Shown: piece after piece, positions 1 to 37,384 of the stretch
Position numbering within the stretch: position 1 is the stretch's first letter
Layout of the letters: each line of letters begins with the position of its first letter
Source of the DNA: a virus
Strand: one strand, 5' to 3'
IMG/VR virus record: IMGVR_UViG_3300049740_002723
Span: 1 to 37,384 of that record
DNA length: 37,384 nt
Position numbers and translations under genes: made by a program
The notes under the pieces: generated by a model
Told to the model about the DNA's origin: nothing
The model's input: only the letters and a program-made list of their open reading frames with translations
Databases searched by the model: none

Positions 1-989
1 GTACGTATTTCAATACGGCACGGGTTCGACCGTTAACTCCTGCGGATCAAGCTGGTGAATGGGGAGCAGAATTTCCCGTCATCGCAAAATGGATGGATCA
101 CATGCTGGGAGAAAAGCAATTGAAGTATGAATTAGCTTGGCTCAAGCATGCGTACGTAAATGCGTACGCTGGAAATCCGAAGCGTGGGCACGCTCATTTT
201 TTAGTCGGTCCTCCTAATTGCGGGAAAACCTTGTATAACACTATTATACTCGGAGGCTTATTCGGCGGTGGAATTAAGGCGTCAGAATATTTGACCGGCA
301 AATCAGAATGGACGGATCACCTTTTTGAATACGGTATGTGGCTTGTCGACGATGAGGCTCCGACCGCTAGTACGGCTATGCATACTGCATTTACAGCCCG
401 GCTGAAAGAGCATATCGCGAATGATACATTCTTGATCAACGGCAAGTTCAAGAAGTCCGGTCGTGTCTACTGGAGAGGTAGAATCAGCTGCACCCTAAAC
501 GATGACCCCGTTTCCATGAGGCTTCTTCCCGATTTGGATATGAGCATCAAGGACAAGCTCATGGTCTTCAAATGCAACGACGGGTTTGATTTTACGAAAG
601 ATATTAAACAAGTGGTAACCGCGGAACTTCCAGCCTTCGCCTCATGGCTTTTGGCTCACGAGGTTGAGCCTAAGCTATTGGAGACTCGGTTTGGAGTGAA
701 AGCCTTTGTAAACTACGATTTGGAATCCCGAGCTCGTGCCGATAGTCGGTACAGCCACATCATCGAGATTCTCGCTATGTTCAGAAGGACTCTTCAGGAT
801 GATAGTTGGGAAGGAACCTGTTCCGAGCTTATGGTTGTACTCTCGGCCAATGAAAACAATCGTGTATTGCTCAAAGAGTTAACCCCAAGGAAATTGGGTT
901 GGGGGTTAAGTCATATGCTTTCAAAGGGATTTGATTGGGTTAACCGTTCCGAAAAATTACAGTATGGATGGAGAATCAAAGGTGAATAA
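1..989 (+). CDS. Phage primase/helicase, C-terminal part (SF3 helicase), 5' truncated by window edge
   Basis: The reading frame is open from the left edge, so the ATG at 93 is probably internal and the true start lies outside the window. Counting from that ATG, a P-loop GPPNCGKT lies at residues 39-46. A Walker B-like hydrophobic stretch ending in VDDE is near residues 84-88, and an SF3-like sensor motif (CTLNDD) is near residue 135. The preceding pattern of a helical segment with a conserved LAWLKH is typical of the helicase half of phage primase-helicases. Such proteins unwind DNA at phage replication forks, often with an N-terminal primase domain, which is not visible here. The stop overlaps the start of the next gene, a nuclease, which suggests a replication/recombination operon read rightward. 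Family assignment as an SF3 helicase is fairly secure; primase fusion is inference. Confidence 0.82.
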   Translation, partial: TYFNTARVRPLTPADQAGEWGAEFPVIAKWMDHMLGEKQLKYELAWLKHAYVNAYAGNPKRGHAHFLVGPPNCGKTLYNTIILGGLFGGGIKASEYLTGKSEWTDHLFEYGMWLVDDEAPTASTAMHTAFTARLKEHIANDTFLINGKFKKSGRVYWRGRISCTLNDDPVSMRLLPDLDMSIKDKLMVFKCNDGFDFTKDIKQVVTAELPAFASWLLAHEVEPKLLETRFGVKAFVNYDLESRARADSRYSHIIEILAMFRRTLQDDSWEGTCSELMVVLSANENNRVLLKELTPRKLGWGLSHMLSKGFDWVNRSEKLQYGWRIKGE

Positions 990-1398
990 ACGGTCGGGCG
1001 TACTTTACGAGTACGAATTCTTTACCCGCGCCCTTCGCAATAATCTCGAAGTTTTCACCCCCGCCGGAGACCATCTACCAGTTGACTGCATGGTGGTCAA
1101 CGGTGCGGGTCGGGTTTTTAGAGTACAGGTCAAGGGCACGGGTTCGGGTCACCAGCACATGAGAAAATCAAAACGGTACAAAGTAACGGCGGCTACCGGT
1201 AGAGAACAAAAAACTCAGATCGACTGTACAAAAGTAGACATTTTAGCTGTCTACATTGAGCCGCACGATTTATTTTACATAATCCCGTGCCTGGAGCTTG
1301 ACTGCATCGGCCCTTGGTTTTATCCGGAGACGGAAAACTCACGGGGTAAATACGAAGTGTACAAAGAAAACTGGGAGCCGTTTAAGGCAAACTCTTAG
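964..1398 (+). CDS. PD-(D/E)XK-type endonuclease-like protein
   Basis: A protein of about 144 residues from the ATG at 964. The frame also has an upstream TTG at 931, and a GTG at 982 preceded by GGAG at about 8 bases, so the start is uncertain. It carries the arrangement of small PD-(D/E)XK nucleases: an early Glu in the first helix (LYEYEF), an Asp in PVDCMVV, and a QVKG motif in the next strand (RVFRVQVKGTG). This resembles the PD-(D/E)XK endonucleases linked to group I introns and some phage resolvase-type enzymes, which cut DNA with a divalent metal. It overlaps the end of the helicase gene, so it is probably co-transcribed and acts in replication, recombination or DNA processing. The substrate cannot be told from sequence. 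Confidence 0.68.
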   Translation: MDGESKVNKRSGVLYEYEFFTRALRNNLEVFTPAGDHLPVDCMVVNGAGRVFRVQVKGTGSGHQHMRKSKRYKVTAATGREQKTQIDCTKVDILAVYIEPHDLFYIIPCLELDCIGPWFYPETENSRGKYEVYKENWEPFKANS

Positions 1399-1699
1399 AA
1401 TTCTCAAAGAATCCAGATCGGCGGAGTCTTACTCTGACCGTCTCTTCAGAAACTCCCAAACATCCTGCAATTATTCGTGGATGCATGCCCGCTGCAAATC
1501 GGGCGTAGACCATTGAATCCCAGAATTTCATCCGTTCGCTCATCCGCTTTTGCTCAGGTCGAAAGAGATACCCCTTTTTTTCAGGCTCTTTCGGTTTCTC
1601 ATCAACCACCCCAAAAGCGTGCCGAACCTCCTCCGCGGTCAGGCCCAGCTTTTCAAGAACCGAACTCTTAGGATTCTTCGGTTTCTTCTTCCGGGTCAT
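1382..1699 (-). CDS. Small HTH-containing protein, possible regulator
   Basis: A 105-residue protein, lysine-rich at its N-terminus (MTRKKKPKNPK). Near its C-terminus (about residues 75-100) is a helix-turn-helix-like segment, HPRIIAGCLGVSEETVRVRL, of the kind that reads DNA in resolvase- or sigma-region-4-like folds. It converges on the nuclease gene, overlapping its last 17 bases, and overlaps the preceding minus-strand gene by 32 bases. The position between replication genes and the attachment site would suit a regulator of the lysogeny/lytic choice, but that is inference. A small terminase subunit is an alternative because such subunits carry similar HTH domains. Confidence 0.6.
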   Translation of the reverse strand: MTRKKKPKNPKSSVLEKLGLTAEEVRHAFGVVDEKPKEPEKKGYLFRPEQKRMSERMKFWDSMVYARFAAGMHPRIIAGCLGVSEETVRVRLRRSGFFENSKSLP

Positions 1700-1949
1700 A
1701 AGTTAATTCGAACATCTGGGACACGGATTGCTTGGGCGGAAAGTCAACTGCACCCTCACTCCATATTTCAGTTTTATCATCATTAAATTCAAAATGAACC
1801 TTAATCAGAATATCCGCAGCCATCTCATTTTCGAGTGCGCAAAGGCGCACCTGAGGAACAAGATCATCCGCGATCTGTTTTGCTTGAATAGATACTGCAT
1901 CGAGCATATTTTGCTCTTGCTGTTTTTGTTTTTCCAACCACTCCTTCAT
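1668..1949 (-). CDS. Hypothetical acidic protein, coiled-coil N-terminus
   Basis: A 93-residue protein from the ATG at 1949; the frame could extend to a TTG at 1988, but the ATG follows an A-rich leader and is the more natural start. The first 40 residues are rich in Lys, Glu and Gln and look helical (MKEWLEKQKQQEQ). The centre has short beta-like segments and the C-terminus is acidic (DPEEETEES). I recognise no family. It overlaps the following HTH gene by 32 bases, so the two are likely expressed together. Confidence 0.5.
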   Translation of the reverse strand: MKEWLEKQKQQEQNMLDAVSIQAKQIADDLVPQVRLCALENEMAADILIKVHFEFNDDKTEIWSEGAVDFPPKQSVSQMFELTYDPEEETEES

Positions 1950-1998
1950 AATTTTTTTACTTGATGACTCGATACAATTCCGCCACAATTAAGTCATA

Positions 1999-2004
1999 TA
2001 TAAT
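1999..2004 (+). promoter_or_regulatory. Possible -10 box (TATAAT) upstream of the tRNA fragment
   Basis: A perfect TATAAT lies about 50 bases before the 5' end of the tRNA-Leu fragment. I see no good -35 box at the usual spacing. If used, transcription would start near 2011 and read through the tRNA half and toward the integrase. The minus-strand genes start just to the left, so the same AT-rich stretch could also hold their promoter. Confidence 0.3.
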
Positions 2005-2053
2005 GTATAACACAGCTTTACATCGGTGTCAAGTTGCTGCTATTCAATAACTT

Positions 2054-2093
2054 GCCCGGATGGCGGAATTGGTAGACGCGCTGGATTCAAAAT
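2054..2093 (+). other. Probable attP core: 5' half of a tRNA-Leu (CAA)
   Basis: The segment matches the first 40 bases of a bacterial tRNA-Leu: 7-base acceptor strand (2054-2060), D arm (2063-2079) with GGTAGACGC, anticodon 5' stem CTGGA (2081-2085) and loop TTCAAAA (2086-2092) with anticodon CAA. One base later the match stops: the 3' anticodon stem, long variable arm, T arm and acceptor 3' strand are absent. A tyrosine integrase starts 51 bases downstream. Phages that integrate into tRNA genes carry such a partial copy as attP, with crossover often in the anticodon arm. So this is very likely the attachment site and not a working tRNA gene. Confidence 0.82.
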
Positions 2094-2144
2094 TTCTTTA
2101 AACGGCACTAGATGTAGGGTGTAACCGCATAAACACTGGACATC

Positions 2145-3323
2145 ATGATGAAACACACTAACCGTAGTGGTATGAAATCACACACCACCCGATACACATT
2201 CGCCACATCTTCGCGGAAAACGAAGATCTATAAACGCTCCGAAAAAGGAGGCTGGACTTTTAAGACAGTCGTCGAAAAAAAAGTTCGTTACTTCCCCCTC
2301 GGACTAGACAGAGATGAGGCTCTAAAAATGGCTGACACCATACGCGGGCATCTCATGCTTTACCCGTTTGACGAGGTTCTCAAAATGTTTAATAAAAAAG
2401 CATTTGCCAAGGTAAAACCCCCCGCTCCGACCTTTGGCCAAAGTCTTGCGATATTAAAGAAGCATCAGTCAGCTATTGGCCTACGGGACTCGTCCCTCAA
2501 GGGGTACAAAGACAGCCTTGGTGGATTCATTCGAAAAGTTGCCGGTAAGAAAACACTTGTCGATAAATTTGACCTATCTCAAATCGATGATGATTTTATT
2601 ATGGAGTACAAAAGAGTGTGTCTTGAAGGTATAACCGATGAGTCAAAGCTCGCGAGTCGTAAGCGGACGATCAACAGTCGGATCCGTCAGATCAAAGCAA
2701 TGTTTTCTCGGGAAAAGTTATTCAAGGAATTTGATATGACCTTTGTCGAAGATTTACGGGATGCAGAATTCTTTACCGGGTTGAAGACAAATTATAAGCT
2801 TCCGAGTGAAGATTTAATTAGAAGCACATTTGAGCTTTGGGAAGATAGCACTGGAGATTTAAGAACTCTGCTCGGGTTGGCTCTGCATTTTGGTATGCGA
2901 CGAAATGAAATTTTTCATGCTCGGAAGCCGTGGTTTCAAATGGATGGAGATAAGGCTAGAATTAATATCACATCGGACTTAAGTTTCAGGCCGAAAGGTG
3001 GGCATGAAGGGTTTACTCTCGGAAGTAAAACCGTGGCCGCTGATATTCTTAATAAAGCATCGGACGACGGTTATTTAATTGAAGAACGAGCTGACAGCGG
3101 TCGTCCATTATTTGATGCTGCCCTTGATAAATTACGAGCTATTGGCTGGGATCGCGCTAGCCCATTGCATGAACTTAGAAAGTTATTCGGATCCTACATA
3201 GCGAGTACCGAAAGTATTTATATCGCTCAGAAATTTCTCAGGCATGCCGATGCGAGCACGACAAATGACTCTTATTCCGATGCGATTATTGAGGGCGATA
3301 TAAAAAATCTATGGGTCGCTTAG
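2145..3323 (+). CDS. int: Tyrosine-recombinase integrase
   Basis: A 392-residue protein of usual phage integrase length. The catalytic set of the tyrosine recombinase family is visible: Arg in GMRRNE (R252), HELR at 342-345, His in RHAD (H367) and the nucleophile Tyr in NDSYSD (Y377). The N-terminal 90 residues are basic with a beta-type arm-binding look, followed by a SAM-like core-binding region (about 110-215). It would recombine the phage attP with the host tRNA-Leu gene. The gene lies 51 bases after the tRNA-Leu half, a classical int-attP arrangement. There are two consecutive ATG codons (2145, 2148), either of which may be the start. It converges on the late gene cluster with a 4-base overlap at 3320-3323. 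Confidence 0.93.
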   Translation: MMKHTNRSGMKSHTTRYTFATSSRKTKIYKRSEKGGWTFKTVVEKKVRYFPLGLDRDEALKMADTIRGHLMLYPFDEVLKMFNKKAFAKVKPPAPTFGQSLAILKKHQSAIGLRDSSLKGYKDSLGGFIRKVAGKKTLVDKFDLSQIDDDFIMEYKRVCLEGITDESKLASRKRTINSRIRQIKAMFSREKLFKEFDMTFVEDLRDAEFFTGLKTNYKLPSEDLIRSTFELWEDSTGDLRTLLGLALHFGMRRNEIFHARKPWFQMDGDKARINITSDLSFRPKGGHEGFTLGSKTVAADILNKASDDGYLIEERADSGRPLFDAALDKLRAIGWDRASPLHELRKLFGSYIASTESIYIAQKFLRHADASTTNDSYSDAIIEGDIKNLWVA

Positions 3324-4024
3324 AGGTACAAAGCAGATATGCTCCCTTCTCCTCGAAAGGGATACCATAGATAGATGGGCCCACCCGAATGATCAACCAA
3401 GTGACTACTCCCAGTTAAATTCTGGAAGTTTCTTACCACTCCATTTATTGTTATAGTGGGTGGTACGTAAAGGTAAACCCAATCTTGCGGACTATTGGGA
3501 TCAACTTCTGCTGTTACAAACATATGGTTGCCTGACTGAAACTGGGTCACACCTCCCGCAGTATGCGGGCCAGAAAATAGCTGAGGCAATGGAGGAGAGT
3601 GTGATGACGAATAACTGGTACTTAATTTGAGCTGCCGAGTTTGAAGAGGGACTAATGATGCGGAAATATTAGTCGGACCGGAAACGGGAGGTACAACAAT
3701 TGCTGCGTTTATATCGGTCGGACCGGAAACGGGAGGTAGTACTGATGCGGAAATATTGGTCGGACCGGAAATCGGCTTGGGCGGTACAGGGTGGCATGGG
3801 TCGCCGTCCTTGGATAAAGCGGGGCTTCTATATTTTGAACGGACTGAATCATTAACTCCGTCAAAATCAGCATCTACAAAACACGCCTTTAAAGAGCCCC
3901 CGTATTTAGGCCAGTTTTTAGAGTATACCCTCTCCAGGGTTTTAGAGTTTTTTACTTTCCGAGTAAGCTGTAGATTTTTACCCCTACGATAAGCTGTACC
4001 CTTTGCGTTTTTATATTTCCTCAT
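3320..4024 (-). CDS. Display/fibre protein with KY N-terminal module, DxDxDG loop and PTNISA linker repeats
   Basis: A 234-residue protein from the ATG at 4024, which overlaps the previous stop as TGATG; the frame is open further up, but the N-terminus MRKYKNAKG then aligns with two other proteins in the window. Order: basic N-terminus; a TLERVY...P..GGSL segment; an EF-hand-like loop DADFDGVND; the basic motif SKYRSP; then a proline linker with three copies of the motif GPT(N/D)I(S/N)A (DNA about 3655-3770); then a C-terminal region with ISALYL at the end. The shared N-terminal part is also in the genes at 21768-22841 and 22844-23089, so it probably anchors different tips to the particle. 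Surface or tail location is inference. Confidence 0.68.
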   Translation of the reverse strand: MRKYKNAKGTAYRRGKNLQLTRKVKNSKTLERVYSKNWPKYGGSLKACFVDADFDGVNDSVRSKYRSPALSKDGDPCHPVPPKPISGPTNISASVLPPVSGPTDINAAIVVPPVSGPTNISASLVPLQTRQLKLSTSYSSSHSPPLPQLFSGPHTAGGVTQFQSGNHMFVTAEVDPNSPQDWVYLYVPPTITINGVVRNFQNLTGSSHLVDHSGGPIYLWYPFRGEGSISALYL

Positions 4025-4698
4025 CAGAAGCTTTTCCCGTATAAATGACCGATTGACATCTCGCGCATTGCCCATGGGAAATTGTGATGAGTCGCAATCA
4101 TCATTTGAATCTTAAATCTTCGACCCCTCATGTTGGTAAACACCTTCATGTGGGGTTTGAGCATTCCTTTATACTGACCCTTAACCAAGCCATCATCGTT
4201 TTTGACATAGAGCCAGAGATGTCCGCATGAATTCTTATGGAATGAAAGATCGACCCGATAAAACTGTTTTTCGCTATGCTCATCCCCGAGGTGCATCCAA
4301 TTGGTTTCGGTTTTGGCGAGATAGGAGTCTTTAAAGTAGAGCGGATCGGATATTGTACCGCCACCCTGAACCGGATCGGAAAACGGTTCGGACATAAAAC
4401 GGTTCCGGTATAAGAATCCTTGACCTGATTCTGAGCACACGATTCCGGAATCTGCGGAGGTGATCGGGGTTGCGGTATCAAATGGATCCGAGAATGCTGG
4501 GATTACGGGGTCGTTAAATTTTAGCAGATCCGTACGCTTAACTTCTTTTTCTTTGGTTACGCAATACATCTCAGCCGAATTATCCTTGGTCGTAATCGCA
4601 GTCACATCCTCATGGACAAATGGGCCGGATAATGCGGATGTCCGCTCATCGTACAACCAACCTTTGTATTTCGAAGGCTTTGTTGTTCCCGTGTACAT
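4024..4698 (-). CDS. Tail protein, possibly the C-terminal part of a split nozzle protein
   Basis: A 224-residue protein. It begins with beta-propeller-like strands (WLYDERTSALSGPFV, then SAEMYCVTKEKEV) and ends with a conserved-looking stretch, NMRGRRFKIQM...FPWAMREMSIG. That pattern of last blades plus a final beta-sandwich resembles the C-terminal part of podophage tail nozzle proteins (T7 gp12 or P22 gp10 type). The N-terminal blades of such a protein are in the large gene at 5131-8049, two genes upstream. I therefore think the two may together form one nozzle; this is inference. The stop overlaps the next start by one base, so translation is probably coupled. Confidence 0.6.
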   Translation of the reverse strand: MYTGTTKPSKYKGWLYDERTSALSGPFVHEDVTAITTKDNSAEMYCVTKEKEVKRTDLLKFNDPVIPAFSDPFDTATPITSADSGIVCSESGQGFLYRNRFMSEPFSDPVQGGGTISDPLYFKDSYLAKTETNWMHLGDEHSEKQFYRVDLSFHKNSCGHLWLYVKNDDGLVKGQYKGMLKPHMKVFTNMRGRRFKIQMMIATHHNFPWAMREMSIGHLYGKSF

Positions 4699-4734
4699 AG
4701 CTAGTTTGCAACGATGCGTTGCATATTTTACCGC

Positions 4735-5076
4735 TTACGCGGTTATGTTTTTAGCGTTTGCTTCGTTATCTGCCTCGGCGCTTTCAACACTACTAGAATC
4801 GAGAGCTGTAACAGTGTATGAGTATTCGCTTTGAGAAACAGGTGCCGCGTACGTACCGGATGCGCTTACAAAAGTAGCGTCATTAGTATTGTTCCCGTCA
4901 TCGGTAAAAGTCTGAATCGCTGGACTGTCGACATGGTTTACCGTTATTGGAAACCCACCGTCTGGATTGGATTTAACGTCTGCCTCAACATGGCTGCCAA
5001 GCCGACGATAAATTTTATACTTTGCGGGGGTACCACCAGAAGCAGCTTTTTCCCAAGTTAATGTAATTGTAGCCAT
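4735..5076 (-). CDS. Single fibronectin type III-like domain protein
   Basis: A 113-residue protein consisting of essentially one Fn3-like domain: ITLTWEKA at the start, then KYKIYRRLG (the B-C strands), a loop region, TFTD, and SEYSYTVTALDSSS near the end, with the YTVTALD strand typical of Fn3. Such domains on phage particles usually bind carbohydrates weakly or act as display modules. It sits between the nozzle-like gene and the possible nozzle C-terminal part. A similar single-domain gene is at 21171-21449. Confidence 0.72.
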   Translation of the reverse strand: MATITLTWEKAASGGTPAKYKIYRRLGSHVEADVKSNPDGGFPITVNHVDSPAIQTFTDDGNNTNDATFVSASGTYAAPVSQSEYSYTVTALDSSSVESAEADNEANAKNITA

Positions 5077-5130
5077 AGTCTATATTCTCGTATTAATAGT
5101 TAATATTTTCAAGCGGTTGGGGATTGCTCT

Positions 5131-8049
5131 TTAGCTTGTATCCCGCGTCCTAAAAGTGTTCGTAATTGTAGACCCGGAACTGTTCACATAAGCAACTTGA
5201 TCGCTAGGATTAGTTAGATTTGTAGAGGGTGTGGGCGTAATCCACACATTGTAATTTTGGTTGACTAGTGTTAAGGAGTGTTTCTCAAATGCACTGCTAG
5301 AACTAAAAGAGCCGCTATTACCTAAAAAGTGTGACTGATTAGAGGCTATTCCTATCTGAGGCTGACCGGGGATGGTGTTTGAGGTTGCATAATTAATACC
5401 TATATCCTTACCCTGATGGGCTCTAATACGGTACTGGCCGTCAGAGTCAGCGATTAGCCAAAAATACCTAGTGCCGCTAGCAGTGCTGTTTACTTTGCAC
5501 TTAACATACCAGGATGGGAATGTCCCATTTATTGTTTGAGCCCACTGGTATGTTTGACCACCCATCCCGTGAAGCCCGAAATCACTCCAATCCCGAAGAC
5601 CGCCCCAGCTCATTTTTACCCAATAAAGGTATCGGTCTTTAACACTAGCATTACCATGAATGTCGGGAACTTCCTCATATTTTACAGGCCCGATAAAGTC
5701 AGACGCACCGCTAACTGTCGGCCAGAAAGCTTCAATAGGAGTATCAAGCTTATTGGAGCTAAGGAAGTTACTCCAGGGCGCCCCGTCAAGCTCACTTTGC
5801 GAAGTAGGTATACTTGAGGCCGCCCCGGCTGCGGTTAACCCGTCCTTGAAGTACATGGCAGCCCCCGTTTGGAAATTGCTATTGGCATAAGCCGACATAA
5901 GAAACCACATTGAATCGGGACTCGAATTAGTATCGTTCCGATACGCGGAGAATAATTCAGGCTCCGCATTTAAATTAATCGGGGGTAAAACAGGAACAGT
6001 CGCGTCTAAATTTGTGGGAGCTTGGGGGAGGAACTCTAAATTTGGAGCCCACCGCCAAGCGAGAGCGGTTCCAAAACCGGCTGGGTGGATAAGCTCACCT
6101 GAAGTGTCCGTATGTGTACTTCCCAAATGCGCCGAGCTAATTTTATCAAAATTATAGAGCAAGTTACAATCTCCGTCGAGAGTACACAAATCGAGCGGGG
6201 TGTTAATTAGCTGGCCTGGAGTCACTCCTGTTGAAGTATAATGATCATTAACCACTGAAGTCGAAGCCGTATTAAAACACCCCGATCCGTTGTCTATCGG
6301 CGTTATCGTCAAGGTACTCCGAACGACGAGTGTAAAGGTTCTGCCGTCAGGCACCTCCCATTTAATATTGGAGCCGTTACCCCCATTATCAGCGTATGAC
6401 TCAAAAACTATGGATGTAACCCAATCACTTTGGGCGGCACAGCATGTTTTTTCGGCGAGTAAATTTATCGGAGCCAGAACCGTTTCAGCCGCAGCATTTA
6501 AATTAATAGGTGCAAGAACCGCATCGGCGGCTGCATTTAAGTTAATGGGGGCTAGAACCTGCTCGGATTCAGCATTTAAATTTATTGGTGCGAGAACTGG
6601 TTCCGCATCTGCATTTAAATTGATCGGAGCAAGAACCGGGTTAGCGGAGGCATTTAAGTTGATCGGTGCAAGAACCTGTTCAGCTTCAGCATTTAGATTT
6701 ATTGGTGCGAGAACTGATTCAGCCTCCGCATTTAAATTTATTGGAGCAAGAACCGCATCAGCAACTGCGTTTAGATTAATTGGTGCGATAACCGGCGATT
6801 TAGCATTTAAATTAATAGGTGCAAGAACCTGCTCGGCTTCAGCATTTAGATTGATTGGTGCGAGAACTGCATCGGCTTCCGCTACTAGATTAATTGGCGT
6901 ATGAACAGGCTCAGCTACTGCTCGAAGATGGAACGGAGCGTTAGGCATGTCATCCTTGATGAAATCTTTATACTCATCGGATTCGACGTAGATCCAATAC
7001 ATACCCGACAGCGGATCGTATGTTGCGAAGGAGCCGGATAGATCGACCGGTAATTCTTTCTCCCATTGACCTTTGGCCTTCATACTCGCCTGTCGAGGAT
7101 CGGATTGCGACTTGAAGTCCTCCGCCCCACGGCTTGCGGCCTCATCCTTATAAATTTGGCCATCGTGCCCAAGCCAGAATGGTTGGGTTCCGCTCTCACC
7201 AGCCACAACCTGAACGTTGACAGCTCCCGAAAAATTAGTGGCAGGAGCCTGCTCTACACGATATCCGGTGCTCGCCTGATCGGACTGAGGTGCATAGAGA
7301 AGATGACAACCCTTATCGGTATGAACTACGACCTGATCCCCCCGGGTCGAAAGAGCAGTAATTACCGAAGCATTTGATGATAGTATATCTACCGTGCTGA
7401 GGACTCCGGCATTGTGATTTGTTAATTCTGTGGAGTGTGGAGAATCGCGATATGGATTCGTCAACCCCGCGGGTTCCGAAATGTAAACGGTTAACGGCTT
7501 ATCCGGATTCCCCGCAGCAAAAATAGTTTTCTTCGGCCCCTGGACATAGAACTTACAGCTTGGGAATCTAGACCATTCCTGATCGTAAAGCATTTCATCG
7601 GGGAAAACGGAAGCTGTCGCGGCGGGCGGGCCTTTCCCAATGTACGCAGCTTCCGCGGTTCCATCGCCCATAGCATAAAGTCGATTCCCGATAGGTGTAA
7701 TCGCAGCTTCCTGATTATAGAGTGTCGGAGCCGCAACGGCGTAGGTCGAACCGAGAGATACGATATCCGTATTTTCGGTTGAAAATACCGCCATGTCATG
7801 GACATCGCCCGCACGGGAAACATAGACAACGGAGTTTCCTTTTCCGTCATCGGATCCGGTCATATGACTCTGCGAATTATCGCTGTCGGAAAAGAGATCA
7901 ACATCTCCGACCTTTTCCCAAACGGGCCCGGAACGCAGTCCTCCCGGCCCGTGGGGGACGCAGCCTTCGACAATCCTAAGGGATCCCCGATCGGCGTCAT
8001 CGCGGTGCGTTTCAATGCCCGTGAAGGCTGGTATCCGGAAAAACCTCAC
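5131..8049 (-). CDS. Tail nozzle-like protein with a 13-residue repeat shaft and large C-terminal region
   Basis: A 972-residue protein with a GTG start that overlaps the previous stop as GTGA. Residues 1 to about 370 look like the beta-propeller tail nozzle of short-tailed phages (P22 gp10/T7 gp12 type): R..P.FTG near the start, EGCVPHGPGGLRSGPVWE, GNPDKPLTVYISEP, and VVVHTDKGCHLLY. Residues about 370-530 are a tandem array of PINLNA repeats. After it come a Cys pair (CC), a beta-rich region, two more repeat copies near residues 675-697, and a C-terminal domain with many aromatic residues (YLYWVKMSWGGL) that may bind a receptor. The nozzle lies after the adaptor in particle assembly. The domain split is my reading; the exact fold needs structure prediction. 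Confidence 0.65.
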   Translation of the reverse strand: MRFFRIPAFTGIETHRDDADRGSLRIVEGCVPHGPGGLRSGPVWEKVGDVDLFSDSDNSQSHMTGSDDGKGNSVVYVSRAGDVHDMAVFSTENTDIVSLGSTYAVAAPTLYNQEAAITPIGNRLYAMGDGTAEAAYIGKGPPAATASVFPDEMLYDQEWSRFPSCKFYVQGPKKTIFAAGNPDKPLTVYISEPAGLTNPYRDSPHSTELTNHNAGVLSTVDILSSNASVITALSTRGDQVVVHTDKGCHLLYAPQSDQASTGYRVEQAPATNFSGAVNVQVVAGESGTQPFWLGHDGQIYKDEAASRGAEDFKSQSDPRQASMKAKGQWEKELPVDLSGSFATYDPLSGMYWIYVESDEYKDFIKDDMPNAPFHLRAVAEPVHTPINLVAEADAVLAPINLNAEAEQVLAPINLNAKSPVIAPINLNAVADAVLAPINLNAEAESVLAPINLNAEAEQVLAPINLNASANPVLAPINLNADAEPVLAPINLNAESEQVLAPINLNAAADAVLAPINLNAAAETVLAPINLLAEKTCCAAQSDWVTSIVFESYADNGGNGSNIKWEVPDGRTFTLVVRSTLTITPIDNGSGCFNTASTSVVNDHYTSTGVTPGQLINTPLDLCTLDGDCNLLYNFDKISSAHLGSTHTDTSGELIHPAGFGTALAWRWAPNLEFLPQAPTNLDATVPVLPPINLNAEPELFSAYRNDTNSSPDSMWFLMSAYANSNFQTGAAMYFKDGLTAAGAASSIPTSQSELDGAPWSNFLSSNKLDTPIEAFWPTVSGASDFIGPVKYEEVPDIHGNASVKDRYLYWVKMSWGGLRDWSDFGLHGMGGQTYQWAQTINGTFPSWYVKCKVNSTASGTRYFWLIADSDGQYRIRAHQGKDIGINYATSNTIPGQPQIGIASNQSHFLGNSGSFSSSSAFEKHSLTLVNQNYNVWITPTPSTNLTNPSDQVAYVNSSGSTITNTFRTRDTS
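6460..6942 (-). repeat. Tandem 39-base coding repeats (13-residue PINLNA units)
   Basis: Twelve copies of a unit with the consensus APINLNAEAEQVL, plus one degenerate copy at the 5' side (APFHLRAVAEPV). One unit (APINLNAKSPVI) is one residue shorter. The positions APINL and NA are strongly conserved while residues 8-11 vary. The third codon positions differ between copies, so the array is old or under selection at the protein level. The PINL-A pattern resembles the first strand of Fn3 domains and the GPTNISA linkers of two other genes in this window. Confidence 0.9.
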
Positions 8050-8192
8050 CCTTTATTTTTACCCTTATTCTTGTATGGGAACAACCGATTGAGTTTCTGC
8101 TGACGACGCTTACAAGGCTCGCATTGCTTGATTCCCATAATTGCGGTTATCTTCTTAACCGTGTCGCCTAAGCCTTTGGATTTATCGGTCAT
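8046..8192 (-). CDS. Small conserved-looking phage protein, CxxC motif
   Basis: A 48-residue protein beginning MTDKSKGLGDTVKKITAIMG, then CEPC, a basic segment RRQQKLNRLFPYK and a lysine/glycine-rich tail. The combination GLGDTVKKIT, CxxC and R..KLN..FPY recalls small proteins found beside tail genes in many phages, whose function is unknown to me. The start ATG overlaps the previous stop (ATGA), and its own stop overlaps the GTG start of the nozzle-like gene. This tight coupling on both sides supports it as real. Confidence 0.72.
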   Translation of the reverse strand: MTDKSKGLGDTVKKITAIMGIKQCEPCKRRQQKLNRLFPYKNKGKNKG

Positions 8193-9280
8193 GAAGTCGT
8201 TACAGTAAGAAATTTTCCGACGGCAGCTTGTGTTGTAGATGTAATCCCAATAGGGCTAGCCCCCGTTCCCGAAACACTCCAACTTCCAGTCCCCCCACTA
8301 CCGCTTAAAGTCCAAACCGCAGCCCCTTGAACAAGGGAGGGTTTTATGGATAAATTGTTCGGAATTCCAGCGTAGTAGTCACACCCATTTGGACTCAGGA
8401 CAATCGATTCGTCTATGTCTCGTTCAACACCGCCAACCGGAATATTTGAGCCTTGAAAACGTAAAGTCACACTAGATAATGAAGGTGTAGCGGCACATCC
8501 ACTATTTTCTTCTTCCTCCTCGCAACATTCTTTAATTTCATGCTCCTCTCCGGTCGCAGTCCAATCGGTTTCATCACCAACGGAAACCAAGGTTCCGCAC
8601 TCATCAAATTGTAACTCTTTAGTTTTTTCGTACCCGCGAATTGTATGAATTTTAGGATTAGTACCCGATGGAGTCACCACAACCTTGGATGCAGTGACTA
8701 CGGTAACATATTCTTCCTCTCGGTCGCAGGGTTCAGCCGAAGCCCCGCAGGAATCCCACGCGAAAAATTCCCTGTAAGTGTCACCATCCGCTTGCTGAAT
8801 TTCGGTAAGATTGAGGCTGGAATCAGGGTTTTCTAGTTGAGTCCGAAAGTCTACTTTTGCACACATACCAATATAGGAGCAGACTGGCTGAGGCTCTGAC
8901 TCTGACTCTGACTCCGATTCCGATTCGACCGTATTAGTATTGCACATCAAAAACAGTACATCTCCCTGATTAACCGGTCTCAAATGGCTGGATGTATCTC
9001 TTTTTATTGCGGCTTCCTTAAAAGCGATTCTCGCTTTTTCGAGAGAGTCGATATCCTCGCAATTTGCGTATGTCTCGGTTTCACTAGGTTTTATCCAATG
9101 AACCTGAAAATGGTGAGTTCCGTGCTGTACTTCAGTAAAACCCTCACCCGCTGGGTTTTCTACAGTCTCCCGCAGATCATCAATATCTTCGAAACTTCCC
9201 TCAAGCTCGATTCGTAAGGCTTCCAGTTTATCCTCCAGCTCTTTGACTCGATCATCGATTTCTTCATTTTTATCCAACAT
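8189..9280 (-). CDS. Tail/fibre protein with N-terminal coiled coil and (SE)n linker
   Basis: A 363-residue protein. Residues about 5-45 are a strong coiled coil (DRVKELEDKLEALRIELEG), suggesting trimerisation. After a domain containing HGTHHFQVHWIKP there is a low-complexity run of Ser-Glu dipeptides (residues about 117-130; DNA about 8894-8928). It is followed by a Cys-containing beta-rich region with CCEEEEENSGC and a C-terminal Ig-like stretch ending LTVTTS. The start overlaps the end of the previous gene by 11 bases. It lies between tail genes and probably forms a tail fibre or tail appendage; no family recognised. Confidence 0.62.
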   Translation of the reverse strand: MLDKNEEIDDRVKELEDKLEALRIELEGSFEDIDDLRETVENPAGEGFTEVQHGTHHFQVHWIKPSETETYANCEDIDSLEKARIAFKEAAIKRDTSSHLRPVNQGDVLFLMCNTNTVESESESESESEPQPVCSYIGMCAKVDFRTQLENPDSSLNLTEIQQADGDTYREFFAWDSCGASAEPCDREEEYVTVVTASKVVVTPSGTNPKIHTIRGYEKTKELQFDECGTLVSVGDETDWTATGEEHEIKECCEEEEENSGCAATPSLSSVTLRFQGSNIPVGGVERDIDESIVLSPNGCDYYAGIPNNLSIKPSLVQGAAVWTLSGSGGTGSWSVSGTGASPIGITSTTQAAVGKFLTVTTS

Positions 9281-10607
9281 AAGTGATCTGCACCTTCCAA
9301 ATCTTTTTATCCCCGTAATTAAATAAAGGGCTTATTTTAGTAGCGACCGCACTTGCCCCGGTAACTGTTGTAGTACCGTTTGTATAGACACTGAGCTGTG
9401 TAGCCGTCCAAGTTATCTGCCCACCAATATGTGAAATTGGACGACCTTGAAAAAGCGGAAGCCCGCCAATGGGCATGACATCATCTCCAGTAATATACCA
9501 CGGCGCGTAATCGAACTGTAAAGTATAAGGGTTCTTTTCGCCTACCTTTACTGTACCTCCTGATTGACTGGGGAATTCTAAATGCTCATCGATATTGATA
9601 TCCCAAACCCCATTTTTGATAAACTGAGTATAAGAAGTACTCCCTCCTTGATACCCAGTAATGGTGACGTCAAGTTTTACTGACGGCATGACCCCACCAA
9701 GACCACCACCGGAACCGCCCGATATTTGTGCGACTGAATCCGGCAAATCTTCCGCGACCACAAAAAAGTTATAGGTTTTAGTCTGAGTAAGAGCTGATCC
9801 ACTTCCCGATGAACCTCCGCCAGAGGAGAGTTTAAGACCGCGATGATCAAAATCGACAACCGTCATCGTCTGAGACTTCCCGCCACCTCTTTGACTGGTG
9901 GTTCCAAAAGTCCAGTAAGGATTCCCGTGAGTCACCCACTCGACATTCCACACATCAATACCAGGTGTGGACATTTGCACAGAAGCTTTGCCGGGCAGCC
10001 AAGTTCCCATATTTCCGATACTTACACTGCTTGTCAGATAATCGCTAAAAGGCTGTGCAGTCCCGCCAATCGATACATAGGGAACATTAGTCAATCCATG
10101 ATCAGCAGCATTAGTTAATGTAACACTATTTGCCTCAGGGTGACCAAGGCTGACCGGGGCGGGCATATAATCCCACGGGTCTTCGGAATTAGTTTTATTA
10201 GTCGCATTACTCGGATGCTTCGCCCATGCCGATGCACTGTATCCATATGTGTCATTTTGACCCCGTAAAACTACATACTTTCTATTTAATTTAAACAGAT
10301 CCGGCGTTTGCGTTACGGATTCACTAATCCAGCGTTCGCGCAGATCAACAAATGTTCGGTTTACATAAGCCCGATCCAATGATCCCTGAGCGGGTTCAAT
10401 ACTTTGGCTGACCAATTTATAATCCGTAAATTCTTCATCGGCTGTACCGACAGGAAGAAACAGCGGGTTATTCGTATCCTCAACTCCCGCCTTGCTCGCC
10501 CTTGGACCTTGGGCCACATACCTGCGAACCAGAGTGTGAAATCCAGCCTGACTGTCCTCAGACAGTTTCGGTCTACCGAGCAGCCGAATTGTCAGATCCT
10601 GAGCCAT
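9270..10607 (-). CDS. Structural protein of the tail module, unknown family
   Basis: A 445-residue protein starting at the ATG at 10607, which overlaps the stop of the adaptor gene (TAATG). It is beta-rich with glycine-rich loops (SGGGSSGSGS, SGGSGGGLGG) and few charged helices. A stretch VDLRERWISESVTQTPDLFKL lies near residue 100. The C-terminal half (VKLDVTITGYQGG, then TLQFDYAPWYITGDD) looks like layered beta strands. Its position between the head-tail adaptor and the nozzle-like gene marks it as a tail or virion component; I do not recognise the family. Confidence 0.65.
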   Translation of the reverse strand: MAQDLTIRLLGRPKLSEDSQAGFHTLVRRYVAQGPRASKAGVEDTNNPLFLPVGTADEEFTDYKLVSQSIEPAQGSLDRAYVNRTFVDLRERWISESVTQTPDLFKLNRKYVVLRGQNDTYGYSASAWAKHPSNATNKTNSEDPWDYMPAPVSLGHPEANSVTLTNAADHGLTNVPYVSIGGTAQPFSDYLTSSVSIGNMGTWLPGKASVQMSTPGIDVWNVEWVTHGNPYWTFGTTSQRGGGKSQTMTVVDFDHRGLKLSSGGGSSGSGSALTQTKTYNFFVVAEDLPDSVAQISGGSGGGLGGVMPSVKLDVTITGYQGGSTSYTQFIKNGVWDINIDEHLEFPSQSGGTVKVGEKNPYTLQFDYAPWYITGDDVMPIGGLPLFQGRPISHIGGQITWTATQLSVYTNGTTTVTGASAVATKISPLFNYGDKKIWKVQITYVG

Positions 10608-11359
10608 TACCAACCGACTCGTTTACCTAATCTTAGCGAGCCTTTATGCTTTTGAGGTGAGACCAAAGTCCTGAGTCTTTTTCTTGCTTCATCCGACATG
10701 CGGGCAATGAATTCTTTGTTGTCTCCATTATAGCGAGGATCAGCAAGTAGCTTACCCTGTGCAATCGGATAAAGAATATCCCAAACCAAATCGGCCGGAA
10801 TTCTTGGTTCATCGGTATCAAGGCTTAGGTCGGTTGGAACGATGTTGGCGTACAATTCAACTTCATATGCCTGTTCAGGAACCGGGTAGAGATAGAATCG
10901 ATTGATGACTTTCAGATCCGCCCCATGATCGCGGTTATCAATGTAGTACCATATCGGCCTACCCTTTTCCGGTTCATTATCTTTGTAATGGGGAAAGTTT
11001 AAGCCCCTTCCGGAGGGAGATCGAAAGTCCCAGGAGAAAAGTGAACGGGCTCTAATCTCAGCTTCCGGCCCGGTCATCGGAGAAAGCGGTCCTTCGCCTA
11101 CAAGTACCGGGATTTTATCAACTGATGTAATCTGATGAGTCAAATCGGCACCGGCCTGATCAGCGGCAAAATTAAGGTTGAACTTCTTTTCTGCCCACAT
11201 TGGACGCTTACCATCGATCGGGGTGTAACACTCCCGATATGCCTGATTTATATAGATTCCAATTCTGTCCTGATCAATTTGTGGGAGATCGGCAACTGCA
11301 TCTGCTCCGAGCATACTCGAGAGCTGATCCTTGAGGGATAAGTATGTAATCGCGGCCAT
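10607..11359 (-). CDS. Head-to-tail adaptor (podophage tail tubular A / gp4-like)
   Basis: A 250-residue protein with the layout of podophage adaptor proteins: an N-terminal helix (SLKDQLSSMLG), then DRIGIYINQAYRECY, a central beta region (KFNLNF, then PIWYYIDN and FYLYPVPEQAYEVELYA), and a helical end IPADLVWDILYPIAQGKLL...NKEFIARM. The segment PxxYxVELxYYxxP...LxxDxxxP is typical for T7 gp11/P22 gp4-type connectors, which form a ring under the portal. The neighbours fit: capsid genes before it, tail genes after it. Confidence 0.82.
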   Translation of the reverse strand: MAAITYLSLKDQLSSMLGADAVADLPQIDQDRIGIYINQAYRECYTPIDGKRPMWAEKKFNLNFAADQAGADLTHQITSVDKIPVLVGEGPLSPMTGPEAEIRARSLFSWDFRSPSGRGLNFPHYKDNEPEKGRPIWYYIDNRDHGADLKVINRFYLYPVPEQAYEVELYANIVPTDLSLDTDEPRIPADLVWDILYPIAQGKLLADPRYNGDNKEFIARMSDEARKRLRTLVSPQKHKGSLRLGKRVGW

Positions 11360-11368
11360 AAAGCCATG

Positions 11369-11695
11369 TTATTCGCTACTAACCGGTTCTGCTACCGGTT
11401 GCTTTTTAGCCTGCTTTTTACCTTTGACCGTCGGCCTGTCTTTTGCACCTGCAGAGACTTTAGCCTCGGGCTCGGGCCTTGGCTCATCCATATAAACGGA
11501 AAAGTACATTGTCCGGTATATCCGACCCTGAGTCCGGAAGATATCATCCACTTCCTTTTGGTTCTTCGGTTCATAAGCGAAATGCCTAATCTCCGGATCC
11601 CATAAGAAATTGTATCTCATTTGGGACATGCCTTTTAGTCTGATATTGGGTGTTGCACCCATTTGATTACTTTTTCCAATTATTATTATTTTCAT
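11369..11695 (-). CDS. Hypothetical protein between capsid and adaptor genes
   Basis: A 108-residue protein. The first 70 residues look folded (NIRLKGMSQMRYNFLWDPE, then FRTQGRIYRTMYFSV). The last 35 are a Lys/Ala/Pro-rich tail, as in small head-completion or decoration proteins with flexible ends. The gene follows a terminator after the capsid gene and is 9 bases before the adaptor gene. Role unknown; a head or neck component is plausible from position. Confidence 0.6.
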   Translation of the reverse strand: MKIIIIGKSNQMGATPNIRLKGMSQMRYNFLWDPEIRHFAYEPKNQKEVDDIFRTQGRIYRTMYFSVYMDEPRPEPEAKVSAGAKDRPTVKGKKQAKKQPVAEPVSSE

Positions 11696-11704
11696 GATAT
11701 ATGT

Positions 11705-11741
11705 AAAAAAGCCTCTCCCCCGCGAGTCGCAGGAGAGAGGC
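11705..11741 (-). terminator. Rho-independent terminator after the capsid gene
   Basis: On the minus strand the sequence forms a hairpin with arms GCCTCTC and GAGAGGC, extended inward by TCC/GGG pairs and a short GCG/CGC stem, followed directly by six T (bases 11710-11705). It lies between the capsid stop (11786) and the next gene start (11695), in the direction of late transcription. Probably it limits read-through so that capsid protein is made in excess. Confidence 0.85.
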
Positions 11742-11785
11742 CGAGGGTCAATGGGTGGGAAAATTCCTAACCATTAGGTTTAGGC

Positions 11786-13258
11786 TTACGCCTGGGTCAA
11801 AGAAAGACCGGGAACTTGACGAACAACTTCGATAAGTTGAACAGAAGGAACACGTCCACGAGTGTCTTTGCGTGCGCCCATTCCGTAAACGGATTGAACA
11901 CCAACAGCTGACAAGTGTGCTTCGTTTCCACTGTTTGCGAAATCGTCGTAATGGAAGATTTGCTCACCGTAGATTTTTCCTTTTGCGAAGTACATTGCGT
12001 CTTTACCCATAGCCAATGCGTAACCGATAGGAGTACCGATAGCATTTGCTTGAACGAACAACGAACCGGCTGCGAAAACATCGTCAGTCTTAGTAGCTAC
12101 TAAGGTGTCGGTTTTTTCGGTCAAAGTAATTTGACTGTCGGTTGTGGTTGCTCCTACTGAGTATTCGAACAACTTGTATGCACCAGCGGTATCGATAGCT
12201 AAAACATAGCTGTCAGCTGAATCGGCACCGAGGAGATCTCCTCCGCCACCAGGAATACGGATAGATACGCCGCGGAAGTTTGCGGTGTAATCTCCATCAG
12301 ATCCACCAATTACAAGAGTCGAACCGGACTGAGTCACAGTGTCAAAATTGTAGAAGGTAGGAAGTAAAGGAGAACCTTGACGTCCACGTGCGGTGTCGAT
12401 GAGAACATTGTGATTAGCAATGATGTTATTATCCCACTTAGCGTATGAACCGGAGAACAACTTGTTGTCTGCTCCACGCGCGTCAGCTTGGGTAATAGCT
12501 TCTAAGTAATCAGGATCTGAACGCAATGGGCGTAAGCAAGCATCAGGAGCGAAGAATAAGTAACCAGGAATTTCTTGGTTAATATCTCCGCCAGTGTTCA
12601 TAGGCTCAGCGCCGTTAGCGATAAGAGCTTGTTTTGCTTCCTGAATGATGTCGGTGCTTAAACCGTCAACATATTTAAGAGCTCCAGTTGAGTGAGTTCC
12701 GTATCCACTGATCGTGTTAGATGCACCCTTGGTAGAGCAGATCTGACGAAGAGCGTATTGGATTTGATCCTGCTCGGTACGGCTCATCCATTCGGACATG
12801 ACTTCAGCTGAAAGCTGGTCAATGGTTTTTCCGGTGAATCTCATGAGCTTCAAGACTTGTGTCCAAGAAACTGCATGACGAACGAGGTCGACTTCAATGC
12901 TGAATGTTCCGAAATCAAGAGTCTCGGTAGCGTTCTTGAGAATTTCTTCCCCACGAACACCTTGTCCTCTGATAGGAGCAACAGTAGTGAATGTTACTTT
13001 GTCTGATCCGCCTGCGCTAAGATCGCGTTTTTCTGTGATTGGTTTACCGCTTCCTTCGCCTCCGATGAACTTTGCAAATACGTTTTTTTCCCGAGCGTCG
13101 CGAGATACGAGCTCAGACCAAAGACGTGAACGCAAGTCAGAGTTAGGACCATCAAGGAGACCTTGATAGGAAGTGGTGTTGTTTACGAGATCCACATTGC
13201 CAGCACTTTGTGCTGCGCTAATGGGATCGGGGGATGATGGGATGCCTTTTATAGCCAT
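11786..13258 (-). CDS. Major capsid protein (N4 gp56-like HK97-fold family, probable)
   Basis: A 490-residue protein. It has the pattern of the N4-gp56 type capsid family: RSRLWSELVSRDAREKNVFAKF near residue 45, DKVTFTTVAPIRGQG, ETLDFGTFSIEVDLVRHAV, and a helical MSEWMSRTEQDQIQYALRQI before the inserted domains. The C-terminal part carries VQSVYGMGARKDTRGR and ends with VRQVPGLSLTQA. It follows a scaffold-like gene and precedes a strong terminator, the usual capsid context. It forms the icosahedral head shell. Certainty that it is the capsid is high; the exact subfamily is less sure. No Shine-Dalgarno sequence is seen before the ATG, only an A/T-rich leader. Confidence 0.85.
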   Translation of the reverse strand: MAIKGIPSSPDPISAAQSAGNVDLVNNTTSYQGLLDGPNSDLRSRLWSELVSRDAREKNVFAKFIGGEGSGKPITEKRDLSAGGSDKVTFTTVAPIRGQGVRGEEILKNATETLDFGTFSIEVDLVRHAVSWTQVLKLMRFTGKTIDQLSAEVMSEWMSRTEQDQIQYALRQICSTKGASNTISGYGTHSTGALKYVDGLSTDIIQEAKQALIANGAEPMNTGGDINQEIPGYLFFAPDACLRPLRSDPDYLEAITQADARGADNKLFSGSYAKWDNNIIANHNVLIDTARGRQGSPLLPTFYNFDTVTQSGSTLVIGGSDGDYTANFRGVSIRIPGGGGDLLGADSADSYVLAIDTAGAYKLFEYSVGATTTDSQITLTEKTDTLVATKTDDVFAAGSLFVQANAIGTPIGYALAMGKDAMYFAKGKIYGEQIFHYDDFANSGNEAHLSAVGVQSVYGMGARKDTRGRVPSVQLIEVVRQVPGLSLTQA

Positions 13259-13295
13259 TTTATTTAATTATTTGAGATTAGGATTGTTGCTCCTA

Positions 13296-14318
13296 CTACC
13301 TCAGTGGCTGTGCTCCTCCAGGATTTCCAAGCAGAGCATAGATATCATCTTTGTTCATATTCGGAAGCTGTTGAAGTAAGCCGTCCGGGGTGATCGGGGC
13401 GTTTACAGGTTGTGCCGTAGTTCCTGTCGTCAAGACCTTTGCCTGAGTTCCCATCTGTGGTGCCTGCGGCTGAGGGGCAACGGCCTGAGGCTGAGGAGCC
13501 TGGGCTGCTGGTGCGGGCGATATAGATGCGAATTCGTTGGCGAGTAATTCTGGCCATTTTGGCGAATCAAAAACTGCGGCGTAGTCGGGGTCGGACTGAG
13601 CTTGCGAAACATAATCATCGAACTGCTTACGATAGACCGAAGCCTTATCCTGCAATGCGGGGAATCTTTCATAAACTCTGTCTCTACTCTCCATCGCTTT
13701 ACTTCGATGGGTCTGATAAACTTGCTGATTCTGAGCTTCTTCCATCTGCTGTTTACGGAGAGTCAAGGTTTGCACTTCGAGTTCCTTTTTCATGATCTCA
13801 CGCTGAAGACGTAATGCTTCGGTGGTCTCAAGATCCTCGGCGGCTTGTTCGACTTTTCCTTCAAGCTCCATGATAGTAGCTCGGATGTCATCTGCTTGTT
13901 TATCAATGCCTTGAATTGGATCGGGCTGGGACGCCTCGACTTGCTCCTGGGGCTGATAAGATTGTTGAGAAGATGGTTGTACATCCTGACCGTAAATTAC
14001 GCGGGAAGCGTCGGCGAATGATCCGCTAAAGCCTTCAGACCGGTAAAGGTCGATGACTTGCTGATCTAACTCGTTTCTTGGACGGATTCGTCTTTTGGCG
14101 AGCTTTTCCTCCTCCGATTCCTCCGGCTCCTGGGCTTCGGCTTGCGGCTCTGGGCTTGTATCCTCAGGCTGCTGGTCTTGGGCTTCGGTCGCAGGTTCGG
14201 CGGTCTCTGGCGTTATACCTAGTGCATTTCGAATATCCTCGGTTGAGGCATTCTCAATGCTCGTTTCTTCTGTAGTTTCTTGCTGCGGGGATTCAACCTC
14301 CGCGATAGATGTTTCCAT
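13296..14318 (-). CDS. Capsid scaffolding-like protein
   Basis: A 340-residue protein with a very acidic, Glu/Pro/Gln-rich N-terminus (residues 1-75), then RRIRPRNELDQQVIDLY and SFADASRVIYG. A coiled coil (about residues 135-200, with DIRATIMELEGKVEQAAED) follows, and the end is Gln/Pro/Ala-rich. Acidic, helical, low-complexity proteins directly before the capsid gene are usually scaffolds that guide head assembly and then leave. It is read 38 bases before the capsid start. No protease domain is visible. Confidence 0.78.
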   Translation of the reverse strand: METSIAEVESPQQETTEETSIENASTEDIRNALGITPETAEPATEAQDQQPEDTSPEPQAEAQEPEESEEEKLAKRRIRPRNELDQQVIDLYRSEGFSGSFADASRVIYGQDVQPSSQQSYQPQEQVEASQPDPIQGIDKQADDIRATIMELEGKVEQAAEDLETTEALRLQREIMKKELEVQTLTLRKQQMEEAQNQQVYQTHRSKAMESRDRVYERFPALQDKASVYRKQFDDYVSQAQSDPDYAAVFDSPKWPELLANEFASISPAPAAQAPQPQAVAPQPQAPQMGTQAKVLTTGTTAQPVNAPITPDGLLQQLPNMNKDDIYALLGNPGGAQPLR

Positions 14319-14370
14319 ACCCGATTTATAACTGATCGGATGCCCGGTCGTAACCGGTTGTAAAACAAAT

Positions 14371-14550
14371 TTAGTACTTCTTTCCGGTTACATTACCGGG
14401 CTTCATAGGAGGAGATTCGCTCTTTTCGTTGCTCATCATTTCAAGAGCGCACTGCCCCTTGAAAATTTCTTTACATACGGTGGGAGCAATACACTTGTCC
14501 CCGCACATTTTCTTTTCCTTAGTCTTTTTTGATGAATTTTCTTTTTGCAT
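14371..14550 (-). CDS. Small cysteine-containing protein
   Basis: A 59-residue protein, lysine-rich at the start (KENSSKKTKEKK), then CGDKC, a further Cys six residues on and one more eight residues later (C16, C20, C26, C34), and a tail PPMKPGNVTGKKY. The four Cys could bind zinc. It overlaps the end of the holin-like gene by 32 bases. It belongs by position to the cassette of tiny genes before the scaffold gene. Function unknown. Confidence 0.5.
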   Translation of the reverse strand: MQKENSSKKTKEKKMCGDKCIAPTVCKEIFKGQCALEMMSNEKSESPPMKPGNVTGKKY

Positions 14551-14683
14551 GGCTTATTAATTTCCAGATCATGTATAGACAGGTCAACAGACCGGCGGCT
14601 AATCCGACGATGTCATTCCATTGACCGAGAGTGAAAGATAGACCGGTTCCGATCATTCCAATTATTGGGGTCGTGTCATTCAT
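14519..14683 (-). CDS. Small membrane protein, holin-like
   Basis: A 54-residue protein with a hydrophobic N-terminal half (TPIIGMIGTGLSF) and a clear membrane segment around residues 23-43 (NDIVGLAAGLLTCLYMIWKL), ending in a basic tail (HAKRKFIKKD). This layout, with ND-V-L-AAGL-T-LY before a basic end, resembles the small holins of T7-type phages, which open the inner membrane to start lysis. It starts inside the stop of the preceding 38-residue gene (ATGA). Confidence 0.65.
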   Translation of the reverse strand: MNDTTPIIGMIGTGLSFTLGQWNDIVGLAAGLLTCLYMIWKLISHAKRKFIKKD

Positions 14684-14796
14684 GTTACGAGTTCCCAGAT
14701 AACGCAGATTACTGCGATTGAAACGGTGGTAAATATTGCTTTACCGCGAAAAGAGAGAGCTTTGAAATATTGTTTTAATAGATTTAGATTTTTCAT
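14680..14796 (-). CDS. Very small single-span membrane protein
   Basis: A 38-residue protein: a basic amphipathic start (MKNLNLLKQYFKALSFRGK) followed by one hydrophobic span (AIFTTVSIAVICVIWELV). It is linked by ATGA overlaps to the lipoprotein gene before it and the holin-like gene after it, which argues that it is a true gene. It may be a holin partner or antiholin; that is inference from context. Confidence 0.55.
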   Translation of the reverse strand: MKNLNLLKQYFKALSFRGKAIFTTVSIAVICVIWELVT

Positions 14797-15197
14797 GGTC
14801 TGGGTGGAGGTTTAATAGGGAAAGGTGGCCGAGTCATTTGTTTGATCGCTTCCTGTTTCGCGCATTTTTTAGCGAGAAATATGGGGATCATAAGGTAGGC
14901 AAGAAGAACGGACCCTGAGATCATCAATATGCTTTTGATTGAATCGGTAAATTCTTCGAACCCTGATTTGTGTTGCTCAAGGCCTGAAGCCATCTGTTCA
15001 ACGATTTCTTTTTTCTCATCATCTAATTCGTATATACGTCCGGCGGCATATCCGGTACCCGCTCCAAGAGCGGCTCCGCCCGGCCCGCCTAAAGCTCCAA
15101 CTGCCGCTCCTGAGACTGTGGCGGCTGGGGTTACAAAACTTCTCATAGAGCAGGATGTAAGGCTAAATAAGAAAGTAATTAAAAATACCGCTTTCAT
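14793..15197 (-). CDS. Lipoprotein with glycine-zipper and C-terminal membrane span (u-spanin-like)
   Basis: A 134-residue protein. The N-terminus is a lipoprotein signal with lipobox LTSC (Cys16). Next is a glycine-zipper-like segment (AVGALGGPGGAALGAGTGY), a helical periplasmic part (about 50-85), and one membrane span near residues 88-108 (ILMISGSVLLAYLMIPIFLA) with a basic, proline-rich end. An outer-membrane lipid anchor plus C-terminal inner-membrane span is the plan of unimolecular spanins, which fuse the two membranes in the last step of lysis. The glycine zipper is not typical of these, so a structural lipoprotein is an alternative. It implies a Gram-negative-type host envelope. Confidence 0.65.
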   Translation of the reverse strand: MKAVFLITFLFSLTSCSMRSFVTPAATVSGAAVGALGGPGGAALGAGTGYAAGRIYELDDEKKEIVEQMASGLEQHKSGFEEFTDSIKSILMISGSVLLAYLMIPIFLAKKCAKQEAIKQMTRPPFPIKPPPRP

Positions 15198-15201
15198 TGA
15201 G

Positions 15202-15236
15202 AAAAAAAGGGGTCGAAGGAATGGACCTCCGACCCC
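15202..15236 (-). terminator. Rho-independent terminator after the coiled-coil fibre gene
   Basis: On the minus strand, arms GGGGTCG (15236-15230) and CGACCCC (15215-15209) form a 7-base stem, followed by seven T (15208-15202). It lies downstream of the fibre gene (stop at 15264) and just before the lipoprotein start, so it separates the fibre block from the lysis/capsid block. Confidence 0.82.
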
Positions 15237-15263
15237 TAAGGAGAATCAGTAAACCGATTAGGC

Positions 15264-16322
15264 TTAACCTAATGCGGAAGTGAAATCAGCAAGTGCTCCC
15301 AAGTTATCGGATCCAACATAAACGTCGGAAACTTTAACGGGAACCAAGGAAGCGGAGCTGTCATCAGAAGTGATGTCAGTCGAATCTGCAGCAGCACTGG
15401 TTTTGTACATGCAGAACTTGTCTTCACCTTCGTCATAAACCATAGCAACATTTCCGTCGTCGCTTGATCCACGTTCCATGATCAATCCAACGTCGTTTGA
15501 GTTGTTAGAACTACCTGCCGCTCCGTCATTAAGAAGCATCAAGGAGTCTTTAACCTGAGAGTTAACGGTTTCCAAGCTGGTGGTTGTACCAGTAACGGTA
15601 AGATTTCCGCTAAGGGTTAAGTTAGTTCCAGAAACATCGCCGGTGAAGGCAGCACCTGCAAGGTCAGCCTTGATGGTGTCAAGATTGGTTACAGCAGCCG
15701 CACGGGTTGACGCTTCAGCAGAAACAGCAGTTTGGCGGTCGGTAACTTCTTGAGCGAGGTTAGTGGTAAGAACACCTTCAGCAGCAGCAGCACGAACTTC
15801 TTCTGCGTCAATTTCGCTTTGAAGAGCAGAGTCAGCAGATGCACGGGAGCTAGCTTCGTTTGAAACAGCGGTAGTAAGAACGGCTTCAGCAGCAGTAGCG
15901 CGGGTTTCTTCGTCGCTGATTGCGGTCGCATTTGCGGTGTCAGCAGCAGCACGGGTAGATGCTTCAGAAGAGTCAGCAGCAGCTCTTGCAGTTGCTTCGT
16001 CAGAAACAGCGGTAGTAAGAACGGCTTCAGCAGCAGTTGCTCTGGTTTCTTCATCAGAAATTGCAGTAGAGTTTGCTGATTCAGCAGCTCTTGCAGTCGA
16101 TGCTTCAGATGCAAGATTGGTTGTAAGAGTAGCTTCAGCAGCAGTTGCACGAGTTTCCTCGTCGCTGATTGCAGTTGCGTTTGCGGATTCCGCGGCTCTA
16201 GCAGTGGTTGCTTCGGCAGCGATTGCGTTGGCACGAGCAGTTGCTTCGGCAGAAATTGCGGTATTAACTCCGTCAATTTTACCTTTAACTGCGGTACCGA
16301 TTTGTGAGAGAATATTAGACAT
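15264..16322 (-). CDS. Tail-fibre-like protein with Ala-rich trimeric coiled-coil repeats
   Basis: A 352-residue protein. It starts with MSNILSQIGTAVKGKI, a motif shared with two other genes here. Residues about 18-225 are Ala/Thr/Glu repeats built on AISDEETRATAAEA and EASTRAAA units, typical of trimeric coiled-coil shafts. Next is a beta-type region GDVSGTNLTLSGNLTVTGTT and VNSQVKDSLMLLNDG, a pattern common in phage tail fibres, and a C-terminal domain ending LGALADFTSALG. It probably forms a fibre or head-fibre that contacts the host. It is followed by a terminator, so it ends a transcription unit. Confidence 0.8.
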   Translation of the reverse strand: MSNILSQIGTAVKGKIDGVNTAISAEATARANAIAAEATTARAAESANATAISDEETRATAAEATLTTNLASEASTARAAESANSTAISDEETRATAAEAVLTTAVSDEATARAAADSSEASTRAAADTANATAISDEETRATAAEAVLTTAVSNEASSRASADSALQSEIDAEEVRAAAAEGVLTTNLAQEVTDRQTAVSAEASTRAAAVTNLDTIKADLAGAAFTGDVSGTNLTLSGNLTVTGTTTSLETVNSQVKDSLMLLNDGAAGSSNNSNDVGLIMERGSSDDGNVAMVYDEGEDKFCMYKTSAAADSTDITSDDSSASLVPVKVSDVYVGSDNLGALADFTSALG

Positions 16323-16334
16323 AGTAACTAAGTA

Positions 16335-16481
16335 TTATATGGGTTTTAGATTAATCAGAAAGAGAAGCTTCATTGCCCCTTTCCGGTTATCATATTCCCA
16401 GAATAAGCGGTCTTTCTCAATCGGATGTGGTGATTTACATCCGGTGGCAACGAGCGTACATAAGCGTTTATAAACATTCAT
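16335..16481 (-). CDS. Possible small protein (48 residues)
   Basis: An ORF from the ATG at 16481 to 16335 filling the gap between the plus-strand HTH gene and the fibre gene. It reads MNVYKRLCTLVATGCKSPHP, then KDRLFWEYDNRKGAMK and a hydrophobic end. Its ATG lies on the opposite strand to, and overlaps, the ATG of the plus-strand HTH gene. Cys8 and Cys15 with following His/Pro could be part of a metal site. It may be chance, as no overlap coupling supports it. Confidence 0.3.
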   Translation of the reverse strand: MNVYKRLCTLVATGCKSPHPIEKDRLFWEYDNRKGAMKLLFLINLKPI

Positions 16482-16662
16482 GGGCGTAACAAAAAACCGA
16501 TATCTTTCGCCACGAATAATTCGTGAAAGGATGGATGTCTCCCCAGGAACCGTACGCCGATGGGCGAAACAATACGGGTGGGAGAGAAAAGTAATTAATG
16601 CACGGGTCATTCGATACAGGGCGGAGGATGTGGAAGAAAGTCTGGGGGTAAATTTCGAATGA
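16480..16662 (+). CDS. Small HTH protein, MerR/excisionase-like
   Basis: A 60-residue protein made almost entirely of one winged-HTH of the excisionase/MerR type: LSPRIIRERMDVSPGTVRRW (helix-turn-helix), a wing, and RYRAEDVEESLG, the usual final helix. Phage excisionases of this size bend DNA at att sites and direct integrase toward excision, and some also regulate transcription. It is on the plus strand, opposite to the genes around it, and overlaps the next gene as ATGA. It is about 13 kb from the integrase, which is unusual for xis. A small regulator or terminase-type HTH is an alternative. Confidence 0.62.
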   Translation: MGVTKNRYLSPRIIRERMDVSPGTVRRWAKQYGWERKVINARVIRYRAEDVEESLGVNFE

Positions 16663-16865
16663 GTTTGGTAGCAGAAATCGGGACAGCCGTTCGGCTTATA
16701 ATAGAAAGCAAAAAAGGCCTCGTTCGAATAATCGATACCGAGACCAATATTAAAGCCAGGAATGATGACCCTAAAGGATCCATGGCACTAGGAACAGATA
16801 CGGATAAACTGTATATGCACCTAGGCTACGGGCAGTGGGTCGTAATTAATACGACTCCGGCCTGA
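16659..16865 (+). CDS. Fibre-tip-like small protein on the plus strand
   Basis: A 68-residue protein. The start SLVAEIGTAV matches the N-terminal motif ILSQIGTAV of the genes at 15264-16322 and 19860-20375. The rest (IDTETNIKARNDDPKGSMAL, then GTDTDKLYMH) closely resembles the C-terminal module of the latter (VDTEANIRARSGDATGTIMF, then GTDTYDLYIF). So it is a short fusion of the fibre N-terminal motif with the tip module. It is coupled to the HTH gene by ATGA and converges on a minus-strand gene with a 20-base overlap. Confidence 0.62.
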   Translation: MSLVAEIGTAVRLIIESKKGLVRIIDTETNIKARNDDPKGSMALGTDTDKLYMHLGYGQWVVINTTPA

Positions 16866-17166
16866 GGCTTCGTATCGATTGAACGGCGAACGGTAGAGTC
16901 ACCGCATCTAATCGGCTGACTCGTATATTTGCCTTTTTCCTCGCCATCAGCGGGGACTCCGTTTCTTCGGTCGGTAAAACCAATGCTTTAACGAAATCAT
17001 GAGCCCCGTTTCTTTTTAACCAATCCCAGTACAACGACCGGGTTCCCACCTCGCACCTAAGAACTACATCGAGCTTCGCAAATACGGTTGAGTAAAGCGT
17101 AGCGTCGCGAAAGGCTGATATTGAGGACGGAGGCTCGCAGAGTGCGGCCTCAATCCTCAGAATCAT
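16846..17166 (-). CDS. Hypothetical protein, coupled to the preceding gene
   Basis: A 106-residue protein whose ATG overlaps the stop of the gene before it (TAATG), which supports it as real. It has a likely folded N-terminal half (SALYSTVFAKLDVV-type helices and CEVGTRSLYWDWLKRNGA) and a basic C-terminus (MARKKANIRVSRLDAV). No family recognised. It lies in the fibre block and converges on the plus-strand fibre-tip gene. Confidence 0.5.
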   Translation of the reverse strand: MILRIEAALCEPPSSISAFRDATLYSTVFAKLDVVLRCEVGTRSLYWDWLKRNGAHDFVKALVLPTEETESPLMARKKANIRVSRLDAVTLPFAVQSIRSLRPESY

Positions 17167-17435
17167 TAAACCAGTTCTTCTGCTGGCTTCGCCCAGGAAG
17201 GATCGTGATCAACAAGCTCAGAAGCTTCGAATTGATCATCGCATTTCCACATTCCTTCGGTAACAACCGGGAAGATGAACATTCCGTAATCAGCGTGGTC
17301 GGGATTATCAACCATGCGTGAATCCGCATATCCAACGGTTCCTTTTCCGTCAGGAATGGATAGCAAAGTTTTCATCTCTGCTTCTTTAGCGTCAAACTCC
17401 TCAGGAGTGTTAAGTAATTTATATTTATGTGCCAT
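17166..17435 (-). CDS. Hypothetical small protein of the fibre block
   Basis: An 89-residue soluble protein: MAHKYKLLNTPEEFDAKEAE, a central part with MVDNPDHADYGMFIFPVV, and an acidic end. The pattern of a Lys/Glu helix followed by a compact alpha/beta region resembles small proteins found near fibre genes in phages, possibly chaperones or accessory factors; I cannot name the family. It is directly followed by the 106-residue gene. Confidence 0.58.
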   Translation of the reverse strand: MAHKYKLLNTPEEFDAKEAEMKTLLSIPDGKGTVGYADSRMVDNPDHADYGMFIFPVVTEGMWKCDDQFEASELVDHDPSWAKPAEELV

Positions 17436-17468
17436 AATATGTAAGGGTTAGAAATAAGGTTAAAGGTT

Positions 17469-19031
17469 TTATACGTAGATTATAGGTTCAACGCTAGCGG
17501 TTGGCTGAACGGTTGCAACGGTTGTTGCGTGATGTCCATTTCCGGATGCATCAGTAATTCCGGTAACGATATCGCCATCAGTTAAGCTGTCATCTTCTCC
17601 CATACGGTAGTATGCTACAGGGGTTAAGCTTAAATCGTCTTTGATATGCGCGGTTTGGGATGTTGCTAAAGAAGTTATGTTGGGTTGAGTAAGTGCTGTA
17701 TTAAAAACCGCAACCTCATCTATTTTCCCGCTAAAGTAGTTGTAACCTGGAGTAGCCCCTATACTCATATCATTAGTATCACCAGTTATTGTTAATCCGC
17801 TACTGGATGATTTTGCTACACCGTCTATATAAAACTGAACGGTTCCACTTGAAACGGTAGCAGCTACATGATGCCAGGTGCCAACGGTTAAACTGTTAGT
17901 GTCATAAACCCAATCACCGCCTGAATGCCCCAATCCTATTTTCCCGGAGTGGTCGATAGTAAACTGGTAATTCATGGATCCGCCAACTTGCCGTTTTGTT
18001 AGTATAGCGTTGTAGCCACTAGTGTTGTCCAGATTGACCCAAGCTGAAACCGTAAGGTCTCCAGTTATGTTTATATCACTATTTTGAGTTACGGTTAAAT
18101 AATCATTTGATCCATCAAAGCTAACCGATGATGTAGCCGATTGAGCAAGCGCCTTGAATGTAGGCTGTGCGCTTGCAACAGTTATTCCATCATTAGTTCC
18201 TGGGTTTGCTGAGTTTGTTATCCCGGTAATGCTGCTTCCGTCGACAGGGGAGTCGTTTGAATCGTCTCCCATCCTTAACCAAAGGGTAGGACTAAAACTG
18301 CTCAAATTCCCAGGCACACCAGAATTGTAGATTGTTGCTATATTAGCGTCTGTTAACGATGACCCAAAAACTGCTACCTCGTCCATTTGACCCTCGAAAT
18401 AGTCTGTCCTTTCCTTTCCTACGGAAAAGAAAGATGATGTAGTTGCTAAACTCCAATTATGACTTGTTAAAGAAAGCGTTGTATCGGCTCTATTGCCGTC
18501 AAAAAATATTTTGTATCCTTTACCATTGTTACTAGCAGTCCCCGTTGAAGTCGTGTAATTACTGTCCACATAGACTATTGCAACATGATGCCATGCGTCA
18601 TCAAATACCTCAGAATTTGAAAGATTGCCAGTTGCAATGTAATATGCTCCATCTCCAGCATTATACTCGATTGCTCGCCCAGGGGCAGCAGGTACGAATC
18701 GAACTCCACCATACTGTGAAATTCCGCTTTCTCCGAATCCAGCAATTGGAAGACTGAAATGATTTTCGGTTGATTTAAACCAAAAGCTTAATGTATACAT
18801 GTCCAAATTCGGATTACTTGCAAAGCTTATATGGTCAGTTGATCCGTTAAAGCTCGCGCCCCAGCGGTTTTGGAAGGCTACCGCGCCGGTGCCGTCCGAG
18901 TGGACCTCGATCCATGCGGATCCGGTGTTTACAACAAATTTATTATTGTCCGTTAAGAAGTATGCCTTACCCGTGGCCGCAACATTTACGGCGGGGAGAG
19001 CGGCTGAAGTGGTAGTACTTATTGTTGCCAT
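17469..19031 (-). CDS. Adhesin with two LamG/concanavalin A-like domains
   Basis: A 520-residue protein. Residues 20-60 form a short tip-like module (AYFLTDNNKFVVNTGSAW). The first LamG-type lectin domain spans about 57-235 (FNGSTDHISF, WHHVAIVYVD, MDEVAVFGSSL), followed by the motif LWLRMGDDSND. The second spans about 300-445 (FDGSNDYLTV, WHHVAATVSSG, IDEVAVFNTAL), followed by YYRMGEDD and SGNGHHATT. These domains fold as beta sandwiches that often bind sugars, so host-surface or particle-surface glycan binding is likely. The C-terminus ends PIIYV, similar to the next gene downstream in the cluster. Expressed from the minus strand after the 274-residue paralogue. Confidence 0.83.
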   Translation of the reverse strand: MATISTTTSAALPAVNVAATGKAYFLTDNNKFVVNTGSAWIEVHSDGTGAVAFQNRWGASFNGSTDHISFASNPNLDMYTLSFWFKSTENHFSLPIAGFGESGISQYGGVRFVPAAPGRAIEYNAGDGAYYIATGNLSNSEVFDDAWHHVAIVYVDSNYTTSTGTASNNGKGYKIFFDGNRADTTLSLTSHNWSLATTSSFFSVGKERTDYFEGQMDEVAVFGSSLTDANIATIYNSGVPGNLSSFSPTLWLRMGDDSNDSPVDGSSITGITNSANPGTNDGITVASAQPTFKALAQSATSSVSFDGSNDYLTVTQNSDINITGDLTVSAWVNLDNTSGYNAILTKRQVGGSMNYQFTIDHSGKIGLGHSGGDWVYDTNSLTVGTWHHVAATVSSGTVQFYIDGVAKSSSSGLTITGDTNDMSIGATPGYNYFSGKIDEVAVFNTALTQPNITSLATSQTAHIKDDLSLTPVAYYRMGEDDSLTDGDIVTGITDASGNGHHATTVATVQPTASVEPIIYV

Positions 19032-19035
19032 GATA

Positions 19036-19860
19036 TTATACGTAGATTGTTTCGCCGGTTAGGTCAGAGAATGTAGGCTGCAAGCTTGCAGCTCCCTGGG
19101 TTGCATCATTTCCGTTTCCGCTTGAATCGGTTATGGTTGCGATACTTCCGCCTGAGGTTGCTGAATCATTTGAATCGTCTCCCATGCGGTACCAAGCAAC
19201 GGGGTCGTACGAATCGAGATCTGCGGGTTTACCTCCGCTTACTAAGTCAGCTAGGCTGCTTAAAGAAGAAGTAGAATTAAAAACAGAAAACTCGTCTATT
19301 TTATTACTACCCCCACCTGCATTTGCTCCATAAGTCGCAATAGTTAAAGGAGCTTGAACATAACTTATTGAGTCTGAAAATGTACCGAGAGGGGTATTTA
19401 AATTATCTAAGTACATACTGGTTGTGCCTGAACCGTCATTATGGATAACTAAATGCCTCCATGTATTTACTTGATAAGTGTAGCTTCCAGTAATTCGGTA
19501 GGCGCTATTAGTATAATATCTAATAGAGCTGCTAGTTAGCCATACCATTGGAGTTGCGCTGGGGCCTCTGAAATCAAAAAGTGCTTGAGCGGTATTATCG
19601 TGAATGAACCACATGCTGATTGTAAAACCGGTAGTCCCAAAAGCAAAATCAGTAGTGCTAGCGACCGACAGTTTACCACCACTAAAATCTGCGCCCCAGC
19701 GGTTTACGAATGGCACCTCCAGAGAGTCTGCATTAAAAATTTTCCAATCGGTACCGTCATAAAGTTTTATTGCGTTGAGATCGGAATCAACAACCATATC
19801 CCCAGTGATCGGGGTCAATGCGTTAATTTGAGAAGTTGTATATACGTTTAAATCGCTCAT
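19036..19860 (-). CDS. Adhesin with one LamG-like domain
   Basis: A 274-residue protein. Residues 1-50 contain a tip-type module (MVVDSDLNAIKLYDGTDWKI), then VNRWGADFSGGKLS begins a LamG-like sandwich (ISMWFIHD, WRHLVIHNDGSG, IDEFSVFNST to about residue 190). After it comes the same trailer as in the 520-residue gene: WYRMGDDSND, DSSGNGNDATQ, and a C-terminus ETIYV. The ATG overlaps the previous stop (TAATG). It appears to be a single-domain paralogue of the 520-residue adhesin. Confidence 0.8.
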   Translation of the reverse strand: MSDLNVYTTSQINALTPITGDMVVDSDLNAIKLYDGTDWKIFNADSLEVPFVNRWGADFSGGKLSVASTTDFAFGTTGFTISMWFIHDNTAQALFDFRGPSATPMVWLTSSSIRYYTNSAYRITGSYTYQVNTWRHLVIHNDGSGTTSMYLDNLNTPLGTFSDSISYVQAPLTIATYGANAGGGSNKIDEFSVFNSTSSLSSLADLVSGGKPADLDSYDPVAWYRMGDDSNDSATSGGSIATITDSSGNGNDATQGAASLQPTFSDLTGETIYV

Positions 19861-20375
19861 TATGCGTCGTTGTTATAAGTTTGCCAATCGCTGCCATCGA
19901 AGATGTAGAGATCGTAAGTATCAGTTCCGAACATGATAGTACCGGTTGCATCCCCGCTTCGTGCGCGGATATTGGCTTCGGTATCTACAGAAATATTAAG
20001 AGTCGCCGCGGCGGATATCGAATCGGCTTGTACATTATCAATCGAGCTAACGGTAAATGATCCGCTATTGGATACATAAATCGCATTGGTATCGGTGGCG
20101 ACTGCAACCGCTCCGTTTGCCTGACTGGTATCGGCGAGGATATTTGCGGCGGTATCGGAAACAGTGACGGTTACATCCGCAACGGTGGAGACAAAGTTAC
20201 TGTATGATCCGATTGCGGCTTCAAGTGCGGAGACTTGGGCTTTTTGTGCTGCCTCGGTCGATCCGGTGGGTGCGGGAATAACTAATGCTCCCGTTACGGT
20301 TCCGCCGGAGAGATCGAGTTTTTCAGCTAATTTTCCGCCTACTGCGGTTCCGATTTGAGATAAGATATTTGCCAT
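19860..20375 (-). CDS. Fibre-like protein with IGTAV N-terminus and two tip modules
   Basis: A 171-residue protein. It starts MANILSQIGTAVGGKL, shared with the coiled-coil fibre and the plus-strand 68-residue gene. A short helical stretch (AAQKAQVSALEAAIGSY) is followed by two beta modules: ILADTSQANGAVAVATDTNA with YVSNSGSF, and VDTEANIRARSGDATGTIMF with YDLYIFDGSDW. The module with DGSDW is a common tip element of phage fibres. It is the first of three coupled adhesin genes. Confidence 0.75.
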   Translation of the reverse strand: MANILSQIGTAVGGKLAEKLDLSGGTVTGALVIPAPTGSTEAAQKAQVSALEAAIGSYSNFVSTVADVTVTVSDTAANILADTSQANGAVAVATDTNAIYVSNSGSFTVSSIDNVQADSISAAATLNISVDTEANIRARSGDATGTIMFGTDTYDLYIFDGSDWQTYNNDA

Positions 20376-20459
20376 GAAAAAGTTGGGTTAGTGCCGAAGA
20401 AGTTCAGGTTTGATAATCCTATAATCCCGAAGATTCTTCAATCGGTTGCGGAAAAAAAG

Positions 20460-20720
20460 TTAGTCATCCCCGAGTGCGGCAAGGAAATCGCTAACCTGTA
20501 GATTATCAGAGAGTTCTTTAAATGTATTTAGAGAGACGGGGGCATCTTCAGTAACTTCGGCAACCGTCTGAGTGTTCGTTGCTACTTGATTTTTGAGAGC
20601 CGCCATCTCGTCCTTGGTCATAAATAGATCAATTACCCGACCAACATTGGCGTTTACACTGGTTACCGTGTTCGGATTGTCATTCGCACCGGCACTGTTA
20701 TGTACCGATATATCACCCAT
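20460..20720 (-). CDS. Small fibre-associated protein
   Basis: An 86-residue protein. The start at 20720 (MGDISVHNSAGAND) overlaps the stop of the preceding gene by 8 bases; the open frame extends further up, but that part overlaps the other gene and has no fibre-like content. It has a helical segment FMTKDEMAALKNQVATNTQT and ends VSDFLAALGDD, similar in style to the end LGALADFTSALG of the coiled-coil fibre. It may be a trimerisation or attachment part of the fibre system. Confidence 0.58.
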   Translation of the reverse strand: MGDISVHNSAGANDNPNTVTSVNANVGRVIDLFMTKDEMAALKNQVATNTQTVAEVTEDAPVSLNTFKELSDNLQVSDFLAALGDD

Positions 20721-21159
20721 CGCTCTTGTAATGCTTCCAATCGGTTCCGTCAAAAATGAATAGTGCCTCGCTGTCGCTTGAGTATCTAATTGTTCCAACA
20801 TCCGGAGTTGTTGCAACTAGTGCATACTGGTCCGTTGATATAGGCGCGATGTTAAATTGTAGGATATTTGCGGATACCCCTGTTGGGCCAGAGACTGGAG
20901 GGTTAGCCGACGCTACGCTTGCGGATATCCCTGTTGGGCCATTGGCCGGAGGCGCTACGCTTGCGGATATATTCGTTGGGCCGCTGGCCGGAGCTAATAC
21001 GCTTGCGGATATTCCTGTAGGGCCATTGAGCGGGGGGCACGCCGCTCCAGATGAGCAAGAGTGGTTTAACGGACGCGGTTTCGTATTATTGGAATCGCAA
21101 GTCCAATCAATTCGGGATACGGTTGTTGCACTCGATCCCCATCTGGAAGTTAGGGGCAT
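20713..21159 (-). CDS. Display protein with GPTxISA linker repeats and tip module
   Basis: A 148-residue protein. The N-terminal 45 residues contain RIDWTCDSNN and end SSGAACPPL, then four linker repeats of the form GPT(G/N)(I/V)SA (DNA about 20860-21030), and a C-terminal tip module TIRYSSDSEALFIFDGTDWK. The linker matches that of the gene at 3320-4024, and the tip matches those of the neighbouring adhesins. Antisense to it is a long plus-strand open frame that I consider a shadow of the repeats. Confidence 0.65.
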   Translation of the reverse strand: MPLTSRWGSSATTVSRIDWTCDSNNTKPRPLNHSCSSGAACPPLNGPTGISASVLAPASGPTNISASVAPPANGPTGISASVASANPPVSGPTGVSANILQFNIAPISTDQYALVATTPDVGTIRYSSDSEALFIFDGTDWKHYKSDG

Positions 21160-21170
21160 AGCTTAAAAGG

Positions 21171-21449
21171 TTACGCTACGACGAGCGCGGTATCGATCAA
21201 ATCGCCAGGACCAAATCCGCCAGTATTATAAGAAAAAGCACCGTAAGTGTAGGTTCCGTCTGCAACGGCGGTGTCGGTGTGACTGGTTGCACTTGCGTTG
21301 GTTAGTGTTGCTGCAAGCGTTGCACCGGTACGAAAAACGTCCATATCAGATTCGGAAGTGTGGTCTCCCGATTTACGATAAATTTTAATACTGTCCACAT
21401 CCGCGGTGGTTGTAGGGGCAGTCCATGTTAAATTAATATCTTTTGCCAT
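21171..21449 (-). CDS. Single fibronectin type III-like domain protein
   Basis: A 92-residue protein forming one Fn3-like sandwich: INLTWTAPTTTADVDSIKIY begins with the typical LTW strand followed by IKIYRKSG, then ATSHTD and GTYTYGAFSYNTGG. It parallels the single Fn3-like gene at 4735-5076 (ITLTWEKA, KYKIYRRLG). Probably a display domain on the particle. Confidence 0.7.
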   Translation of the reverse strand: MAKDINLTWTAPTTTADVDSIKIYRKSGDHTSESDMDVFRTGATLAATLTNASATSHTDTAVADGTYTYGAFSYNTGGFGPGDLIDTALVVA

Positions 21450-21480
21450 GGCTATAGTATCCTAACTTCCAGGTTAATCC

Positions 21481-21771
21481 TCAACCGGTTGCGGACTTGC
21501 GGATCTTGAACATTTCGGGGTGGGAAACCTTCCGGTTTTTTACTTCGATTTTAAGAACTTTTTCCGCAAGAGCCATCGGCGATAGCGTTTCAAGCGCGTT
21601 AATGACAGCCTTGATGGCAAGAGTTTCCTCTTTATCGGTTTCCCGGTCGAGCATTTTGGCAAGGTATCGCGCCCGTTCTTTTTGAAAACGTTTTTCCAAA
21701 TGGATGAAAGATTCATCGGTCGTCAGTTTCTTGAGATCAGCGAGTTGGTCGAAGACTACTAGGTCGGTCAT
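21481..21771 (-). CDS. Hypothetical helical protein
   Basis: A 96-residue, largely helical and charged protein (SFIHLEKRFQKERARYLAKM, then ETLAIKAVINALETLSP). Its ATG overlaps the stop of the previous display gene (ATGA). It has no signal peptide or membrane span. It may be an assembly factor for the display proteins; no family recognised. Confidence 0.6.
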   Translation of the reverse strand: MTDLVVFDQLADLKKLTTDESFIHLEKRFQKERARYLAKMLDRETDKEETLAIKAVINALETLSPMALAEKVLKIEVKNRKVSHPEMFKIRKSATG

Positions 21772-22841
21772 ATAACATTCCCTTCGTGGTCGTATTTTAC
21801 GCCATTCCAGAGGATACCCGAGTTATACGGGTCTTCAGCATAACCCGGGTGAGCTATACCGTTAACTGGATCCCATCTTTTAGTAAAATCTTTAGGATCC
21901 GTGTTGGCATCCGCAAGAGGTAGATTAGGGAGATATGCGGGTATGATGTTTCCACCCGCAATGGACGGGTTGGCATTGTCGTACCCAAAAGCTGGGTCTT
22001 GCATTGGAATCTGTATCGACACAGTTTGATAAGTGCTTACACCACTGAGCTGAGCTCTGTAATTAGCCTCCCAGGTGGATGTGTACAGAGGGAAGTAACC
22101 TGAATGGGCGAATGGATAGTGTGTCACATGGTAATTTTCATCGAAATATGGAACAGGAGTTCTCATAAAAAGAATAACCGCGTACGGCCACCCGGGGATG
22201 ATGCCGCGTAAATCGCGGGCGTATAATTCTGTAATAGGCACCGGTGTGCCGTAGCTGTAGCCCTGAGATGGTGCAGCCTCCAGTTCAACGTTTCTTACCG
22301 CGGCTTGATCGGCAATCGGTGAAGTGATTCCCGTTGTAGTTATTATTTCACCGCCCTGAAACGAAGCATCGACAGTTAGATTTGATGTGTTTGAAGCCCA
22401 GTCGGGATTGTTCCATCCGGAACTTGGCCGGGCCGCATACTCGTAGCTGTACTGTATATTGAACACCCCTAAACCTGAATCAAGTTTGAGTTGTGTTCTT
22501 ACATTGTCTAACGGATAAGCCTCTACCTCATCAGCTACTCCGTCGCCATCGGTATCGGTAATAGGTGGAGGCGGTGATGAGGCTTGGCACGAAAAGACTG
22601 CCTTATTAACAGATGGGTTTCTGTATTTACGAAGAAGTACATCGGGAAATCCGTCGGCATTCGTGTCGCAGTATAGTGTCTTTACTGATGCTCCGGATTT
22701 TAGATCTTTCTCAAATTGTTTTTCCGCAACAGAGTACTTTGCTGAATTTCTAATGATATCAGTCCGACGAGGGGGCACAGGAGGATTGTCTCCCTTTTGG
22801 TGGGAGTACTTTTGACTTTTACTGGGAGCGTACTTGAGCAA
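21768..22841 (-). CDS. Display protein with KY N-terminal module and EF-hand-like loops
   Basis: A 357-residue protein with a TTG start two bases after the previous stop. The start is supported because MLKYAPSKS aligns with MKKYSHSKS and MRKYKNAKG in two other genes. N-terminal module: VAEKQFEKDLKSGASVKTLY, then a loop DTNADGFPD, then RKYRNPS. A Cys and a proline linker (SSPPPP) are followed by a second EF-hand-like loop, DTDGDGVADEVE, as in dockerin/thrombospondin type 3 repeats. The remaining 230 residues are beta-rich with many aromatics (NIQYSYEYA) and probably form the binding tip. Calcium binding is likely from the loops but unproven. Confidence 0.75.
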   Translation of the reverse strand: MLKYAPSKSQKYSHQKGDNPPVPPRRTDIIRNSAKYSVAEKQFEKDLKSGASVKTLYCDTNADGFPDVLLRKYRNPSVNKAVFSCQASSPPPPITDTDGDGVADEVEAYPLDNVRTQLKLDSGLGVFNIQYSYEYAARPSSGWNNPDWASNTSNLTVDASFQGGEIITTTGITSPIADQAAVRNVELEAAPSQGYSYGTPVPITELYARDLRGIIPGWPYAVILFMRTPVPYFDENYHVTHYPFAHSGYFPLYTSTWEANYRAQLSGVSTYQTVSIQIPMQDPAFGYDNANPSIAGGNIIPAYLPNLPLADANTDPKDFTKRWDPVNGIAHPGYAEDPYNSGILWNGVKYDHEGNVI

Positions 22842-22843
22842 GG

Positions 22844-23089
22844 TTAATCGACAGAGTTGTATCGCCGTACCTTGGAGATAGCTCCAGTGGATCCGTCATA
22901 ACCGGCTCCGAGTGCGGATCCGAATTTAGGGTGGAAGTACCCGAACTGACGCTCAACGGTTCTGTGATTTGCGATCTTGCGGATCTCCTTATCCCGAAGA
23001 GCTCGGGGAATAAACTTGGAGGGTGTAAGATTGCGGCGAACCTTGGACCTTAAAGAGTTTGGGGATTTACTGTGACTGTATTTTTTCAT
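22844..23089 (-). CDS. Stand-alone KY N-terminal module protein
   Basis: An 81-residue basic protein: MKKYSHSKSPNS, then RTVERQFGYFHPKFGSALGA, GYDGSTGAISK and VRRYNSV. This matches the N-terminal module of the 357-residue and 234-residue display proteins (S/T-V-E-x-Q-F, G-S/A, YD/DxxxDG, K-Y-R/N), but without a tip. The acidic loop is degraded (YDGSTG). It lies directly after the portal gene, 6 bases from its stop. It may be a structural base to which the tips relate, or a truncated copy. Confidence 0.65.
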   Translation of the reverse strand: MKKYSHSKSPNSLRSKVRRNLTPSKFIPRALRDKEIRKIANHRTVERQFGYFHPKFGSALGAGYDGSTGAISKVRRYNSVD

Positions 23090-23095
23090 GTTATA

Positions 23096-25120
23096 TTATC
23101 CTTGATATTGATTCATTCCTTGTGGGTTACTATTACCCATACCAGCAGTTGCGGCATTAACGCCATCGGTTGGTTGTGGGCTCTCGCCTCCCCCCTGTGC
23201 TGCATTGTCACCCAGCATCTTAGCGATTTCCGCTTCGGATTTTGGATCGGCCGGAGCTTCGGGAGGAAGTAACTCATCGGTCTTTTCAAATCCCATCGCA
23301 TCAAGAATGCGTTTAAGCATGGGACGAATAAAGGGGCGCATTTCGGGAGGGGATTGGAAGTAACGATCCTGAGTCTGCAATGCCAAATTGGCTTTCTCTA
23401 TAGCTCGCTGTCCTTGGTCCTGCGACAGCATGACCCGAACATTGATACCAATATCCTTAATCGCTTCGGGAGACATGACACCAAATGCCCGGACATCCCC
23501 TTCCATGTATTCAAATACTTCTTCCTCATCCACGGTAGCCATCGCGACTTGTACGAGCTTGGTCAGATGATCCTCAAATCCGCGGACAATTCTACGCATC
23601 CAACGACGACCAATCTTACTTGCCTCTCTTAATGTTGCTTCGACACCCGTCGCTGTATTTGCGGGAGCCAATGCCTGATAATCACCCTGTGCCATATTAG
23701 AAACGCCCAACCAGAGCTGGACGATACCAAATACGAAATCAATCAGATCCTGGGTGCGGATATCAACATTAGGCACAGCGGCGAAGGTCATAAAATCATC
23801 AATGCTATACTGATCCTTCAATTCAAATATCTTACCGGCATGCAATTCCACATCCTCCGGCTCATCTTCCACGGCCTGCGGGTTGACACCGATAATAGGA
23901 TTCGCAGCAAGCTCGTTGCGATAGCTTTGGGAGTTAAATTGTTTATCAACATACTCCTGAAAAGATCGAATCCGTTCGGGTAAGCTGTATCCACACCATT
24001 TGTTTCTGTCTTTTCCGATGGATACTGAGGTATACGGTATACGGTTATCAGGAGTTAGTTTTGCAACGAATTCGTAGAAGATTGGTTTTTCGGTTTCGGG
24101 ATCGATGAATATGCAAAATTCCTGAGGCTGTCCAGTGCCCATGACATCACGCTTAATCCAACATTCGAGAACCTGCATACTTGGATTTTCATCAGAATCA
24201 AAATCAAGGTTTTCTTTTCTCTCCTCATTCTTCTCGATTGGGCTTCTTGGATTCGCATCCTTATTTACCATGTTGTAAAAATCGGCGAAGCTTAACCAGT
24301 CGCGTTCGAGGAACATGTCCTTTGCCCAGCGAAGATCCTTGTCATACATTTCCACAATAAAATCAGCATCATCAATTGATTCTGCATCTGATGGGCATAG
24401 AAAACGATCTGAGTCCACGACCTCCGACCTTGGACCTTTGTACTTTACCATTTGAGTGGGGACTCCTTCCGGAAGTGGTTGGAATTCGTGTACACCCGGA
24501 GTCATTACGAAACTGGGATCTGATGCAAGTCGAAGTTCTGAGTCGCCGGTCATGGGGTTCATTTCTGGAATGAACTGGTCTTCACCCTCAATTATCGGTC
24601 CCTGGCCGGGGATCTCCTCAAAGGATCCGGTCTGCATATTAAAGAGTCCGTTTCTTTCGTAATCATACCATGTCGATACATCCTCCTCATATACTGCTTT
24701 TAGGACTAATGCCCGTTGGATAAATAAATGGAGGTACGATTCTTCGAGCCGTTCTCGGGTATTGGCACGATCCTCAATTTTCCAGTTAAAGTATTTATCG
24801 TAGGTCTCGGCCATATCAATATCTCCTGCTCCCTGAGCTTCGAATTTAAAATAAGGAGATGTACCGGTAATCTCATCCTCGGCACGAGCCATGAAGTGAT
24901 CGACCACGAGGCTGGTCATGGGAACGGATAGATTGGAGTGGCTAAATATTCCGTCGTACCCTACCCGATCGGTTCGATCATTGTGGTACATTTTCCATGA
25001 AATCTTATCGTTTTCAATACGCTCCCGATTGTCTTCCTTTAACTGCTCAACACGCTCCAGTGCATATTTAACCAGTTTATCTTCCTGTTTTTTTGTAAGC
25101 CGTAAATTTGTTTGTTTCAT
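23096..25120 (-). CDS. Portal protein (podophage type)
   Basis: A 674-residue protein of usual length for portals of short-tailed phages. The N-terminus is helical and charged (KQEDKLVKYALERVEQLKED), followed by IFSHSNLSVPMTSLVVDHFM. The central part has VDSDRFLCPSDAESIDDADF and PYTSVSIGKDRNKWCGYSLP, then the long-helix region QEYVDKQFNSQSYRNELAANP, and the helical barrel end (EKANLALQTQDRYFQSPPEM) with a Gln/Gly/Pro-rich tail. The portal forms the 12-fold ring through which DNA enters and leaves the head. Its ATG overlaps the stop of the giant gene (ATGA), so the two are translated together. Confidence 0.86.
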   Translation of the reverse strand: MKQTNLRLTKKQEDKLVKYALERVEQLKEDNRERIENDKISWKMYHNDRTDRVGYDGIFSHSNLSVPMTSLVVDHFMARAEDEITGTSPYFKFEAQGAGDIDMAETYDKYFNWKIEDRANTRERLEESYLHLFIQRALVLKAVYEEDVSTWYDYERNGLFNMQTGSFEEIPGQGPIIEGEDQFIPEMNPMTGDSELRLASDPSFVMTPGVHEFQPLPEGVPTQMVKYKGPRSEVVDSDRFLCPSDAESIDDADFIVEMYDKDLRWAKDMFLERDWLSFADFYNMVNKDANPRSPIEKNEERKENLDFDSDENPSMQVLECWIKRDVMGTGQPQEFCIFIDPETEKPIFYEFVAKLTPDNRIPYTSVSIGKDRNKWCGYSLPERIRSFQEYVDKQFNSQSYRNELAANPIIGVNPQAVEDEPEDVELHAGKIFELKDQYSIDDFMTFAAVPNVDIRTQDLIDFVFGIVQLWLGVSNMAQGDYQALAPANTATGVEATLREASKIGRRWMRRIVRGFEDHLTKLVQVAMATVDEEEVFEYMEGDVRAFGVMSPEAIKDIGINVRVMLSQDQGQRAIEKANLALQTQDRYFQSPPEMRPFIRPMLKRILDAMGFEKTDELLPPEAPADPKSEAEIAKMLGDNAAQGGGESPQPTDGVNAATAGMGNSNPQGMNQYQG

Positions 25121-28100
25121 GAAATTCCAAGCGACTGTGCTTTTTTGATGACCTTGACCATCATATTTAACTGCTTCTCTTCTATGTCCGCAATGCGTTG
25201 CATTTTTTGCGCTTCTGTCAGGTTCTTTGCACTTTCGACCTTCGACTTAAGTCTGCTGAACTTATTCTTTTGGGCTTCGAATCCTTTTATCTGGCTGGAC
25301 ATCGAAAGCAAAGGTCGCAGGTCTCGGTTCACCAGGCTGTAGGCTTTTGGGCTAATCTTCTTAGCATCCTTAATCGCACTCTCTGCGGTCTTAATTGTGT
25401 CCCGAAGGTTGTAGTACAATTCTCGGGTGTGCGAGCCGTAGGTCGTGCCTCGCATGAAACGGTTAATAATGGGAACCTGACCTACATTATCGATAGATGC
25501 GGTTCCTTTGGCTGCGGAGAATAAGCCTCCAAATGCAGTATCTAAGAGTTGTCCTGGACCACCTAAGTATCCATAGAACATATGCTTGAATTGATTTCCT
25601 GAAATATCAAATTTTATATCTGAATCCTGATCGTACATTAACGGATTCTTACTTCCAAAGGCTCCGGATAATGATCCTTTGATTACATCATTTCCACCAA
25701 AGAACTCATTTAATCCCTTTGATAATGCATTCCAATGTGCGGGTGTGCTTTTTGGATCCTGCATGTGTCCGGGTTTAGGTACTCCGAATTGATCATCTTT
25801 ATATCTGATTTCACGACCCATGAAATTCTTATTTGCCCATAATTCAATGATTGGGGTGACAAAGGTAGGGGTTCCGATTGTGGCAATACTTGCACCACCG
25901 ACTGGATTAAATGCATTCATTGAACTTTGCAGTAAACGATTCGCACCTTCCATTACTCCTGATCCTCCACGAATACCTCCGTAATTATTTGCAAATGTAT
26001 CCGCTACTACCTGACCCATTGACCAGAATAAATTGTACCCAAGAGGTAGGGGCATGCTGAAATATCCTGTGTCTTTTTTATCATTAAAGAAATCAGGCAG
26101 CCCCGCTGGGATTGGCATGATTAAATTAGTGTCTCTTTTATAACTGCTAATTGTGTCGTAATCCGGTACAGCCTCATCCTCATCGTCATCCATTAGACGA
26201 TTAAAGGTTGCGACTAGGAATGATGCGGTTGCAATTCCACCAATTAATGTAGCCCGCTCAGCCGGGCTCCTACGATTTAAGGTAGTCATGAAGCGATGTG
26301 TTGAATTAACTGCCGCTCCAAAGAATACATATAGTGATCCAAATGCCTGTGTCAGTTCACCCTTCTGATTGAAGTCCACGGTTATATTCCTGGACATGGT
26401 CGCTGATTCCTGAGGATTATATCCATTCTTAATCGCTGCCCAGAATGTGGACATACGAACAGAATTCTCTACACCCGTATTCGCGGCATCAACATATGAT
26501 AGTACATTTTTAAGACGACGCTTGGTTGCACCCTCGCTCTTACCGGTTTCTTTCTTTATTTTACGAATCAATTCGGGGACGGTGTCATGACGGACATATC
26601 CAATCTTTGCTCCGTTTCTTTTTGCGTAGGCATACATTTCAATCTTATCCCCGCGCTTTAAAATTGCCTGAGCGTACTGAGCTTCGGTTTGTCCTTTAAG
26701 CTTTTCTGTTCGGGTTCTACCCTCCATCGGGTCTTTGCCTTGGCTGATAAGAAGCTCGGCTTTTCCAATAGAAGTTATCCATTTTAAATTTTTAAATTTG
26801 AATACATCTTTAACCAGTTTCTTTTTATCGTCCTCAGTTAAATGGATAAATGCCGTTCCTAAATCCCGGAAAAAGTTGGGGATGATGAAAGCCGGATTCA
26901 TCGATGTAAACATTTGAGCCATGAATCTCGTAATCTTGTTGAAATATTTAAGAACTGAAGGAAGAGACTCGTACTTTAAATTTTTCATGGAACGAGCCAT
27001 GCGTGTACCCTTGGTGGTATTCTTAAATTTAATGAACATTGGGGTTCCGTTTACTCGGTAAACAAATACTAACGGGTCTTGTTTGAACTTAGCGTTTAAG
27101 GTTTTTCTTTTAGCTACAAATTCTCCCGTATTCCCATCGGTTACATACTCATCGCTAAATGTAAGCGTGTTTTTTTTCTGGGTCTCATTAAAATCCTGTT
27201 CAAAGATTTCATCGAATTCTTCCTTAATCTTCTTCTTCTGTTCTTCCGGTAATTTAGACATCTGACCGTAGGCAATTCTAAGTTCCGGATCACTCGGCTC
27301 ATACGGTTCTTCTCTATCGGGATACGCAATAGATCTCATCAATTCGAACATTTCTCCGAAGCTTCGGGAGACTTCATTCTTATGACTTCGAATTGCGGAA
27401 TCAAAGAATTGATTAATTGCATTTGCTAATACGCTGTCGGGGTTCGGACCGCGGGTTCCTTTTACTCGGCCAAATGCTGGATCGCGTAGCAGTTCTGATT
27501 TTGGCTGATCCCAACCTTTTCCAGAACTGTTCTGCCCTTTTCCTAATTCTTCCCATGCACGCTCGGCATCGAAGAATGCTTCGGTCTCTCCCTCAAATCC
27601 CTGCATGGGAGAGTATGAGTATTTCGGATCGGAGAGTTTAACTTTTGATCCGGCAAATCCAAATTTCTCTTTGGGGTCTGCCAAATCGATTTTGGACATT
27701 GCGCCAACCATGCGATCGTATTCGCTTAAACCCTCCTGGACACCATCAAGCTGCGCGCTCTCCCTAATCATGCTCGCATTTCTGAGCATGGATATAGATT
27801 CCTTATTCATGTTGTAATAAGGATCCAGTGCTTCATTTAAAAAGTTTACGAAATTAGCCCCGGTCTTTGGGTTATTTTCATACTCAGTAATTAAATTATA
27901 TGCTGCCTGATCGGATATTCCGGAATCTTTTATGGTATCATCTTCGTTGAGATACACATCTTTAATATCTGCGAGTGCATTTACTTTAGCCGTGCCGGTT
28001 AAGCCTTCGGCCTCCTCCTGGAGTCTTTTGACCTTATCCCTGAGATGTTGGTTTCTACTTGGTGCGGCACGGGCAAGGAGATATTTTCCAAAGGTACCTT

Positions 28101-31100
28101 GATCGATACCGTATTTAAGCATCGCATCCTTAATAGGCTGGATATATTGGATCCTAGCCTGTTCAACGGTGTCATACCCTTTTCCGAAATACTGGTGCCA
28201 TTTGCCGTGGACATTGAGCATATTGTAAAGACTACGCATTGGGCCTTTAGCGATGTCCAATCCGGATTCTTTTAGTGTTTCAAATAGTGAGCGGTGTACT
28301 TTCTTTAATGGATCCGCCTGGTCAACAAAGCTCATCATAAAGCTACCGGCTAATTCTGAATCCTTTTTGTCCTTAAGCCATTCCTCGAAATTCTTTTTTA
28401 ATTCGCTATCGCCCGCAATTCTGCTGAGAAGGTTTGCCTTCGCAAGATTTGGGTTAACGTCGCTGGTCAGCGTTGCATCGGAATTGAGCGTGCGGTCTGG
28501 GGTGGGAACTGCTTCGGATCGAAACATTTTTAATAAGGCCGCGGCATTTACCAGGTTTTCATAATCTTGTAGTGATTGATTCTTATCTTGAAATACATAG
28601 CCGTGAGCCATTTCGTGTAACGCCACAAAAGCTAAAACACCTGATTCATCTCGTACAACACCGCCTAAATTTTCAAAATCATAAAAAGATACTTTCGAGT
28701 TACTACTCATTAACTCTGAAGCTTTTTTGATTTTAAATGGGTCTATAGCCATACTGCTTCCTAAAAATCTACCAGCCGCACCCCCACTCTCTTTTTCAAA
28801 AGACATTGAGATTCCTGAAAATCTGTCTTTAAGGTAGGCGTTTATTTGGTCGATCTGTTTACTTGATGGTTTGCTTTCAGCAAGTGCTTTTTGGTACAGC
28901 CAATTTATATTTTCATCCGACTGTTTAGGTATTTTTGATTTTTGATTTTCTAGGAATGTCTGTAAGTCGTCTTTACTTAAGAACGCGGGTGTACCAGCCT
29001 TTATTTTTTCTATCGCGCTTAAAATGGGGGATTCTTTGGAAACCGTGCTTGTTTTTGGTTTAATGAACAGTTCAGATAGCTTATCCCGAACTATAAAATA
29101 GGAAGAGCCTATTTCTGAAGCCACCGCTTCTACTAAATCTTCTACTTCTAAATAATCAAAAAACTCACGCGGATGTTCTTTTTCCTGGATACTTTGATCT
29201 ATTAGTTTTGATAGGGTGCCCCACGATGAGCTACTTTTAATTGATTCTAATAGATTTGTAGAAGATGTGTTTTCTGATGTTTTCTCTTTAACTCTAACAC
29301 CCCGCCTTTTATTTGCGTAGTCCAATAGCTGTTTTGCTAAGTTATTAGGGCTTTGATCTAAAGGTACTTTTTCTATCCTTTTAATAGCGTTAAAACCATT
29401 GTATATATTTTTTATATCTTCTGAATCCCATCGAGCTCCTAACTGTAATATCTTACTTAATGGGGTACCTTTATTAACTAAAGACATGACCTTCAAAGCC
29501 ACAGTTAAATTGTTTCCAACCGGAGTTCCTATATCTGAATTTAAAGTTTTTGATTTAGTTTTTGAAAAAATAACATTGTTTACGGTTTTTAAAAAATTAT
29601 CGACTTGCTTGCCCGCATCGGAATTGAGCGTGCGGTTCTTGCTCTTGCTGTCGCTGGGTGTAGTGAACTGATTGCCTTGCGCTGTGCCAAACATGTTCGC
29701 ACTGTAGGCATCGTAGTTAATTTTCTTATCCAGAAAAATATCGTTTTTTGTCCTGCCCGTTTGATCTTCCTTGATTATTATGTTGATTTCCTTTGCAACA
29801 CTTTCAAGCACTGACCCCTTGTAATCTGACTGAGTCACTCCAAAAGCCCTGAGTACCCAGTTCATCATTAAATCGAAGAAGGTCATATCCACCAGAAGAC
29901 CTTTATCGTGCCATTTTAAGTCTAACCCAAGAGAATCAAACTCTTCCTTGCTAATCTTCTGCGATATTAAATACTCAGCAACATCAGGACTAGTGAATGC
30001 CATTGTTGGCATCTCTGCTACATCGGAAAGGAAGTAGTCTAGTGCGTAACTTTCATAACTAGAGTCACGCTTACTAATAATAAAATCTCGAATTTTTTCT
30101 AAGTTTTCGTACGAGGTTTTGTATTTTGGATTCTTACGAAACTTTCTTGCCCTACGTTTAATCCGAGCTTTATTGATAAACTCCTCCACTCTGCCAATCG
30201 TTTGTTCATCATTATTACCAAGAATATCCAAACTCTTAATCAATTTCGGGTCGGAGTGCTTTATGCCTATTAGAGGTGATGTTATTGCGTGCCAAGTCTC
30301 ATGCATTATCGTCTCAATCAGGCTCTCCGGGGTGGCACTTTGATAATAATCACTGTCTACGGTAATCGTATTCGTTGGCATTCTGTACACACCCCAAAGT
30401 TCCATTTTCTCTCCGGTAACAATGTCTTTTCCGGATTTTTTAAGTTTAGAAACTTTAAATTTGGTTTTTCTTCCGTAGGGTGATTCCTTTAGAAGCGTAG
30501 ACATCAAGATTGATGCTTCAGTAAATATGTCATTAAACTTGCCCTTGTAATCTTTTTCTACCGCACTAAGTGCTTCGGTTAAAAGTATCTTCTTGCCACC
30601 CTTTATTTTCTCCGAAAGCTCTGGCGTGAACTGATTGCCTTGGACTCCCGCAACCTTCGCACCGGTCTTGATATTCGCGGCGGCAAATCCCATGAGCGTG
30701 GATTTCGTAGATCCTTGCCGCCCGATATCGGAATTGAGCGTGCGGTTCTTGCTCTTGCTGCTATTGGGGGTGAAGGTTTCCTCAAATTCTTTTACATTCT
30801 CGGCTAACTGAGCTTGTTTAAAGCTGTCAGTCATTGAGTCGTCGGTGAAAGCTTTTATCTCCTCAGGAGTTTTGTCTTTCAAATTTGACTTAACCAGATC
30901 CGATAGCGTAATTGGTTTCTCTACAGGGTTTTTATTTACTGGGTCGGGATCAACACCAAGTTCCTGTCTTTTATCATTTTGGAACTGGTTTAAAGATTCC
31001 TGTTCTACTGGGTTAACCTCAACCTTTGGTGTTTGAGCACCTGAATCTGTGTCGTCTGCTTCAGTCTGCATCTCCGCGGAATCATCCTTATCAAAACTTT

Positions 31101-34100
31101 CTGCTTTCTGTGTATCTCGCTGGAGTAGATTTTCTGAATTTGGATCGAACTGATCGTATACATCAATACCTTCAGCATCTAAAACTGCCTGAACAATGGG
31201 TCGGGTCAGTGCTTCCATAACTTCCGGATGCATCATACCTTCCTTATCTGAGAACATGTTAAAATCGACAAGTTCTCCACCCATCATCATTCGACCTTCT
31301 GTATAAGTCCAATCAAAGGTTTTATCTGATTCTGCGTCTTTGATCTTAAGATCTAAATCCTTGATATTTAAGTTTTCATACATCGCAGTTATGAAATCTC
31401 TAAAGACATATGGGAGAAGTCCTTCGCCAAGGCCGCCTGGTAGTTGTTTATTATCCTTAGATGACGGGGTCATCTGCAAGTCAGCCATTCGATTAACTTC
31501 AGAACCCTTAGCGCCTAAATACCAGTTAGCGAGATCGACAGCACTAATGTCTGTTGATGATAGTAGATCCGCTTCAGCCCGATCCATGTTGATTGGGCGT
31601 GCGGGTGCTGTTTCTGAATTACCAACATTAGTTCTTTCTTTTTCGAATCCTGTCGATGTACCCATGAGCATATCAGCTACGAGCTCAGGAGATTCACGCC
31701 TTTTAGAAAAGGCTGTCATGACATCAAAGGTTTTATACATATCGCCGGCGGTAAAAGCTCCGTGATCACCTTTTGCAGGTATGTTTTCTGATGTCCGACT
31801 CAGAGGTCTTCTAAAATCATAAACATCTTCCGGTTTTACTCGGAACTTTGAAACTGTTTTTGACTGAGGTTTGGAGACTCCACCAACAACCTCTAAAGTG
31901 TGTCCGTTTAACTGGTCGCTTAAATATTTTTCATTATCTACTCTTGCGCGTAAAAGCTCATAGGCTTCTGTAAGACTTTCTTGAATCTTTTTAGGTATGG
32001 GGACTAACTTTCCTTCAACTTCAACTCCGCGTTTTTCTTTTATAGAGGTTATATAATCACCAAATTTTTTAAGAGCTACTTGAGGGTTTTCTCCTGAGAG
32101 GGAGTCTAAACGCAGACCTTCTTTGCTCATTTCTAGGTTGAATTTGGAAGATGTTGAATCGGAAAGTTGCGTATTTTCTACAATGTAATCTAAATACTCT
32201 CTTTCAAACTTGAGACGGGCTTTTGTACTCAACACCCCGAGCAGAGTCTTAGCTAGTGTTGCACCGGGCTGAACTTTTATAAACGGATCACCATCTTCTT
32301 CTGCATATTCAAATTGATTCTCAAGATCGCTTGGAACACCACCTTTATCCTTCTCCCCGAGAAGTTTGGATTTCATTTCTTCCCGTGCGATTACAAAAAG
32401 CATGCGATCGAAATCTTTCATAGAATCGCTTGGATCACCAAGCAGTTCTAATGTTCGGCCGTTAGCCATCATCAGTGCTACAACATCAGGAATTGTAGGC
32501 TCGAGAGTTTCTAAATCGAAATTTGCGTATGCTTTTGTACCATCAGATTTTACTTTTCCGGATAAGCCTTTTTGCCTAATTCTTTCGGCAATAACCGCTC
32601 CAAAATTTGCTCCGCGCTCTGTGGTAAAACCGCTGGGGTATCCGCGTCGGGCTTCTTGTTTAATATTGTTTTCTACTTCCCAACGAGCAGAACCCATAGG
32701 CTCCTTACCAATATCCTGTTGCTTTGTGAACATAGCAGAAGCTTTTACAGCTTCCAGTTTCATACGGTATTGGTTTTCGGTTAGCCCTCCGTAAAAAGGT
32801 TTTTTGACTGTCGCTTTATCTTTATCGGAAACGGGTGGTGGTTTAAATTCGCGATTTACATAATCCCAAAGATACTCCTGAGGAGTTCTTGTATCTTCCT
32901 TGTCCTTTTCCTGACGACTTACTTTATATTCTATGTTCGGATATTCTGTAGACTTATCATCTATAACATCCCAATCCTTCATCCCTGCTAGCATGCCTAG
33001 GGTGACCGGTTGGAACTTATTGTATTCTGGGCTGTATACTTTGTCACCTTTTACCATTTTATACCTGCGGTAGGTCATCAAACTATGCGGTACATCCTTC
33101 CAATCAACGGATGCTTCCTCAGGAGCGATAAAATGAAGGTACATTTTTACCAGCTTACGCTTTGACTGGAGCTCGGTTATTTCTGCCTCCGATTCGGCCT
33201 CGATGCGTTTAATTAAATTCAGAGACTTCTTAGTATTCGAGGCCAACGGATTAAGGCTTGCGATCTCCCGGTCGATCTCAGCGAGTCTGAGGTTGAGCAA
33301 TTCTTTAATATCCTCGATTCTCTCCCTTGCCTCGGTTGCCATGTCCTCAATATCCTTGGAGCTTGGAACCTTGGATCGGCTGGCGGTGGGGTTCATCGCT
33401 TTCTCAATTTCGGATACGAATGAGATGGGAGATGCCTTGAGTAATGTTTCTAGGTTAAGAACTTTTGAAATAATCTGAGTAATACTTGGGCTACCCTCTT
33501 CTCCTAGTTCTCTTATCGCTTCCCCGATCGCTTTGTCTATAGAAACTACGGAATCGAACTTTGCTTGATTTTCGCTTAACTGATCCTTCAGATCACGAAT
33601 TTGGTCTAGCTCTTCTTTTGTTTTTGGAAGAATTTTATCGAGCTTAAGTATTTCCTGCTCGCTTCTGCTTGTTGCTTTCGGGTTAACCGAAGCGGTTGTA
33701 TTATTCTTTGAAGGTGTGCGTTGATTGAGCTTATCCTGTTCGGTTCCGAGTTTGGGATCCGGCCCGTCAATAACAGCTGGCCTAGCTGGATCGGGGTAGT
33801 TTTTTGGTGCAATCTCATCGACTCGGAATGCGACTGTTTCTTTTTGTTTCGCTTTTCTTATAGCATCGCGCTTTTTTCTAATCTCTGCTTTTTGTGCTTC
33901 CTTCTTCTCCGCTCTTTTTATTCTTTTCTGTGCGGCTTTGGAGTTTGGCTTTGATTTAAATAATCCGTCGGACTTTTGAGATTCTCTTGGTGCAGTTCCC
34001 AGTTCTTTTGGTAGTTCTTTCCCGCCTGGTGATTCGCTTATCTCCTCTTGCTTGGGCTTTGGCTGAAAACCCCCATCCTCTCTAAGCTGCTGCTCGTTTA

Positions 34101-37100
34101 ATTCTTCGGAAGATAATTCGTCTTGTGGTTGATCTTTTGCGTCATAACCATCGGTCTTTTTTCTTTTAGCTATTTTCTTTTCTAATCGTCTAAGATTAGA
34201 TTCCTTCAGTGTATCCGCTACAGTTTCCGCATCTTTCTTTTTCTTATCAAGCTCCTCAATATCTTTAGACGCTGCGACCGCTGCGGCTCTGTTCATATTC
34301 GAATAGAATGACGGGCTTTCCGTAAGGATGTCCGCGCCGAGCATTGCGTTAACCGCTTTTGCGATTTTGGATTTCTCCTGCGGAGTTCCCGGCATTGCGT
34401 TAAGCTTTGTCTGGGTCTGCTCTCTGGTCTGCGGGGTCGGGCTGCTGGGCGTGCCCCCTTCGTCTGGAACCTTGGGGGTAGGCATTCCGTTTTCGTATCC
34501 TAGGAATTGTAAGATCTTTTGGTCTAATATATAGCCCTGCTCGCTTTTACCTCCGGCTAGATTTTCTGTTCCCGCGTATTCGCCAAGGATTGGGTGGATA
34601 ACTTTGTCCTTAAAATTCTTAAGAGGCTTAGCAACATTCTTATCAACGGTGTACCCCATGAGCACCCTACCCCATTGGTATGAGAACCATTCTTCGGCCA
34701 GGACATCATCAGGAGTTCGGTCAAATGCTCGCCTAACTTTCTTCTGAGTTTTCTCATCCAATGAATCAAAAGTAGCATCTGGCTTCTTGGTAAAATACTG
34801 GGTATATGCTTCGAGCTGACTGTCTTCACCCAGCCCACCCCATGCGGATCTTAACTCCTCATCGGACATAACCATGATCCTGGCAAAGTGACCGGATTCA
34901 TGCATGAATGCACCCATTGGATCTGCGGCAAATTCCTTTTCATTAATGTACATGATGTTATGTCCATCACGTGCTTCAAAGGTTCCTCGGTTTTTAAGAT
35001 TGGCATCCGGAGTCCGTGGGCTGAATGCAATCTTTAATTTAGACATCTCATCCGGATTAGCTGCGTACATACGCTCAACCCAGTTTTGGGTAAACTGCAA
35101 TGTTTCCGGATTAACTCCTTGCACACTTTGGAGATGCCCCATCATTGATTCGGCATCATTAAATGTCTGATAAGGTGCGGAATATCCGGCACGGGTAACA
35201 GTTCCCATGGATCCGGTCTCGGTCATATTCTCGCCGGTTATTTCAATCGGGGCATTACCAAAATAGTTACCGCTTCGGCTCCGCATTTCCAATGCCGATG
35301 ATAGTACACCTGGGCCAACGCCAACAATTCCTTCAGCGGCAATTGCATCCCAGTCCCAATCCTCGCCAGGTTCTTTACTTGCCCATTGTCCGAGATACTC
35401 TCCGGACATACCCATGAGCGAATCAGCACCTAGTTCAGCCGCAGCATTACGGGTTTTTTGAAATTTTGTAAACCGGGGAACTGCTCCAGCGGTTTTATTG
35501 AACTGTGTCTTATTTAAAAGCTTACCACCCTTGAACATTGCGTTACCGGTATGGTTCGCAATTGCCATGACTTTACCAGCCATCATACCCGTAAGCATAT
35601 CGGCAACCGCTATCGGTGTGCCCTTCTGAACCATCTTCTTTTGGATCTTATTTCTTATGCTTTCATTGGTCCATGCGGCCGCAAATATCTTTGGATTCTT
35701 CCAATCAATTCCTAATTCCTGCATTCCTTCCAATGCCATGCCCGATGCTTCGAGAACAAAGGATGCCGCACCCCATGATGCTCGAGCTCCCAAAGCTGCA
35801 CCCGCGGCCGTTCCGGCTCCGGGAATGATTGAACCGGCCAATGCTCCGGTTGCTGTGGTAGGGATCATCCATTTGATTGCAGATGGAAGAAAAGAGGATA
35901 ATGACTCCACGAACATTTCTGGAATCGCGGCGGGATTATCAAATAATAGATTTCCCATTGCATCGAGGAAGCCATCCGATTTGGTTGACTTCACCCGTTT
36001 CATGGTTGAGCTGGTCGGAAGCTTTTCGATCTCAGATGCAATCTCAATGAATTTCTGCATCTCATCCGCATCCAAGGTATTGGTTAGAAAGTCGGGAGTA
36101 TAATTACTCATTTCACTCATGAGCAATCCACGCTTAACCGCATTTCCAATAGCAGATAACCAACCCGTAGTTTCAGCCTGCTCGAATAATTCATTATCCA
36201 ATCCGAACTGAGATGCTAATCCAATAGTCTTGTTTACCTCTTCCCTGGCCGCTTCCATTTTCTCGCGCAAGGCATCGCCTTTTGCTCCACCGGAATTCTT
36301 TAAATACTCAAGCTGTACATCTTCGTAATTACTTTTCGCGGCGTAGACGGATTGCATGACCTTTGCGACTTTCAATCTTTCCTCTCCGCCCAAAGACTCA
36401 ATTGCCTGTTCAATAGGCTGACCTTTGTACTCGGTCATTCCAGCCTTCTTCATCTCCTCGAGATCAAGAAGATCCGTATCCTTACGGCTCATACCAATAG
36501 GTCGTCCGTCAATCTGACCACCGTTTGAGAACATGAATCCTTTGTCGCGAAGCTGTCTATCTCTCGCGACCGATTGCCTGCGACTTAAGAATCCAGCCAT
36601 GTCCCCACGCATTGCAGCTTCTAATCTTTTAGTCTGCTTACCTGCGGCTGGAGTCCTTTGACCCGTGACCATATTAACTGCGGATGGGACGCTCTTTCTG
36701 GGGTCTGTTCTTTCTAAATTAGTAACCTCGCCCGTAACCATATCGACGACCGGTTTTTCGAACTGCATCTGATTGAGCATTTCATCAGTTGCTTTTTTGC
36801 TTCTCGGTTTTGCGGTTCGTGACTTAAGACTTGCGTCCAATGCCTCGCGCTGTGGAATCGGAATACTGGTCATTTGCTCGAACAGAGCATATTCCATAGC
36901 TTCTGCCTGATCCGCTGCGGCCTTACGCCTATCCCTTTCGGCCTTTAGCCTGAGAAATTTGTCCCGCATCCCATTTGGTTGGTTCCAGGATGCGTACTTT
37001 TTTAAATTTTCTTGGGACGCAAGTTTTGAGTCAGGTGATCCAAAAAAGCCATCTTCTTGCTGACTGTTCTTGAGATCGGATTTGTACATCTCATCGATTG

Positions 37101-37384
37101 CACTGATGTACTCCTCATCGGTCTCAAAGTCTCCAAATCCACCCATGCTTTCAAAGTAGGGTGTAAATTCATTTTTCTTAAAATCGTCGTACAAAGTCCC
37201 GTAATGACTGGCAGATCTTTTGTTCTCCCGTGCGTACTGGCTGATCTGGCTGTGCTGATTTTTTGCCTGCTCGTAGAGATCCAGGTCGTACCCATTAAAA
37301 TTATGATATGGCTGGGGCTGCTGCTGGGGTTGAGGCTCGGGCGGAGCGTATTGGGGCTCAGCTATTGAGCTTTGGGGTGTTTGA
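25117..37384 (-). CDS. Giant polyvalent protein with three zincin motifs and an LPD38-like end, 5' truncated by window edge
   Basis: The frame is open through the right edge, so at least 4088 residues; numbering here is from the TTG codon at 37194. Upstream is a Gln/Pro-rich stretch. Residues about 438-490 form a Gly/Ala-rich hydrophobic region (PTTATGALAGSIIPGAGTAA). Three HExxH zinc-protease motifs are seen: HESGH 765-769, HETWH 2298-2302 and HEMAH 2860-2864. Residues about 1000-1200 are charged, helical or disordered. From about 2990 on, the protein resembles the LPD38-type region of phage polyvalent proteins (MNPAFIIPNFFRDLGTAFIH; IMPIPAGLPDFF; TPIIELWANKNFMGREI). Such proteins are thought to be packaged and delivered with the DNA. 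It is coupled to the portal by ATGA. I see no N4-type RNA polymerase motifs. Confidence 0.82.
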   Translation of the reverse strand, partial: QTPQSSIAEPQYAPPEPQPQQQPQPYHNFNGYDLDLYEQAKNQHSQISQYARENKRSASHYGTLYDDFKKNEFTPYFESMGGFGDFETDEEYISAIDEMYKSDLKNSQQEDGFFGSPDSKLASQENLKKYASWNQPNGMRDKFLRLKAERDRRKAAADQAEAMEYALFEQMTSIPIPQREALDASLKSRTAKPRSKKATDEMLNQMQFEKPVVDMVTGEVTNLERTDPRKSVPSAVNMVTGQRTPAAGKQTKRLEAAMRGDMAGFLSRRQSVARDRQLRDKGFMFSNGGQIDGRPIGMSRKDTDLLDLEEMKKAGMTEYKGQPIEQAIESLGGEERLKVAKVMQSVYAAKSNYEDVQLEYLKNSGGAKGDALREKMEAAREEVNKTIGLASQFGLDNELFEQAETTGWLSAIGNAVKRGLLMSEMSNYTPDFLTNTLDADEMQKFIEIASEIEKLPTSSTMKRVKSTKSDGFLDAMGNLLFDNPAAIPEMFVESLSSFLPSAIKWMIPTTATGALAGSIIPGAGTAAGAALGARASWGAASFVLEASGMALEGMQELGIDWKNPKIFAAAWTNESIRNKIQKKMVQKGTPIAVADMLTGMMAGKVMAIANHTGNAMFKGGKLLNKTQFNKTAGAVPRFTKFQKTRNAAAELGADSLMGMSGEYLGQWASKEPGEDWDWDAIAAEGIVGVGPGVLSSALEMRSRSGNYFGNAPIEITGENMTETGSMGTVTRAGYSAPYQTFNDAESMMGHLQSVQGVNPETLQFTQNWVERMYAANPDEMSKLKIAFSPRTPDANLKNRGTFEARDGHNIMYINEKEFAADPMGAFMHESGHFARIMVMSDEELRSAWGGLGEDSQLEAYTQYFTKKPDATFDSLDEKTQKKVRRAFDRTPDDVLAEEWFSYQWGRVLMGYTVDKNVAKPLKNFKDKVIHPILGEYAGTENLAGGKSEQGYILDQKILQFLGYENGMPTPKVPDEGGTPSSPTPQTREQTQTKLNAMPGTPQEKSKIAKAVNAMLGADILTESPSFYSNMNRAAAVAASKDIEELDKKKKDAETVADTLKESNLRRLEKKIAKRKKTDGYDAKDQPQDELSSEELNEQQLREDGGFQPKPKQEEISESPGGKELPKELGTAPRESQKSDGLFKSKPNSKAAQKRIKRAEKKEAQKAEIRKKRDAIRKAKQKETVAFRVDEIAPKNYPDPARPAVIDGPDPKLGTEQDKLNQRTPSKNNTTASVNPKATSRSEQEILKLDKILPKTKEELDQIRDLKDQLSENQAKFDSVVSIDKAIGEAIRELGEEGSPSITQIISKVLNLETLLKASPISFVSEIEKAMNPTASRSKVPSSKDIEDMATEARERIEDIKELLNLRLAEIDREIASLNPLASNTKKSLNLIKRIEAESEAEITELQSKRKLVKMYLHFIAPEEASVDWKDVPHSLMTYRRYKMVKGDKVYSPEYNKFQPVTLGMLAGMKDWDVIDDKSTEYPNIEYKVSRQEKDKEDTRTPQEYLWDYVNREFKPPPVSDKDKATVKKPFYGGLTENQYRMKLEAVKASAMFTKQQDIGKEPMGSARWEVENNIKQEARRGYPSGFTTERGANFGAVIAERIRQKGLSGKVKSDGTKAYANFDLETLEPTIPDVVALMMANGRTLELLGDPSDSMKDFDRMLFVIAREEMKSKLLGEKDKGGVPSDLENQFEYAEEDGDPFIKVQPGATLAKTLLGVLSTKARLKFEREYLDYIVENTQLSDSTSSKFNLEMSKEGLRLDSLSGENPQVALKKFGDYITSIKEKRGVEVEGKLVPIPKKIQESLTEAYELLRARVDNEKYLSDQLNGHTLEVVGGVSKPQSKTVSKFRVKPEDVYDFRRPLSRTSENIPAKGDHGAFTAGDMYKTFDVMTAFSKRRESPELVADMLMGTSTGFEKERTNVGNSETAPARPINMDRAEADLLSSTDISAVDLANWYLGAKGSEVNRMADLQMTPSSKDNKQLPGGLGEGLLPYVFRDFITAMYENLNIKDLDLKIKDAESDKTFDWTYTEGRMMMGGELVDFNMFSDKEGMMHPEVMEALTRPIVQAVLDAEGIDVYDQFDPNSENLLQRDTQKAESFDKDDSAEMQTEADDTDSGAQTPKVEVNPVEQESLNQFQNDKRQELGVDPDPVNKNPVEKPITLSDLVKSNLKDKTPEEIKAFTDDSMTDSFKQAQLAENVKEFEETFTPNSSKSKNRTLNSDIGRQGSTKSTLMGFAAANIKTGAKVAGVQGNQFTPELSEKIKGGKKILLTEALSAVEKDYKGKFNDIFTEASILMSTLLKESPYGRKTKFKVSKLKKSGKDIVTGEKMELWGVYRMPTNTITVDSDYYQSATPESLIETIMHETWHAITSPLIGIKHSDPKLIKSLDILGNNDEQTIGRVEEFINKARIKRRARKFRKNPKYKTSYENLEKIRDFIISKRDSSYESYALDYFLSDVAEMPTMAFTSPDVAEYLISQKISKEEFDSLGLDLKWHDKGLLVDMTFFDLMMNWVLRAFGVTQSDYKGSVLESVAKEINIIIKEDQTGRTKNDIFLDKKINYDAYSANMFGTAQGNQFTTPSDSKSKNRTLNSDAGKQVDNFLKTVNNVIFSKTKSKTLNSDIGTPVGNNLTVALKVMSLVNKGTPLSKILQLGARWDSEDIKNIYNGFNAIKRIEKVPLDQSPNNLAKQLLDYANKRRGVRVKEKTSENTSSTNLLESIKSSSSWGTLSKLIDQSIQEKEHPREFFDYLEVEDLVEAVASEIGSSYFIVRDKLSELFIKPKTSTVSKESPILSAIEKIKAGTPAFLSKDDLQTFLENQKSKIPKQSDENINWLYQKALAESKPSSKQIDQINAYLKDRFSGISMSFEKESGGAAGRFLGSSMAIDPFKIKKASELMSSNSKVSFYDFENLGGVVRDESGVLAFVALHEMAHGYVFQDKNQSLQDYENLVNAAALLKMFRSEAVPTPDRTLNSDATLTSDVNPNLAKANLLSRIAGDSELKKNFEEWLKDKKDSELAGSFMMSFVDQADPLKKVHRSLFETLKESGLDIAKGPMRSLYNMLNVHGKWHQYFGKGYDTVEQARIQYIQPIKDAMLKYGIDQGTFGKYLLARAAPSRNQHLRDKVKRLQEEAEGLTGTAKVNALADIKDVYLNEDDTIKDSGISDQAAYNLITEYENNPKTGANFVNFLNEALDPYYNMNKESISMLRNASMIRESAQLDGVQEGLSEYDRMVGAMSKIDLADPKEKFGFAGSKVKLSDPKYSYSPMQGFEGETEAFFDAERAWEELGKGQNSSGKGWDQPKSELLRDPAFGRVKGTRGPNPDSVLANAINQFFDSAIRSHKNEVSRSFGEMFELMRSIAYPDREEPYEPSDPELRIAYGQMSKLPEEQKKKIKEEFDEIFEQDFNETQKKNTLTFSDEYVTDGNTGEFVAKRKTLNAKFKQDPLVFVYRVNGTPMFIKFKNTTKGTRMARSMKNLKYESLPSVLKYFNKITRFMAQMFTSMNPAFIIPNFFRDLGTAFIHLTEDDKKKLVKDVFKFKNLKWITSIGKAELLISQGKDPMEGRTRTEKLKGQTEAQYAQAILKRGDKIEMYAYAKRNGAKIGYVRHDTVPELIRKIKKETGKSEGATKRRLKNVLSYVDAANTGVENSVRMSTFWAAIKNGYNPQESATMSRNITVDFNQKGELTQAFGSLYVFFGAAVNSTHRFMTTLNRRSPAERATLIGGIATASFLVATFNRLMDDDEDEAVPDYDTISSYKRDTNLIMPIPAGLPDFFNDKKDTGYFSMPLPLGYNLFWSMGQVVADTFANNYGGIRGGSGVMEGANRLLQSSMNAFNPVGGASIATIGTPTFVTPIIELWANKNFMGREIRYKDDQFGVPKPGHMQDPKSTPAHWNALSKGLNEFFGGNDVIKGSLSGAFGSKNPLMYDQDSDIKFDISGNQFKHMFYGYLGGPGQLLDTAFGGLFSAAKGTASIDNVGQVPIINRFMRGTTYGSHTRELYYNLRDTIKTAESAIKDAKKISPKAYSLVNRDLRPLLSMSSQIKGFEAQKNKFSRLKSKVESAKNLTEAQKMQRIADIEEKQLNMMVKVIKKAQSLGIS
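28475..28496 (-). repeat. Direct repeat copy (RTLNSD), shorter form
   Basis: These 22 bases are identical to bases 29615-29636. They encode RTLNSDA, residues about 2901-2907 of the giant protein. The repeat sits just after the third zincin motif (2860-2864). Confidence 0.85.
29533..29556 (-). repeat. Diverged copy of the LNSD motif
   Basis: Encodes KSKTLNSDI (residues about 2547-2555). The protein motif is kept but the codons differ from the other copies, so this is an older or independently kept copy. Confidence 0.7.
29617..29650 (-). repeat. 34-base direct repeat, copy 2 (KSKNRTLNSD)
   Basis: Identical over 34 bases to 30727-30760. It encodes KSKNRTLNSD, residues 2517-2526. A second short repeat of 17 bases encoding GNQFT lies next to it at 29663-29679. 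Confidence 0.92.
29663..29679 (-). repeat. 17-base direct repeat (GNQFT), copy 2
   Basis: The 17 bases are identical to 30626-30642 and encode QGNQFT. The two copies lie 963 bases apart and enclose the second zincin motif. Confidence 0.85.
30626..30642 (-). repeat. 17-base direct repeat (GNQFT), copy 1
   Basis: Partner of 29663-29679; encodes QGNQFT about 30 residues after the first KSKNRTLNSD copy. Confidence 0.85.
30727..30760 (-). repeat. 34-base direct repeat, copy 1 (KSKNRTLNSD)
   Basis: Encodes KSKNRTLNSD, residues 2147-2156 of the giant protein, and lies 1110 bases from copy 2. The second zincin motif is between the two copies. Confidence 0.92.

Follow-up and report, generated by a model that had tools for sequence, protein, structure and literature searches.

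The giant gene in this virus record, a 37,384-base stretch of DNA that was analysed whole and is called the window below, probably encodes a virion-borne polyvalent protein that serves as a cargo rack, with exchangeable cassettes at repeated joints and, as we infer, cleavage by a zincin resident in its backbone. The conserved backbone of this rack starts with an N-terminus that combines a hydrophobic part with an HESGH zincin, continues through a middle part and ends in a C-terminal part with LPD38; it has at least two slots for effector cassettes, each with its own short joint sequence. Recombination at the repeated joints would allow cassettes to be gained, lost, nested and stacked in frame; in the window, slot 2 is loaded with three units, including an HETWH zincin and an HEMAH cassette, and slot 1 is empty. 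The assembly of giant ejected proteins from unrelated effectors has so far been inferred mainly from domain lists, and the close relatives of this gene show it in action: the same rack appears empty, loaded once or loaded three times, and the breakpoints are exact.

The giant gene and its conserved backbone

The open frame of the giant (feature 25117–37384; frame 37383 to 25117, on the minus strand like every feature of the gene given below) is 5′-open at the window edge and contains 4,088 codons, so that 4,088 aa lie in the window, or 4,025 aa when counted from the first in-window TTG. The sequence-only reading had placed the start of the chain at this TTG, but comparison with the relatives L003 and L005 puts the ATG about 43 codons upstream, beyond the window edge, so the TTG is not the true start and the full-length protein is estimated at about 4,131 aa. 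The window is the complete linear virus record, and the record is probably a virus fragment. The start of the portal gene (23096–25120, minus strand; SU10_portal profile match, E = 3.8e-32) overlaps the giant's stop codon by 4 nt, so the direct coupling of the two genes, proposed earlier, is real. Downstream of the portal gene come laminin-G-type fibre genes and the genes for a P22-type coat protein and for an SU10-type adaptor. Like other phage-type polyvalent proteins, the giant is very large and multidomain, and its gene stands in the structural gene block of the phage.

Scans of viral contigs returned about 40 loci of the giant's protein family, and all close relatives are metagenome contigs. 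The N-terminal ~1,040 and C-terminal ~1,120 residues form a conserved backbone that is 36–95% identical among relatives. A Gly/Ala-rich hydrophobic region, correctly noted from the sequence alone, is present at about residues 500–700; within the conserved backbone, the hydrophobic segment at residues 504–576 (35656–35874) gives a weak DUF6861 match (E=0.0037) and is 95–100% identical in close relatives. The C-terminal backbone (25120–28474) contains an LPD38 domain (PF18857, E = 1.5e-25, residues 3740–3953, positions 26166–25525), whose profile match is above the Pfam cutoff, bears out the earlier suggestion of an LPD38-like C-terminal part, and points to a polyvalent protein; relatives of this part occur in Vibrio, Stx and Bcep22-type phages.

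The resident zincin-like domain (34657–35109) carries the motif HESGH at residues 828–832 (nt 34902–34888). More than 15 metagenomic relatives have an N-terminus that extends as far as this motif, and all of them possess it. An alignment of 16 sequences shows no change in any of them at the two histidines and the glutamate of the motif or at E898 (in AEEWF, 69 residues later). An AlphaFold2 model of the domain (pLDDT 84.7, pTM 0.79) has, in order, a helix (50–66), three strands (75–79, 91–96 and 99–105), the HExxH helix, and a Glu-bearing helix (183–200). The modelled domain is consistent with a zincin, in that it has an HExxH helix, a candidate third ligand on a later helix, and a preceding helix and sheet. 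Comparison of the model with the PDB gives no significant fold match, the best zincins being MATCAP and BlaR1 at E 0.45–0.9, and among viral models it best matches large phage proteins that are uncharacterised, some of the lower-ranking ones bearing polyvalent-protein domain annotations. The N-terminal 1,010 aa of the window giant, including the resident zincin, has no match among cultured phages.

Joints and cargo of slot 2

The open frame contains three HExxH motifs, HESGH, HETWH and HEMAH, at residues 828, 2361 and 2923, as against 0.02 per chain expected by composition (Poisson P for at least three, ~1.5e-6). These are the motifs earlier placed at 765, 2298 and 2860, counted from the TTG, and the description of a single frame of more than 4,000 residues with three such motifs therefore stands. 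The three motif-bearing domains are distinct, as had been proposed, and show no mutual similarity; a duplicated zincin domain was considered and rejected, since neither the HETWH nor the HEMAH module matches anything but itself, bar short or weak pieces. One to five zincin MPTases per polyvalent chain are already reported in PMC5512222; "three zincins" in one chain are thus not new by themselves.

HETWH and HEMAH both lie in slot 2, at window residues about 2219–2963, which in the window has three units between four joints; the second of these units is only ~20 residues long. The joint peptide of slot 2 has the core RTLNSD, reads NRTLNSD-A/I-G, and goes with exact DNA repeats of 20–34 nt. Joint 1 (SSKSKNRTLNSD; 30727–30762) shares a 34-nt exact repeat with joint 2 and marks the end of nucleotide homology to L005 and L002. 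Behind it lies a degenerate Tat-like leader (GRQGSTKSTLMGFAAANIKTGAKVAG; 30640–30732), which has an intact RRGFMK form in L022, and then cargo unit 1 (29644–30636), the HETWH zincin-like domain (HETWH at residues 2361–2365, nt 30303–30289), identified by alignment with L010, L018 and L032. Joint 2 (SKSKNRTLNSDAGK; 29614–29652) is identical over 46 nt to the first joint of L005, and joint 3 (KSKTLNSDIGTP; 29524–29559) has the same peptide core as the other joints, encoded by different codons. The last cargo unit, the HEMAH cassette (28513–29523; HEMAH at residues 2923–2927, nt 28617–28603), has an N-terminal part related to the cargo of L023 and L025, and is followed by joint 4 (RTLNSDA; 28475–28496), the permanent right-hand copy. 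Nucleotide homology to L005 (88–93%) extends through the final base of joint 1 (CAGCAAGAGCAAGAACCGCACGCTCAATTCCGAT), is lost there, and resumes at joint 4 (ACCGCACGCTCAATTCCGATGC). The joint sequence SKSKNRTLNSDAG is a candidate cut site. In addition, the HETWH domain is flanked by a 17-nt repeat (QGNQFT) within slot 2, which indicates that cassettes can nest.

Zincin-like domains are the only enzymatic domains recognised in the window chain; its relatives add ART-PolyVal, SLOG-like and DUF4326 domains. In four divergent sequences (window, L010, L018 and L032), the two histidines and the glutamate of HETWH and a later glutamate, E2457, are invariant and are followed by a shared C-terminal hairpin; judged by sequence, HETWH is a zincin, with E2457 as its candidate third ligand. 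Assignment of this domain as SprT-like (PF10263) was rejected at 18.7 bits against a cutoff of 25.6 bits (E=0.0016). HEMAH looks M78-like (ImmA/IrrE-like) by eye, with E2942 as a guess for the third ligand; it gives no profile match, M78 included, and its single-sequence model (pLDDT 36.5) is uninformative, so that neither supports a zincin fold. No direct homologue of either module, HETWH or HEMAH, came up in viral contigs, cultured phages or the PDB. The profile and structure check suggested in the sequence-only reading thus came out in favour of HESGH, through its zincin-like model, gave no support for HEMAH, and left the SprT-like match of HETWH below cutoff.

Cassette exchange among relatives

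The closest relatives are 88–94% identical to the window on both sides of slot 2 and carry unrelated cargo or none in between; the 739 aa cargo of the window, for instance, corresponds to a different cargo of 246 aa in L005. One joint and no cassette are found in L024, L026, L028, L030 and L035, and two joints and one cassette in L005, L002, L021, L022, L023, L025 and L029. Comparison across these loci shows the number of joints per slot, as read from sequence, to equal the number of cassettes plus one. In a more distant branch, the slot 2 site has an ALGSS joint, which is single in the empty L014, L018 and L034 and double in the loaded L009, L019 and L010. The slot 2 cargo of L002 and L021 matches ART-PolyVal (2.3e-7 and 2.8e-8; 32.1 and 35 bits, above the cutoff of 31.2 bits), that of L029 gives a weaker ART-like match, and that of L005 is ART-like by eye, while L022 and L009 carry slot 2 cassettes with Tat leaders.

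Neither HETWH nor HEMAH is present in the other relatives of the clade whose sequence covers slot 2. This bears directly on the proposal that three intrinsic proteases of one virion protein jointly hit host or cell-wall targets, for which one may cite the three HExxH motifs in one frame and the third-ligand glutamates of HESGH and HETWH. HESGH alone belongs to the conserved backbone, however, whereas motifs 2 and 3 are cargo of an exchangeable slot, missing from relatives in which that slot is spanned, and the zincin status of HEMAH is without support; the proposal is largely refuted, and we consider it very unlikely.

Slot 1 of the window (33199–33252) is empty or a remnant of 18 aa, with the homology break at residues 1377/1396. 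The same slot holds 318 aa with SLOG-like and DUF4326 domains in L005, and cpYpsA and NADAR-like (by eye) cargo in L011, with AQGQGP or GQKPKAEG as joints in these two relatives. The joint rule thus holds outside slot 2 as well. In L028, a cassette is enclosed by two copies of ASQKPEA, and at another site, in L032, a 34-nt joint occurs on either side of an HESVH zincin cassette, the close relative L034 having it only once. The cargo kinds of slot 1 (SLOG, DUF4326, cpYpsA) are predicted to counter NAD-based immunity or remove NAD-derived signals (PMC9503650).

Exact repeats of at least 16 nt in 19 giant genes are nearly all located at cassette borders; only L022, with a low-complexity stretch, and L011, with a repeat tract, depart from this. 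No exact repeat of that length occurs in genes whose slots are all unloaded (L024, L026, L030, L034 and L014), and in some loaded slots (L002, L010, L018, L019 and L029) the joints are kept as peptide with fewer than 16 exact bases shared.

Breakpoints located at repeats, in contigs that are metagenomic, are also what would be seen if the variable slots were assembly errors in which different phages had been joined at short repeats. Such errors would have had to leave the reading frame intact in every case, to give the same state, whether loaded or empty, in data sets independent of one another (L023 and L025; L024, L026, L030 and L035), to make joint number follow cassette number, and to insert cargo belonging to coherent anti-defence families; we regard this explanation as extremely improbable and read the slots as sites of genuine cassette exchange.

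Proposed processing and delivery, and relation to known systems

Codon differences between joint copies comprise 11 synonymous and 1 non-synonymous changes, a count that includes non-independent pairs, and the joint peptide therefore seems to be constrained. Since the joint peptide runs on into the conserved backbone, conservation alone does not prove a cleavage site. RRxF[LM]K Tat-like motifs occur only twice in 84,000 residues, both directly after a slot 2 joint (RRGFMK and RRGFLK; L022 residues 2316–2350, L022:10716-10820, and L009 residues 660–695), a position that makes most sense if a cut creates a new N-terminus there. Because the joint peptides persist through codon differences, and because Tat-like motifs need a freed N-terminus, we infer that the joints are cut, with the resident HESGH zincin as the most likely protease. 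Self-processing by zincins has been proposed for polyvalent proteins generally, and P1 DdrB is cut, according to PMC5512222.

The same joints could instead be recombination scars only, in a chain that acts uncut and in which HESGH either acts as an effector or is a structural relic. The near-identical joint DNA at many borders (20–46 nt) is enough for annealing-type recombination, and PMC5512222 provides a precedent that counts against joint cutting, the N4 virion RNA polymerase, which is polyvalent, has an MPTase domain and is packaged uncut. Scars alone would hardly keep the joint peptides unchanged despite codon differences, and Tat-like leaders behind the joints would be useless to an uncut chain; we therefore rate this reading as rather unlikely, though deserving of serious consideration, and favour a rack whose joints are cut.

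The giant would be packaged and then ejected with the DNA, and the freed cargo (zincins, ADP-ribosyltransferases, and NAD/ADP-ribose-handling domains) would act on host defences or functions. Packaging is supported by homology, since the C-terminal part has relatives among DarB-like proteins, and the JC1 member of these is present in purified virions: JC1 gp69, a distant homologue of 4,515 aa, is represented by 51 unique peptides in mass spectrometry of purified virions (PMC9144972). The virion role proposed earlier is thus upheld by analogy, resting on the portal coupling and on the C-terminal homology to Bcep22-type DarB-like giants. These giants and Stx podophage LPD proteins have a homologous C-terminal part and similar size, but Burkholderia DarB-like proteins have annotated helicase, methylase and transglycosylase domains, none of which was found in the window giant. 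A fuller version of the favoured scheme, which we put forward only tentatively and as a possibility that may well prove wrong, is that the resident zincin cuts the RTLNSD or ALGSS joint of a virion-delivered polyprotein and frees anti-defence cargo, some of it Tat-exported to the periplasm, that the joint is both protease site and recombination site, and that the whole is a plug-in platform which a marine phage group has in common. The phage itself is of marine type.

MuF and other polymorphic toxins of temperate phages have a conserved delivery part and exchangeable effector domains at one variable C-terminus. Module exchange in the giant is similar, but it is internal, affects several slots, and has joints on both sides; assignment to the polymorphic toxin class was rejected because the giant's variable parts are internal and its C-terminus is conserved. 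The polyvalent proteins of Iyer et al. 2017 (PMC5512222) resemble the giant in being multidomain, with zincin MPTase, ART and LPD38 domains, and in their predicted self-processing and DNA-linked delivery, and zincin-ART fusion in such proteins is already published there. That paper raises recombining cassettes as a possibility only, for one Verrucomicrobium kinase system, and in the part covered it does not describe defined slots, repeated joints, empty and loaded states, or joints equal to cassettes plus one. No description of joint-delimited cassette exchange in polyvalent proteins was found in the open-access literature, which the search covered, and the exchange of cargo at several joint-bounded slots appears to be new. 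Reading the sequence between two joints offers a route to new anti-defence domains, and the self-processing of polyvalent proteins becomes directly testable, with a candidate protease and candidate cut sites both named.

Several observations concern the surroundings of the gene. In L003, the terminase large subunit lies two genes upstream of the giant, and the gene between them (L003:4830-6932) encodes a 700-aa protein without family assignment, which has a Gly/Ala-rich hydrophobic stretch and is a possible second ejection protein. A first search of species genomes found no relative of the giant; a second returned L020, a 3.6-kb contig that is related to the C-terminal backbone and had been binned in a Flavobacteriales MAG, which is a possible host hint, viral-contig binning being weak evidence and L020 too small for host assignment. 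In the window, a 972-aa ORF amid the structural genes (5131–8049) has no match in Pfam or PHROG, and positions 931–1398 and 2145–3323 encode a PD-(D/E)XK endonuclease (PF11645, E=4.7e-13) and an integrase, the integrase gene suggesting that the phage is temperate. Positions 19860–20375, which adjoin the laminin-G-type fibre proteins (17469–19860), match PF18454, the N-terminal domain of the Major tropism determinant, weakly and below cutoff (E=0.00065).

Follow-up and report, generated by a model that had tools for sequence, protein, structure and literature searches.

A probable in-frame cassette socket bordered by short linker repeats in a giant polyvalent-type phage gene

Results

A giant cysteine-free protein is encoded beside the portal gene

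The stretch of DNA analyzed here (the window) is a 37,384-base virus record, IMGVR_UViG_3300049740_002723, from a marine phage. The giant gene considered below and the features that place it are as follows.

25117 to 37383, minus strand: giant polyvalent-type gene, 12,267 nt with no stop across 4088 aa; the frame is open at the edge of the record, where the 5' end of the gene is cut
34888 to 34902, minus strand: third HExxH motif of the giant gene, in its conserved N-terminal half and far outside the repeat intervals; also present in sister contig L006
25525 to 26166, minus strand: LPD38 domain (aa 3740-3953, E 1.5e-25), part of the conserved C-terminal backbone
23096 to 25120, minus strand: portal gene (phrog_1216, E 1.3e-22), directly downstream of the giant gene
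2145 to 3323: tyrosine integrase, close to the end of the window opposite the giant gene

In L006 the gene is whole and encodes 3943 aa; by comparison, about 43 N-terminal residues are absent from the window copy. PHROG families of giant phage proteins match the C-terminal part of the protein, and its LPD38 domain within a 4088-aa frame gives it the character that defines polyvalent proteins, a giant multidomain chain with LPD domains. A capsid gene (Phage_capsid_3) lies beyond the portal gene, further along the window. The gene order is equal in a Bacteroides phage, where a giant gene annotated as DarB-like is followed by the portal gene.

The 4088-aa giant protein contains no cysteine, whereas 26 other window ORFs that were examined have 55 cysteines in a total of 7475 residues. 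Cysteine was likewise missing from 13 of 14 giant proteins compared, several of them close kin and two partial, and from both of two proteins added later; the exception was a partial Bacteroides protein (L096) with 8 cysteines. N4-type virion RNA polymerases also lack cysteine, which is explained by their passage through the tail in the portion of PMC3915230 available to us. By this analogy the absence of cysteine supports ejection of the giant protein and, together with the neighboring portal gene, suggests without proving that the protein is probably ejected into the host. Eight exchanged cassettes, from the window lineage and from Vibrio phages, also have no cysteine in 2129 residues, which suggests that they originated in, or adapted to, other ejected proteins. 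Cysteine-free giant proteins of the LPD38 type were found in very different phages (the window, L019, L020, L090-L095, L110, L111, L114 and L115).

Two short contigs (L112 and L113), assigned to a Gammaproteobacteria and a Flavobacteriales MAG, also carry the lineage's portal gene at 95-97% identity. Both contigs stop short of the site of interest, and their genomes gave no match to the left part of the giant gene.

Identical linker repeats divide the giant gene

Within the giant gene, copies of a short linker, RTLNSD or its extended form SKSKNRTLNSD, delimit two segments.

30727 to 30760, minus strand: copy 1 of the border repeat, SKSKNRTLNSD, at the left border; matches 29617-29650 at all 34 nt
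29651 to 30726, minus strand: cassette 1, zincin-type, with HExxH at 30289-30303 and a sub-threshold SprT-like match; absent from sister contigs L003 and L006
30626 to 30642, minus strand: first copy of the QGNQFT repeat, 17 nt identical to 29663-29679
29663 to 29679, minus strand: second copy of the QGNQFT repeat, 17 nt identical to 30626-30642
29604 to 29650, minus strand: middle border repeat SKSKNRTLNSDAGKQ (copy 2); 29604-29649 equals the left border of L006 at 46 of 46 nt
29527 to 29565, minus strand: codon-different border copy SKTKSKTLNSDIG, with 10 of 13 residues and 20 of 39 nt kept
28497 to 29526, minus strand: cassette 2, AT-rich (GC 36%, GC3 29%), with HExxH at 28603-28617; absent from L003 and L006
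28475 to 28496, minus strand: right border repeat RTLNSD, 22 nt identical to 29615-29636; homology on the right restarts inside it

The coordinates given for the repeat copies in an earlier, sequence-only reading of this DNA were all correct on re-checking, as was its division of the region into two segments of about 1.1 kb with one HExxH motif each. That reading also described a fourth copy that keeps the residues but changes the codons; TLNSD is indeed kept, but the arginine is lost and the peptide reads K-TLNSDIG. The copies are spaced by 1110 and 1140 nt, both multiples of 3, and every copy lies in one open frame.

The repeats far exceed chance expectation. Exact repeats in the giant gene reach 34 nt, whereas the longest in each of 150 codon-phase-aware simulations measured 12-18 nt. 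The 17-nt QGNQFT repeat is marginal by itself, since 3 of 150 simulations reached at least 17 nt. At the protein level, 10 distinct 6-mers recur in the giant protein, compared to 0-4 in 200 shuffles, and all of its repeated 6-residue peptides fall within the locus, in five pairs. Given the codon usage of the gene, the probability of independently encoding RTLNSD with just these codons is 2.3e-4, and that of SKSKNRTLNSD 5.7e-7. With independent coding this improbable, the identical copies share descent. In the TLNSDIG core of the codon-different copy, none of the six changes over 21 nt alters a residue (probability by chance about 3e-5), a hint that the peptide matters too. We make no claim of constraint at the DNA level between phages, since an unchanged 18-mer is unremarkable at about 6% divergence.

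Sister phages carry other modules between the same borders

A scan of viral contigs yielded five loci with the C-terminal part of the giant gene, of which L003 and L006 alone reach the repeats (the L006 contig also bears the label L015), so the comparison at this site involves three phages in all. Further scans of viral contigs, phage records and prophages gave no additional relatives reaching it. The flanks of the window and the two relatives are about 87-93% identical in nucleotides over kilobases. Both relatives have RTLNSD borders, and neither has the two HExxH modules of the window between them. Instead, this place is taken in L003 by an ART-PolyVal domain (PF18760, E 4.1e-7, 31.3 bits against a cut-off of 31.2) and in L006 by a module of about 250 aa with no convincing family match, which on reading its sequence gives the impression of being ART-like. 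Neither cassette had a match in phage records.

The breakpoints fall in the repeats. In BLASTN alignments with either relative, homology on the left stops exactly where the repeat ends, on its final base (window position 30727); on the right it resumes inside the repeat, at 28496 for L006 and 28488 for L003. The right border of L003 reads RILNSD and shares the last 12 of the 18 core bases, with four differences among the first six. The right flank adjoining the border is unusually similar: its first two 100-nt bins are the most identical of 51 (99 and 100% for window and L006, 100 and 98% for window and L003), and over the first 200 nt all three phage pairs are 98-100% identical, as if this flank had recently been homogenized. 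On the left, the 100 nt of flank closest to the border show no extra conservation (83-93%).

The sequence-only reading had proposed that the protease modules may be swapped like cassettes, and had suggested checking whether related genes have whole modules present, absent or replaced between the repeats. Wholesale replacement, with breakpoints inside the repeats, is what both relatives display, and neither has the same module order with repeats away from the borders. The alternative modules are, however, not proteases, which argues that the socket takes effectors in general.

Two unrelated zincin-type modules stand in tandem

Modules 1 and 2 of the window have no BLASTP similarity beyond chance. 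Only the linkers were therefore duplicated: their identical copies share descent, and neither zincin module is a copy of the other. Module 2 has no family match, and module 1 has just its sub-threshold SprT-like match besides HExxH; that match and the HExxH motifs are all that hints at enzymatic conflict domains in the window itself. Single-sequence structure models were unusable (mean pLDDT 42 for module 2, and 37), and solved structures and PADLOC gave nothing useful or convincing for the locus. No donor of either module was found in viral contigs or phage records.

The middle repeat and its context match the left border of L006 at all 46 nt, so this copy appears once to have been the left border, before module 1 was inserted upstream of it. 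If a second cassette were added at a border, two unrelated modules in tandem would be expected. GC content is 21% in the 21 codons that separate the middle repeat from the codon-different copy, compared to 42-47% in the other backbone segments of the gene, and the codon-different TLNSDIG copy lies at the start of module 2, within AT-rich codons. On the simplest account, module 2 arrived together with a border of its own, from a phage that differed in base composition and used the same peptide.

Several exact direct repeats of 22-35 nt elsewhere in the window (3672/3717, 6493/6802 and 15862/16003) are unrelated to the socket.

Other sites of exchange in giant phage genes

A second socket distinguishes the window from L006.

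33196 to 33255, minus strand: second socket, about 20 aa in the window against 319 aa (DprA-like plus DUF4326) in L006

The L006 insert (aa 1423-1742, locus about 5220-6177) contains a DprA-like domain (phrog_768, E 3.2e-18) and DUF4326 (E 6.4e-6), and a 16-nt repeat encoding QGQGP or KGQGP lies between the two and again after DUF4326. Because 16 nt or more was reached in 10 of 150 simulations, this repeat carries weight by its position, not its length.

In Vibrio phages, for which six of 101 matched records were examined, identity among the giant genes exceeds 90% as far as the linker EPTAPDGLE, beyond which there are four contents in four distinct genes: those of 1.205.O (an HExxH module), 252E42.2, D171 and K249 (L019, L020, L114 and L115). 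D96a and D79 equal 252E42.2 at the protein level. A diverged motif, PSAKDTFV or PDAKDTFV, is common to the left border of 1.205.O and the right border of 252E42.2, and its best 11-mer score is 38, whereas none of 239 random pairs scored above 29. Repeats do not mark every site of this kind: the insert by which Vibrio phages 1.232.O and D274 differ, beside a zincin-like motif, has no clear border repeat. The giant protein of L094 differs from that of L110 by an insert of about 130 aa (aa ~2054-2178) that appears GNAT-like by eye, adjoins HELVVH and has no evident border repeat.

Searches did not show RTLNSD to recur outside this lineage. A search for it gave 10 stretches, in which L003 and L006 were the sole relatives and the rest chance matches. 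A further search gave 66 stretches, one of them (L024) inside another LPD38 protein; we treated it as chance because the TLN part is lost in its 12 relatives. RTLNSD as a widespread motif was rejected on this basis. LNSD was not found in nine other giant proteins, nor the motif in 26 other window ORFs.

Discussion

Exchange at the linkers and its alternatives

These data point, in our judgment with good though far from complete probability, to an in-frame cassette socket in a giant, probably ejected, polyvalent protein, whose modules are exchanged at linker repeats. Effector modules would sit between copies of (SKSKN)RTLNSD, and phages with a common backbone would swap, gain or lose whole modules because all of these have a common linker DNA at their ends, read in one frame; a crossover that joins any pair of linkers, or lies in the shared flanks, would then restore an open frame. 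A second cassette added at a border would yield the tandem array of the window. The exchange could be carried out by general homologous or annealing-type recombination of phage or host, and we infer that crossovers occur at the repeats and that the modules work in the infected cell. This proposal accommodates the borders and the frame as well as the tandem array and the homogenized right flank. Counting against it, repeats of 18-34 nt are short for RecA-type recombination, and among the window proteins scanned the tyrosine integrase was the one recombinase. The base of three phages, the failure to find a donor for either zincin-type module, the ordinary conservation of the left flank, the altered right border of L003, the Vibrio insert lacking a border repeat and the near-chance lengths of the 16- and 17-nt repeats also weigh against it. 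Nothing links this integrase to the repeats, and we do not claim membership of an integron-like system.

Ordinary homologous recombination in the long flanks could instead have made the mosaic, with the linker as the mere edge of homology and the repeats not acting as joints. Kilobase flanks at 87-93% identity favor this, the right flank is homogenized, the 1.232.O/D274 insert has no border repeat, and three phages cannot tell repeat-borne from flank-borne crossovers. We nevertheless consider this account doubtful, if possible: it leaves unexplained both the same 18-22 nt at either end of each cassette and the third full copy, in its L006-type context, between the window modules.

According to a further alternative the peptide came first. 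RTLNSD would be kept as a signal, possibly a cleavage site at which one of the protein's own zincin domains frees each module in the infected cell, and the DNA identity would be a by-product of recent duplication. The silent changes in the codon-different copy agree with this, as does the N-terminal HExxH motif common to the window and L006; zincin self-processing is also proposed, with cleavage of P1 DdrB cited, in the part of PMC5512222 accessible to us. However, the same portion describes the N4 virion RNA polymerase as packaged uncleaved, LNSD is absent from the other giant proteins and window ORFs, the L024 match is not kept in its relatives, and a peptide role alone leaves the replaced modules unexplained. 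We judge it unlikely.

Misassembly is very unlikely. The contig is environmental, and different alleles of a locus occur side by side in nature, so the two-module tandem could be a chimera in which the 34-nt repeat joined two alleles from a single sample, but the frame is open through all copies, the middle repeat has its own distinct context, and the same borders occur in two other contigs. A 34-nt repeat is also shorter than the usual assembly words. Even if true, misassembly would leave the swap between phages standing. Chance or duplication of a whole ancestral module, which the similar lengths (1110 and 1140 nt) and the single HExxH motif of each segment might suggest, can be set aside as most improbable and was rejected, since the repeats lie far beyond simulation and the modules are dissimilar.

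Returning to exchange at the linkers, we tentatively entertain an extension in which the linker is a dual-purpose joint: its DNA would allow modules to be plugged in and stacked in frame across base compositions, and its peptide would serve as a shared signal, perhaps cut so that each module is freed inside the infected cell. Phages would then draw on a communal pool of injectable, cysteine-free effectors.

Relation to known systems

Domain mosaicism of polyvalent proteins and cassette exchange in polymorphic toxins are known, and domain swapping between ejection proteins is in print (PMC8954989, in the portion available). In a limited search of the open-access literature we found no description of border repeats inside such giant genes, or of repeat-punctuated sockets. 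The locus would offer a base-level picture of effector gain and loss in giant ejected phage proteins, for which the picture has hitherto been one of domain mosaicism. If the borders are recognizable, unknown anti-host or counter-defense effectors may be found between them in sister phages, and module exchange is testable at the bench.

In integron gene cassette arrays, repeats likewise lie between exchangeable units arranged in tandem. The present locus resembles them in working, but its units are in-frame protein segments, with no demonstrated site-specific recombinase or structured site. The giant protein shares with the N4 virion RNA polymerase its great size, lack of cysteine, an HExxH-bearing domain and, probably, ejection, as far as the consulted text of PMC3915230 and PMC12633501 goes. 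Unlike that polymerase, it has no RNA polymerase family match in family profile searches, and the same text describes no module sockets for the N4 protein. Polymorphic toxins recombine as cassettes (Zhang et al. 2012, PMC3482391, available in part), and as in those systems a conserved carrier here exchanges toxin-type domains. In contrast to them, the variable part is internal rather than C-terminal; the conserved backbone returns and is followed by the portal gene. Standalone cassettes were not seen here. The likeness extends to polyvalent proteins, for which the accessible part of Iyer et al. 2017 (PMC5512222) describes mosaicism at the domain level, for example in Helicobacter jhp1044: these too are giant, multidomain and mosaic and have LPD38, and zincin-type motifs, putative ART modules and likely delivery on infection add to the resemblance. 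What sets the present locus apart from that description is a defined socket, bordered by short, DNA-identical repeats, at which phages that are otherwise nearly identical diverge.
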